Shown here piece after piece: positions 1 through 64,000 of a stretch of DNA of 64,000 nt (position 1 is its first letter; every line of letters begins with the position of its first letter). The notes under the pieces are model-generated. The model was not told the origin of the DNA and did not search any database. It worked only from the letters and a program-made list of their open reading frames with translations. Origin of the DNA: Macrocystis pyrifera (taxonomy: Eukaryota; Sar; Phaeophyceae; Laminariales; Laminariaceae); contig JASSKH010000006.1 in NCBI GenBank assembly GCA_031763025.1, positions 5,763,691 to 5,827,690 of the forward strand. Direction: 5' to 3'. The position numbers and the translations under genes are program-made.

Positions 1-480
1 AGCCTCCGAAGTCAACACGACCGTTACAATGGCAGCCGAATCGCCGAAGCTACTCTGTAGAATTACTAAAAAAAGTTGTATATTTAGACAGTAAATCACG
101 ATTCAAACAAGTAATTAAATGACGGTAAACGCCGCAACGAAACGTGACACGGGAGAACCCTATGATCTCTTAATGCAAAAGGCAACAGTTCAATACACAA
201 TTCCAGTAACCTACCCTAAGATATCAATGCAGCGCCATACACGCTATTGACGTTGCACTCCTTACTAGTAACTGGTGGTAATGAGGAGAGACCTCAGTAA
301 TGTGTGCAGCAGCCATATCTGCGATGCGTCATGCATGCCGAATACAGGTTATTCTGTACTGTGCTGAACCAACACGAACGAACATTAACGTACGCGCTCG
401 TATGTATCCGTGACCACGTCGTGACCTTACGGTAAATATTTTTTATTAAACAAAACATCGTCAGCAACAGCAGCAGAAGG
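1..480. other. No gene recognised at the left edge
   Basis: No recognisable domain on either strand. The only notable composition is a short AGC/AGA-rich run at 461-497 just before the tandem repeat. Confidence 0.5.
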
Positions 481-1745
481 AGAAGAAGCAACAGTTGGCA
501 CACGAGGCCAGGGTCAGCGTCGCTATACGCCCGGCTTCTCGGTCTAAATCGGTTGTGTTGTGTGTTTCCTGGTTCACACCTCGAAATTCGTTTTTTGAAA
601 ACACGTATTTGCCAATTTTTGTTTCGAAAATTTAGATTATCCTAACTAAAAATCAATAGCTAGTTTTTCGCAAAGCTTTTTATTGGATGTTTCCCTAGCC
701 CTTCGTTGGCATCAACTTTATGAAAATCTGCATTCGCCGCCAATTTCGTAAGCTTTTAGCAAGACTTGACAATCCAATATTTTAAAAAAGCATGCCAATT
801 TGACAAGTTTACAATATTTGAACACGAACAATCTGCGCCTGATATGTTTTATATCAGAAAGAGCTTGTCGTAGCAGGTGCCACCACTACCTCTGACGTAC
901 GACATTTTCAGCAGAGCGTTTCCAGCAACAAAACAGCAGCATCAACAGTGGTAGTAGGACACACGAGGCCCGGGTCAGCATCGCTGTACGCTCGGCTTGT
1001 CAGTCTAACCCGTTGAACCCTTTGTACACGTACTCGATTTTGTGGTGTGTTTTCTGGTTCCGAACTCGACATTCCGCACAGAAAGAAGACGACAAATATG
1101 CACCTTACCTTGTGTGTCCAACAGAGAGAGATTCTCGTAGCAGGTGCCACCACTACTACTGATATGTGCGACATCTACAGCAGAGCTTCTCCATCAGCAA
1201 TCAGCAGCCGTAATGGTAGTACACACGAGGCTAGGGTCAGCGTCGCTGTACCCTCGGTTTGTGTAGGATTACCCTTGAACCCGTTGTGTACACGTACTCG
1301 ATTTTTTGGTGATGGGTTCCCTGGTGCCGAACTCGAAATTCGGCACAAAAACAAGACGAAAAATCTGCGCCTGACATTGTTTGTCCAACAGAGATTCTCG
1401 TGGCAGGTGCCACCACTACTACTGATGATATGTAGGACATCTACAGCAGAGCTTCTCCATCAGCAATCAGCAGCCGTAGTGGTAGGACACACGAGGCTAT
1501 AATCAGCGTCGCTGTACCCTCGGTTTGTGTCGGATTACCCTTGCACCTGCTGTGTACACGTACTCGGTTTTGTGGTGTGTTCCCTGGTTCCGCACTCATG
1601 GCATGAAGACCAACTATCCACAAACTGGCATGTGTCCAACAGAGAGAGATTCTCGTAGCAGGTGCCACCACTACTACTGTTGTACAACGTCTACAGCAGG
1701 TCTTCTCCTTCTTCTCCGTCCCCTCACCAGTAGGAGGGTGGGCCT
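480..1745. repeat. ~260-bp tandem repeat, four copies plus a partial one
   Basis: The phrase TCGTRGCAGGTGCCACCACT recurs near 868, 1134, 1398 and 1653. Around it are shared blocks (CACACGAGGC..GGGTCAGC.TCGCTGTAC, TGTACACGTACTCGATTTT, GTCCAACAGAGA). A partial unit lies at ~495-590. Several overlapping ORFs on both strands of this segment are consequences of the repetition, not evidence of genes. Confidence 0.85.
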
Positions 1746-3690
1746 GACTACACCACCTGCAGCATGTCTTGGGGACATGGACCAAATGTTGCCGTGGACA
1801 AGCACAGTCTGCCTACGAGTACTCGTAGAGGTGGGATTTGTTGGGGAGAACTAAAAAAAAAAAAACAAAAGCCGTCATGATAATTTACCGTTGTCGATCG
1901 AGTTTGTTTAATAAAGGCCCAGCCATGTGCCTACACACGTTGCTGCACCTACCTCGATCAACTGTTAACGACTTACCACCGCACCAGCAAGAGCATGTTT
2001 CGTTTATGTGTGCTTGGACAGGGGCCCGCCGGGACTGGAGGGTGTGCTGTGTGCGTTGAGCGCGGACGACAAACCCGGCCGAACCAGATTACATGTTGAC
2101 TGACACAGAGAAACTCAAAAGAAGGCACCCTACCCTCGTATACGACTCGTTATGAAGAGGCTTTTTTTTTGTCCCTTGGAAAACCAAAAAAGAAAGCGCT
2201 CACCAGCCTCATTACGAATATCCCACGAAGCCACCCCCGCTCAGCGAGCACCGCCTGCCACCAACAAACACCAAAGCCATGTGAATGGTTCGAGAGTCAG
2301 ACGCAGAATCACGAAAAACCTACAGTAGAACGGTCTACGTGTCAGGGACTAAAACCAGTACGAAGACCCCGTTGACCTCAAGCTATCCCCCATCTGCAAG
2401 TTGATAGGTGTCGTGATGCCTGCTCCACAACAAACAACAACAAACGAAGACGCTACAATCGCAGGCAATAACACCACACGAAGGCACTATCAGATTCAAC
2501 AACAATGACAAAAACAATGAAGAGCTTTGTAGTAGCGTTTCGAGCTCTGGGTCGAAATTGCGTTTTTGTCCAGCTAGCCGAGGTCCTTTTTTCGTTGGAC
2601 GATTGGGAGACCAATGCGTGTATAGTACGTACAACTCGATATTAGCCGATGAGCAAAGGCGATGTTCAGCATTTGTCGCGACTGAACAAAAACAAACGTC
2701 CATTAGAGTAGATGAGGGCAAAATGGGACAGGGGGGCGAGGGATGGTGTGCTTGACTCCTCTTGCGCTCACAAAAATAACTTCCATGCACCGAATCATTG
2801 TGGGCAGTGAGGAAGTACCCGCTATGTAACGCCGCATAGTAGTTACTGAAGGGAAGGAACTGGAGAAAGCCGGTGTATGCGTAGTGAAGCGAGCTGTGAA
2901 AACTAGTGTCTGAACCTAGGATAAAAATGCATGCGTTGCCAACGATCCGCAGTCTAAATTCATAGAACGTTTAAATGTTATTGACAAAATGGACATGCAT
3001 GCAGAATACCTATTCAATGCACCGCTGTGTGGTGGTGAAATAAACGTAGACTTCGTGGGCATGTACGGTTCGAAGGCTTCTGATGCTTCTCGGGTCAAAG
3101 ACGATTGTTACAACTTTACTGTCGACGATGAAGAATAAGATATCCTGATGGGGATTTTGTGGTTGGCTGCGGTGAAGGTAGACATTCCTACTAGGCGCAC
3201 GCAATAAACTGAGGGGTTTGCGTGCTATTAAAGAGCCCCAAGCGGAGTTGCATGCGTGATTATGTAGTCGCGTTCTTCTCCGAACAAGGACAGTCGGCGG
3301 AGATCGTTTTAGGTTGCCACCACGCAACAACAAAGCGAGGGCGAGAAGTGTGCAAATGTTTTCTGAAGAATGGGTCAGTCAGCTTGAAGGACATATAAGA
3401 GAACTTAAAAACATTGTCTTGTACAAGCACCGTCAAAGAAGCGGGTCTTGGGGAGAAGAGAACGGGTTAATGCACAACACATTCAAGAACAAGGAAGCTG
3501 CAAATATTATGGTGTGGGACGACGGCCTCGACTGGGATCCCTGACAAAGGTGGTTTCGAAAACCGCTAGCCACCAGGTTGCCGACCCTTGACCTAATCAT
3601 GGTTGACGAGCTCATGGCATACCCCCGTGAAACCCGCTAGACGCCGTCCCGCCTAGATGCGACGGGAATGACACGATCCTGGTGATGGCG
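1746..3690. other. No gene recognised
   Basis: Only short unconvincing ORFs. The open stretch at ~2990-3135 (+), reading YLFNAPLCGGEINVDFVGM, looks protein-like but has no recognised family and no clear splice partners, so it is left uncalled. Confidence 0.4.
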
Positions 3691-4450
3691 AACCGCAAGG
3701 TGATTTGGATGGATCAGTTCCCGGCTGAACCCCTGCGAGTAAAGGAGGCTTCGACACTGCGATGAACGTCGACGATATCGCCATCGCTGTGTAGAGGGGA
3801 AGACGCGTGCCGTAAAAATGAATTCATGCAACGATCAAGGTGCTGTGGAAGATTTAAAACAAAATACGGACTGCGGTAATGACCGTGGCACTTCGCTCTT
3901 GGCGCCCACCGGCAAAATACTGCACGAATGTATCGCGGGCCGACTCAGCGACTGCTGCGAACGAGCAGACATCCTGCCGGAAAGGCGGTGTCCTCAACGC
4001 AAAACGGCCAACAGGATATTTGTAGTGCGACATCTGCACGACTAGTCAAGGAAAGATGGCGCACAGTTGTTTATGTCCTCACATCGACTTCACCAAAGCC
4101 TACGACTCCAAAAGCCGAACGCGCCCGTGGACTATCCTATCTCATGTTGGCGTGACGCAGAGGACCCTAATCGCCTTTGGGCAATTGCACGACGGCAAGC
4201 TAGAATGTGTATGGCTGGACGACGGCGATTGCTCCTTGTTTTCGACGTAGAACTTTATCGAGCGTGTGTACTCACGCCTTCGCTGTTCAACATATAGTAT
4301 GTAGCATCGTGATGCTGACCGTAGCCGATAAAAATATCATTTATGATGTAACCATCTTGGACAGCATGTTGCAACTCCACCCAAGGAAAGAGGAGGGGGA
4401 AACCACAGGCTGGTAAAGTCCACGCAGGGGGGGGGGGGGGGGGGATGCAC
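3690..4450 (+). mobile_element. LINE reverse-transcriptase fragment A
   Basis: Degenerate RT domain of the same non-LTR family as the copies at 13.4-16.5 and 59.9-62.3 kb. Recognisable pieces in changing frames: DQFPAEPLRVK (~3712), GTSLLAPTGKILHECIAGRL (~3885), FVVRHLHD (~4020), IDFTKAYDS (~4085) and RACVLTPSLFNI (~4262). Intact relatives read [31 protein letters not shown], FIDLxKAYDSVD and [11 protein letters not shown]. Multiple frameshifts and stops mean it is dead. An 18-base poly-G (4427-4444) marks the end of recognisable homology. Confidence 0.75.
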
Positions 4451-5365
4451 TGTGGGGGAGGCACACGGAATGCAAGTCCCTCCGATGTGGACCGTTAATT
4501 AATCCACGGAGAACTACATCTATGGTGTACCCCATTGTGCGTTTCATGGACAAAACAATGGCACAACCCTGGCTTTAACGCTAGGACACACCGTTATGTG
4601 TTCCGAAATGAAAGTGTAGCATCGAAAATGGGTCGCCCCGTCGGGTGAGCTATATCGCACACCGTGGTTAACCGTGACGTACCCCGTGCATTATCCGTGA
4701 CTCATCAATGAGTTTGATGCCATGAATCGTTCCATGGTGGGCGTTCGTGGGGTGATCCAAGGTTGACCATGGAAGTGTAACTACCATAACTACGATGGTT
4801 AACCATGAGTTGGGTCATGGACTGGTCTAGTTGGTGTCCAAGTAGTACCAGGTGGATCAGTGCAACGTACTAGGGCCGAACACAAAACAACTTACGGTAC
4901 GAAAGGAATCGACATCAACAGGCACCAACGTAAAAGTTCAAACGAGTCAAAATGAATGACGCAAGAAGGATACTACGTGTTGCAAAGGCACAGCTATGGT
5001 CTGCACGATCGAAGCAGCACAAAACATACAGAAAGGGGCACCGTGAAACGGACAGATAAGACTCTAGGAAAGAACAACAGGAAAATGATTAAAAACGCAT
5101 GACTATTAGAACTCTAAGCAGAGATAACAGCACAGGTAACCGTCTCTGCTTCAGTGTCAAGCCAGGACTCTAGCCTCAGGTTATCCCATCTCCTTCACAT
5201 CACCATGTACAGCGGCGCCAAGTGTTAGACTGAGGCTGTTGCACATCCTACTATGGAAAGAGCGAGCCAAACCCGAAACAGGAGTTGCTCGAATGCCGGG
5301 TGGCAGTAGCACTGGTTCCAAATACTGTGATCGCGGTTCGATGCGTTGCCAACCCATCGGAAATC
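4450..5365. other. No gene recognised
   Basis: No protein or RNA feature seen. The stretch 4660-4850 repeats CCATGGTTAACC-like words (GTGGTTAACCGTG, ATGGTTAACCATG), a minor local palindromic bias. Confidence 0.4.
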
Positions 5366-6130
5366 TCATTTTTGCATTCGTCCACAGCGGTTTCGGGACG
5401 CATGCTCCTGCCCTCGCCTACCGCGCCTTGTTGCTACTCTTGGTGTTGCCTGCTGCGTAGCGTGCCCATCTGGTCCCAGTCCTCGTCTGTGCGTCAAGTC
5501 GCTATGAAACGCAATCAACCGGTTGAACGACCCCTCGGTACCACTTCGCACCATTCTCAGACACCGTGGGCCACAGCATCGTCTGCACTCAGAACATCAA
5601 AGAACCTCGTCCGTGCATTAATCTAGGGGTCCAACACACCTGGATGGTCAACGGCTAGATATCGGGCCCACTCGTGTTCTAAGCAGCCTGGTCCCGGAAT
5701 CTCTCCACCAGCCTTGGTCCTGAACATCACCGGGCGAGTCAGCCGCTCAGTGTTCGTGCACTTCAAGGAATCGGCATTGAAAAGTTCCCTTTTGCGGATA
5801 GTTGTCTCGACATTGGCTCAATATGCCTTCTTGGCGGCCTTGGCGTACGATATTAGATGAACGGTGTGTTGACGGCGCTGGAAGTCAATGGTCCGTTGAA
5901 GGAACCTGCTGTGTGTTGCTTAGATTTTCGCGAGGTGGTCCTAGCCGAGAGTCCACGTGACGCACTCGTACAGCAGGGTCGCTATCACGTCGTTCTTCAG
6001 CAATGGCCCCTTGGCGTGACTACAGCGGTCGCTAGACAGGGTAGCTTCGGCATGAACCGTTTGAATGTAGTATGCTCAAGTGATCAAGGACAACGGGATC
6101 ATACAGACGTTTTCAGAATCGGTGCATGAG
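5366..6130 (-). mobile_element. LINE 3' fragment B, upstream of the MFS gene
   Basis: On the minus strand this matches the 3' part of the LINE at 57.6-59.2 kb. Shared blocks include AAGTGGTACCGAGG and, on the plus strand, TCTCCACCAGCC..GTCC.GAACATC and TTTTGCGGA.AGTTGTCTCGAC. It is decayed, with no long reading frame left. It ends about 330 bases before the proposed start of the MFS transporter gene. Confidence 0.65.
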
Positions 6131-6457
6131 ACACATCATGTATAAAATAGACTGTTGTATCCTATACTTACCGGTTTATAAATGACACATAATTTAGGAC
6201 GTCAGTGCAACTGAAATATGACTTGTAACGTTCGCTCGTGGACCCCCCCCCCTCCTTCGCGCTCCTTATTCCGCCTGCCATCCGCAAAACGTGCTACATC
6301 TGATACGGCACAATCAATCGCTGGTGCACACGCGAACACCCACGGCCTCACGACCTTGGGCGCCTTCACGAAAATACCACTGCTACTGCTGTGCGCACCG
6401 ATCCGCGCATTTATTCGTCACCGCACAGCTTGGTCAGAGCACTGTCATACCAGCGAT

Positions 6458-6596
6458 ATGGCGGGGTTTCCTTACCTGCCTATGGTGGCGATCATGATGA
6501 CACTGGTCACCGATATGGTCCTTCAGATGAGCGTAGTTTCCTACTCGGGCTTCATGGTGGAGCACCTGGGCGTTGTTGATGACAAGAATAAAGCAG
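6458..6596 (+). CDS. MFS gene exon 1
   Basis: Encodes residues 1-46 plus one base: MAGFPYLPM, then TM1 and [14 protein letters not shown]. This matches the ZIFL segment that ends in FGVTDDETKIG. The donor is CAG|GTGAGA, phase 1. The reading frame is open upstream to 6218 without family similarity, so the ATG at 6458 was chosen. Confidence 0.8.
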
Positions 6597-9500
6597 GTGA
6601 GAGCCTTGATCTGCAAGCCAGATTGTCCCTGTTTGTCTGTGGGCTCTTGGTCGTCATCTGTTTGCGCTTTTTTCATTACTCTTCTTTCACTGTGATATGG
6701 AACCTACTCGAATTGCAGGTACCGCTTCAGTGAAATAGAGGCCGCATCAAGGAGGGTACTCCGTCGACATTTTCCGTTCCTGTATCGAATACAAAACTAG
6801 CGCTGTTGGCAGGTAAAAACAGCACATTATTTACGTTGAGCGTGCTCGTAGCCAACACTACAGCGTAGGTAAACGATCATTTTCAACAACTGTCGTATGG
6901 CGACGATGCTAACCTCTATATACCTAGAGAAAATGGAAATTATATTTCAGTGAGGGTTAGCACCTGCCGTTTCTTGGTGGAGCGCTTTAGTTTACTCGCG
7001 CTTAACGCCAATCCTGGTTTGTTAATGTGTAGCCATCAGCGGCGTTGACGATAATTTCCAGATATCGTGTGACTGGTGACCGAACACAATGTTTTCATCA
7101 GCCTGCTGCTCATTTCTCTTAGATAGTGGTCTGTTAGGATGATGTCCTGCCGCTTGTCCAGTTAGCTCCGTCTTATTTCCAGTCAAGCGACGGCGCTGGT
7201 GCCCTGGTTGGCGCTAGCACGGTGGCTTAATTACTTATCGTGAAACTGAGCGAGAATACATCGGGCGGCAAAAAGAGTTTCGGTACAAAAGGTAGGATAT
7301 TATCGGTTAGTTTAAAGTCACGTGCCCACACAGTACAGTAGCTCCTGGCTTGAGGAGCTCTATTCTCCACCCATAAACAAACCTTGACGATTTTGCTATT
7401 GGTAAAAATAAGAATACATATTGGTGTTCCGTCGATGCTGGGTGCCGTATGTGGATCCCCATCTAAGGAGCGCCACCCTATCTCTACTGCAACACACGTC
7501 CGGAGCTCGTCACCTGAGAACCTACCCAGCATACGTTGGAGTAATTCCAGGTTCCTGGTATGTTATATTGCTGTATTGACTCGGAACTGTGTAGTGAATA
7601 TGTGCAGGAGTACCTGTGAACTTGGATTGGGTATCGAACTAACACCTACAAATGTTGCTTGGTGGAATCGATTGTTGTGTGGGGCATGTAGGTGGAGAGG
7701 CTCAGGTGAGGAACCTACCAGACTTCAGCTGGTACTTCTGACACTTAGAAACACGTCACGTGTTACTCGTCGGAATGGGGGGGTTCGCGGCGTTTGGGCT
7801 GCATCGAACGTGCGCAGTTTGTACTGGTGCATACGGTTCTGGAGTGTACCGTATACAATATGTCCCGCAGATGCTAGGGATGAACATGTCCGTCAATGGG
7901 CTCCCGTCCATACTATCGGTATGTTTCAACGCGGATACAGCCCAAAGGTCCGTAATCACGCAGTACATATTTGTCCCACACTGCTTGGTTCTCCTCCCTC
8001 CACGCCCGCTCCTGATCTTGGACGAAAACCATCCTGAAAGAGGAATCGATCGAAAGGGTTACCGATGTCTCGCTCCAACTTGAACGATACGCGCTTCTTG
8101 GTTTTCCCTTTTTAGGTATTGAATAAACCTTCTAGATCATCGTGAAAACAAAATTACTCGTTGAGAAAGAACTTACGAAAGACAACCGTTTTTTTTTTCC
8201 GTATATGCATGAAAGCATGAGTTTTGGAGTCCCCTGGGTACCCGGCACGAGAGCACATGTACGGCACATGTGTATGATGACAAACAGTTCCAAACGATAT
8301 GTACTGGTACTTATTTCCGCATGAATTTTCCAGGATACTTCGCGGGCGTGCTGTCTACCGCGTTCATGCTTGGCCGACTGTTCTCCTCGCGCTCCTGGGG
8401 TCTGGTATCCGACCGATACGGGTGCCGCTTCGTCATGGCTTTCGGGCTCTGCTCAACCGCGGCACTGTCCGTAGTCTTCGGATTTTCGCCGACGTTCGTG
8501 TGGGCCGTTGGGGTCAGGTGAGATGCATCTGTGGTACTAGATCTTGAGTGTGTTTCACCCCCATAGTCTCAATATTTCGTATGGTCGGTATTTTCGCGCC
8601 GTATAGAGTATTCCATATCTTCCATCCCCTTGATATCCCTCGATAGCGACAAAAAACATCGTTCCGTCTGGTGCTATCAACCACCAACGAGCAGCGTGGC
8701 AGAACCCAGCCGAACGAGGGTAGGACTGCGCTCGGTATGCTCCGTATACTCTCCGTATCGGTTCGTTCGAGCGTGTCATCGCTGGATCAAATTAAATTTG
8801 GACCATGAATTGAACCTCTATCCAGAAAAGTGGGCCGGGCCAGTCGATTAAGAGCCACTACTCTAGTGGCGTAACCTCGCCAGCGCAGCGCATCGCTACG
8901 AGAGCGACCTTTGCCACCGTGGCCGGTACATACTCACCACCTCGCGCTTAAGATGACCGTGTTTCATGCTTCTTATACAGGGAGCCTGTCCCCATTGGTG
9001 TGGTGTCGTCAGTATGATGCTGTCCATGTGTGCTGCGGTACCGGTCTCGGCTTTTTTTTTTAGGCTCTTTATCCCGACAAAATGGATATCTCTCGCAAAA
9101 TGTTTTCCAAGTGCTGTTCAAAAACATGTGTCAAATTAATATGAGGTTGAAAATATTCATGGACTTTAGCAGTTGAAGAACCCCGTCGTCCGTCCGAAAA
9201 CAAAAAGCAAAAGACGGACAAACAAGGGCCACCTCTGAACGAGAGGGGTAGCACGTTTCGTGCAAACGGTGTTCGACTGACGGGGCTACTCGGCGCAGGA
9301 ACTACCCAATGTCGTTACAGCGGTAACACCCAGGGGTACACAAAAAAAAGCAAACGGAGCCACACTCGCCACCATGTCGGAACCGAAAACAATCTACTCG
9401 TACGGGTAGCGTGTTGGGATGTTTTGTCTGAAATAAAGTATAACATGTTTTTTTCAAAGAGGTTTCACTTTATTCCAGTATACCCCCCCTTGTCTGAAAC

Positions 9501-12500
9501 TCAAAAAGAAAAAGCGTGGGGTTTGTCGATTTCCTTATCTTGCGTACATCCATGTAATATTCCATAATATGTAATCGTTGTTAGTTTAAAGTCCAATCTT
9601 GGTATGTAGGATGGATAGGTCTTCACACTATTCATCGGCTTAAGAGGTTACTAAGTACTTTCATTATTTGTTTGCGTGAAGGATCTAGATTGTCAAGTGA
9701 CGATCTTGACAAGAAGAGTCGCGCGCTCCTCTGCAGACGAGCGCTCTGCTGTTAGGAGAATTGTACGAGGCTAGCTAGAGTGGCACCCACGGAGCTGACC
9801 TCGCCATCGCTTCCCACACAGAGGGCATCGTAGGAGTCTGTCGTTTAAGCCGAGAAACGTAGAGTGTTGAGGTGTCATCGGGGGGGGCAAACCAAAAACA
9901 CACTGTTTTTACTGCGTGCGCACGAATTGGTCCGCAATACGGAAGTCATTGCTCAAATTCTAAGAACGAGGATCGAGTAGTGTCGTCACCCTACTGCATG
10001 CTATTTAAATCCATTTATTCTGGGCATCAACACAAGGCCCTGAAACACTCGTCCTGTGCGTAGGTTGGTCTCGAGAGCTAGCTTTGATCCACTTCGAACG
10101 TGTTTAGGGTCTACGCAACGCTTCTCTTGATTCCCTGTGACTCCTCCAGTGGGACCGCCTCGTCGAACAAAAACGTCACGTTGTATAGGTTTGGAGCTGT
10201 GTGGTGATTGTGTCACGCGCAATTGTATGTACGAGCCCGCGCTCGATACCTGCGCATTTATGCCCATAAGGACTGACCGCCATAGAAAATCATGTTGTTT
10301 GTTCCGCCGCCACTGCTGTCTGGACGTCTCAGGTTCGTTCTCGGTCTACTGGTCGGCTCGATGGTGGCGGGCAGAAGCATTGTGTCGGAAGTCTGCGGCA
10401 AGGAGCACGACACCGTAGGCATGGGAGTGATTTCGGGTGAGGTGTACGTTGTTCGGTGGCCTCGGTTTCGTGGTTCTACGTGCTGCATCTCCGTACACAG
10501 GGACAGGCGACGGGCAATTTATTTTCCATCTGAACCAGGCCGTGCGCTGACATAATGACACACTCTTTTGTGATCGTGTCAGAGAAGAGAACGCCCGGAC
10601 GACAAATAAACTACGCGCGTGCAAGGAGCCGAGCCTTGAGAAAGAGAATACTTGTCAGCATAAGACGCGTGCAACGACAGGGGTAGGTACAGTAGCACTT
10701 TCTAGCCAGCCACGTTCTGACGGACGGAGATCGTTAACGAAGAGCTAGGAAACACCTCATCGTTCGGCAGGAGGTCGGGGGGAAGGGACTATATATATCC
10801 CTGGACCGGATAGGCGATGGATACTTTACGTTACAGCTCAGTAGGCAATACCTTTATAATATCTCATGATACAGTTCTACAGGGCAGTAATCCAGGACAT
10901 TGCTAGAGTTGTCACCATTTAGAAGGCACACTTTATTTTCTGCGGAGATCGTTCTCTATTCTTCATGATTGTTCACTATTTACGCCATTGGACTGTTCAG
11001 GCACTCTATCAAAAAAAGTTTGTTCGTGGGTGACGTATGAAGTTCGGCGAGCGTGGAAATCACCTCGAGATCAGAGTCACTCCTCTCGTAGCATGAGTGA
11101 CACAACGAACGCCGGGTTGAAGAATACTTCCAGAACGATACAAAAAACGATACTCGTGCTCGGGAAACCAATGTCAGGACAGTGTTTTTATTGTGTTGCT
11201 CAACACGTGCCCGAACACGAACCGCGTGGTACAGTAGGGGTACAGCATGTGGTGGTCAAACAACATATGGCTGGCGGAGGCTCTTTAAGGGCAATGAAGA
11301 AGTGCCCAATCAGGTGTGCGTCTTCGTCGGAGCCCTATTACGAGGCGTTCTACAAGTTTGCTGGATGCCATTTTGGGTGCAAATTAAAAGACCGCTTCGT
11401 ATTCAGATCATCCTCAAAACGCTCCGTAAATTTACGCGTAGTGTGGCATTCGTTTTACACCTGAGTCATTTGATACGCTTGATCAAAAAAGGTTTGTTGA
11501 GTGTTGCATACTCGTCGGGGAGAGCGAGCTCCCTAGGTCGGTAGCTCCAGAAACACGATGGTGCTACAGCACTTCCTGTGGTGACATGCGCCCTTTCGGT
11601 TTTTTTCCCCGGTATTAGTCTGGTTTTTCCCTTGAACAAATGTATTTTTTTGGGCACGAGACACGAAACATTTTGTGGCGGTGGAGGCTAAGACCCAGCC
11701 ACCGTCCTATGTTCTACCGGTGGTAGTAAGGTTTCAACGTGTAGATTTCGATCGAACACATTTGCGGGGGTAAATCAGACCGTGATACCCTTCCGGACCC
11801 TGTGAATTGATCGTGTCCGGGCCGCCTACAATGCTCGCGTAGATTAAACAGTGCACCAGTCACCTCCTCAAGCTTTGCATGCGATAACTTAGCATATTAT
11901 GATTGATTAAAACACTGATGTCTTTATCAGCAGATATCAGGCATTGGTAGCCCCTCGAGTTCCTGAACGTTCACGCTATCTTTCTTTCCCATTCACCGCA
12001 CATTCCAGCGGGGGACTGAGGCAAAAAGCCGAATAATATCTCAAACTGCGGGGAGGGGATACACCTGACCACAATACTGGAAAAAGACCCCCCCCCCCCC
12101 CCCCCCCCTCCGGCTAATGCCCCACTCCGACCGCGTCCCCGTCGCCATTTTCGCCGCTCTCGCTGTGTTATGGCGACACGGTACGACCACCAGTTGCCTT
12201 TTCGCTTGGACAGGTGCTAGGACCTGGCATCGGGGGTATGCTACAGGATCCGGCGACAAACCACCCTGGCACTTTCTCTGAGTCCGGAATATTCGGGAGG
12301 TGAATGCCGAAGTAGTATAGTGATTGTTTCTATTATTTTTCAACGCACGACACTAGCCAATCTGGTATATCGGTGAGGACGATATGGCGACATTGCCGCT
12401 GTGCGATACCTCCCTGGCTCTTTTGGAACCCGCTGCTAATTCCTATCAAGGGCCCATGTCACGTTGTACAAATAGAGAGGGTATGGGTTTTCGCAAATAC

Positions 12501-15500
12501 GTGTTTCTAGTTGACCGGGAAACCCTCACTCCTTCGAACTACCCCAACATCTTCGCGACTCCCTTGCTTGGTTCAGTGACACTGACTCTGACATATTATG
12601 TGCGCCGGTGTAAGTGGTGCCACGTTTGGGGCACTACATTCTGAGTCAACATGTTGTGGCCGGATGAGCTCCAGAAATGGCCAAATACCGGTTACTGTTA
12701 TACTCCCACTTCGGGTAGTCAATGTTTCAGAGGGCTAGCGCAGAGAAACCTTGAATAGGTAGGACACAAATAAACGCATTTAGCTCATAGTTTGAGTGAG
12801 ATGTTGAACTCCTCACGTGGGGAAACTCTGGACCACGCCCCAACTGTGGCATTACTCGGTAGGAAATTTGTGCAAAACACGCCGGACACACCGACCACCT
12901 ATGCCTCCCATCCAGTGACAAGCAGTGCATATCAGGTACATTAAATTTATTTTTTGCCCTTTGGTGCTAGCATGTCGTGTCCTCACGCATACAAGCTGTA
13001 TTAAATTATTAATAAAGCTGTGCACAACAGGGAATATAGATATATAGTCCTCCTCCTCGGTTATCTCCATCCGATTCGAGAAGGGTACCGGTACCTGGTA
13101 CCTCGTCCCTGGTATATGTGGGGCGCTGACCACGCTTGTGAACTGTCCTGCTCGTGGTGCGCTGGCGTGATCACGCTGACGGAGTGTGCACCCCAATAAT
13201 CGTGGATTAGGTTCCCCGCGGCCTTTCAGGCCTGCAGCAACGAAGAGGTTCCGTTGCGGAAACCATGGGCTCGGTATTTTGGAGAGTAAAATGGGCAGAA
13301 GATCCCCAGTGAGTGAGAAACCAACAGGACAGGATAGAAGCGGATGCGAAGGGTCATGAGTGCTGCACCCGACACGTTGGGATAAAGGCAAGAACCAGAG
13401 CGGGCGAAATTGTAGATGGTGAAAAGCTGTTCAATAACAAGTAGGGAGGGGCCTAAACACGCGCCGAGTTACTCGGGCAGTACGAAGGGCCGCAGAGTTA
13501 ATTACTGATGAGGGCGAGTTGATGGTGGGCATATTTAACGTCACTGCTCTACCCGTTAACGGCAAGAGCGATCTTGGACATGCCGAGGCGATCATGCAGG
13601 TCTGCAGGCAAAACCAGTGTGACAATGTTTGGTTGCAGGAGGCGAGACAGGATGGGTAGGACGGGTTCACAGCAGCGAGGTTCACGGTGTACTGGGGAGG
13701 AGGTGTCGCAGGTGGTACGAAGGCCAAGGGTCAACACCGAGCAGGGGCGGCCATCAGGGAGTTGGTCTTGTAGGATGTCGAGAAGGGTGGACTAACTGTG
13801 GAGTACATCAATGCTCGACTCAGGAAGGTGCTACCAAGCCTGAAAGGGAAATCGAATGGGATACCCTTTAAGGTTACGTACTGTTCGACTAATAGTCACG
13901 AATGAGTCGGTGACAAAGACCTATTGTGGGCCACACTAGACAAAACTGCGGCTGAATTGCCTCAAGGAGAACACCTACGTGCCAAGATGGATGAGGACGG
14001 TCCCACTGGCGCACGAGGGGGTGATTGCGTCGATGCCAAGGTGCTGGGTGCATACGGGCGGGATACGCTCAATGACAACGGACGGCGACTCCTGGCGTTC
14101 TCAGGAGAAAACCTGCTTGCCCTTGCCAATACGTTGTTCAGCGCACCCACGTGTGGAATCTCATACATCTTCCATAGTCCAAATCGTGGGAAAGGTCGCT
14201 ACCGCCTGAACTTTATCCTCTCGCGGCACCCAGAAAGACGAATTGTACCAAATACAACTCTGCGTCGATCATCTCTAGCAAAACCTCAATCAAAGCACAC
14301 CCTGGCCACAGCAGACATCTGACTTCCTGGACGCTTTGCCCCAACCCGCCGCAAGCGAAAGGTGAACGGCAGACGGGCAGTCGAACTGCAACAACTGATG
14401 ATAAACCCCCAACAGCGAAGAGCTATCACTGAGAAATTCAAACCCTTAACCCCTGGCAAGGATGTGGATAGTATGGGAATGCTGTTCCCTGAAACAATGC
14501 TGTTGACTGTTGTTAACATCGCGCTATGTGCACAAAGCACAGCCAAGGACTGGCGGGATGGTGTGATAGCGAGAAACCAAAGGCGTAAATGCTTGCGGCG
14601 TGGAAAGAGGAGGAATCCTCCTGAGAGCAATTGCGCGCGGATCCAAGCAACCGCAACCTCACGTCAAAACGTCCCGGGAAGCAGCTGGGAAGCACCGAAG
14701 GCGCGTGAGGATCGAAGCTTTGCAGAGAACCTTCGAGGAATTCGTCAGTTAACGTAAGGTGCGCATCAATGTTGGCAACCAATCTAGCCTTTTCAAGCAG
14801 CTCAAGCAGATGGAGTTTGAGCGGAAGAAATCGTCCTGCTCTGAATACATCAGTGACGCAGAGGGAGGTTTGCTCCGTGACATGGGACTCGTTCGCCATC
14901 GCTTGGTGCAGTGCTTCAGGTTTGCTCAACACGAAGTCGCCAACGCTCGACCAGAGTATCGTCGAAGGAAAGGTGTATCTGCCGTACCCACCTCACCATT
15001 GTTCGCCATCGATCTTTCAAGTGAAGTGAACCACGAAACGCATGTCAAGCCGAAAGGCTGTTGGACCCGATGAGCTCCCTGCTGAACTGCTCAAACTCGA
15101 GTTGGATGGAGTTCCCGATCGTAACCGCCGTATACTAGAACCGTTCCACGCTATTGTAGTCGTTGTATTGTAAGGCGGGGGCGTTTTGCAGCACTGAAAA
15201 GAGGCCACGAGCATAGTTTTGCACAAGAAAGACTAGACTGAGTATGGTCACTATCGAGGCATCTCACTCGTGGCACACGCTGGCAAGTTTCGTCTCAAGG
15301 TAATCGCCAATCGCCTCAGCCATTACTTCCTAGAGGAGCAGTGCAGCTTCAGACCGCAACGTTCGACGATATATATATATTTGTGGTTCGGCGGCTTCAG
15401 CACTTGGTACCAAAGCACCACACCCCTCTTTACGTGTGTTTCATCGACCTCACCAAGGCATACGATTGGGTCTTCTGGACTCTCTTGTGGACCGTGCTTG

Positions 15501-18500
15501 CTCGGTTGATCGCACCACAAACGATGCTCCCGGTTATTCGCCACTTCCACTATGGAGTGCGTGCGAGCATCCGGACGGACGATGGTGAATGTTCAGACCA
15601 GGTTAGCGTGAGGAAGAATCTACGGCAAGGATGCGTGCTCACACCATTGTTGTTCAATATGTTATTCATTGCCATACTGCGCGTGTCCGTGAAGCGATTT
15701 AGCGTCAATGCAGATGTGGTGAACGATATGGTGTACACCAAGGTGAAGGATGACAGGGGGGGGGGGGGGAGGGAGTCGATGGGAGGGCAGAGAAAAAGCA
15801 AGATAAGTCCCAGGAGACTCTGGTGAAGCCGCAACCAATCAGGGGAGTGCTGCATGCAGATGGCACGGGCCTGGTTTCCAGATCGAGAAACAACCTTGCC
15901 AAAATGATTGTAATATGTGGTTCGTTCGGATTCACAGTTTCAGACGCCAAGACGGAGACCATACCCCTAAAGACGAAACATTTGGACAGGGTCACTTTCA
16001 ATGTGGAGGCAGCCGGTCACGTGCACAAACAAACCACCACATGCCTTGGTGTACCTTGACGCAACTGTGCGCGACAACGCCGACCGCACTGGTGAAATCA
16101 ACCGTGGTGGGCTGCTGGCCAACCCACGCTTCGGACGATATAGTGTACCACTGCACGACCAGCCCCTCACACCGCTCCGGCTCAGAGTACGGATGCTCAA
16201 AGCCAGGGTAATGAAGACCATGCTATACTAGTGTGTCACGTGGAGCCCCGCCGTGGCCCATCTCGCCATACTGCAGACAGCTCACCACCGTTCTCTCGCC
16301 CGCTGCATCGGATGGAAGAGAAAACATCGCGAAGCGTTCCACGAAATGGGCTCACCCTATTTTTACGGAGCTCCATACCTCACCCTAAAACTGACTTCAG
16401 CAAAACCCAAGATCCATCTTGATGAATATTCTCATGGCCCTAGTACTAAAACCGTCGTTTTTGTAAACAACATTGGCATTCCGACGATTTTGGGATAAGG
16501 AATCCCGTCATTCAGAACAAAACAAGCGAAAATGTGCTACCTCTATTGTAGAACGCGTCTCCCGACTGCTACCATATGCTTGCATACAGAGACACACTGG
16601 CCAAAACTGGCTGTGAGAACGTCGAGACGACGGCACCACAGCGGAATATACGTTTAGCGGGGTGTGTAGGTCGTATCGGTAACCATAGACTACCCAAACG
16701 AGTGATGTTTGGCAAACTATAGGGGAGACAGGGTTACTTGGGAGGGCAAGAGCAGGACTGGTTGGGTTGTCTCGAACGGGGACTGTCGTTGTGTAACTTG
16801 CCCAACGAAACGATACAACTGACGCTGGTAACGAAGAAATGGGGCTAGTGGGTTTATACGTATTGAAGAAGCGGCGGAGCAATACACGGAGCGTTGGTTC
16901 TTGAAAAGGAGTAGGGGAATGTAGAACAACGACGAGAGCTCGAGGTACAAAAGTCGCCGCGACTAGATCAAGATACCGTTAGGCCCGAGGCGCGGGGGGG
17001 GGGGGGGGCGTTGAAGGAAGCGTACAAGTAGCAGCTAGGCTGGTTACGAAAGTGAAGACAACCGCAAAACGTTACACTGGCCGTCTATGTGGGACGCCCC
17101 GTGACTACTGCCTACTACTGTGATAAAATCCTTGTTTCAGGTTTAGTTTGTTGTTGTCTTTGATACCCTATTCTCTGCCAGATACATGGTCCCCCCTGCA
17201 ATCCTTCGTCGACTGCGTCACTTTATTCTTACATCTTCTGGACCCTAATTCTGCTTTTATTCCGAATCGTTTTCAGCCCCCTCTTGGTCCGCCTGTCTGT
17301 GCCTTCTTTGTGTCGGTGGTGTCGTCCTTGACACACCAAGTGGGCATAGGTTTAATCGTTTACGTTTGTGGTGAGCTCTTTCTCTCGACCCTCTTCTTGT
17401 CTTCTTGAATTCCGTCTGGTCTTTCTGTGACGTCGTTGTGTTGGTCCATTAGCTGGATGTATCATAGAACGAATCGTACAAGCAAACAGCAATCATGTCC
17501 TCGAGACTCGACCTGCAACCTGAGCGCACGTTTTGCTTCGCATTTTGTCATCAAGTGTTTCCCTTTATTTTGCTTTTCTTCTCTTTCTTTTTTCCCTCTT
17601 CGTGTATTTCTTTTTTCCTTTACCTTTTTTCTTAATCTACATATTTCACCATGAATATGGTCGCTGCTTTATATGGATTCAAGTGATAGGAAATGGTAGA
17701 TCACAGGTCGTTAGTACCGTTTTCTTTGCGAACTGGTTCAATACGGACGTGCGCAGTATCTCACACTTGTTTGTTTTCTCCCTTCAAGATGCAGTGTGTT
17801 ACAGCCAGTTTAGTGACCACAGCCAGGATTTCCGGGAGGTCAGTTAATGTGATAACATCGTCATCATCACGCAGTACCTGACTTTCAGAACAGTCGAAAG
17901 CTTGCTCAGGCACAGGACTTCATGCCATAGGCATGCAATAAAAATGGCAATCAGTCTAAAACAAATGATGGGACTGATTCCCAGTGTGGTACTGTCACTC
18001 CTCAGGTAAGGAAAGCACTGTGGGTCAGAAACTGATATAGCCGAGCTAAATACACCTTTCACACCAAGCGTTTACGTCCATCGTTCGATGTAGTGTTGAC
18101 TTGCTGCCTGTTACCCGGCGCTGGATTTTAATTGACGTATGGGCTGCTTGCTTGCCGCTCGAACATTCGCACAGATACCCGTACCTTCTTCCCAACGTCT
18201 TTGTGGCGGGAATGGCGCTCGTGTCGCTGCTGCTGGTGCACCTTTTCCTAGCGGCTCCAGAGCTTGCCGACAGCAAGAACCCAACGTGAGTATTCATGAG
18301 GAAGTGAGTTTTGTGGCTCAGCTGGCGTGATGTGAGTGGTATCGTCGCGGAAGGTGTATTACGCTGACGTCCGACGGATGGATAGTATGGTGCTTTCTCG
18401 TCGAGCAATCTTTGCCTATCTTGTCGGTTAAGGCGCAACTAGCACACGAGCCACGTGCGCACATGAGGTCGATTTCGATTCATTGGCTTCGTTTTCTGCC

Positions 18501-21500
18501 AAGAATACAGCGAATCCATTGCGAAGAAGACAAGGATCACATGTTGATCCTTAATATAAGGTAGAAGGTTGACCGGATTATTGACGTGCTCCGTGGCCCG
18601 TAGTACGCTTTTCCTCGAGGAAAATACTCTGGGTGACAGAGGGGACAAGCTAGTATAATACTCGACCGAAGGCTCTACGGAAATAGGTTGATAAAATTCA
18701 TAACTGCTCCGAGGTTGTTCGGCCCTTGTCGAAGGACGACGTTTCTTACCGGGAAAGCCACCGTTAAGTGCGTAGAGAACACCGCACGTAACGATGCTGT
18801 ACTGTTTCGCAGCTATTTTGTTGTCGTGATCGACTCAACTATGGCTGTGGTTTGACGCATGAATCACAGCGACAGCGGCAGCAGCAACAACAACCACACC
18901 CATAGTATCAACAACACCAACACGAGCAACAGCAGTAGCGACGCTTCCCCAAAAAATGGGAGGCGGCATCATGTCTGCGTCTTAAAATGCATCGCTGTCG
19001 ACCATGGGGCCAGACTTCTTTTACCACTCCTTGTTTTTTTCGTACCCGGCCCCCCAACCCTTCTACCTCCACCGCTCGCGCCATGCTAAGCATCTACGCT
19101 TGCATGGGCTGACTCTTCGGTTCTATCACACACCGAGAAGGCCTATAGTACTGTCACTCCACATTCCAGCTGCGATAGGGGTAGCACTTGTTGGTCAAAA
19201 CCTTTGGCCGACTGACAGGGCTCGTTAATCCTGTCTCGTCGTAACACTACCCAAGTGCTTCACTATCTTTCGTCGAATAGCTAGACTTTCATACCGTTCA
19301 TTGGGATTGGGCACAAACGACATCCTAAATATTACATGTTTTCGGTGAGTTACGAAAGCCTTACAGAACCTCCTCAAGCAAGGAGCCTCGGAAGCTGTGG
19401 TGGTACTGCTAATAGACAAGCACGGGTAACGAGCAACGTCAATGATGCATGCTCGTGCACGTTCGAGGTGAGCTTCAACGTTTCCGCAGGCTCCTCATAA
19501 GAGGGAGATCGACTCTATCACACCGAAACCTGACCCTTGAAGAAAATTCGAAAGTTGAAACGCAAAATGAACGATTTCAGGGCTCAAGGTCTGTACCAAC
19601 AAACCAAAATAAACAACAATACTCCAACGACTGAGAACAATCGTTCTAGTGGAGGAAGAGGAGCCCGGTCAGCCACACAAAAAAAACGGAGTATGTGCCA
19701 TGGCCTGTCGGAACAAGCGTTCCAATTGTTGAGCTGCCGGAAACCAATCTGCGACGGTAGTGGTCAATTGGTGTACCCTTGGCAAGGGAGTAATCTGACA
19801 ACGAGAGACCCCCACTCCCGTGGTGTCCCCTTGTCTCGCTTTTGAGACTCCGAACCGGGTGGCTCCTTTTGCGCTGTTGAATGGTGATGGATTAATCTAC
19901 CACTTGTTTCGGTCTCCCCTATGACTCAACTCCCTTTGTTTTCCTCTCTCTTCCGCAAATTGAAAATGTCGTACTGACGCATTTGGTCTTGGTGTCACTG
20001 TGGGGGTGGCGACGGCAGCGGCGGTGAGACGGACGGCGCGTTGGGGACCCAGCTGGCGTCTGAGCAGCCGGTAGAGGTTGGGGCTGGCGGCGGTACCAGA
20101 ATACCGTCGCAGATTATGCAACCAAGGACGGTGTCTACGACAGTTACTCAGAATAACGGATCTAGCTGTGAAGTTGAAGCCCTGAGTCTCGAGCGCTCGT
20201 CTGAGCAGCCGGTAGACGTTGAGGTCGACGGTGGTACCAGAGTGCCGTCACGGATGATGCAGCCAAAGGCGATGTGTACGACTGTGACTGATCAGTACGG
20301 GTCTAGCTCTGATGCGAAAAGCCGAATTCTCGAGTGTGCCGACAGAGATTCCAAGCCAAACAGTTTGCTGGGGCAGCATCACATCCGCGGTCTCCTGGTC
20401 ATCGACGCTCTCTACTCGGTAAGTGCCTCAAGATATAACCTCTGTTCACTTTTCCCTGCGTGTTCGTCGGGCCTGGTCTGCCAAATGCAGGCCACCGGGA
20501 GGGGAGGGGGGGGGGGGGGGTGTACTCAATATCATACATGGTCGTAGTCGTATGATCATAGGGGGATAAGGCGTAACGGCTAAGGTTTGGAGGGCATAGA
20601 CGTACCTTGAAGCACCCAACAGTTCACTTTTGTTTTTGTCGGCAGCTATTGCCGTCGGGGTATATTGTACATGTCTACAGTACCGTCCACCCCGGCGTCG
20701 GGTTTGTTTCACGCACGTGCCGATATGATACCCTGTCTTCACTATCTCTGGTGAAACATAGACCCGCATGCGTGTTTCACAGACCTCGGTACGGCGTATC
20801 TACAGGATTCACACGCAGCATAGTAGGCCCTCATCGTTAGCTCAGATAAGCCTAGACCTGCTTGTGTTCATATTAGAAATGCGGTGACACGGTGTACGAC
20901 CGCGGAGATGAACCGCGTACGAAGGCATGCTACCGTAAGCTTGTCCGTATTTCCCACACCCTGCGTTATTAGCTTACATACTCCGGGCTGGAGGCGGTGT
21001 TCACCCTGTGGGCCCTCAGCACTCTTGCCAAGGGGGGGCTGGATTGGTCAGCTAGCGACATCGGGCAGGTGCGACATACTTCACCCAACTTTTGTCCTAT
21101 TGCGAAACACGAATCTCGCTCTAATCGTGCGTATTTTGTCGTAAACAACGGAAATACAGTCCTAAGGGGGTACACTGTGTTTACTTGTTCTCCATGGATC
21201 ATACCGTTTCGTGAACGCCGACGGTTTCCGCAGCCCGCTTCTGTGATAGACGCTCTTCTCCCCCGCGTTCCGTCCCCTGGAGTACAGTCTCGCGTATTGC
21301 GTCTGGACCTCCAGCCACTATGCATAACTGCAGCATGAACACTAGGCGTTTGGAACGAACTCCGTCTGTTCTCCAGGAGATGCAACCACCACAGAGCGTG
21401 GCTTTTTGGCCAGGTAATGCACCCCCGGTTTCCTCGGATTTAAGTGGCATCGAGCAACCGCTAGTCGCGAAGACACGGACACATGAACATATGCGTACGC

Positions 21501-23023
21501 CGATCCTTTAGTAGTGCCATATATCCCCAAGGGCCTCACCAAACACCGTCGGGAATCTGCAGTTAAACAAATACAAGACACATAACGATGTCCACCCCCA
21601 CGCCTCTCACTCGCCGTGTTGGTGCAGATGATACGTGTGATCATAAACGTGTCTGGCCGCCGCAAGCGCTGTGGCTTTAACCTTACGCACCCCCCGTCCC
21701 CCTCTTCATACGCCTCCTCCCCTCACCCTCTCACACTCGCAAAGGCGTTTTTCTCTTGCGGGTTGATGCTGCTGGTCTTCGAGCTGTTTTTGGTTCCAAT
21801 CCTCACACCGCGGTTCGGCATCCGACTGTGCCAGAGGCTGGGCTCGGTCGTCGAAGTTTCCCTTTATTTCATTTTCCCCCTTCTCTCCCACATGAGCAGC
21901 ACCGGACACCTGGTTAAAGCCGCCGGGGCCGTCCTTTTGTTCTTGGTATTGGCGGCGTCGGATCCGGTGGGTGCCTGTTCCCTCGTTGCTTCAATATGTA
22001 GGGGTCAACAATAGCCAGAATGGTCCGGTGGCCTGTGCATTGCTGTCGCTGGCCGGTGAATGTGAACGACGTATGTACAGACGGAAAGCCAAACGCGTCG
22101 CTGCTTTGTAAAATGGGTTACATTCCAGTTATCGATAGACGGGAGAAGAAAGGGACAGAGACTGGCCGTGTCGGGTTAAATATCGCAGGGGGGTGTGCAT
22201 GTACCACTCATAATTGTATGTCTGTGGCAACGGAATGAGGCATTCTTCCTCGTTCACCCATTGATTCTTATCAGCTTCTCATTACCTCCTTTGCGACTGC
22301 CCCTGCACGTTGTCAACATTGTGTTTTGTGGGGTTCGAGGACTTTGTGTTGAAGGACAGGCGAGTTGACCTACTGTTGCTTAGAGTTTGGTGATCAGTAG
22401 AGATGCACGGAGCAGTGAGTTGCATAGCGGGGGGGGGTGCGATCTTACGAGGTCGTACCACCCTAGGAAACCAAGGTTCTGTGGCAGGCCCGACCCTCCT
22501 CCTCGAGAGACACCGCGAACAAAATCTAGAGATCGTTTAAAATTTATGGCGATGGCGATGGGAGAAAGGCGTTATGTAGCGTGAATCACCCAGAAAGCCC
22601 TGACCTAAGCGCATGCCCGTATTGTCTCCTTGTATCGCCCCGTGCTCGTTCGACGTGCCTTGGGTCGCGTTCGACCCTCGTCAGTTCTACATTGGCCTGT
22701 CGCTGGCCGTCAATAATGCCACTGGCCCGGATCGACGCGGGGAGCTGAATGGAATTTTGATGACGACGACCTCTGTCGCGAGGTCTCTATCCCCCGTTTG
22801 CTTCTCGGCGTTGTTCGCCTACTCCATCGACGGCGAGCATCCGTTTCCCCTCGACTACCACCTCGCGTTTTACTGCATCGGTTTGATCAGACTGACCGTG
22901 GCTTGGATGGGATGGAACCGGATTTCTGACAACGGTGCCGTGGTTGAAGAGAAACCGATGTTTGAGGGGTGGTTCTGCAACGTCCGCCACAAATACGAAA
23001 GCGTCGGGGAACAAGTTATATGA
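6458..23023 (+). CDS. MFS transporter, ZIFL-like, nine exons
   Basis: Spliced gene for a predicted 566-residue membrane transporter of the major facilitator superfamily, closest in pattern to plant zinc-induced-facilitator-like (ZIFL) proteins. Exons: 6458-6596, 8334-8517, 10333-10436, 12194-12299, 18175-18285, 20019-20418, 20973-21068, 21745-21966, 22685-23023. Every junction has GT/AG and all phases agree. Visible landmarks: TM1 then [16 protein letters not shown] motif [20 protein letters not shown] (residues 60-78); [14 protein letters not shown] (TM5, motif-C-like); FGRYPYLLP; a long cytoplasmic loop (residues ~215-335); [18 protein letters not shown]. Family members move small solutes or metal chelates by proton antiport; the substrate here is unknown. 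The ATG at 6458 is preferred because it places TM1 at the N terminus, but an upstream exon is possible. The protein is longer than typical ZIFL proteins (~480 residues, family knowledge) because of the central loop. The gene is not visibly broken. Confidence 0.88.
6597..8333 (+). other. MFS intron 1
   Basis: Phase-1 intron of 1737 bases. It contains open stretches of up to 217 codons (7384-8037, +) with no recognisable domain and no conserved phase, so none is called. A GCTCCTGGCTTGAGGAGCTC inverted motif lies near 7343. Confidence 0.75.
8334..8517 (+). CDS. MFS gene exon 2
   Basis: Acceptor TTTTCCAG|GA completes the glycine of KAG-YFAG. The exon carries TM2 and the loop 2-3 motif A ([19 protein letters not shown]), then TM3. 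The donor is GTCAG|GTGAGA, phase 2. This is the strongest single piece of MFS evidence in the window. Confidence 0.9.
8518..10332 (+). other. MFS intron 2
   Basis: Phase-2 intron of 1815 bases. Homopolymer-rich in places (poly-T at ~9052). No gene or element recognised inside. Confidence 0.75.
10333..10436 (+). CDS. MFS gene exon 3
   Basis: Acceptor GTCTCAG|G. The exon encodes [20 protein letters not shown] and then [14 protein letters not shown], corresponding to ZIFL TM4 and the following ASE(I/V)CxxEHxALG segment. The donor is TCGG|GTGAGG, phase 1. Confidence 0.85.
10437..12193 (+). other. MFS intron 3
   Basis: Phase-1 intron of 1757 bases with a 21-base poly-C tract at 12088-12108. No element recognised. 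Confidence 0.75.
12088..12108. repeat. 21-base poly-C tract
   Basis: The longest of several G/C homopolymers in the window; others on this strand are poly-G at 4427-4444, 15756-15769, 16994-17008, 20506-20520 and 62061-62075. Confidence 0.95.
12194..12299 (+). CDS. MFS gene exon 4
   Basis: Acceptor ACCACCAG|TT. The exon encodes [20 protein letters not shown] and ends SESGIFG. This fits the ZIFL TM5 signature TAWGIGLIIGPALGGFLAQP and the FGR that precedes FPYLLP. The donor is GGGAG|GTGAAT, phase 2. It is short and easy to miss because it lies 85 bases after a 21-base poly-C run. Confidence 0.85.
13400..16500 (+). mobile_element. Decayed LINE in MFS intron 4
   Basis: About 3 kb of non-LTR retrotransposon in sense orientation inside the 5.9-kb intron between exons 4 and 5. 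Order of parts: apurinic-type endonuclease start ([18 protein letters not shown] at ~13520, NVWLQEARQ at ~13626), endonuclease C-terminal part ([20 protein letters not shown], ~14045), RT linker ([13 protein letters not shown], ~15065), RT ([44 protein letters not shown] at ~15250-15665) and a 3' domain to ~16440. The catalytic box reads HADG (~15854) instead of (F/Y)ADD, so the second aspartate is lost. Many frameshifts and stops. A 14-base poly-G sits in the RT. No target duplication was found by eye. Confidence 0.85.
16500..18174 (+). other. Rest of MFS intron 4
   Basis: A 15-base poly-G at 16994-17008 and a pyrimidine-rich stretch (17560-17650). A GT donor-like site follows a small open stretch at ~17950-18013 but does not encode an MFS segment. 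No gene called. Confidence 0.6.
18175..18285 (+). CDS. MFS gene exon 5
   Basis: Acceptor TTCGCACAG|A completes the arginine of FGR-YPYLLP. The exon encodes [20 protein letters not shown] and then [16 protein letters not shown], i.e. TM6 and the start of the central loop. The donor is CCAAC|GTGAGT, phase 2. A 5.9-kb intron separates it from exon 4 and holds a LINE. Confidence 0.85.
18286..20018 (+). other. MFS intron 5
   Basis: Phase-2 intron of 1733 bases. Contains an (ARC)n-like AGC/AAC-rich stretch at 18870-18945. No element recognised. Confidence 0.65.
20019..20418 (+). CDS. MFS gene exon 6, central loop with internal duplication
   Basis: Encodes the hydrophilic central loop and the start of TM7, ending [10 protein letters not shown] before the donor TACTCG|GTAAGT (phase 0). 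The acceptor GACGGCAG|C is chosen because it restores the frame from exon 5; its pyrimidine tract is weak, so the start is less certain than the end. Two in-frame 47-codon copies lie in tandem from 20059 and 20200, sharing SEQPV(E/D)V, GGTR(I/V)PS, MQP and STTVT/CTTVT. The loop probably faces the cytosol. Confidence 0.72.
20973..21068 (+). CDS. MFS gene exon 7
   Basis: Acceptor GTTATTAG|CTT, phase 0. The exon encodes [20 protein letters not shown] and [12 protein letters not shown], matching ZIFL YTEIFSLWAVSPRKYGGL followed by SDVGE. The donor is GGGCAG|GTGCGA, phase 0. Confidence 0.85.
21745..21966 (+). CDS. MFS gene exon 8
   Basis: Acceptor CGCAAAG|GCG, phase 0. The exon encodes [20 protein letters not shown] and then TPRFG, corresponding to ZIFL TM8 (ISGFGLLIFQLFVYP), plus TM9 and the start of TM10, ending LVLAASDP. 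The donor GATCCG|GTGGGT was chosen on phase and alignment; a second GT three bases away would also be possible. Confidence 0.8.
22685..23023 (+). CDS. MFS gene exon 9, terminal
   Basis: Acceptor CCTCGTCAG|TTC, phase 0. The exon encodes [38 protein letters not shown] and TM11-12, then a hydrophilic tail ending GEQVI and a TGA stop. NN..P..RG..NG is a hallmark of TM10-11 in ZIFL and related MFS proteins. The tail of about 30 residues after [11 protein letters not shown] is probably cytoplasmic. Confidence 0.85.
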   Translation, partial: FYIGLSLAVNNATGPDRRGELNGILMTTTSVARSLSPVCFSALFAYSIDGEHPFPLDYHLAFYCIGLIRLTVAWMGWNRISDNGAVVEEKPMFEGWFCNVRHKYESVGEQVI

Positions 23024-26000
23024 AATCTTCAGACCCATCGGTCAGAAGTAATGCTGAGGCGCGATGTCATACTTTCGTTCGTACTTTCTGTCCTTAGTAG
23101 TTACGGGCCGGCGTTGCCGCGACAACGCAACGAACGGCTAACGACAAAAGGGGTGCACCTATGTTTTTTATAGGCTGTTGTTCTCTTGAAAAGCTGTGTA
23201 GACCCCTCTCCCAAACAGATGTTCATGGTGACAAGTGTGAGACCCAATCATATCCCTGACGTACACCACTCTATCCGCAGGTGTAATGATCACTTCGACT
23301 CTGATGGACACGTACTGGGGATCATATTCCCGGCCAGGGTGGTATACAATTGATTGTGCAGTGCAACACCAAAGTCGTTTCAACGAGAGTGGGTAGTGCC
23401 CTGAAGTGAAGAGGGTATTGCTGTATCATATGTTGGAGCTAAATATCGCGATTACCGTTATCGTAGCAGGCATCTGGGGGCGCTATACCTTATACGCTTT
23501 CCAAGTCAATGCAATTTTGCTGTCGCAGAAACCACGGAATCACTAAATTCTCGAGGTGCATCTATATAACGCGTGTGGATAACGTATACGAGAGGAACAC
23601 GCAGAACTTTGTCCCTCGCTTACCCCAAGCCGATGGTTGGCCCATATATGAATATACAGCAATTCTAGGTGTTCTATTGAGGAGTTGTATTGAGGGGGTT
23701 GGTGCGCATCCTAGCTCGCACAATGGGGGTGAATGAGATGGTGCTAGAGGTTTCTGGGCACATCACGTTCGCGGAATACAACCATAGGACCCCTAACCAG
23801 TTCGTTCAGTTGCTTGTTGCGCGTATCTTCTACATCCGTACTCCCTCGTTGTGAGTTGCAGGGCAGTCAGACAAGCAGGAGGAGCCCACAAGATTGTTTT
23901 CATGAGTTTAGTTGTCCAGATACAGCGTATAGAGTGCGTGATGCTACAGGCTGACGAGAAGTACAGAGCATCCTTGCATCGGTATCGTGAAACGGAGGAC
24001 GCCAATAGCCTCATCCTCATGTTAACTAGGAGAGATATGTTCACGACGTTCCAACATTGATTTCCTCGTTTCACGCTGCAATCCACATCCCGGAGAGAAC
24101 CTTTGGGCGTTGAAGCAATGTATCCTTGGTATGATGGTGATGACGGGTGCTTCATCTGACGTATCCCGGGTGATTCATACCATGTGCCAGATGTCAGCAA
24201 CCCAGGTGGTATGGTAGTAAGAGGTGTGATGGCAAGGGGGGGTATAGTATCAAGTGGTTGCTAAAAGAAATGGGAACAGATACCGGTCATGTTGCAAGCA
24301 GTGGGTGATAGTCCGAGGGGAGGGGGGGGGTGGCGAATGTATATGGCTGGGTTTCGAGCACCGTAGCAGCCGCATTGGGCGCTGTTGGGCGAGCGTCGGG
24401 TTATGTTCCTGATGAATCAATCATCATGGTTGACCCTCAAGCGAGATAATCGAGATATGGAAGCTCAGCAGTTAGAGGTACACCGGTAGGAGCCAGTCGT
24501 GACTTGCGGTTGCTCATAAGAGAACACGACGTGCTGGTCGCTCGAAGCACAAGCACAGCAGTAAGAGCTATCTAGCCCGCAGACTCGTTTAGTTGGCTGT
24601 CAGTGGGCGCTCTTTCCTCGATACCGATGCGCATGCTGAAATGTGTTTAGGAAACGCAAAGGTGACACTCGTGTGTTTTTGGTTGGTATCTACCCGGGGT
24701 GGTACACGTGGAGTTTCTAGCGTTGTGAGGCGTACCTTGGAAGAGACGTGGTGGAATTTATGGCACCCCCGGTGATATTAAAAGGATTGTCAGACCCAAA
24801 TCGGAAACACAAGAACGGTGTGCAACTGTGAAATGGGGGGTGGAGTATTTGTTTGTAATATGTTGGCTTGCGTGGTGTACCATGCTGCCCTGCCGCACGT
24901 CAGCCACTATATTTCGCTTTCACAAGGCAATTCAACATGGAGAGCATCCAGCCAAACGCGTACCATGTCAACCACCATCACCCTGCAGGGATGGATAGTT
25001 TAGGCAAGGGGTCCCCATACATGTGTTCATGCTGTATACTATTAGCTGAGGCGCGTTCAACACTTGAAGGTGTGTGCCTCTGTTCATACCGTCGAGTCAA
25101 TCCTCGGTTTAAAAACAAATGTCATGGTTTTTGGTGACAGTCGCAGACGCACACGAGATACTGGTAGATCACGGGTCGGAACATTCACATGGGCAAACAA
25201 CTAGTGACCTTGGATCGATGTCGTCGATCATCAACTTCCCGTCGCTCGAGACCTGTTCGCCCGAAACTCCTTCGCAAGGGTTTTCTCTTTGGTTCGTTGT
25301 TGTCGCTAAACTACAAGCACCATATGATTGTGAAGCGCAGATGTATGAAGCCGAGGCCTGACGCTTGAGGTCTAAATCGGGGTTTTCATGAATGGGTCGG
25401 AATCGGGCATATCAAAAGGGTCATAAGCTGCTCGTTCGCGGCTACTTCAGCAGTAATACGCAAAAATCGAGGTAGTTTCCTCACCACATCACTCGTGCCA
25501 AGCGTGACTGAGGTCAATCTTCGAAGCTTCGGCGGAGCGCTCCAAGTGTGGTATTCCTTCGAAATTAATATATTTTGGCTCCCCCTCGTACTGCTTGGCA
25601 AGCGCGGGGTCACGTTCGATTTTCAACGTACCGCTTAGAAACGAGTTTTTTGTTGTCAACAGCGCCATCACAGTTGGTCCCATTTCCAGATTCACTCGCA
25701 TGGTGCTGTTCGCTGATTTTTTATACCCCATGATCCGTACTTGTGCGAGACACCAGTTAGGCAAAGCCCAGCAACATCGCCGGACATTTCTTCGACTGTC
25801 TTCAGCGTATTAGCAGTTGCGCTGCCAGCGAGTGTAATGGCTGGGTGCGTAGGCGGGTGAGAGGATGGGGAGCCAGCTATTACTTGATCAAGTGTCACCC
25901 TTAGCAGAACTGACAGCTGATAATATTTGTATCACACGCATTCGTAGGTGTCACGGCGAGCAGAGGGTATTTCAATATTTCTTTTGTAGAACCGGAGTTG

Positions 26001-26370
26001 TAGTACCTAGGAAGGATAGCATAGAAGGGGATCGATAAAACGTGCGTGAGCTCGGAGGGAGCTCCCAGGGGTATGTCGATCACTGGAAAGCACGGACTTG
26101 AACCAAACTGAAACTGAGAACTTGTAATGAACTTGTGAATCCCTGGCACGAAAGGCTTGCTCTGAACGCACAAAACACTCGTCCTTAATGCTTAAAACGT
26201 TATCTGCAAGCTGGTGAGTCACCCGCCTGACCTACCCCTCCGATTTACCATGATCTCCCGGAACCCACACAGGTTAGACCGCAGAATGAAATGCATACTT
26301 GAATACGATGTCTCACGCAACAATAGGACACTACAGAGGTGTACAAAATCGTGATGCTCATAGCGTCGCT
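23024..26370. other. Downstream of the MFS gene, no gene recognised
   Basis: No recognised domain. Two minus-strand open stretches (24200-23793, 135 codons; 25764-25489, 91 codons) have ordinary amino-acid composition but no family I can name. The second begins MPNWCLAQVRIMGYKKSANS and is listed separately. Confidence 0.45.
25489..25764 (-). CDS. Unidentified ORF fragment
   Basis: A 91-codon open frame with protein-like composition (GPTVMALLTTKNSFLSGTLK, then KIERDPALAKQYEGEPKYIN). It may be an exon or a remnant. No promoter, homologue or splice partner could be identified, and an overlapping frame is also open. I do not assign a function. The chance that it is real coding sequence is below even. 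Confidence 0.25.
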   Translation of the reverse strand: MPNWCLAQVRIMGYKKSANSTMRVNLEMGPTVMALLTTKNSFLSGTLKIERDPALAKQYEGEPKYINFEGIPHLERSAEASKIDLSHAWHE

Positions 26371-26380
26371 TCTTGTACCA

Positions 26381-26453
26381 TGGCTCCCCCGCCAGAATCG
26401 AACCCGGGCCTGATCAGTGAAAGTCATATACACCAACCATTGGAATACAAGAG
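26381..26453 (-). tRNA. tRNA-Glu(UUC)-like pseudogene or SINE head
   Basis: Reading the minus strand from 26453: acceptor CTCTTGT; a D-arm region with TGGTTGGTG; the loop CTTTCAC, which places TTC at the anticodon position; the T arm GGGTTCGATTC (B box); acceptor GGGGGAG; then CCA. GGCCCGGGTTCGATTC is typical of eukaryotic tRNA-Glu. Six of seven acceptor pairs form if G-U is allowed, but the anticodon and T stems are mispaired, so it is probably not functional. The encoded CCA suggests retroposition of a mature tRNA or a SINE origin (inference). Confidence 0.55.
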
Positions 26454-27345
26454 AGGGTCGCTTGCTGTACTTGCATGACCGCTCCTTTCTTCGGTCGTAT
26501 GCCTGTTTACCGGCGTCAACTGTGGTTGTACTCATGCTCCATTTCTTTCTAAAAAATCATGTATGCATCTCTGATACGGACGTCCACCAACAACATTGCT
26601 TGTACCTTTCGGAGAGATTTATACCACTTGTAACTTATTTTCAAGTCAAACCCGTGATGCATACCACCGCTTCAACTACCAGGCAGCGTCGCTTGCTGTG
26701 CTTGTGTGACCGCGTAAGCTGTGCTATTTATAGTACACATGCTCCATCGCATTGTCGAAGCAATGTCGTACTTTCACCAACATTGTACCTTTCGGACAGA
26801 TTTAGGCAACTTGTACACATAACTTTGCAAGTGAAACATGTGATGCATACCACCGCTTCAACTACAAGGACGTCTCGCTTGCTGTGCTTGTATGTCCGAT
26901 TCCTCATCCAATTGCATCTTCGTTCACCGGCTTCAACTGTGCGGGTACACGTGCTCCATTGCATTATCGAAAAAAAAGTATCCCTAATATGCACGCTCAG
27001 AAACAACCTTTGTACCTTTCGTTGAGATCGATACCACTAGTACAACGTAATTTTGCAAGTCAAACACCACGTGATACACACCACCGCTTCAACTAGATGG
27101 ACGTCCCGCTTGCCGTGCTTGCATCCCCGCTTCTTCGTTCAGTTGAATGTTCGTTTACCGATTTCAACTGTGCTTTTACACATACTCCATGGCATTATCG
27201 AAATATTGTACCAGGTATTCATCTCGAATATGCACGTTCACCAACAACATGGTACCTTTCGGAGAAGTTGATACCACTTGTTGTGCAACTTCACTTTCCA
27301 AGTCAAGCCCGTCATGCATACCAACGCTTCGTCGACATGCATACG
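26453..27345. repeat. ~185-230-bp satellite, four units
   Basis: Units begin near 26457, 26688, 26870 and 27101 with (G)TC.CGCTTGC(T/C)GTRCTTGYATG. Within each come CGTTYACCGRYTTCAACTGTG, CAT(A/G)CTCCATNGCATTATCGAA, an ACCAACAA.....GTACCTTTCGG box and GATGCATACCACCGCTTCAACTA. Unit lengths differ by tens of bases. Open frames along it are by-products. Confidence 0.8.
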
Positions 27346-27697
27346 CCCACACGCACGCATACCAACGCTTCGTCCGCCTACGAGCGCATATCATACTGCT
27401 GCAACGTACCTATTATACTGCCGCGTATAGATAACAGAAGAGTCATGTTCTACTTGAATTACGGTTGGATTGTCTCGTCATTTAACAGCGCCAATTGAAG
27501 TACCGTCTTCGAACCACAAGAGAACTTTCATAATGCGTCGACAGCAGAAGCGACATGACAGACAAACAACCATCAAATGCCGATAGGCTGGCTCTAAATT
27601 ATTCAACCACTTAATTATTTCGGACGATTATCAGTGTAAGATGTGTTCGTTTCCTCGATTTACAACTACCATAAGTTCGAGAAAAAATAATCTAACA

Positions 27698-27809
27698 CTA
27701 TTACGGGGATCCGTAGTTAACGGGACCAAATTTTGTTATTAGAAATAGGTAAATATAAAGGTTTTTATGTATACCATAGGTCCTGTTAACTATGGACCCC
27801 CCGTAGTAG
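27698..27809. repeat. Foldback element with ~30-bp arms
   Basis: The arm at 27698-27727 (GGGGATCCGTAGTTAACGGG core) is the near-perfect reverse complement of 27779-27809 (CCTGTTAACTATGGACCCCC core). The loop is 51 bases and AT-rich. It would form a strong hairpin. Probably a small MITE-like foldback; no coding content. Confidence 0.75.
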
Positions 27810-30800
27810 CTTTTAAACATTATAAAAGAGACCAAAAGGTAAATGAACAGCAGGTAACATATATTACATTTTTGATTATGTTACTATTAACTCATCTTTT
27901 AAATTTGGGCAAATGCCAAAACCAGGTATACCTGATCCGTTTGAGCCAAAATCAGGTACATGCTAAAACCAAGTGAAAACGCGCGCCACGAGCGGTGTGA
28001 TGTCCATGACAATCCGGTAAAACCGTATGCGCCTAAAGCGCTAAGCGTGCCACATGGCTTCCAAAATCTGAATATTTTTGTTTTCTTCAGGGTGTAGGTA
28101 CCACGGGCTCCACTTGGACCTGCAGAGAGTCACTATTAATAACATGCTCCGTTTGTTTCGCCACGGCGGAGGCGCCAAGAGTATTTACTCCGGCGCCCCT
28201 CCCCCGTTGACAGCTTTAAAGCTTCCAGCCCGTCCTCGCGGAACCGCCTGCTCGGCACGAAATTAGTTTGCCGTACCAAACCTGAGACCACCTCGACGCG
28301 GGGTGGTGCAGACAAAATGCCGTGTGGCCATGGTGCTGTAAAGACTGCTGTGAACATAGAAAATAACAGAGTACACACAACAACTAATTGAAGCACATCG
28401 CACACCCCAAAGGAAAAAGAGTGAAACCAGCGTTCGCATGAATGCATGAATATACGTACGTTTACTTTTACGTGCGACGTACGCGTACAGAGTTTATACG
28501 TCAATAAAGAAGGATTTCCACCGAGGGAGGGCAGACGCATACGGAGAGAAAACACAGTTAGTGTACGTATGGCCTCTCTGATTGGTTCAAAGTTGGCCAA
28601 AATCAGTTCAAAGCTAGACAGATAGAAAAAGCAGGTATACCTTGGCTTTTTCGAGCCAAAATCGGTTACGATGTCAGCCTGGCCAATAGCAGGGCTCCAG
28701 GGGTGTGTTTTGTACTTATTTTTGGAATGTACCTGGTAACTGATTTAGGCCCAAACGTGGCCAGGCATACCTAATTTGGCTAATTTTTTATATCCCCTTT
28801 TCCACAGGATATACACAAAATATGACCAGGTAAGGATATACATAGGGGGGGGCGTGAACGTGGCTGAGACTCATATACATATACGACATATACATATATC
28901 CCTCAACCTAGAGTAGAATGCAGTAATCGCAGCGTTGCTGCTCCCTGTCTACACTACCACTCTGGGTGCTGGGTAGGGTCACCAATAGAACTAGACGTTA
29001 TGGCCCACCTGCAGACGAATTCAGACTATATTTGTTCTTGATCCGCATGCTAGCACGCTCGTCGCTTGTCTGCTCGTCTATCGCGCGCTGTGCTTGTTGT
29101 ATGCATACCTCATCGCAAATCACATGACGAATGCTCGTTCACCAACGAATGCATGCGTGCCTTTCGACGACCAAACATACTAGACTAGTATACAACATAG
29201 GGGAAAGGTCGCATTGCGCTCACGTCTCTACGGAGGCCGATGCAGTGCAACGCGAGTTGAACATAACCACCATCAAGTGAAACAAGGAAAGCACAAGCTA
29301 AGTGATGTGCGCTAGCCGTCCTATCGATCCCCAGCCCTTGGGTATCGTGGTGAAGTCAGGGTAATCGAAGTGCTCTTGGGGACATCGGAATGTTTGAAAA
29401 AATGGAAATGATGTTCATGCTCTTGAGCCATTTCACATTCGATCTTGGATATTACTTTATCATATACCAGGTACATGTGTACACGTCTTTTTTTTGTTGG
29501 CAACCAGTATTGTTGCCACGATGATTATACTACATCGGAAGTAATAGACCGATCATCGTAAAAAGGTTGTGCATCTCTAGCAAGACACCGACACGACGGA
29601 ACGACGATAAAGTATACACACCCAATGGAAAGTACGAGGTACGATTGACCTTCTTCGATGCCCACGGTTCCGCCATTGCCTGTGTTTCATGCCAACAGAG
29701 CGTTGTGCTCGGGACCAGGTAAAACACTTGAAGGACTGAACACCGAGCATTAAAGGAACGTAGACGAAAACCTGGAGCAGATGGAGAACGCGTACGCAAG
29801 CCCTTGTGGAACACGGGTCACACGTGGTGAAATTGTTTCAGCTGGGCGTGATGATGACCTTGCACACAAGAGAAGGAGGGGTGGCTTGCTGTGTCCGGAG
29901 GGTTGCGGCTGTATGGTAGATATACGATGCAGCCAAGCCTGACCACTACCAAGCTAACAGATATGTAGTGGGTGTAATACAGCTAACAGATATGTAGTGG
30001 GTGTAATACAACCGAGGAATTGTTTTTTTTTTCGCATTGTTCTGATGCTGTGCCCACAGTCGAAAATGCTGATATTTTTATTACTGTAACGTACACCTAA
30101 AGCGAACAAATCGGGGGCGGGGGCTACGTTGCACGTGGCGGGTTGAAGTTATTCAGTCACGGAGGGGGTATTACCACACCACAGGCAATATTTCTCTGGA
30201 TCTTCGGCCTATCTCTCTCGCTTCAGTTGGGGTAGGGCTATTTACCTTTGTCCCGATACATTTATAGTGTAAAGAAAAGATCCATTTGAACAAGTCATCT
30301 TAACCTGTCGAAAAAACACATACCCGGAAGATATATGTATATATGGTATTCGTACTACGAGAACTTCACCTGGTAGGACGTATGGCAAGATCTCTCTGGA
30401 CTTTCGGGCCTATTATTTTCTTTGCGTTTACTATGGTGGAGATATTTACCTTTGTCCCTGCAAATGTGCAGCAGCCTGCACTTTACTACCGCAGCAAAGC
30501 ATCATACCGCTGCCTCCCGGCAAGAAGTATCGCTAAAAAGTCGTTAGGCTGTGGAGTACAGCAAGCAGGCCATTATACGGGTGAAAGTACCTTATGAAAG
30601 TTACGTTGGAACTGATAACTACCAGAGGTAATGACAACTGTTTTATCGTGTTATGGTGTTCTCGTACCCGGTGCGTTGGCATTGAACATGCTTTACCCAT
30701 TAGTCTGCACCTAATTGTTAATAGTATTGTGTCAAATTTAAGAAACCAGAACGGACACCGCCTTGTACTGATGTAGTTGGATTGTAAGGACGGTATGTGA

Positions 30801-31770
30801 AGACAGCACACACATGCTACGATAGTTACAAACCATATTCGAGGGGTCGCGACACAAAGACAGGACAACAAGCGTATACATACGACCGCTTTGCATTATT
30901 CAGGCGTACTGCAAATTATGTTTTCTCTATATTGTTCATATGCGAAGTATCTTCAATATCTTCAGCATGTCGAGGTGCCTCACACAGGCTTAGTTTAGAC
31001 TTGGCAGAACACGCCACATTCTTCTGTACACTATGCTGCCGAGGTAGGCGATAAGATAGCTACCGCTGTGGATGAGCTACGGTACTACTGTAGTTTACAG
31101 TTTATGTTACGGCCGAACATTCGAGCAATCTTTCAAATCTGCCAAAAATGTCAAGGGCGCAGACACACAAAGATTCGATTACCTTTCGGGCCTCGATGCA
31201 TTTACCCTGGATCTGGGTCGTGCTATGAAATACCTGGTAGTCTAGTTGTTTTGATCAAGGTTGACATCGGTTCCTTTTTATTTGATCAACTGACTCCGTC
31301 TACAAATGTACTGTAAATTGTCGATGCTGTTACCAGCGTGGGTCCTGGAACTCAAACCTCACGATTAGTAAGGCAGTGATCTTCGCAATATTTTCGAAGT
31401 GTGGTGGGAGCATAACGCATGCTGGGAGCGCGAGTTGTCAGGGCGTTTTTTCAATGTCTATTCTGGATAATCTTGAACGGTCAATGGACGATTGAAAACC
31501 GAACGTTTACCTCAAGTATACATCCGTAGACGCTCACGGGCAGCACATGGACGGCGAACCTGTTTTGTTTGTTTTGTGCTGCCTAGCCCATATCATGTCC
31601 GGGGGTGGGGCGCGTTTGACGAAAGCAGGGGGGATACGGCAGACAGGATATAGCTAGGTATGATATCGATTAACAGCAGCAGCAGTACAACAGCAGCGTT
31701 CGTATAGTATGTGTGTGCAGTGATCACCAGGTCGAGCAGTCGAGTGATCGGTCTCGTGTGAGGTCCCCTT
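27810..31770. other. No gene recognised
   Basis: AT-rich, with no recognised protein. It holds repeats of GAGCCAAAATC(A/G)GGT(A/T)(A/C) beside AGGTATACCT palindromes at ~27920-27975 and 28590-28670, and TATACATATA-type low complexity at 28875-28905. Confidence 0.45.
29952..30009. repeat. 29-bp tandem duplication
   Basis: Two exact adjacent copies of a 29-base unit that starts AGCTAACAGATATGTAGTGG. Perfect identity suggests a recent slippage or replication event. Confidence 0.9.
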
Positions 31771-32066
31771 ACAATCTGGGAGAAGGGATCTTTAGGTTGG
31801 TAGGTTGTTCAGGTATTTTGGTTCCTGTGGGGACCAAGGTACGCGCGAAGACCCAACCCAACCCCTGACTCAAAACATCACCCTAACCCTAACCCTGACC
31901 GCAAACCGCAGCCAGAACGGGCCAAAACTGGCCATAAACGCGGCTGCGAGGCGTTTCCATCGAACCAGGTAATTTCTCACTTGCGGACGACGATTCCGAA
32001 GTGCAGACCGCGCTACGCAATTTTCAAGTCAAAAACACCCCTAAGGATCCTTTCTCCCAGATTGCT
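31771..32066. mobile_element. MITE-like element with ~26-bp terminal inverted repeats
   Basis: The left end 31771-31796 (CAATCTGGGAGAAGGGATCT core) and the right end 32040-32066 are inverted copies with about three mismatches. They enclose ~240 bases with no coding content. Inside lies CCCTAACCCTAACCCTGA (31881-31898), a telomere-like run. No clear target duplication. Confidence 0.6.
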
Positions 32067-32462
32067 AAACCTACTCTCTCGTGTTCTTTTTTTCGGTGCA
32101 ATAGACTTGGAAACCTACCCGGTCTTGGGCGAGCAGTCAACAATAATCAATCCCGCACGAGCACGAGAATTCCCTCTGCTGAATTTTCTCTGCGTTGAAA
32201 TCTCAATAATTTTGAAATCGCCCGTTTTTTAAATCAACCTCAGCAGCAGCAGATACATCAGCAGCAATACACGTCTGTTGAGCTGTCGAGCGGCATACAT
32301 GTTCCACCTGAGCCCTTTGACGTACACCACACACCTCACACCGAGCACGTACGTGAACACGAAACTGGCCCCCTCGGTCAGTCTACCTCTGCATATACCT
32401 GGCCAATAAAAGCAGTACTGGGTATAGATACCCTCAACCGCATATAATACGTAGCTTGTACG

Positions 32463-33054
32463 ACAAACCCCTGCGCGATGACCATCGACGGCAGCAACTT
32501 CTTTGACAGCGTACGGCTGGACATTATCAACCCGGGCGAGGAGACAAGTAAGAGCTGTGAGGCGCGTACGATACAACGATTTATGTACCATGCGTTGACC
32601 CTATAGGTTATTATCGGTTGCATCAGCCAAGCCAATTCTGCTGTGATTGTGTTTTTAGTTTTGGCATGTTACTGGCTATTATCAGGGAGCCATGCAGCAG
32701 TAGAAAGTTTTGAACTTCAATCACGACGAGCTCAATCCCATTTACGAGCTTTGATACTGACGGACGCAGTTGATGTATGGATGAGCTATTGTGACGGATA
32801 ACTCCACTTCCTCTGCTACAGTATGGCTCGCTGATAATAGCCAGTACTTATGCCAAAAGTAAAGACACGAACACGGCAGCATTGGTATGGCTGATGCAAC
32901 TGATAATAACCTATAGGGTCGAAGCATGGTATATAAATAGTTGTATCGGACGCGCGTCACAGCTCTTACGCGTCTTTCCGCTCGGGTTGATACTGTCCTG
33001 CCGTGCGCTGTCACAGAAGTTGCTGCCATCAATGGTCATCGCGCAGGGGTTTGT
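32463..33054. repeat. Large inverted repeat, ~245-bp arms, ~100-bp spacer
   Basis: Arm 1 (32463-32706) and arm 2 (32808-33054) are reverse complements at roughly 85% by eye. Each arm, read inward from its outer edge, keeps an open frame: arm 1 (+) ..TNPCAMTIDGSNFFDS.. ..YHALTL stop; arm 2 (-) ..TNPCAMTIDGSNFCDS.. ..YHASTL stop. The arm-2 frame starts outside the arm at 33129 with MPNSTMLQKLWEAMDSDGSL. Either a foldback element or an inverted duplication of a small gene fragment. Confidence 0.75.
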
Positions 33055-33129
33055 CGCTAACATCTGCGTTAGTGAGCCATCAGAATCCATAGCTTCCCAC
33101 AGCTTCTGAAGCATTGTGGAGTTCGGCAT
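32911..33129 (-). CDS. Small ORF with MDSDGSL..TNPCAMTIDGSNF
   Basis: A 72-codon frame from MPNSTMLQKLWEAMDSDGSL to a stop at 32911; coordinates are given in reading direction. The segment MD(S/G)xGSLxx(M/L)(L/I)AxN recurs in the open stretch at 36806-37040 (+), reading MDGTGSLLDLIAQN. The two places therefore seem to share a family, and the arm at 32463-32620 holds a third partial copy. Family unknown to me. Confidence 0.35.
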   Translation of the reverse strand: MPNSTMLQKLWEAMDSDGSLTQMLATNPCAMTIDGSNFCDSARQDSINPSGKTRKSCDARPIQLFIYHASTL

Positions 33130-33250
33130 ACATACGTCGTTCTACCATGATCGCGGCGAACTCCAGGGCAAAGACTCTCGCCCGTTTTCCCTCTGACGAG
33201 TCGCCCTTTCGGGCGGGCTTGTCGACATGGCATTACCGCTCTTGTAGTAG

Positions 33251-36200
33251 TCCAGTGTGGAAGAGTACCCTCGTGGCACTTATGGACAGGTGCGGCAGCC
33301 GGCCAGGCCCCTGGGTGATGCAGCTCTTGTCCGACAAGCTAGGATCGCTTTACTGTATTTTCCTATTTTCTTGTCGATGGCTTTCTTGTTGATCGAAGAA
33401 AGCAGCGCGGTGTTCTTGCCGAGGGCGTTGGTTCGAACAACATGCGTGAACCAAATAGACGAGTCTGCCACCATAGTGAACGACACCGCCTCAGGAAGAA
33501 AAAAATCAACCAGCAACGACGTGAGAATCACGTTCAACCAAGAAAAAAACGAGGTAGCGACTTGGTTCATCAAGATGTCTACGTCCATGATGACGAGCTT
33601 TGGCCTCCTGCTGACCAACGGAAGTGCTGCCAGCGAGTCCGTCGGTGTCACAATGAACGTTGCGGGCTCAGAGCCTGAAAGCAGGTATGCCCATGCATGT
33701 GTCGGGCGTCCACAACGATTTTAGGAATCTGGCAAGGTTATTGACCCGGAATCGATGCGGATCCTAACCTTAGGAGCTCCTCTTGACAATAAGGACACAA
33801 GTCTCGGACGTCGACAACGATTGTAGGAATTTGACGTTTTTGTTGACAGGAATACATTTAGCTCGTAAACGTAGGAGCCCACCTCTAGTCCTGAACATAT
33901 GGGCGAAATAATATAACAATGAGACGTTTAAGCCAATAGTGTGTCAGTCTGTTCAAGATATACTTCTCTTTACCAAAGTTAAGTAGTCGCTGGTCACTTT
34001 TAATTTTTGTCAGGCAAAGCAGCGAGAGAGGCTCGGGCGGAGAGTTGAGCGGATCAGATGTTGATGCCGCCGAAGCAACTACAAACGAATTTATGTATGA
34101 CCCTTACACGTTGCGTCGACAAACGTTTATAGAACTTCGACCCCCCGATGTTTAATCGTACTTCAACAGAATGAGCTCTCTATATTGCTTTTATGACAGG
34201 GACAACAGCGGGGACGGCGCTAGCAGACAAGTTTTACCCCAAAACGTCGGGAAGGCGCGCCAAAGGTTTGTGGCCAAATGAGTCCCATAAGTGAGAAACT
34301 ATCAGTGAGGATGAAACTTTTACTCGTGTATTCGCTTTAAGACTAGCGCACACAAGTGTCGGTCGGATGCGCGCGAACGAAATTCTTCAAAGTATTGTAT
34401 CGGGTGAGATATTGAGCTCCTAATGCGAGGAGCCCAGCAACGTCTGGTGCCTTACTATAAACGTGTCGCTCGCAACAGCAATTGCGCAAGTCTCGGACTT
34501 GAACAACGATTTTAGGAGTTTGACATTATTATTGACACGGAATTAAGAGCTCGCCTCACATACTACACATAAACCGTGTAAAGGGGTAATAACATGATGA
34601 GATGTTTAAGCCAACTTGTGTCCGTTTGTTCAACTTAATTCTTTTCTTATATGAGATTCAATAGTCGCTGTTTACTTTTGATTTTCGTCAGGCAAGGCAG
34701 AGAGGGAGGCACGGGCGGAGAGTTGAGCGTATCATATGTCGACGCCGCCAAAACAACTTTAAACGAAAACGTGTATGTCCCTTACATGTTCGTCCGAACG
34801 ACGTTTGCAGAACTTCGACCCCTTGGTGTTTAATCTTGTCAATCTTATCTAAACAAAATGAGATCTCTATGTTGCTTTTATGACAGGGACCACAGCGGCG
34901 ACGCCGCCAGCGAGCAAGTGCTACCCCATGATAATAAGTATGCACATACATACGTCGTGTCGCTCTCAAACATAACGGCAGGAGTCTCGGACACCGACAA
35001 CAATTCGGCTCGTGATATCAGGAGCTTCCCTTGTACTAAAAACACTGCGGGAACCTGCATATGTATTGCTACTTCACGTTTTTCACTTTCAGCGTGTCGA
35101 AAAAGTGTACGTGTGTAGCAGCTAAACTTTGCTGACTTCCTGACATGGGGAGCTCGCAGACGGACCTCGAATAGTGCTTTACTCATGAAATTCGTTCGCC
35201 CTACTCGAACAACGAACAAGAGACTTGTCCATGCGCCTTGGTACTAAGGACGAAGGTACAAGTCACGTGTTTGAACAACATACTAATAATCTGGTCGAAG
35301 GTTTTTTTAAACCGGTCACAAATGTGTCGCCTAAAAGTCTAAACAACTGCCGTGGGATGATGGGGCCGTGTAATTCGTGATTGATATATTGGTTGTTGAC
35401 AGGGGTAGGGGCAGCAACGAGAAGGGCTCGCGAGGACGACATGGAAAGGAAGACGAAAGCTCGCAGAGTTTGAGCAGGTATGCGTCTATTTGCGCTGCGC
35501 CAAATAGTAACATCGTGTAACCAAGCGCTCTATATTATTTTTTCCTCACACTCTGGAAATGCTCCGGACGATAAGATACATCGTACTGATGGGCCAAAAT
35601 GCGGTCCCCACTCGAGCGGCGGGCGATTGAACGAATGCATTCTTGACGCCGTCGGAAATACTTCTGAAGAGGAATATGCTATAATAAGGTGGTTTATTTG
35701 ACAAATGTTTAGCGTAGCATTATCCAAAAATGGATGTTACTGCACAAAGATAAAATATTGAGCTAAAACGTGGCACCGGCGTCCCCGTGTGGCTTGGTAG
35801 GTGGTCCGCGTGCCTATCAAGATTATTTTCGTGGGTTCAAGTCTCACCGAGTGCATGCTCGTAGGGACTTTCCCTTGCGAAAGCGCGAGGACAGAGCGAG
35901 AGCGTAAGTTAGCTAAATTCGATGAAAACCGACGAGCAGTGGGAATGCTGAACCCTATGCGTGACAAACCAAAGGCACGTACCGGGGGGGAGAAGGGACG
36001 ACACTTGTGACCGCGGCTTGTCCAGAAGATCGCCGACAGTAAAACCTCTTACGAGTTAGGCTGGAAACAAAAAGTGATGATGGAAAAAAAAAACTACAGT
36101 GGGAACACGGATTGTATATGCATTACTACCAAGAAAGTATTCCCTGTTTTTTTGTCGTTTGGAAGCAGGGACGAGGCCACGGAAGTGATCCATAAAAGAA

Positions 36201-36277
36201 AGCTTACGTCTAGCGTTCGCGAAGAGTTGTTCTTAGGCGATGGCAATGACGACGTCGCCCCAACTCTTCCCGTTTGA
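33251..36277 (+). CDS. Candidate gene of unknown function with phase-2 exon cassettes
   Basis: Exon-like blocks, all bounded by AG/GT and all ending and starting in phase 2: 33251-33684, 34014-34094, 34200-~34230, 34692-34772, 34887-34937, 35403-35477, 35617-35688 and 36169-36277 (stop). Block 1 has a hydrophobic segment (IALLYFPIFLSMAFLLI) followed by a soluble part ending AGSEPES. Later blocks are short and rich in Ser, Gly, Asp and Glu, e.g. SSERGSGGELSGSDVDAAEA and GRGSNEKGSRG. Donors are mostly GTATGN, and acceptors include TTATGACAG twice. The gene start and the donor of block 3 are unresolved. I recognise no domain. The consistent phase supports real splicing, but chance cannot be excluded without transcripts. 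Confidence 0.42.
33800..34945 (+). repeat. ~685-bp tandem duplication carrying two exon-like blocks
   Basis: 33800-34260 matches 34485-34945 in order: a TCGGAC..CAACGATT.TAGGA.TTTGAC start; the 81-base block at 34014/34692; the CTCTATRTTGCTTTTATGACAGGGAC block at 34200/34887. Partial copies of the start motif lie also at ~33703 and ~34985. Both 81-base blocks stay open and equal in length, although intron sequence between them has diverged clearly. Confidence 0.75.
35770..35860 (+). ncRNA. tRNA-derived SINE-like head
   Basis: GTGTGGCTTGGTAGGTGG (A-box-like, 35788-35805) is followed about 30 bases later by GGGTTCAAGTCTC (B-box-like, 35833-35845). This is the spacing of an internal RNA polymerase III promoter. 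No complete cloverleaf could be drawn, so a SINE or tRNA pseudogene is more likely than a working tRNA. Confidence 0.45.
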
Positions 36278-36805
36278 TTTAAAGACTACCACACCTCCGG
36301 ACGCCATGAAACATCTCTCGATTACGACGAGGGTCCTGAATCGGATGAATCAAGGTATCGATAAAACGTGCATGTACACAGGGCCATACACTCTTCTTGT
36401 GCTGAAAATGTTGTTAATGTTACGCACGGCCCCCGATCCGACACGCCTATATTGCAACACGGCCAAAAGTTCTTTCATCTGCCACGGTAACGGTGTCAAC
36501 ATACTTTCTGAGTTCCTCACTTGAGGAGCTCAACTTTTCTATATGATACCAAATTGTTTAGTAATGGTCGTATTAATATATACAGTACGTATGCTGTAAT
36601 CACTACCATACCACTTGACCGACCGGTAGTTACTCACTTGAGGAGCTCAGCCACTTTCTAACCTAACCCTTGTTGTGCGCGTCTGAACGTGCAGGGAACC
36701 TATCGAGCGCACTATTACCGCGTGCAAACATGACGTAGAAACGGAAGCGAAGGCAGCAGATATCAACAAATTATTCATGAAATGACTGAGCGCTTCGTGC
36801 TTCAG

Positions 36806-37040
36806 GCATCTGTACCTGTCCAGCAACGCTCAGTTGACGACATGCGGACATGACTCCGCGATCGTACCCATGCCGAGCGTCATAGCTGACACCTTCAGTA
36901 GAGGGAACACAACAACCCCAGACGACGTGCGCGATGCAAACAAGGTCAAGTACATGTTCTCGACGATGGATGGCACGGGCTCGTTGTTGGATCTCATCGC
37001 CCAGAACCACGGGACCACCTTGTTCGTTTGGTCTCTTTGA
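36806..37040 (+). CDS. Unidentified open stretch, MDGTGSLLDLIAQN family
   Basis: Open from an acceptor-like TGCTTCAG|G at 36806 to a TGA at 37038-37040, about 78 codons. It includes LYLSSNAQLTTCGHDSAIVP and MFSTMDGTGSLLDLIAQN. The last part resembles the minus-strand ORF at 33129-32911. It might be the terminal exon of the gene at 33.25-36.28 kb or a separate copy of a small family. Another in-frame acceptor lies at 36695. Function unknown. Confidence 0.35.
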
Positions 37041-37229
37041 AATAGTCACGTGCCGGTCGGTACCACTGCCTATAGTGGACCATGTGGCTCTTGACACCTG
37101 AGGCTGTAAGTGGTGACGCACGAGGCTCACTTCTTCTCTGCCCCTACCTTGTGGGAGGCCTGTAATACATGACTTTAAACATCCATCCATAGACTGCCAT
37201 GCAGTCTGGGCTACCGTTGCCTGAGCTTA

Positions 37230-37459
37230 TGGCCTCTGCCAGATGATATCAGCAAGAGGGCTTCCAGCGAGGGACTCCACCAGTCTCGCTGGCCTCGCAC
37301 TCAGTAAGTCTTGTTCTTAGAGCTTGTATTATCACGGAGTGATCCTCATCGGACCACGAGCCAGGTGGCTAGGGGACATCACACAGGATCCCCGGCCACT
37401 GCTCCACTCACACATGCGATTACACTGAAACCTCCACGGCTTGGTATCTTTTGGCTACA
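37230..37459 (-). repeat. Gypsy 3' LTR
   Basis: Second copy of the 230-base LTR. On the minus strand it is preceded by the polypurine-type tract at 37461-37470 (TTTGGGGGTG). Confidence 0.92.
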
Positions 37460-37537
37460 GCACCCCCAAAGCGAGTTCACTCGACACGAACGAGCTTGAC
37501 AAAACCAAAAAACCAAGACGAAATCGCATGCGGCAAA

Positions 37538-40264
37538 TCACAAATCAATGCTGAACTCTGAAGCAATTTTAATCTTGAGCGCACGGGTCATCCGTAATTT
37601 GCGCAATTCCTTCACGACGAATTCAGGCGCAGCAGAATAAATCGACCGCAAAGACTCCCACGTGCGCTCCTCTGCTTCGAAACCATCCCAATCGACCAAG
37701 ACAATCACCTCGTTGGCATCATCTTCGGCCACATGCACCAAAGCATTCATGCGGCATTCACCCTGCGCAAAGGAATGTTGGAAAACATCCTTCAGATCAG
37801 CGGTGACGTTCAACGTCGCATCCGCATAAAATCGTAAACGAGCCACGTGAGCTTGATGCACCTTCCCAGAAACGATGTTCTGAACTGAGTACACATGATC
37901 ATGATCAGCTGCTACCACACGCCACGGACCAGTCCATGTGGACAACAATTTCGGTGTGACACCCTGCCGACGAACACGAGCATACAACACGAAATCACCA
38001 ACCGCAAATTTTGGCAACACCACCTGGCCCTGAGCCTGTTTACGTTTGTTGTCGCGAGACACGGCAACAGCTGCGCGAATATCGGCGCAAAATCTCTCCT
38101 GCTCTGCAACGACTTCACGGACGTTCGCACGCAACAAGTCAGCATTCATCACGTCAACATTCCACCTGCCATCAGACTCAGAAACGAGCGCCGAGAAATC
38201 GGTACGCGGAGCACGCCCAAACATCACGCTGTACGGAGTGCTTCGGTAACGTTCACGAAACGAAGTGTTCAAGGCCCACTGAGCGGCCGGCAAAACATCA
38301 ACCCACTCCGAAACCTGACGACGCTGTTCTGACAGAATGGAACGCAGAGCACGTACCACCTCTTTTACCATGCGTTCACACGTACCGTTCGACCACGGCG
38401 TGTAAGCGACAGCAAAACGATGTTCGATGTGCAACGCGTCGCTCAACAAAGCAAGCACCCTGTTCTTGAAATGCGTGGCGGTATCACTCACCCACACACG
38501 CGGCACCCCCAAAGTCTTACACCAGGCTAGCAAATGCTTCGCTGTGACCTCGGCTGTACAAGCCTCGGCCGGTTCCAACGCCACGTAGTTGGACAAATCA
38601 TCCATGATGACCAAAACATATCGGAAACCATCCTCATCAGGCAGGCCATCGCTACCTTCGGGCCCGCTGTGGCCAACATACAAAAAATCAAAGTGCACCA
38701 CTTCTCCCGGAGCGGTACCATGCACCGTGTCTCCGTAGGGACGAGGAATGAGTGCACCTGCACGCGTGTCTACACAGTGCAAACACTGGCGAACGAATTC
38801 GCGAACCTGAGAATCCATGTGAGGCCAAACACAATATTCCTTCAGGCGAAACAAAGTCGGCGCCACACCACGGTGACCAGCCGAGCGCATGTGCGCGCAC
38901 ACCATCAAACGAGTTTGAAGAGCAAGATCATCCGGCGGAATCCACAAGACGTCACGCACCCCAACACGCACACGAAACAAACCATCATCGGCCAAGGTAG
39001 CTTGACCGAAGGTTGTCGAAAATTCATGAACACCAACGCCGATACGAGCGACAGACCTTTGTTGCGAGGCACGAATCACATCCAATGCGGGAAGCGAATC
39101 GTCAGCATTACATGGGCTGTGCACGGCAACCGAACGAACAGGCACCGTAGGAACTTTGACCCAACGAGACAACAGATCCCCCCAACAGTTTCGATCGCCA
39201 GGGATGTGTTCGATTGCATAGCGGTATTGTCCTAAAACACCCTTCCAATTCTCTAGGCGTTGTGCCATGGTCTTTGTGACCGTCGTGACACACTTCTCCG
39301 GATTGAAAATGTACTGCAAGTTTCGATGATCAGTAAAGATATGAACACCACCCCAAAGCAGGTATTCGAGCCTCCGGAACGTATTAACGATCGCAAAACC
39401 TTCTTTGTCGACAGTCGCCCAGCGCAACTGCGACACCAAACCCCGTGCGGCATTCCACGCCCGCACCCGATCCTCCGTCCACGCGGTATCCTTGATGACA
39501 CGATTGCGCGCCACTCGCTTAGTCCGACGTGTAGCCCCAACAAGGAGCTCCTCCAAAAAATCACGTAACGGTGCTACCGTTTCCGCTAAACGTGGTAACG
39601 ATGTACGCAACCAGTTGACAGCCTGCAAGAATTGCATTAGTTCTCCAGCGTTTTCGGGACGACGCATTTCACTTAAACCTTGCACTCGAGCGGGGTCATG
39701 GGACACGACACCATTGGAATACACCTTACCACACCAGACCAGTTCACGAGAGAAGAAGGTACACTTGTGGGCGGCGACAAACAGTCCAACATTCTCCAGG
39801 CGTTCAAGAATGTCATCAAGCAGCTGCAGAAGAGCTTCTTCGGTGTCTGCGAAAAAGAAAACGTCATCGACCCAAACTTTGCAATCCAAACCACGCAACA
39901 CTTCAGTCATGACACCTTGGAAATAAGAAGTCGCATTCAAAACACCTTGGGGAACACGGGTAGGCGTGAACAAACCGTCGCTTGTCGCCATGGTGAAGAC
40001 GTCTTGCGCCTCCGGAGCCAAAGGCATCTGCCAGTACCCTTGAAGTAGGTCCAGCTTGCCGAAGAAACGCGCCCCCAGCAGATCTCCCATGTCTTCATGG
40101 TTGGGCATGACGCCCGGGGACTTCTCCACCTGTGCGTTCACCGCCGAGTAGTCGCTCACCAAACGGAAAGAGTCCTTCTTGGGCACCGCCATCGCCGGAC
40201 TCGCCCACACCGCCTGGATGTTGTGGTAGACAAAGCCAAAAAAAACACCAAAGCAGCAATGCAC
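37538..40264 (-). CDS. Gypsy pol: RT, RNase H, integrase, chromodomain
   Basis: A 908-codon ORF. Reverse transcriptase: KLDLLQGYWQMPL and the VWVDDVFFFAD catalytic box (~residue 131). RNase H-like segment: VHIFTDHRNLQYIFNP. Integrase: an HHCC zinc-binding region (~residues 455-490), then the DDE core with HFDFLYVGHSG, WVSDTATHF and NGTCERMVKE (~524, 590, 627). Chromodomain-like tail: VDWDGFEAEERTWESL (~855). Chromodomains can steer integration to particular chromatin (family knowledge). Confidence 0.93.
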   Translation of the reverse strand: MHCCFGVFFGFVYHNIQAVWASPAMAVPKKDSFRLVSDYSAVNAQVEKSPGVMPNHEDMGDLLGARFFGKLDLLQGYWQMPLAPEAQDVFTMATSDGLFTPTRVPQGVLNATSYFQGVMTEVLRGLDCKVWVDDVFFFADTEEALLQLLDDILERLENVGLFVAAHKCTFFSRELVWCGKVYSNGVVSHDPARVQGLSEMRRPENAGELMQFLQAVNWLRTSLPRLAETVAPLRDFLEELLVGATRRTKRVARNRVIKDTAWTEDRVRAWNAARGLVSQLRWATVDKEGFAIVNTFRRLEYLLWGGVHIFTDHRNLQYIFNPEKCVTTVTKTMAQRLENWKGVLGQYRYAIEHIPGDRNCWGDLLSRWVKVPTVPVRSVAVHSPCNADDSLPALDVIRASQQRSVARIGVGVHEFSTTFGQATLADDGLFRVRVGVRDVLWIPPDDLALQTRLMVCAHMRSAGHRGVAPTLFRLKEYCVWPHMDSQVREFVRQCLHCVDTRAGALIPRPYGDTVHGTAPGEVVHFDFLYVGHSGPEGSDGLPDEDGFRYVLVIMDDLSNYVALEPAEACTAEVTAKHLLAWCKTLGVPRVWVSDTATHFKNRVLALLSDALHIEHRFAVAYTPWSNGTCERMVKEVVRALRSILSEQRRQVSEWVDVLPAAQWALNTSFRERYRSTPYSVMFGRAPRTDFSALVSESDGRWNVDVMNADLLRANVREVVAEQERFCADIRAAVAVSRDNKRKQAQGQVVLPKFAVGDFVLYARVRRQGVTPKLLSTWTGPWRVVAADHDHVYSVQNIVSGKVHQAHVARLRFYADATLNVTADLKDVFQHSFAQGECRMNALVHVAEDDANEVIVLVDWDGFEAEERTWESLRSIYSAAPEFVVKELRKLRMTRALKIKIASEFSIDL

Positions 40265-42366
40265 TTCGAGAGCCAGTCCCTTTTTGTCGGTTCGTACCGA
40301 CGTGGCGTTGCCTTGACAGGCTTCGCCTGTTGCTTCAGCTGCACTCGCATCGGCTCCACTTGCGCTGGCGGATCACCACACAGCGCACGGCGAAAAGCAC
40401 CCACGCGACGAGCCAAAATTTCGCGCAAACGGGTTGCTCCGCCGACGCTTAATCCACTCTGCTCTGCCTGCTGCATGCTGTCCTCCAACGCCCGTTCTCG
40501 GGCCGTCCGCTCCTCCTCCGGATCCATGAACATGTCTGGCCCCCGGTCGACCAAATGTTCCACCGCCTTGTCCTCCGGAGCATCCACCGTAGCCTCGGTC
40601 TGAAAAGCACGCACGGAAACCGTCACTCTGCGCGCCGCAAGGTAACTCGGAGTCTCCACACCGGTCGATACCGGCACTGCGCGAGGGCGAAGCTTCTCCA
40701 GAGCTTCACGGTAGACGTCGATGCCAAGAGCTTTCATGGTAGCCATGCCAAACAGAACGACGTTATCTGTACCAGGCATGACCGCGAAAGTGATGGGCTC
40801 CAATTTCACCGCTCCCCACGGCGTCCGTACACTCACGGCAATCGGCACCGTTTTGTGCGTGACCATCACTGAAACACCCGTAGCGGTTTTCGCCTGCTGC
40901 GGGCCATTTTCGAACGGAATTTGCAGATCGGCGCCGCCGAAATGCGAAGACAGCTGCTGAAGTAAGCCGACACCGATGGACGTGAGCGCCGACCCCGAAT
41001 CAAGGATCACACGCGCCATCAGCGAACCAACCGACCCTGGCAAAGAGAGATCAGCGCGTAAACACTCAGCGCTGCGATCGACAGGCACTTCACCTGCCGT
41101 TGAACTCTGGTCGGTACCAAGAGTCACCTGACGCCATGGCTGCCCTCCTACAGCCGGCGCCGAAGAAATAGAATCGGCGGTCCACCCCGACCAAGACGTC
41201 GAATATACAGACGGTTCCGGCGCTACCGCCCCTGCAGCAGCACCAGACACTGACTCCGCCCGCTCGGTGGATGGCGAAGTTCTCGCTCCAGCAGCACCCA
41301 CCGATGTTCCAGCTCCTCCAACGTATACAGCTCGGCCGGCAACAGACGAACCAGATCCCGACCCAGCGGCTCCTGCCGCTGGCGCACCAGAAGTTGAAGA
41401 AGCAACAGCAGAAGTTCCACCGCCCGCTGTCAATTGATTGCCACCACGGCCACCGCGCCCGCGTCCATGGTTGAATCTGCCCCGGCCGCCATTGCGGCCC
41501 CCGCGATACCCTGACGACCCGCGCCCACCACTGCTGGGAGCTGTGCCGCCACCGCGAGCTTTTGGGCAATCAGAAACATAATGGTTGGGATCACCACACT
41601 CGAAACAGACGCGAACAAACGACTTTTTCGCGGACTGCTGCTGTTTCGGTTTCTGCTGCTGTTGGCGTCGCGGTTCAGCTGCCCCTGCAGCATCTTTCCG
41701 ACCATACGCCTCGATGAATTTCCACTGTTCTGCAGCAGAAAAAATTTGGTCCATGACCAATGCCGGGTCCTTCTTCCACCCTGCAGCGTACGTTAGCTGA
41801 CCTTTTACGTACTTTTTGAACTCGGACGGCCATAAGCCATCCACCAACGCCATGCTCACAAATTCCGCCGGTCCGGGCAACCACGAACGGTCCTGCGCGC
41901 GGTACATGGCATGCACCGCGTGATTCTCCGCAAAATACTTTTCCATAGCGGAGTTTACCATCATCGCGCGGTCTTTGACGGATGTTTCACCGCCCTGCTT
42001 TTCATCGCGCCTCATTGAGAGAACGCGACGCAAGTCCGCTGCCGCCCGCGAGGTGTCAAATCTGTTGCTGGTGGTTGTGTAACCAGCGTGCTGCCTAACA
42101 GCGTCCAACAACTCCGAGGCGGTCATCGTAGTCTGATGCTTGTAAAATCCCTCAAAACACCGATGAATGTAATTGGGGATAAGCTGGCCCATGCTCACTT
42201 TGGAGTGCTGAACCACCCCCTGAGCGTTGGCGAGCTGCAGCCGTTCCTCATAATCGAGGTACGCTGCGTAAAAAACACGAGAGGCCTGCTCGGTCCACAC
42301 CTCTCCGTATTTCGGTGGAGTCAGAGACTCCCCTACCACCAGCGGCGTGCTTGCCGTGTGCGCCAT
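40156..42366 (-). CDS. Gypsy gag-protease
   Basis: A 736-codon ORF. A capsid-like N-terminal half is followed by a Gln/Lys-rich stretch, a CCHC zinc knuckle (CFECGDPNHYVSDC, residues ~254-267), a long Gly/Arg/Ser/Ala linker, and an aspartic protease with VILDSGSALTSIG (residues ~453-465). These are the particle-forming and processing parts of the retrotransposon. The ORF overlaps the next one by about 109 bases in another frame, as in Gypsy elements known to use recoding. Confidence 0.9.
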   Translation of the reverse strand: MAHTASTPLVVGESLTPPKYGEVWTEQASRVFYAAYLDYEERLQLANAQGVVQHSKVSMGQLIPNYIHRCFEGFYKHQTTMTASELLDAVRQHAGYTTTSNRFDTSRAAADLRRVLSMRRDEKQGGETSVKDRAMMVNSAMEKYFAENHAVHAMYRAQDRSWLPGPAEFVSMALVDGLWPSEFKKYVKGQLTYAAGWKKDPALVMDQIFSAAEQWKFIEAYGRKDAAGAAEPRRQQQQKPKQQQSAKKSFVRVCFECGDPNHYVSDCPKARGGGTAPSSGGRGSSGYRGGRNGGRGRFNHGRGRGGRGGNQLTAGGGTSAVASSTSGAPAAGAAGSGSGSSVAGRAVYVGGAGTSVGAAGARTSPSTERAESVSGAAAGAVAPEPSVYSTSWSGWTADSISSAPAVGGQPWRQVTLGTDQSSTAGEVPVDRSAECLRADLSLPGSVGSLMARVILDSGSALTSIGVGLLQQLSSHFGGADLQIPFENGPQQAKTATGVSVMVTHKTVPIAVSVRTPWGAVKLEPITFAVMPGTDNVVLFGMATMKALGIDVYREALEKLRPRAVPVSTGVETPSYLAARRVTVSVRAFQTEATVDAPEDKAVEHLVDRGPDMFMDPEEERTARERALEDSMQQAEQSGLSVGGATRLREILARRVGAFRRALCGDPPAQVEPMRVQLKQQAKPVKATPRRYEPTKRDWLSKCIAALVFFLALSTTTSRRCGRVRRWRCPRRTLSVW

Positions 42367-42575
42367 AATCCACAGCAGTCCACCTGGACTCTACTGTAAT
42401 AACGGAGAAACTGCCGCCTGACCTGTGCGTCCTCCAGCTCCCGGAGCGTCCTCCCCTGCTGTGCGCTTCAAGCCGTTTCGATCCGTCCAACGGGCCAACT
42501 GCCTTCCCAGCTGTGACCCAATACTCCGCAGCCGAAAACTCCTCCAACAGAAGTTCCGCGAATATCTAGATATTA

Positions 42576-42805
42576 TGGCCTCTGCCAGATGATATCAGCA
42601 AGAGGGCTTCCAGCGAGGGACTCCACCAGTCTCGCTGGCCTCGCACTCAGTAAGTCTTGTTCTTAGAGCTTGTATTATCACGGAGTGATCCTCATCGGAC
42701 CACGAGCCAGGTGGCTAGGGGACATCACACAGGATCCCCGGCCACTGCTCCACTCACACATGCGATTACACTGAAACCTCCACGGCTTGGTATCTTTTGG
42801 CTACA
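42576..42805 (-). repeat. Gypsy 5' LTR
   Basis: 230 bases, starting TGTAGCCAAAAGATACC on the minus strand. Same sequence as the copy at 37230-37459. The ORF translated through both copies is an LTR by-product. Confidence 0.92.
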
Positions 42806-43400
42806 GGCTACAAATATTTTAGAATGGCGTGCTGGTATACAGCCTCATGGGGGATGTCATTTGAGACCTTCGGACTCATGAAGAATTTTACACATTTATG
42901 AAATACGCCAAATGTGAGTTCGACCGATTAAGTAGTTCATACTTAAGTTTGGAAGCTGCGTTATACGTATTGGAACAGGGTTTTGTTTTGGAGCAGCTGC
43001 TTCAATTGCGCCGCTTTTGGAGAAGCAGCCTCGAACACTCAACGCCAGAGGAGTCCGATGGGAAGCAAAATTTCATCACTGGTACAGCAGGGAGGGATGC
43101 TATACCACTACCGTCGGAGCTCTTCGATGGTGGATGCGAGAGCCGGGTGGAGTGTCCCGAAGACGATGCCGTGGAGACGTCGTCGCAGCTACTCCTGCTG
43201 TAAAGTTGCAGTAGTAGCCAAGCCCTACGGCGGAAGCAGAACCGTAGGCAGGGAGCAGCAGCAGGTACTGTTCTATGTATGGTGGGAGTTTAACCATAAT
43301 CGCCGTGTGAAGCGGATAGGGGGATAGCGTACAGCATCAACAGCTGAAATCCCTATGGCAGGAGTACAGCCGTGGGCACCCTCGCCTTTCGTACTGGATG
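42806..43400. other. Between the Gypsy element and the 37-bp repeat
   Basis: Short overlapping ORFs only. No domain recognised. Confidence 0.4.
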
Positions 43401-43412
43401 GGGGGATTTTAC

Positions 43413-43670
43413 GTCGTACGGGATTGATCTCCCGTATACAGGTGAAGGAGTTGTACGGGATTTATTTTCCGCATGCAGCAGTTCAAATCATGCGGGGTAT
43501 ATTTCCCGCGTGCAGAAGTTCAAGTCGTGCGGGATTTAGTTCCCGTATGCAGGAGGCTAACTCGTGCGGGATTTAGTTCCCGTATGCAGGAGGCCAGGTC
43601 GTGCGGGATTTATTTCCCGTATGCACGAGACTGAAAGACGTGTGGGATTCTTTTACAGTATGCAGGAGGC
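43413..43670. repeat. ~37-bp tandem repeat with a hairpin in each unit
   Basis: About seven units spaced 36-39 bases, near 43415, 43452, 43488, 43525, 43562, 43599 and 43638. The core is TCGTGCGGGATTTAGTTCCC followed by GTATGCAGGAG. Each unit holds CGGGA..TCCCG, an inverted repeat with a 5-6 base loop, and later units vary in compensating ways. There are no unique spacers between conserved repeats, so it is not a CRISPR array. Confidence 0.8.
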
Positions 43671-44907
43671 AGCAGATATGGACATCGCCACGCGAGGAAC
43701 ATCCTGCTCAATTCGCGAGAAGCCGCACAGCCGCCATGCTGTGCGCACCCCACCACAGGGGAGTGGAGAAGCCGCGTGACGTACTATTAAAAGTCGCGTG
43801 CCTTCTACTGCGAGAAGTTTAGTGGCGAAGGAGGGCGCATGGAAATCTGGTGCTGTATGCAGCAGAACTAAAAACGAAAGGAATAGCGTCTGAACGGCAA
43901 CAACTACTTCATGATAGCAGCAGCAGCGGGAAGGTCGTGAAGCGGACAGACAGGTATTTCGTCAGCTGGAGTTTTTGAGTGATCTGGCTACTTCGCGGGC
44001 GAGACCTTATGTCTAGTCTTTCTGGTGGGCATTCGTAAGAGTAGTTTTCTCTTGCGGTAGGATACACCTGGCGGTCGAAATACGTTTTCGATCGTACAAA
44101 TGAAAAAAATGTCATTTTCGACTGGGTTTGAATTCGTTCCGTGCGAGTCGTATATGATAGATGCCGTCTGCGACGTGTTAGGGATAACTAAATGATATGC
44201 TAGTCATCGTTCTTCCGAGGAAAGTAGTAGACGACAGATAGGAGATGTGTCGTTCGTCACTGGTTACGGATGACACGGAATATACCTGGTATTATTTTTC
44301 CCGGGAATGTCGTGAATGGTACGAAGGTGGGATATCGTCTGAAGGTTCGTCCTGGACGGTACGCATAGCCTTTGGTTTCAGCCTGGTAGTTTGGGAATGT
44401 ATATTCACGCTCTGATCAAACAGTCTTTGTACTTCCGAAAAACGTATGCCTGGGAGTGTTTTTCTGGTATAGACAGGACCAGAAGGAGACCGGTGGAACC
44501 TATACTTATTGTTGTAACGGACGGGCGAAGTGAGTTTACGTGGGTGCACCTTGAGAGGTGTACTGCTCATATAAGGTGTTGGTGGTGACTTCATGCTGAT
44601 TTTACCACCAGTAGTGGTGTGCGGACTTGGATTGTTCGGGAAGGAGAGAAATGGAATATTTGACGTTCTGCGGATGATCGAATAGCTTTTTTCAGCTGGG
44701 AGGGCTTAGGCTGTTCGTGTTGAAAGTTGCAGCATTTTAGGGTTTCTTTATTCGGTTATTAGGAGCTAGTGTGCAAAAGCAAAAAAAAATAGCATTTTCG
44801 GTTTCAACGTTTATCAAAAGCGACTTTTATTTCGGGTACTTTTAGCGTCGGAATAAAAATTATGTGAAAAAGGATGTATGCTATCTCGCGTTTACCGATA
44901 CGATCTG
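43671..44907. other. No gene recognised
   Basis: AT-rich toward the Copia LTR. No domain or RNA recognised on either strand. Confidence 0.45.
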
Positions 44908-45345
44908 TGTTATGGAAATGTTAGCACATAGCTAGAACCCCTAGCATCAGTCAATGCTCAGTAGCACTGCTCTTGTATAATATCGTAGATCTCATATGTA
45001 TGTGTCTGTTCGAATGTAACGTATGTATATGCGGAGGAACTACTTCCGTACAATATTCTGCTTGGTAGCCAAGTAGATCACTCTCTCGTGTCTCTCTCGT
45101 GTGGATCGTAGCTGTCCTGGTCATCTCTGGGAAGCAGCCATCGTCTCGGCTCCTGCATACTCTGTGGTTTATATCTCTGTGTGTTGGCCATCTAATCGCA
45201 AGTGTTACAGTCTCTACATCTTATTCAAACTGTGGAAGGACTCTCTTCTTTCAGGTTTCACTCTCAGACGTGTCATCACCTGGACTAAAGTCGACGACAC
45301 AGCCTCTCAGCCACTGTGCCAGGGTATATCGCAATATCCATAATC
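44908..45345 (+). repeat. Copia 5' LTR
   Basis: Starts TGTTATGGAAATGTTAGCAC and ends near TATCCATAA. About 435 bases. Aligns along its length with 51475-51908. Confidence 0.88.
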
Positions 45346-46216
45346 GTTTTATGAGCCCCGAGAGTCTGTCTAAGTGAAGGCCTGCGGCGACTGCGACTTC
45401 TGCTATCGTCGAGTGCTGTGGAACACACACGTCTTTCAGAAAATATTTTCCGTGGGGAGCTACTGCTGCAAGAGCCAGTGTTCTGCTGGAGGCCACACTG
45501 AGTCAACCCTCTTGCGTATTGGGCCCGGACTGATCACCTGGGCTCTCGGCTGCACTTTCGGTACGCAACTGTTTGTGTAAAGCATTCGGCAGCGTCATTT
45601 CTAGGCGTTGACTTCGGTTGGCGAATAGGGTTGTGTGGGTTGTTGGTTCTGTACGCGCGGAGTGCCTCCTCGGTGCCCTGTGTGTCTTTAGCTGACTACT
45701 GAAATCGCCTGCGCGTGGTATTTTCGCGGGGCGTAGTCTGTGTTAGACATCTTGCACGTGCTGAGTTGCCGGCTTGGTAGCGTGTGTGGGTTGAGGATAC
45801 GACTGACAGCTGGTAGCCGTACCGCTACTACAGCTACGCACACATGATCGACGCACTTGAATTTACCTGCGCGAAGTATACCCGAAGTAGGTCTGTTCAA
45901 GAAATCTTCCGCGTACTGATTGTTTTGATCGGTACGTGCGTAGGCTGAGGATCTGACCAGGCCTGTTTGCATCCGTGCAGCAGACACAAGTGTACGCTGA
46001 AAGACGCGTAGCAAGTCTAAGCAGTACATCTGACCCGTGTGCCTGCAGGATGAGGCCGGAGGTAGCACCTCCGTCGCTGCAATACCGCAGTCTAGCCATC
46101 TGCGGTAATATATAACTGTGCTCGGAAGGAGCGCAGTGTTCCGGACGGACGCAGGATTGCTTCCGCCGGACGTGGGTTGTAAGCTACGGAGCTTCGTGTG
46201 CACCCTGGCTTCAGCA

Positions 46217-47564
46217 ATGGCGGAACAATCGGGCTCCGGGCTCCACCGCATGCTGGACTCCATTGGAAAAAGCTCGGGACATTCGGGTTGTCGCGAATGG
46301 AAGACCAAGCTTCGACAAGCAATCATTCTCCATGCGTCAGACCTTCTTCCCGTCCTCGACGGGAAGGAGCGCCCATCGGCAACCGCACCGAACGAGGACT
46401 CTGTGACCGCGTGAGGCAAGGTTAACAGTCGCCTATACTCCGTCCTCTTCTTTGTGATCTGAGGCAAGGTTAACAGTCGCCTATACTCCGTCCTCTTCTT
46501 TGTGATCTCCGGTTCAGCACAGCTAACCGTTCGTACTCACGAAGGGACGGGGGCCTGTGCTGTGGGGGATGGGGCAGCGGCTTGGAAAGCCCTAAACAAG
46601 CGTTTCGACGCTCAAACTCAGGAAGCTCGGCGTGCGTCACACACCGAGCTTTTCAACTTGAGACACCTTGCTGGAGGTGATCCCATAGACTTCTTCACGA
46701 AGGGTTGGGATCTCCAACTTTGCCTGAAGGTGCTGGGGAAGGCAGTTTCTGACGCGGTACACCTAGACATAATGCTGTCGGGCCTGTCCAAAACCCCAGA
46801 GTTCAAATTCATCCAGGAGATGCGCTACCGGGATGAGTTTATTTCTGTGGACCACCTCCAAGAGACGGCGAACCGCTTTTATGTAGACCAGCAGTCGCGC
46901 AGCGCGTCGGGGCCCGTGGTCTCCGGCCGGGGGGCCGCGATGGCGGTTGCGTCCCACACCGACCAGTGCCACCGGTATAAGGCATACGGGCACTTCCAGC
47001 GCGACTGCCCCCAATTTGCCAAGAAGTCACCATCAAAGCAAGGGAAGCCAAAGGGGAGGAAGCCCAAGCGAAGCAGAGGTGGTGGGGGGGAGTAACCAGC
47101 CGAAGTGGTGCTCCTATCACAAAACCAAGACGCACAGCGATGCTGAGTGTCAGAAACAACGGGAGCTGCAAGAGCATAAGCAGAAGGAGCTCCAAGGTTT
47201 GGCTGCGAACCTGGCACTGCTGCAGTCAGCAGGCAACTTCGCCAACATCGGGGGCGCGCGCATGACAAACTCGTCTCCAACTGTGGCACAACCGGCCCAG
47301 TCCGAGCCGACCACGTTTGGATTCTCCTTTAGCGCCCTCGGCGCTTCTTTGGCAGAGGCCGCCTCGTCGCCTGCCGTTCGCCAGCAACTCCCGGCGGCGT
47401 CTGCTGCCGAACCGGAGTCACCTACGCAGGACCACCACATACCTCCAGGGTTCTTTGGTGCGTTTATGGCGACCCCTGGAGGGTTGCCGTCAGCTCCAGT
47501 TTCGCTCCGACGGAACATTCCTCCCTATGTTTGGTGGGCAGTGGAGCGACCGACAATTGCCTAG
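46217..47564 (+). pseudogene. Copia gag region
   Basis: Contains a Copia-type gag start (REWKTKLRQAI.., ~46295), the UBN2-like core (ALNKRFDAQTQEA, ELFNLRHLAGGDPIDFF, LSGLSKTPEFKF), a zinc-knuckle-like segment near 46965-47010 and a second cysteine/histidine cluster (WCSYHKTKTHSDAEC, ~47103). A fossil copy of the particle protein gene. Confidence 0.82.
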
Positions 47565-47579
47565 ACCCTGCGCTTACAC

Positions 47580-49745
47580 CAGGATTGCGGGCTCACATGC
47601 GTGATATCGAAGACCTTCGGGTCCCACTCACGATAGTCGCCGCCGGCTAGCATCTCCTGAAAGTCGTTACTACGGGGACGATCGTAGCTGCCGTCACAGA
47701 CGACAGTGGGAATGACCGGCAAGTTTCCTTTTGCGCCGTTATGGTACCGGAGCTGGGCACCAACCTTTTCTCCGTGACCGCAGCGATTTTGAAGGGGGTG
47801 GCAACGTTGTTTCATCCTACCAACCCCAGGTTGGAGTCGGAGGGCGTGGTTATCCCGATGCAGACCCTCTGGGTGGACGACACAACAGGAAAAACCATGT
47901 GCTCCATCGAGATGAAGCTTGGGGGTGCCGCTCGGCGCCAGATGATCCTCGGGGACAATTCTGACGGGCTTGCGTTAAACGTGGAGTCCGCTGATCGCTG
48001 GCACCGACTCATGGGGCATATTGACAGCAAGAGCTTGGACGTCCTGAAAAAGGCGCCCGACAACGGCGTCGACTACACCGGTGAGGTTACGGGTTGTGGT
48101 GCCTGCCCGCTCGGTAAGAGCACACAACAACCTCATCCTAAGCAAGCTTCATATGGTTTTTTACACCCTTTTCGGCATGTTTAAGTAGACACTCTTGGCC
48201 CCTTTACGCCTTCAGCGTTGGGAGGTTTCAAGTACGCCACCAAGTTCGTTGACCAGCAGACCAAGTGGAAGGAGATCGTTCTTATGAAGGACAAGACCTG
48301 TTCCGTGGACTCCCTTGCGGTTTTCAACAAAGGGACTGTGATTCTTACTGGCGAGCGCATCCACTGCCTCCGTGGGGATCAAGGTACAGCAATTGACGAG
48401 TACGGAATCCTGTCAGTACTGTCAAGACGTCGGCATCAAGCTGGAGTTCGCCTCTCCGAACACCCCTCAGCAAATCGGTGCGAACGAGTGTGCGGGCCGA
48501 ACGATCGTGAACTTCGTACGCTGCCTGCTAGCTGACTCGACTCTACCGAACTTCCTTTTCGGAGAGTTAATGCAGACAGCTGTTTATTTGAGCAACCAGA
48601 CTCCTCACGCAGCCCTGCAAACCGGGACGCCGTACAAGGCGCTCTACGGCAAAGATGCCTACCTTGGGCACCTCCGGGTGATTCGGTCTAGAGCGTTCGT
48701 GCACATCGAGACCTACACCAAGAAGATGGAGCATCGTGCTTGGGAAGGACGGCTTGTCGGATACAGCATGGACAGAAAGCCGTACCGGGTCGACAACTCT
48801 GAGACGAGACGTGTACGGGAGAGTCAAAATATTGTGTTTATTGATACTCCTTCCGTAGTGCCTTCGTCGGATGAGGGTGGTTTCGACGACGGGGAGTTCA
48901 CGTACGACGACCACGACGACATGGTGAGAGATGTGCGAAACCATGCATTCAATCATTCAGTTGATTCGCTCTCTCCTGATCATGCCATTGGGAATCCGCC
49001 TGTGACTGAACTCCTCGAGAATATTCGTGAAACAACTACTCGTGACCTGAGGCTGTGTCCTGCCGAATCTCCTCCTGCTGACGGTGGGCCTGGATGTTCC
49101 GGTGGTAAACCTGAGGGAGATAACCGAGCATCGCCTGGAGGAGTCAGTCCCCCTGAGCTGGGCGGAGGTGCGTCTCCTCCTGTTACATCACCAAGTCCAA
49201 ATCCTGCGACGCCGCTTGCTTCATCATCGCCTTCTGGTCCTGCTCCGTCTGGTGCTGCAACGCAAGATGGCTCTGTACGTGGGCGTGGTTCGTCTCGTGG
49301 TAGCCGAAGTGCGCGCGGTGACTCTTCGCGTGGTAGATCTGCGCGGGGAGGCATCACGTCTAGCGGCTCGGCAGGTGGGCGTGGTTCCCGTGGTGGACGA
49401 GGTTCCATGTCGACATGTGCAGGAACCAGGTCGACTACGAACATCCCTAATACCAAGACCGTCCGCGAGCTCACTCGCATCTCATACGCATTCACCGCGC
49501 AAGGGGAGTTTCCTGACGTCGCCCTTAGGGATGGCTCCTTCGGTTTCACGGAATATGCGTATTCTGTGGGGACATCTGAACCAGGTGTTCCACGGACGAT
49601 CCAAGAAGCACGGGCCAGTCCGGATGGTGCGCAAACGATGGTAGCTGCTGAACGCGAGATAACGAGTCTTAACGAACGAATAGTCTACAAGCTCGTCCCG
49701 CGTACGGCAGTTCCCCCTGAGAAAAAGCGGTTTAAGTCCCAGTGA
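47580..49745 (+). pseudogene. Copia protease-integrase region
   Basis: Pre-integrase zinc region (RWHRLMGHIDSKSLDVLKK with CGACPLGK, ~47998-48110), integrase core pieces (~48200-48640, e.g. GANECAGRTIVNFV and AVYLSNQTPHAAL), then a variable Ser/Gly/Arg-rich linker with SRGSRSARG repeats (~49270-49420). The family order places the reverse transcriptase next. Fossil. Confidence 0.82.
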
Positions 49746-50740
49746 GTATTCAAGCGTAAGGCAGACGGACCATGCAAGGGACATCTACTGGCTCAAGGCT
49801 GGAACCAAGTACCTGGATTTGACTGCGGCAGTACCTTCGCCCCGGTGTGCAGACTATAGAGCGTTCGGCTGGTAGCGTGCGTAGCCGTGGAGTTCAACCT
49901 GGATTTGGACCGCATGGACGTGTCCACTGCCTTTCTATACACCGGCATTCAGGAGAAAGTGTTCGTCGAACAGGCACCTGGCTTCAAGGTCAAGAACAAG
50001 GATGGAGGTGATCTAGTAATGTAGCTAGAGAAGAGCCTCTACGGGCTAGCCTAAAGCAACGGGAATTAGTTCCACACAATTGAACCCGTTCTTGTTGAAA
50101 TCGTTTTCGTTCCGCTCAAGTCTGACACTTGCGTCTACCTGTACAACCACGACGGTATCCAGATCATCTTGACGCTCTATGTCGATGACCTTCTGGTAGC
50201 CGGCAACGACTCGAACGTCATCTCGATGGTTAAGAGGAAGTTCAAACAATGTTTCAAGATGGTTGACATGGGCGAGGTATCGCTTGTGTTGGGAATGGAA
50301 AGAAAACGGAACCGTGAGAAAGGGACATTGACCATCTCCCAAGAAACCTACAGTAAGTCTATCCTCGAAAGGTTCGGGATGTCGGACTGTAAACTAACCA
50401 GCACGCCTGGTTATGGTCCGGAGATTTGCAACAACCAGCCGGAGGATACACTACTGAACGAAAACGAAATGAGTCGCTATCAGGGCATCGTGGGGCGCCT
50501 GATGTACATTGCTCAAGGGCTCCGTTACGACATAGTTTATGCCGCGGGCCAGCTGGCTCGCCCAATGGCAAAACCCAGTAAGACGCACTTGGTGGCAGCA
50601 AAGCATACTCTTCGTTATCTGGCCGGCACCACCGATTTCAACATCACGTACAAGAAGGGAGGCTTCAAGCTTACAGCCTTTTCGGACTCCAACTGGGCCA
50701 ACAAACCTGACAACGGAAAGTCCACCTCTTGTTAGCTGAT
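49745..50740 (+). pseudogene. Copia reverse-transcriptase region
   Basis: RT signatures: FNLDLDRMDVSTAFLYT-like text (~49893), the catalytic box LTLYVDDLLVAGND (~50172), KRKFKQCFKMVDMGEVSLVL and LTAFSDSNWAN (~50670), typical of Ty1/Copia. Fossil. Confidence 0.85.
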
Positions 50741-51172
50741 GTTGCTATTAATAGGAAACGCACCGATGAGCTTCAAGTCGGTACGACAAGGTTTGACTGC
50801 CACGTCGACAATGGAGGCGGAGCTGGTTGCGTCGGCGCTAGCTATGAAAGAAGCAGTATTTTGTTCGAATATGCTGTCTGAGCTTGGGTCGGAAAGGAGT
50901 TTGCGCAAGTGCCGCTCTACTGCGACAACACGGCAACGCTACACGTGCTGGAAAATCGCTCCTTCAGTTCAAGGACGAAGCACATCGCCCTACGTTTCTT
51001 CTATATCAGAGAACTGGTGTCGGAAGGAAGAATCTCCATCCACTACATCCCGACCGAGAGCAACCCTGCTGACATCGGTACAAAGCACCTCAACAAGCAC
51101 CGCTTGAAACATCTACTAGGCATCATCGAGAACTTCCAAGTGAACGACTTCATTAACAACAAGTTTAAATAA
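50740..51172 (+). pseudogene. Copia RNase H region
   Basis: Carries ATSTMEAELVASALAMKEAV, VPLYCDNTATLHVLEN, SSRTKHIALRFFYIRELV and ESNPADIGTKHLNKHRL, the C-terminal RNase H hallmarks of Copia. Followed by a ~300-base AT-rich tail before the polypurine tract. Confidence 0.85.
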
Positions 51173-51474
51173 TTGTGTTATATGTTTGTGTGTTTGCTTT
51201 ATATATATGTTCTGTTTGTGTGAATCAGCTTACTTTTTCAGTCGACGGTATTCGGTCTCACACCATCACTGGTTGAAAGAGCCATGTAGGATTGAAAGGT
51301 ATGGTAGCTTGATTTGTGCAAGAAACAATAGCAGGTAGTTATTTTACAAGCGCATGAATGTATTGTAGCACGTATAAAACAGGAAACAATTTAACTTGCA
51401 CATGTAACGAATACGTGCTTGATTTAATCATCATTAATTTGGTACAATTCAGAGCAACTTTCATTGAGGGGGAG

Positions 51475-51908
51475 TGTTATGGAGATGTTAACACATAGCT
51501 AGTATCAGTCAATGTTCAGTAGCACTGATATTGTATAATATCGTAGATCTCATATGTATGTGTCTGCTAGATGTAACGTACGTATGTGCATGTGGAGGAA
51601 TTACTTCCGTAGAATACTCTGCTTGCTCGCCGAGTAGATCACTCTCTCGTGTCTCTCTCGTACGGATCGTAGCTGTCCTGGTCATCTCTAGGAAGCAGCC
51701 ATCGTCTCGGCTCCTGCATACTCTGTGGTTTATATCTGTGTGTGCTGACCATCGAAGCGCCAGTGTTACAATATATGTACATCTTCTTCACACTGTGGAA
51801 GGGCTCTCTTTTTCCAGGCTACGCTCTCAGACGTGTCATCGCCTCGACTAACGTCCACGACACAGCCTCTCAGGCATTGTGCCAGGGTATTTCACAATAT
51901 CCATATCA
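51475..51908 (+). repeat. Copia 3' LTR
   Basis: Starts TGTTATGGAGATGTTAACAC, directly after the polypurine tract TTGAGGGGGAG (51464-51474), and ends near TATCCATATCA. Diverged from the 5' copy by several substitutions and indels. Confidence 0.88.
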
Positions 51909-52840
51909 AGTTTCAAATACTACGTTGTTGGTGGGGGGTTTTTTGGTCGGGAAGGGAGTTTCATTTAGTACAATTTTGGTGCTGGGGGTGTTTTGGTCGG
52001 GGAGGGGCTTCAGGGAGCGGCGTTTATACGAACAATATTGGCGCAAGATTGGCCATACACTCTTGTTTATGAAGTGCATTCATGAAGGAACTTTCTACAC
52101 CACGCAAATTAACACCTGGTACATTATTTTAGCTCGACGTTCAATGTCTTGAGCAGTACCTCATGTGAGGAACTCATGGTTCGTATGATACCACTAACAT
52201 GTTGGTTTGGAGCATAGATGGCGTTACATACCGGGTAAAAATTGGAGAGAACACCTTTCTTTAGGAATTCTACACGCCCAAGTATATTCATCAGCCTTGT
52301 ATCTTTAAAATGCCTGGTCAGTTCGATTAAGTTGGGATTGAACACTGCTGTATCGTCTCTGGATCGGCTACTCATTTGAGGAACTCATAGTGTGAGTGTT
52401 ATCAGTAAACGTGTTTCGACAATGTGGTGTATACGAGTGTGCGATGTGAACTTCCACCTATTATATCCATCTCTTGCTTTGAAGAAAGCGTCTCGTCCTA
52501 TTGGTATACATCGCAGGCCTACCAAATACAATGATGTGACCTTCTAGGTATATTTACGCACGCCGTTTCCCGTACGTTCGGATGAAACACACACAATGTA
52601 GCATGCTTGAGGGGTAACACACTTGGCGTCGTCACGGGTCAGAAACCTTTCCTGTACCCCTACCGTTGGATGACTCACCTACCGCACCTCGAATCCCCCC
52701 CTCGTTGCCCGCCCCCCCTTCTCGTGCCAAAGCCAACAACTGCGCTGCCACATGCAGGATGTGCCTTTTTTCAAGATTCGTCAGAAGCTGCTGCCGCTTC
52801 TTGCGCGCTCGCGTCGTGACTCATTGTTGCAAGTTAAGGG
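51909..52840. other. Copia flank with MITE-like remnants
   Basis: Palindromic motifs CCTCATGTGAGGAACTC (52160) and CTCATTTGAGGAACTC (52371), and a CCCCTACCGTTGGATGACTC block (52657) like the right end of the MITE at 53201-53445. Probably a second, decayed member of that MITE family. No gene. Confidence 0.5.
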
Positions 52841-52842
52841 AC

Positions 52843-52985
52843 CCCCCTAGTTAGGAGATCCCGTTTGCCTTAGGGGATCCCCTCCTAACTTAGGGGCTTA
52901 GGGGATCCCCCATACCCTTACGGGATCCCCACTGACCAGAGGGAATCCCCACTCATCTTTGGGAATCCCTTCTCACCTTAGGGGA
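52843..52985. repeat. GGGGATCCCC minisatellite, left part
   Basis: Five to seven units of about 20-25 bases built on the palindrome GGGGATCCCC with CTNACCTTA linkers, some degenerate (GGGAATCCCC). Continues on the other side of the LTR element at 56420. Confidence 0.85.
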
Positions 52986-53473
52986 TGTTGATTGATCCCT
53001 AATTGATCCCTAAAGGTATAGGCGCAGCTGGCACGGGAACGCGTGGCTGACTCCAGACATGACACGGAACTCCTCTTATATTACATCCTCGCTGTAGAGT
53101 TGACTCGCCTCACATGCAGTAGAGGGTTCCACCGGATGACGAGTGTCATTGGTAGGCACACATTACCCCGATATCCCAATCTACCTATGGATCTTATATG
53201 TGAGCCATCCCACGGTAGGGGTGCACCCGACGTTCCTGAGCCCCTCACATTAGGAACTCAATATCTCACCCGATACAATACTTGGAAGAAATTCGTTCGG
53301 GCTATCCGACCGGCACTTGTATGCGCTAGTCCTAAAACGAATACACGAACAAATTTTTCATCCTAACTGGTAGTTCCTCACTTAAGGAACACAATTGGTC
53401 AGGAACCTTTCGCCCAAAAAGTGCAACCCCTACCGTGGAGTGGATTATGTCGTGTATCTGAGTACAATCAACA
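52986..53473 (-). repeat. LARD/TRIM LTR, left copy with nested MITE
   Basis: Matches 56150-56419 apart from the MITE at 53201-53445 and a short segment present only in the right copy (after CGATATCCCAAT). Confidence 0.8.
53201..53445. mobile_element. MITE nested in the LTR
   Basis: About 245 bases absent from the other LTR copy, flanked by TATG on both sides. Imperfect terminal inverted repeats share CCACGGTAGGGGT(T)GCAC. Contains the subterminal palindrome-like words CCTCACATTAGGAACTC and GTTCCTCACTTAAGGAAC. No coding capacity. Confidence 0.75.
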
Positions 53474-53959
53474 TCCCCCCTACTCAATATACACGACCAT
53501 ACTCATATCCCCCCTGCTCCTGTGCATGAGCAATATTCCCCTCAGCTCTGTACATGAAAATGTACGACATCGCAGGGCTGATACATCTCAATAAAAAGAT
53601 CAACTCGAATCAAACTCAGAAAGTCAAAAATCCAATCTGTAACCCAAAAATCAAATTATTGAATCAACACTCAAACCCTCAAATCAGTATTCAAATGCTC
53701 AAATCCCCAGCCTCTCTGTTGCAAACACATAAAACTCTCGAAATCCAATGCCAGGTAAAACGGCATTCTTCTCGGACTCAGTCAGGTAAAACGGCATTTT
53801 CCGCGGAATTGGTCAAACGATATTCAGTGGAATCTCGTCGACTTAGTACAGTGATCTCCGGGGCCCTCCCCTCGCCAAACGCTACTGGTGTCTACAGGCA
53901 CACTATCATAATCATTCGTATTGTCTCCAGCGCGCACGCTCGAAAAAATCAACTTACGA

Positions 53960-54050
53960 ATTCGGCGAGACTTCAACTCCCGACCCACCCTAGGGAATTA
54001 GTTGGGAGTTATATAGCACTACCTGCTAGACCACTCAGTCAGTACTGACT
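53960..54050 (-). ncRNA. tRNA-like segment inside the LARD/TRIM element
   Basis: On the minus strand TGACTGAGTGGTCTAGCAGG (A-box-like, 54022-54041) is followed by GGGAGTTGAAGTCTC (B-box-like, 53967-53981). It has the look of a decayed tRNA or SINE head. No complete cloverleaf could be drawn. Confidence 0.4.
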
Positions 54051-55257
54051 TTGAACTAAAGCACAAATTTTCAAGAACCAAAAAAATCAAACTCTCAATT
54101 CCCGAAATACTACCCAAACCTTCCAAATCAGAAAACATTTCCTATGGACCGCACACGCCCCCAGGCGCTTCATAGTTTCTCTTCAACCTTATCAAAAAAA
54201 TCTCCCTCTATTTTATGAGGAATTAATGCAATTCATATAAAATATCACAGTAGTCCTACTCATCAATATAAAAATTAAGCCAAGAAAATAAATGCCAGAG
54301 ATCGCAAGGAACCCCGTTCCCCCGGACAAGAGCCTCCCCTTGTCCCCTACTCCCGCCATAGATACACAGATCGCGACGGTAATGCGATATAGCATACATT
54401 CCTTCACTTGAATGTTATTTGACGTTGGGACTACTCGAAAACACAAAAAACTCTCGCGGACTCCAAATCGACCAGAAAAACAATTCCAAAATACAAGCAA
54501 TGAAAATATTCATCCAGATTCAAAGGCAACCACATTTCAGTAAGAATCACCCCGATGCCCCGAACACTACTGCTGTTGCCTCCGCCGCGGCTGCCTCTCC
54601 GTTCGGTCTCATAACGTCACCGCAGCTCGGGTCATCCAGCTATTCCTCCTGGGTGAAATCAAACGTCGCCTCCGCAGCATTGACCCGGCATACAGAAGGG
54701 ATGGGGCGTGCATTCGAGCGATTAGGTCTGCATATGCACTGCTTGCAAACTCCTCTTTGGCATAGTTAACTTCTCAAATGCTACTGCAAATACACAGCTA
54801 CTTGTAAACGAGAATATCTGGTCCCACATCAAACTCATGTATTCCTCGACCACTATATATGCTGCAGTACATACTTGATGAACATATACAGCAGTGCCAA
54901 GTAAACCGTTTTCGTCTCAGCTCACAGTACCATACTACTTCTGCTGCTGCTATACTCGTGTAGTATATTACTCCGTCCGCAAATAAATATCTTGCCTTTA
55001 GCACGTAACAAGTGGCGCGGGTCGTGCTACACACCAACCCGACAAAAAAACGAGATACCCGCATACCAAGATGTAAATATGTGAAATGCCGCAAACAGAC
55101 GTGTTGCTGTAGTGGGGCACAAGGGTTCATCACATACACCTCTTCCTGCTGTACTCTTGTCGATGCTCAACCAGAGCACTCGACCAGTCAACCATAAAAC
55201 AGACAGACGTCATAGTCCTACAGCAGTACGTCTACAGAAAAACTTCAATGAGGGAAG

Positions 55258-55285
55258 CTATACGTATACGTATACGTATACGTCT
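55258..55285. repeat. (TATACG)n microsatellite
   Basis: About four TATACG units inside the non-autonomous LTR element. Confidence 0.85.
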
Positions 55286-56149
55286 GTTCATCTCATTTCA
55301 TTTCCAGTATTCCCAAATAAATCTGATCCCCAATGTTCGCAGAATCTCTCCTACTCTCAAATCGATACACAATCAATTTAAAAACGAAAATCACCACAGC
55401 AGTCAATCAACAAAGCTGAACGTGCCTGGTGCGGACGTAAGTCCTTGCCGGTGGCGCCTCGATTCCTTCTAGTTCCTCCTTTCTCTTGGGGCACAGCATC
55501 CCGAACAGATGATGATGCAGACTCCTCCCCCTGCGCCCATCTTCGCTCTCTCCCTCGACTCCTTCCTCGGGGGCAACGTCCCCCCCCCATCAACCACCTG
55601 CGGGCGTGGTGCTTCAGCCTCTTTCATATAATAATATACGTTCTACACTTATGTCGCCAGCGCGCAGCGAACCCACAGGTTCAGGCAGATGCCTGGCTAT
55701 CCCGGGGTGTTGCAGCAGCGACGGTTACGCGGCGGTTGACACGACGTCGGCGGTAACGGTGCTTACTGCATGCGCTTCATCGTCGCAACAAAAGTGCAGC
55801 AATCCTCTGACTGCCGACGTTGCTGACGGTGCTGCTGGAGCTGCTGCTGTCCCTGCAACTACTACTCTGCAGCGCCTTCGCCACCAGTGCCAAGCGATTC
55901 TACCAGGTCCGGCTCAAACTTGGCCCCGCTGGGATCGCTGCTGCTCTCCTGGTGCGGCATCTTCTCACTCTTCTCACACACACGTCCTCTCCTCCAGGAC
56001 CTCGATCTCATCTTCAAAATACACACACGCTTGCTCCCTCACGAAGCACATCATCTAAAAAGAATAGACATGCTGGAAGCAGGTTCCCGCCTCTTTGGGC
56101 TGACCTGGGCTACGCTTGCCAATAGAAGATCGCCGGACTCCCACTAGTG

Positions 56150-56419
56150 TGCTGATTGATCCCTAAAGGTATAGGCACAGCTGGCACGGGAACGCGTGGC
56201 TGACTCCAGACATGACACGGAACTCCTCTTATATTACGTCCTCGCTGTGGAGTTGACTCGCCTCACATGCAGTAGAGGGTTCCACCTGATGACGAGTGGC
56301 ATTGGTGGTCACACTTTACCCCGATATCCCAATACCCTACTGCCGGAATCCCTTTCCAGCGTGGAACTCCCCAATCTACCTATGGATCTTATATGTCGTG
56401 TATCTGAGTACAATCAACA
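56150..56419 (-). repeat. LARD/TRIM LTR, right copy
   Basis: 270 bases, TGCTGATTG..CAATCAACA in plus reading. No MITE. Confidence 0.82.
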
Positions 56420-57505
56420 GGGGATCCCCACTTACCTTACGGCATCCCTTATCGGCTTAGGGGATCCCCACTGGCTTCAGGGGATCCCCAACGGCCTTAA
56501 GGGACCCCCATCATGTGTGTATTCTAGTGTATAGACGCTCTATCAGATACGATTCGTACATGGTGGGTGCAGATACAATACACAGCCTGCTGGGGATCTC
56601 CTAAGGTCGTTGGGGATATATGTATTTCATATTACATCTCGAGATATCTCCAATATCATCTGTGGTATTGGAATATCACCCATATGGTGTTAGGGGATGC
56701 CTCAAATCTCACGAAAATTTCGAATGGAGAAACTTCATAGAGACGCTATATCACATACGATTTATACATGTTGGGTGCACATATAATACACACATGATGG
56801 GGGTCCCCTAAGGCTGTTGGGGGTTCCCTATGCCTGCTGGGACCCCCCAAGGCCGTTGGGGATATGATATTTCCATGTGATGCTTGGGTGTATCTCCAAT
56901 ATCATCTGTGATATTGGAATATCACCCATATGGTGTTAGGGGATCCCCAAATTCTCGCAATAATTTTAAAAGGAGAAACTTAATAGAGACGCTATATCAC
57001 ATACGATCCGTACATGTTGGGTGCACATACAATACGCACATGATGGGGCTGTTGGGGATTCCCTATGCCTGCAGGGATCCCCTAAGGCCGTTGGGGATAT
57101 GATATTTCCATATTAAGTTTCGGTGTGTAACTCCAATATCATCTGTGACATTGGAATATCACCCATATGGTGTCAGAGGATCCCCCAATTCTCACGACAG
57201 TTTCAAGAGCAGAAACTAAACAGAGGCGATATATCACATATGATTCGCACATGTTGGGTGCACGCACATACAATGAACACATGATGGGGGTCCCCTAAGA
57301 CCACTGGTGATCCCCTAAGCCTGTCTGGGATCTCCTAAAGCCGTTGGGGATCCCCTAAGGCGAGATGAGATCCCCTAAGGTAAGTGGATATCCCCTACGG
57401 TGAGTAGGGATCCCCTAAGGTGAGTGGGGATCCCCTAAGGTTAGTGGGGATCCCCTAAGGGGCGGGGGGATAGGGGATCCCCTAAGGCCAAATGGATCCC
57501 CTTAT
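56420..57505. repeat. GGGGATCCCC minisatellite, right part, with higher-order repeat
   Basis: Dense GGGGATCCCCTAAGGTGAGT units (especially 57290-57500) surround about three copies of a ~240-base unit (near 56550-56757, 56757-56998, 56998-57236). Each unit has TATCACATACGATYYRTACATG, TTGGGTGCACATA.AATACACACATGATGGGG and a perfect hairpin CCAATATCATCTGTGATATTGG in at least two copies, then CACCCATATGGTGT. No gene. Confidence 0.88.
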
Positions 57506-57639
57506 CAGTACACCCAGTGTCCGTCCTGATTCCTTATCCTAGAGACATATTGATTCCGTGGTCACAGACTAACTCTGTGAGATAGAGGAAGATAAAAAAC
57601 AATAATAATTTCATTAATAATAATCCCAAATTCAAGTGT

Positions 57640-59370
57640 CAAGCAGGTGAAATGCCGGCGTAACGGGTACGAGACCACAACACAAGAAAGACCAAAACAA
57701 ATAATATAAAAAAAAACAACAAAAATAAAACCAAAAAAGTTGAAATGAAACAGAATACAAACGACGCAAGGACTTCAGAAAGGCTGCCACGCGGAAAGCG
57801 TACGTCCTCAGGAAGGACACATATCTGCTGCGCGGACGACGCAACAAGAAAGAGAGGGAGCTACAGGCAAAAATCTATCAGAGCTAGTCGAACCGATACC
57901 TAGCCACCCGATCTATCATTTCGTTTCTGCATTCGTCGACAGCTGTGTATCACTACGGCTGCCCTTCTCCCCTCCGGCCATCCCGTTGTCGCCGTTCTTG
58001 GCGTCCTCAGCTGCGTGGCGCACCCGGCTCCTCCTCTGTGCCTTATCCCTGTGCCACCTCGCCATGAAACAGTCCGCCGCTTCGACGACCCTCGGTACCA
58101 CTTCCCGCTCTTCTTAGCCGCCCTCGGCCATAACACCGTTTCACTTCCGAACAGCAGAAGGGAGCTTTCCGTGGACCCCTCGGTGTCTTTGAAAACCCTG
58201 AGGTCGTCAGCTAGATATTGGGGCCAGTTATTTTCCGGTCGGCCTGGTCCTGGGTTTTCCCCACCAGCCATCGTCCCAAACATCCCCCGGCGGGTCAGCC
58301 GTTTATTGGTCACCCGCTGTACAGCCCCCGTAAGGAGGAGGCGTCTTTTGCGGACGGTCGTCTCAACGCTCTCGCATTGCCCCTTTTTGAGGGCATTGGC
58401 GTACGACATTAGGTGGTCAGTGCGCTGCCGGTGCTGGAAGCCAATAATCCGTAGGCGGAGTTTGTGGTGTGCCGTTCGGAGCTCAGCGAATTGCTCCTGA
58501 CCAAGAGTCCAGGTCACGCGCCCGTACAGCAGGGTCTCCATCGCCTCGTCCTTTACCACGCGCACTTTTAGAGTGAACGGAGCATCCTCCATATAATACA
58601 GTTCCCGTTTGAACCGACTGTAGCATGCCCATGCGAGTCGGATCCCGTCGTGTGATCTCTGGCATAATACCAGCGCTTGCGACAAGACCGCCCAGATACA
58701 AAAAACGGCGTCGTCTGTCTATATCTCTGTCCCGCTGCCTCGATAACGAGCGGTTAGGTCTGGGGTGCCTGATTCGGTGTCCGCAGCAGCATGGTCTCCG
58801 CTTTCTTTTCAGATACGGTGAGGCCTGCTGCTTCGAAAACGGTCACCATGACGGTCATTATCTTCGCAAGGCCTTCCGCCGACCGACTAAGACACAATTC
58901 CTGCATCGTCCGCGTACAGCATACCCCATACTGCCCTCCGTATGCACGTTAGTGGGTCAACCTTTGCCCCGTCCTCGCCGAGGTCCTCGTCGAGGTGAAC
59001 CAAGTCCCTGAAAATATCTGGGTCTTCACTGAAGCGTACCAGCACGGCGTGAATAACGGCGAAGAAGACACATTGAACAGAAGTGATGACAAGACACATC
59101 CTTGCCACAATAAACCGTTCTTTCTACCCGTCGATATCCAGCGCAACCAGTGTCCGTGCCGATTCTTCAATCCTAGAACGATACAAGTTCTGTGGTCACA
59201 AAGCTACGCCACAGAGGTATTGCGTTGACACTAATGCATTGCAATTACATGTCATCATACTGCATACGACAGGCACGACACACACAATCCATGAAATAGA
59301 GAAACGAAACGAAACAAAGAAAGAAAACAAAGAAGGCCATTCGAAAGAGAAAAGTGAGTTCGATTGGTTA
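57640..59370 (-). mobile_element. LINE fragment C, RT to 3' end
   Basis: Minus-strand non-LTR retrotransposon. In its direction: an upstream block (59370-59220) shared with 62750-62900; an RT part with QGCVLSSLLFNV (~59105) and an intact catalytic box MLYADDAGIVS (~58920-58888); then a 261-codon open frame (58685-57900) with ETLLYGRVTWTLGQEQFAEL, RTAHHKLRLRIIGFQHRQRT, TTVRKRRLLLTGAVQ and RGMFGTMAGGENPGPGRPEN; then an AT-rich tail to ~57640. 5'-truncated in RT and frameshifted between the blocks. Family resembles copies A, D and the intron-4 LINE. Confidence 0.82.
57900..58685 (-). pseudogene. LINE C 3'-domain open frame
   Basis: 261 codons without a stop, the longest intact LINE reading frame here. 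It corresponds to the region after the RT palm. The segments YGRVTWTLGQEQFAELRTAH and RTDHLMSYANALKKGQCE are conserved in copy D. It starts inside the element, so the ATG is not meaningful. Confidence 0.75.
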
Positions 59371-59879
59371 TTTGAATAACAATAGTTGACACCCGATTTC
59401 GCAAGCTGGGTACTACGCCTGCTACCGTCTGTTCTATACTTCGCTTATACATTTTATGGGAGGTTGTGCACAATTTATGTCAACACATGTATTTATATAG
59501 GAGTTTCAATTGAAGTTTGGTACAACTCGAAATTTCTTGCTTAATTTCGTAATTCGTGGTGGAAATGGATGGGAACAGACGACCACGTATCTGTCTTGTA
59601 CGTGGGGGAAGAGGCAAGTTAGGTCCGATGGAGACGGTGGAATGACAGGACCGGACGGACTAGTACGTACACCGACAAAACACCGAGAGTTCGACCGGCA
59701 GCTTTTCATATCCGATGGAAAGCGTCGTGACCGAGTAGTCGCGAGGGTCATCTCCACTCTCAACCAGCTTAATCCGCCCCGTAATACGTCTGGCACCTGG
59801 TCAAGTTTTTCACTGCGGCTATTATTGATGCGATCGAGAAAAGATACCACCCTCTCCACGTCGCCACCGCAGACATGGA

Positions 59880-62260
59880 TGGTGTGAGTCTGCCGAAACC
59901 TTGGCCGCATTCATATTAGCATGGACAGCGAGGGAGGATGCACGGCAATTCATGCGTGCCTACCCCGGGATAGAACCGCGTGGAAGACACTGAGATCTGC
60001 GTGTGCGAACCTGCAGAAGGTGATTTCCGCAGGAACTGCATGCGTACTCCGAAGCGTACCTCGCTGAAACCGAACGACTCCTAGCGAACAACGACCATAA
60101 TAGCTTTTACCAGCACCTTAATAGTGCGGTAGGATTGGAAGGGACTAAAGCGAGAAGCGAACAGTTCATTAGGGACGAGGATGGCACGCTGTTACGGGAT
60201 AAGGTGCGAATTCGTGATCGATAAGGGGGGGTTCACAACGAACTCTTGAACACGAAATTGCTTAAGCTCGATCGCACGATGATCGACCTCTTGCTACCAC
60301 GACCGCTTAAACTGTCGCTCGGAGATGAACCACTCATGGACAAGATGACGGAAGCACTTACGTGGATGTCGAATTGGAACGCTGTCGGGCCAGATGGTCT
60401 CCCGGCCGAACTCCTGAAAATCGACCACCCCGCATTCGCCCAGTGCTTTCACAACATCCTTGTCAATGTTTGGGTAACAGGAGAAGTCCCCCAGCAATAG
60501 AAAGATGCGATCATCAAGGTCCTTCACAAAACGAAGGACCAAGCTGATCGCAACAACTACAGAGGGATTTCACTTGTTGCCCACGCTGGCAAAGTTTTAT
60601 TGAAAATCGTCGTGTCCCGCCTCAGCAACTACTGCAAGACCGAGGAATTACTCCCGGAGGAACAGTGCGGCTTCCGCTCCGCACGATCAACGATTGATAT
60701 GTTGTTCGTCGTGCGCCGGTTGCAAGAGCTTGGACGACGGAGGAAAATCCCCCTGTACTTGTGCTTCATTGATCTGCAGAAAGCGTACGACTCTGTCGAC
60801 CGAGAGCTGATATGAGAGGTACTCACACGTTTTGGCGTAACAACCAACATGCTTAGAATTATCCGTAATTTTCACGATGGCATGCGGGCTCGCGTGCGCA
60901 CGGATGACGGCGAGCACTCGGAATGGTTTGATGTCACGCAGGGGCTGCGGCAAGGCTACCGTTACTGTTCAACGTATTATTCGCTGCTGCGTTGCACGTC
61001 GTCCTAGTACGCTTTAGCCATGACGAAGCCATCGTAAGAGATTTGGTCCAACTCAGTGATGCTGGAGTAGTCGAAACGGAGGAGCAGGAGCCGTTGGCAT
61101 GCGTGCGAAGGGCTGTATGGGGCATGCTGTACGTCGATGGCGCAGGGATTGTCTCGGAGTCGGCTGAAGGGCTTGCGAAAATGATGACAGCCATCGTGAC
61201 TGTCTTCGAAGCAGCAGGCCTTACGGTGTCGGAAAAGAAGACAGAGACAATGCTTCTACAAACGCCAGACCAGAAAACCGTCGCACCACCGCTCGTCATC
61301 GAAGCGGCAGGCCAGAGGTATAAGCGGACGCACCAGTAGTTATACCTAGGCGGCATTAATCTTGTAAACGCTGACCTCTCGCTCGAAATCGACCAACGGA
61401 TCCGTCTCATGCGAGCATGCCCCAAACGGATCGGTCCGGAGTTACACGATAGGACGACCGCCGCCCTTAGCCTGAAAGTCTGAATGCTGAAGGCCGAGGT
61501 CATTGAAACCATGCTGTACGGGTGTGTGACGTAGACCCTCAGAGCGGAACACTTTGCCAAACTTCGAACGGCTCACCACTAAGTCCTGTTGAGAGTAATC
61601 AGCTTCCAGCGCCGACTTCGTACTGACCATACCACCCTCTCGTACGCGGGGGTCCTCAAGATGACACGTTGCGAGGGCCTCGAAACGACCATCCGCAAAC
61701 GGCGGCTCTTCTTCGCGGGGGGGGTGGCACTGCAAAACAAGGATCCATTACCCAGTCGGGTAATGTTCGGGACGATGGCTGGTGGGGAGAACTCGAGACC
61801 TGGCGAACAGTTTAAGACTTGGCATAGATGCATAGTCGAAGACCTTAGGGAGCTCCGAGCCACCAAAGGGTCAACGGAACTTTTCCCCTTGGCGTTTGGA
61901 GTTGAGACCACGCTGTGCTCCACTGCTGCAAAAAAGGCCGGGGAAGTGGTACCGGGGGATCCTCGAAGCAGCCGAACGGTTCATGGTGAGGCGGCACGAG
62001 GCTGAGGCTGAGTTGAGTAGGCAGCGCCGAGCATCCGCAGTGGGTGGTGCCCAAGGGAATGGGGGGGGGGGGGGGCAACAAGAGGAGTGGCAGAAAACGC
62101 GACCAAGGGAATGCGGAGAGGGGGGGGAATAGGAGTAGAAGGAAACTGCACTGGACGAATAAAGAAGGAAGGAGATGGCAGACAAGGTAGCAAGGTACCG
62201 GGCAGACTACGAAGTAGAACATGCCTATACTACTCGTGCCACCAACTGGTGCAGCTGGTT
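59880..62260 (+). mobile_element. LINE copy D, linker to 3' end
   Basis: Plus-strand copy. Parts: linker (EDGTLLRDKVRIRDR, ~60178), RT fingers (AVGPDGLPAELLKIDHPAFA, ~60380), [20 protein letters not shown] (~60556), [20 protein letters not shown], then [17 protein letters not shown] (~60760); [20 protein letters not shown] and the catalytic box position MLYVDGAGIVSES (~61129), where (Y/F)ADD reads VDGA; then the 3' domain (GLETTIRKRRLFFAGGVALQ, RVMFGTMAGGENSRPGEQFK). Stops and frameshifts make it dead. A 15-base poly-G lies in the tail (62061-62075). Confidence 0.85.
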
Positions 62261-62449
62261 CGAACGTGGTCTTCCTTTGTCTTCCTTTTATTTTCGTTTA
62301 TTTTATTTCATTTTGGACCCTGTGTGATTTTCATTTTTTTTTCTTTCTCTTCCTTTCTCCGATTCATAAGCCCTATTCAAGGAGTCGTGTGGCGTGGGTG
62401 GATGACGAGCCTGCTTTGCTTGCTTTGTATTGTCTGACGCCGAGGGGCC

Positions 62450-62610
62450 GGGCATAGTTGACGAACGCTGGGCGGAGGGAGCAGACAGGGTAGCAAGGTG
62501 CCAGGCGGGCCAGCAGGCAGACCCTGGCTGTGCTACTGGAACCATAAACTGCTGCCGCTACCTGCAGGGTGCTTTGTGCTTTGCTTGGTTTGCCTGCAAT
62601 TTTCCCTTGG
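62450..62610 (+). mobile_element. Second LINE 3' tail fragment
   Basis: GACAGGGTAGCAAGGTGCCA at ~62487 repeats GACAAGGTAGCAAGGTACCG at ~62179, the LINE D tail, about 308 bases upstream. Either a second truncated insertion or a tail duplication. Confidence 0.5.
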
Positions 62611-62749
62611 TTAGTCTTACTCTGTTGACGACTAGTGGTGTTTTTCTTATTCTTCCTTTTGTTTCCAGTTCGTTCTTTTCATATGTCTGCCAGATCCCCT
62701 GCGGGGGGGGCACGATGGTTTGTTTCGTATACATATAAATTGTTGTTTT

Positions 62750-63015
62750 GTTTCTTTTTCTCTTTCGAATTGCCTTCCTTGTTTTTAGATTTTTTTCTCC
62801 TTGTTTCGTTTCGTTTCTCCAGGTCATGGAATGTGTATGTCGTGCCTGTCGTACGCAGTATGATGATACGGCATTGCATTGTATACGTGGCGACGTAGTA
62901 TCTCTGCTGTGGCGTAGCTTTGTGACCACATAACTTGTACCTCTCTAGGATTGGAGAATCGGCACGGACACTTGTTGCGCTGGATGTCGACGCGTAGCAA
63001 GAACGGTATAATGTG
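62750..63015 (+). mobile_element. LINE fragment E, inverted copy of 59100-59370
   Basis: TTTCGTTTCGTTTCTC, GTGTATGTCGTGCCTGTCGT, GTGGCGTAGCTTTGTGACCA and GAATCGGCACGGACACT occur in order and in opposite orientation at 59370-59100, with about 85-90% agreement by eye. The right part is RT-coding LINE sequence that stops abruptly near 63015, so this copy is truncated at its 3' side. Confidence 0.75.
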
Positions 63016-63800
63016 AAGAAAACAAGAACAAAAACATGTACGAAACCAAAGTGAAAATTGCTACCAAGTAGTGAGTGGTATACCTGGTGGTGTGGTTTTT
63101 CTTTTCAATTTTTTAAAATGAATCTTCACACTTCATATTGCCACTCGAAACTGAAGGCAGTGTCAGACCACAACACCTGCCACAGGCGCGCCACCACACA
63201 CAAACATCACAGAGACCACTCAACTCACGGTCGCACCAGTAGTGGTGTGGCCAAAAGTATGTCAGGAGACATGGCATCAAGCGGGACGGTAAACGTGGGC
63301 TGTCAAGGATGTAGAGCCGAGTGTTCCACATTAAAACCCAGCAGTTTGGTGTCAGTGACAGCATGTCAATGCAAAGTTGCTGCCTGTCAGGAGTGAAGGG
63401 GCTGTCTCCAAACATCTTTGGTGTGACCGGCACGGACGCCATGGATGCCTATCTCATCGGCTGGGTCGATCAATCAGCACAGCGGCAGTAGAATCACCGC
63501 CGCCGCCGCCACCACCTCCACCACCACCCCTACCTCCACAACCACCAGTAACACAGCGCAAGCACAACTATCAGCACATCCTCCATGAGCTGGCAACGCA
63601 ACAACAACAGCAGCGCTCGGGGCAGGGGTGGGAAAACATTAGAAGACGTCGCCCGTGTAGTGGTAGCACTTCTCGGGGCTTGGGCTGCGGGTCGAGAAGA
63701 AAACGTCTGAGTCGGGACGGCTGCCTTCGCGGAATCAACTGTGTGCAGGAAATTTTTCACGTAGAACCGCGACCTTGCGGGGGGAAAGAAGAAAATATAT
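63016..63800. other. Right flank, no gene recognised
   Basis: Contains a (CCNCCN) run at 63498-63545 that would encode polyproline in the open frame 63377-63934. That frame is low-complexity (Pro, Gln, Arg) and continues into a tandem repeat, so I do not call it a gene. Confidence 0.5.
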
Positions 63801-63802
63801 TT

Positions 63803-64000
63803 ACCGTCCCGCCCCGCCGAAGAAAAAGAAAATTACCGTCCGGTCCCGCCGTGGGCAAAACTGTTTACCGTCCAGTCCCGCAGAGGAAAAACAAAATTAC
63901 CATCCCATCCGTCGGGCCGAGGAAGAAAATATGATCCGTCCCGTCCCGCCAAGGGGAAAAAAATATACCGTCCCGTCCCGCCGTGAAACTCAGCCCCGTT
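63803..64000. repeat. 32-bp tandem repeat, cut by the window end
   Basis: ACCGTCCCGTCCCGCCG-AGGAAAAA-type units start near 63803, 63835, 63867, 63899, 63934 and 63967. The array continues past the window edge. Confidence 0.8.

Follow-up and report, generated by a model that had tools for sequence, protein, structure and literature searches.

In the 64,000-nucleotide stretch of Macrocystis pyrifera DNA analysed here (the window), a run of exon-like blocks probably stems from a giant kelp gene of several exons and unnamed family, here in a decaying copy that bears what would be an old, exon-containing tandem duplication. The sequence pattern is consistent with two paralogues, one in the window and one on contig C222, which are ~20% diverged from each other and would go back to an ancestor with at least five exons (exon 0, exon 1, an 81-bp exon, a 186-bp exon and a last exon), the first two joined by a phase-1 intron and all later ones in phase 2. 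On the window side, tandem duplication would have affected a segment of ~444 bp that comprises the 81-bp exon and the beginning of the block after it, an inverted duplication would have taken the place of the 3' part of the first intron, LTR elements and dispersed repeats would have entered, and two in-frame stops would have arisen. The exons would once have been translated as one protein, and the window copy would no longer be functional; the homology between the copies, the pattern of insertions and deletions (indels), the stops and the rearrangements are observed directly. Features of the locus are listed in Table 1.

Table 1. Blocks, putative exons and repeats of the locus, in window positions
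Feature	Position	Strand	Remarks
Putative exon 0, missed in the initial annotation	32461–32547	+	Homologous to the C222 copy (L026:5546–5629) and to the minus arm of the palindrome (33056–32970)
Inverted duplication (palindrome)	32461–33056, up to 33088	both	Exon 0 and intron sequence; arms ~295 bp
Block 1	33251–33684	+	End in phase 2
Upstream open frame	33251–33476	+	Hydrophobic stretch 33338–33394; no homology to C222
Putative exon 1 proper	33477–33684	+	Acceptor AG 33475–33476, donor GT 33685
Tandem duplication, unit 1	33798–34241	+	Matches unit 2, 34487–34928
Internal block, 81 bp (putative exon 2a)	34014–34094	+	AG/GT; phase 2–2; 0 gaps against C222 and against 2b
Internal block 3a, 66 bp	34200–34265	+	AG/GT; donor within dispersed repeat
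Dispersed repeat	34259–34450		39 of the 42 listed matches fall on this part of the query
Internal block, 81 bp (putative exon 2b)	34692–34772	+	AG/GT; phase 2; tandem copy of 2a, from alignment to 2a and C222
Internal block 3b, 51 bp	34887–34937	+	Acceptor homologous to 3a, donor not
Internal block, 75 bp	35403–35477	+	AG/GT; phase 2
Dispersed repeat, ~320 bp, SINE-like	35776–36093		Genome matches
Last block, 109 bp in the initial annotation	36169–36277	+	Ends at TGA
Putative 186-bp exon	36169–36354	+	Last block up to the conserved donor; phase 2–2; 0 gaps in 185 aligned bp against C222
Putative next (last) exon, missed in the initial annotation	36695–37021	+	Phase-2 entry; 63% amino acid identity to C222; single 12-bp indel

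The second genomic copy and the exon structure

Genome searches at the DNA and protein levels against the 223-contig assembly (537,376,219 bases) yielded, among the matches listed, one further copy of the locus (C222:12,906,514–12,909,233), which is ~80% identical to the window. The window segments aligned to it are 32461–32777, 33472–33776, 33998–34145 (or 34676–34822 in unit 2 of the tandem duplication), 35511–35777 and 36148–37021. The C222 copy contains one 81-bp exon only, and blocks 3a and 3b are without a counterpart in the alignment to this locus. The 75-bp block straddles a breakpoint near 35426: its first 24 bases belong to a segment that is inverted in C222, and the rest has no C222 match. 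A candidate third copy on C127 (E 0.448) was rejected; it displays no DNA similarity and its adjoining exons read like an unrelated gene.

Indels were counted in MAFFT alignments of the two copies, with exon limits at 32448–32546, 33477–33684, 34014–34094, 36169–36353 and 36695–37021, those of exon 0, the 186-bp exon and the last exon having been set after the C222 copy was seen. Over 872 bp of exon there are two indels, one of 3 bp and one of 12 bp, and hence none that shifts the frame. The 1,028 bp of non-exon sequence have 13, and in just one of these is the length divisible by 3 (Fisher P 0.016; Poisson P 0.0012). Of the six segments with a C222 alignment, five enter the count, with unit 2, the comparison of the two units and that of the palindrome arms kept outside the pool. 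Unit 2 aligns to C222 without gaps in either 81 exon or 78 non-exon columns, whereas between the two units and between the palindrome arms there are 0 and 0 gaps in exons against 5 and 2 outside them. When only the parts marked in the initial annotation are considered (exon 1, exon 2a and the last block to 36277), no indels are found in 398 aligned bp, against 5.0 expected from the non-exon rate (P 0.0065). All eight splice dinucleotides common with C222 are intact. Given the indel deficit and the retained splice dinucleotides, exon 1, the 81-bp exon, the last block and two stretches overlooked initially were probably once exons, in which the frame was kept and amino acids were nearly free to change. 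In substitution, exons are no more conserved than introns (identity to C222 of 0.810 in exons and 0.815 outside them). The proposal that all seven blocks are exons can thus be upheld in part: a portion of the first block, 34014–34094 and the last block are exon-like in comparison with C222, and 34692–34772 is a tandem duplicate, but the blocks of 66, 51 and 75 bp have no like counterpart there.

The donor GT of exon 0, at 32548, is in phase 1 and gives an in-frame junction to exon 1; the same donor, GTAAGAGC, is read in the window, in C222 and in the minus arm of the palindrome. The upstream part of exon 0 has apparently been lost, and at either border, 32461 and 37021, homology between the copies seems to stop within an exon. 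Exon 1 aligns to C222 without gaps over 208 bp (identity 0.812; 68% at the amino acid level). Since homology to C222 begins at 33472, exon 1 is confined to about the limits given in Table 1; the hydrophobic stretch, which is the membrane segment of the initial annotation, falls outside it, and the open frame upstream is probably not an exon.

The 186-bp exon, read in its phase-2 frame, is interrupted by TGA (36275–36277) in the window and by TAA, at another codon, in C222; the exon-like last block carries an in-frame stop in both copies. The last exon contains one TGA in the window, and its C222 counterpart is open for 133 codons. Both copies also have an open frame that starts at ATG 36240 (window 36240–36354, L026:7331–7445), with dN/dS of 0.37 over 37 codons (P 0.039, one of many tests). 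It leaves in phase 1, and this conflicts with the open frame of the next exon, which needs phase-2 entry. Either the 186-bp exon has a second start or each copy lost the phase-2 frame on its own.

The tandem duplication and selection on the protein

The tandem repeat of ~685 bp noted in the initial annotation is real, its two units being 73.8% identical over 461 columns at a spacing of ~689. Within it, the 81 bp of exons 2a and 2b align without gaps, as against five gaps in the 303 aligned bases around them, and the splice dinucleotides are common to 2a, 2b and the C222 exon. Blocks 3a and 3b have in common the acceptor and 42 aligned bases and differ in their donors. The claim that the blocks following the 81-bp pair were duplicated with it is therefore correct for the homologous acceptor but not for the donor, which in 3a lies within a dispersed repeat.

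Comparison of synonymous and nonsynonymous change between the two 81-base blocks, proposed as a check in the initial annotation, revealed no constraint: in the phase-2 frame 15 of 78 bases differ (Sd 3.0, Nd 12.0) and dN/dS is 1.22 (P 0.84). Measured against the C222 81-bp exon, dN/dS is 0.66 for 2a and 1.88 for 2b. Pooling exons 0, 1, 2a and the last exon resulted in dN/dS of 0.66 (219 codons, P 0.041, with the little power that two copies afford), which rises to 0.80 (P 0.22) upon addition of the 186-bp exon in its phase-2 frame; dN/dS is 1.78 for the latter by itself and 0.99 when it is combined with exons 1 and 2a.

Duplicated pseudogenes with internal tandem duplication are a known general kind. 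The locus is similar to them in its two old copies, its stops, its weakened splice signal and its transposon-rich surroundings. In contrast to them, it still has a lower rate of indels in its exons than in its introns, and the decay may for this reason be recent or partial. Disabling lesions of the window copy comprise TGA in two exons, the weakened acceptor and the shortened exon 0, as judged against a C222 copy that itself has one stop and is thus no proven working reference.

The locus could alternatively be a live gene that evolves fast and acquires modules through duplication of symmetric phase-2 exons, with its tail under weak or diversifying selection. The shared downstream exons, which enter and leave in phase 2, the 81-bp exon duplicated in tandem without gaps and the indels kept in frame are all in line with this possibility, as is the phase-2 exon shuffling known in brown algae (PMC11378527). 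However, in-frame stops in both copies, the weakened acceptor of exon 1, the shortened exon 0, the unconstrained 81-bp pair and the three of seven blocks without a like counterpart in C222 render it unlikely. What stands of the initial view of one gene expanding by exon duplication is the exon-bearing tandem duplication itself, albeit as an old event in what is probably a decaying gene copy, with stops and no constraint on the 81-bp pair.

Chance blocks, codon usage and known families

The seven phase-2 blocks of the initial annotation are all present, and the five internal ones are without exception bounded by AG/GT, a multiple of 3 in length and open with phase-2 entry and exit. Nevertheless, the plain parse is no longer than that of shuffled DNA. 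Between 33600 and 36400, the longest phase-2 chain of plain AG/GT blocks is 14, compared with 13.85 ± 1.50 in 200 dinucleotide shuffles, and the chains in phases 0 and 1 (15 and 14, respectively) are no shorter. When a pyrimidine-rich acceptor and a donor consensus are demanded, the phase-2 chain is 4, a value attained by 1% of shuffles; across 44 tiles of the window (both strands, locus included) the strict phase-2 chain has a mean of 1.86 and a maximum of 4, and strict chains in phases 0 and 1 reach up to 5. The chain of four consists of 34014–34094, 34692–34772, 34887–34937 and 36060–36113, two of which are the duplicated 81-bp block, and the last of which lies mostly within a dispersed repeat. 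Phase-consistent AG/GT blocks evidently arise readily by chance, and it is the second genomic copy that sorts real exons from chance ones.

For codon usage, a score was trained on 27 of 30 HSP70 loci (2,895 codons; three were left out for stops). The window and C222 copies of exon 1, at 0.021 and 0.078, both exceed the 95th percentile (−0.065) for random pieces of 60 codons free of stops. For the last exon the corresponding values are −0.009 and −0.084, and its other frames give −0.37 to −0.59. Exons 2a (−0.326) and 2b (−0.199) are in the random range for 25 codons (mean −0.420, sd 0.243), and the C222 81-bp exon, at 0.081, is outside it. Blocks 3a (−0.067), 3b (−0.028) and the 75-bp block (−0.018) fall under the 25-codon 95th percentile of 0.016, and the open frame upstream of exon 1 (−0.235) is in the random range (mean −0.386, sd 0.184). 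Pieces of HSP70, which is strongly expressed, have a mean of 0.494, far above the exons of the locus.

No match above the cut-off was obtained in Pfam/NCBIfam for the translations scanned, which took in joined exon 1/2a/3a and the last two exons, and none up to E 1 in PDB for the C222 translations. A link of the last exon to periplasmic binding proteins was considered and rejected: the matches of the C222 copy to PF13458 (E 0.026 and 0.024) were below the cut-off, the window copy instead gave DUF4787 (E 0.11), also below it, and the one match listed in a genome search for PF13458 lay on another contig (E 0.654), with none above the cut-off. Neither C222 exon 1 nor the last exon has a relative in IMG/VR, and a viral origin was set aside. 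RNA families were absent from 30000–38000.

It is against this background that the absence of any gene has to be weighed; the blocks would then be AG/GT pairs and open frames that line up by chance in a non-coding segment present in duplicate. Shuffled DNA does yield equally long chains, substitution is equal in blocks and introns, and the translations tried matched nothing above the cut-off in Pfam/NCBIfam or up to E 1 in PDB. Such a reading is rather improbable, however, in view of the exon indel deficit with both exon indels multiples of 3, the eight of eight splice dinucleotides kept, the codon scores of exon 1 in the window as well as in C222 and the 133-codon open frame of C222, with its 63% amino acid identity to the window.

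According to PMC11378527, brown algal ROCO genes undergo duplication and shuffling of phase-2 LRR exons, each of which is 72 bp long and codes for a single LRR of 23 residues within a gene for a ROC-COR GTPase; for Ectocarpus, the paper refers to Zambounis 2012. The locus is like such exons in its brown algal host, its short serial exons of symmetric phase 2 (five of five internal blocks) and its tandem exon duplication. Unlike them, its blocks measure 81, 66, 81, 51 and 75 bp, and no LRR (LxxLxxLxxLxLxxNxL) was found by Pfam in joined exon 1/2a/3a and the last two exons or by eye in 2b, 3b and the 75-bp block. A match to LRR_3 below the cut-off (E 0.2) covers 12 residues of the palindrome minus arm, outside the blocks. 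No ROC-COR domain is present in the exons scanned, which are part of the gene. The locus resembles the phase-2 LRR exons of ROCO genes in style and is not a member of them. It is not named in those parts of the literature on brown algal exon shuffling, pseudogenes or the giant kelp genome that a narrow search brought up. That it is a live orphan kelp gene, with a tail diversified by tandem duplication of non-LRR symmetric phase-2 exons, is very doubtful; were it true, brown algal exon shuffling would reach beyond LRR and TPR receptors, to exons that bear almost any amino acid change but not frameshifts. Should other kelps have a live homologue, it would be an instance in brown algae of duplicated phase-2 exons that are not of the LRR type.

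Rearrangements and mobile elements

The arms of the palindrome are 79.3% identical. At 79%, the arms have diverged about as far as the two gene copies have, and the palindrome perhaps dates from roughly the same time as these. The 383 bp after 33088 had no other match among those listed in the genome search. C222 intron bases 5871–5918, which include a pyrimidine tract, have no counterpart before exon 1 of the window, and their place is occupied by the upstream frame with its hydrophobic stretch; the pyrimidine content of the exon 1 acceptor is 0.50 in the window versus 0.80 in C222. Further downstream, the copies differ by an inversion, window 34259–34544 and 35327–35426 matching the minus strand of C222.

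The dispersed repeat that begins within block 3a has at least 38 other copies at 83–86% identity and one in C222 at 76%, with 40 of 524 candidates scored; within the window, a copy is located at 53223–53413. For the second dispersed repeat, at least 46 other matches were found at 84–89% identity, including pieces that belong to a single copy, after scoring of 40 among 3699 candidates. The sequence GGTTCAAGTC near 35836 resembles a tRNA-type B box and suggests that this repeat may be a SINE. No tRNAs were detected by ARAGORN in the 64-kb window.

Two LTR elements follow the locus. The first, at 37227–42806 on the minus strand, is probably a recent insertion; its end repeats (37227–37460 and 42573–42806, 234 bp) are 100% identical, and it contains two long open frames of 944 and 744 aa that by eye are retroelement-like. 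The repeats of the second (44907–51905) are 86% identical, and the open frames inside it look copia-like by eye. Tandem units of ~140 bp, together with adjoining sequence, are found in the right flanks of both copies (window 51922–52677 and L026:8568–9753), and once the LTR elements are left out the duplicated segment may extend to these units. Further along the window, at 56419–57471, there are tandem arrays built on GGGGATCCCC-type palindromes, with periods of 20, 40 and 246 among others.
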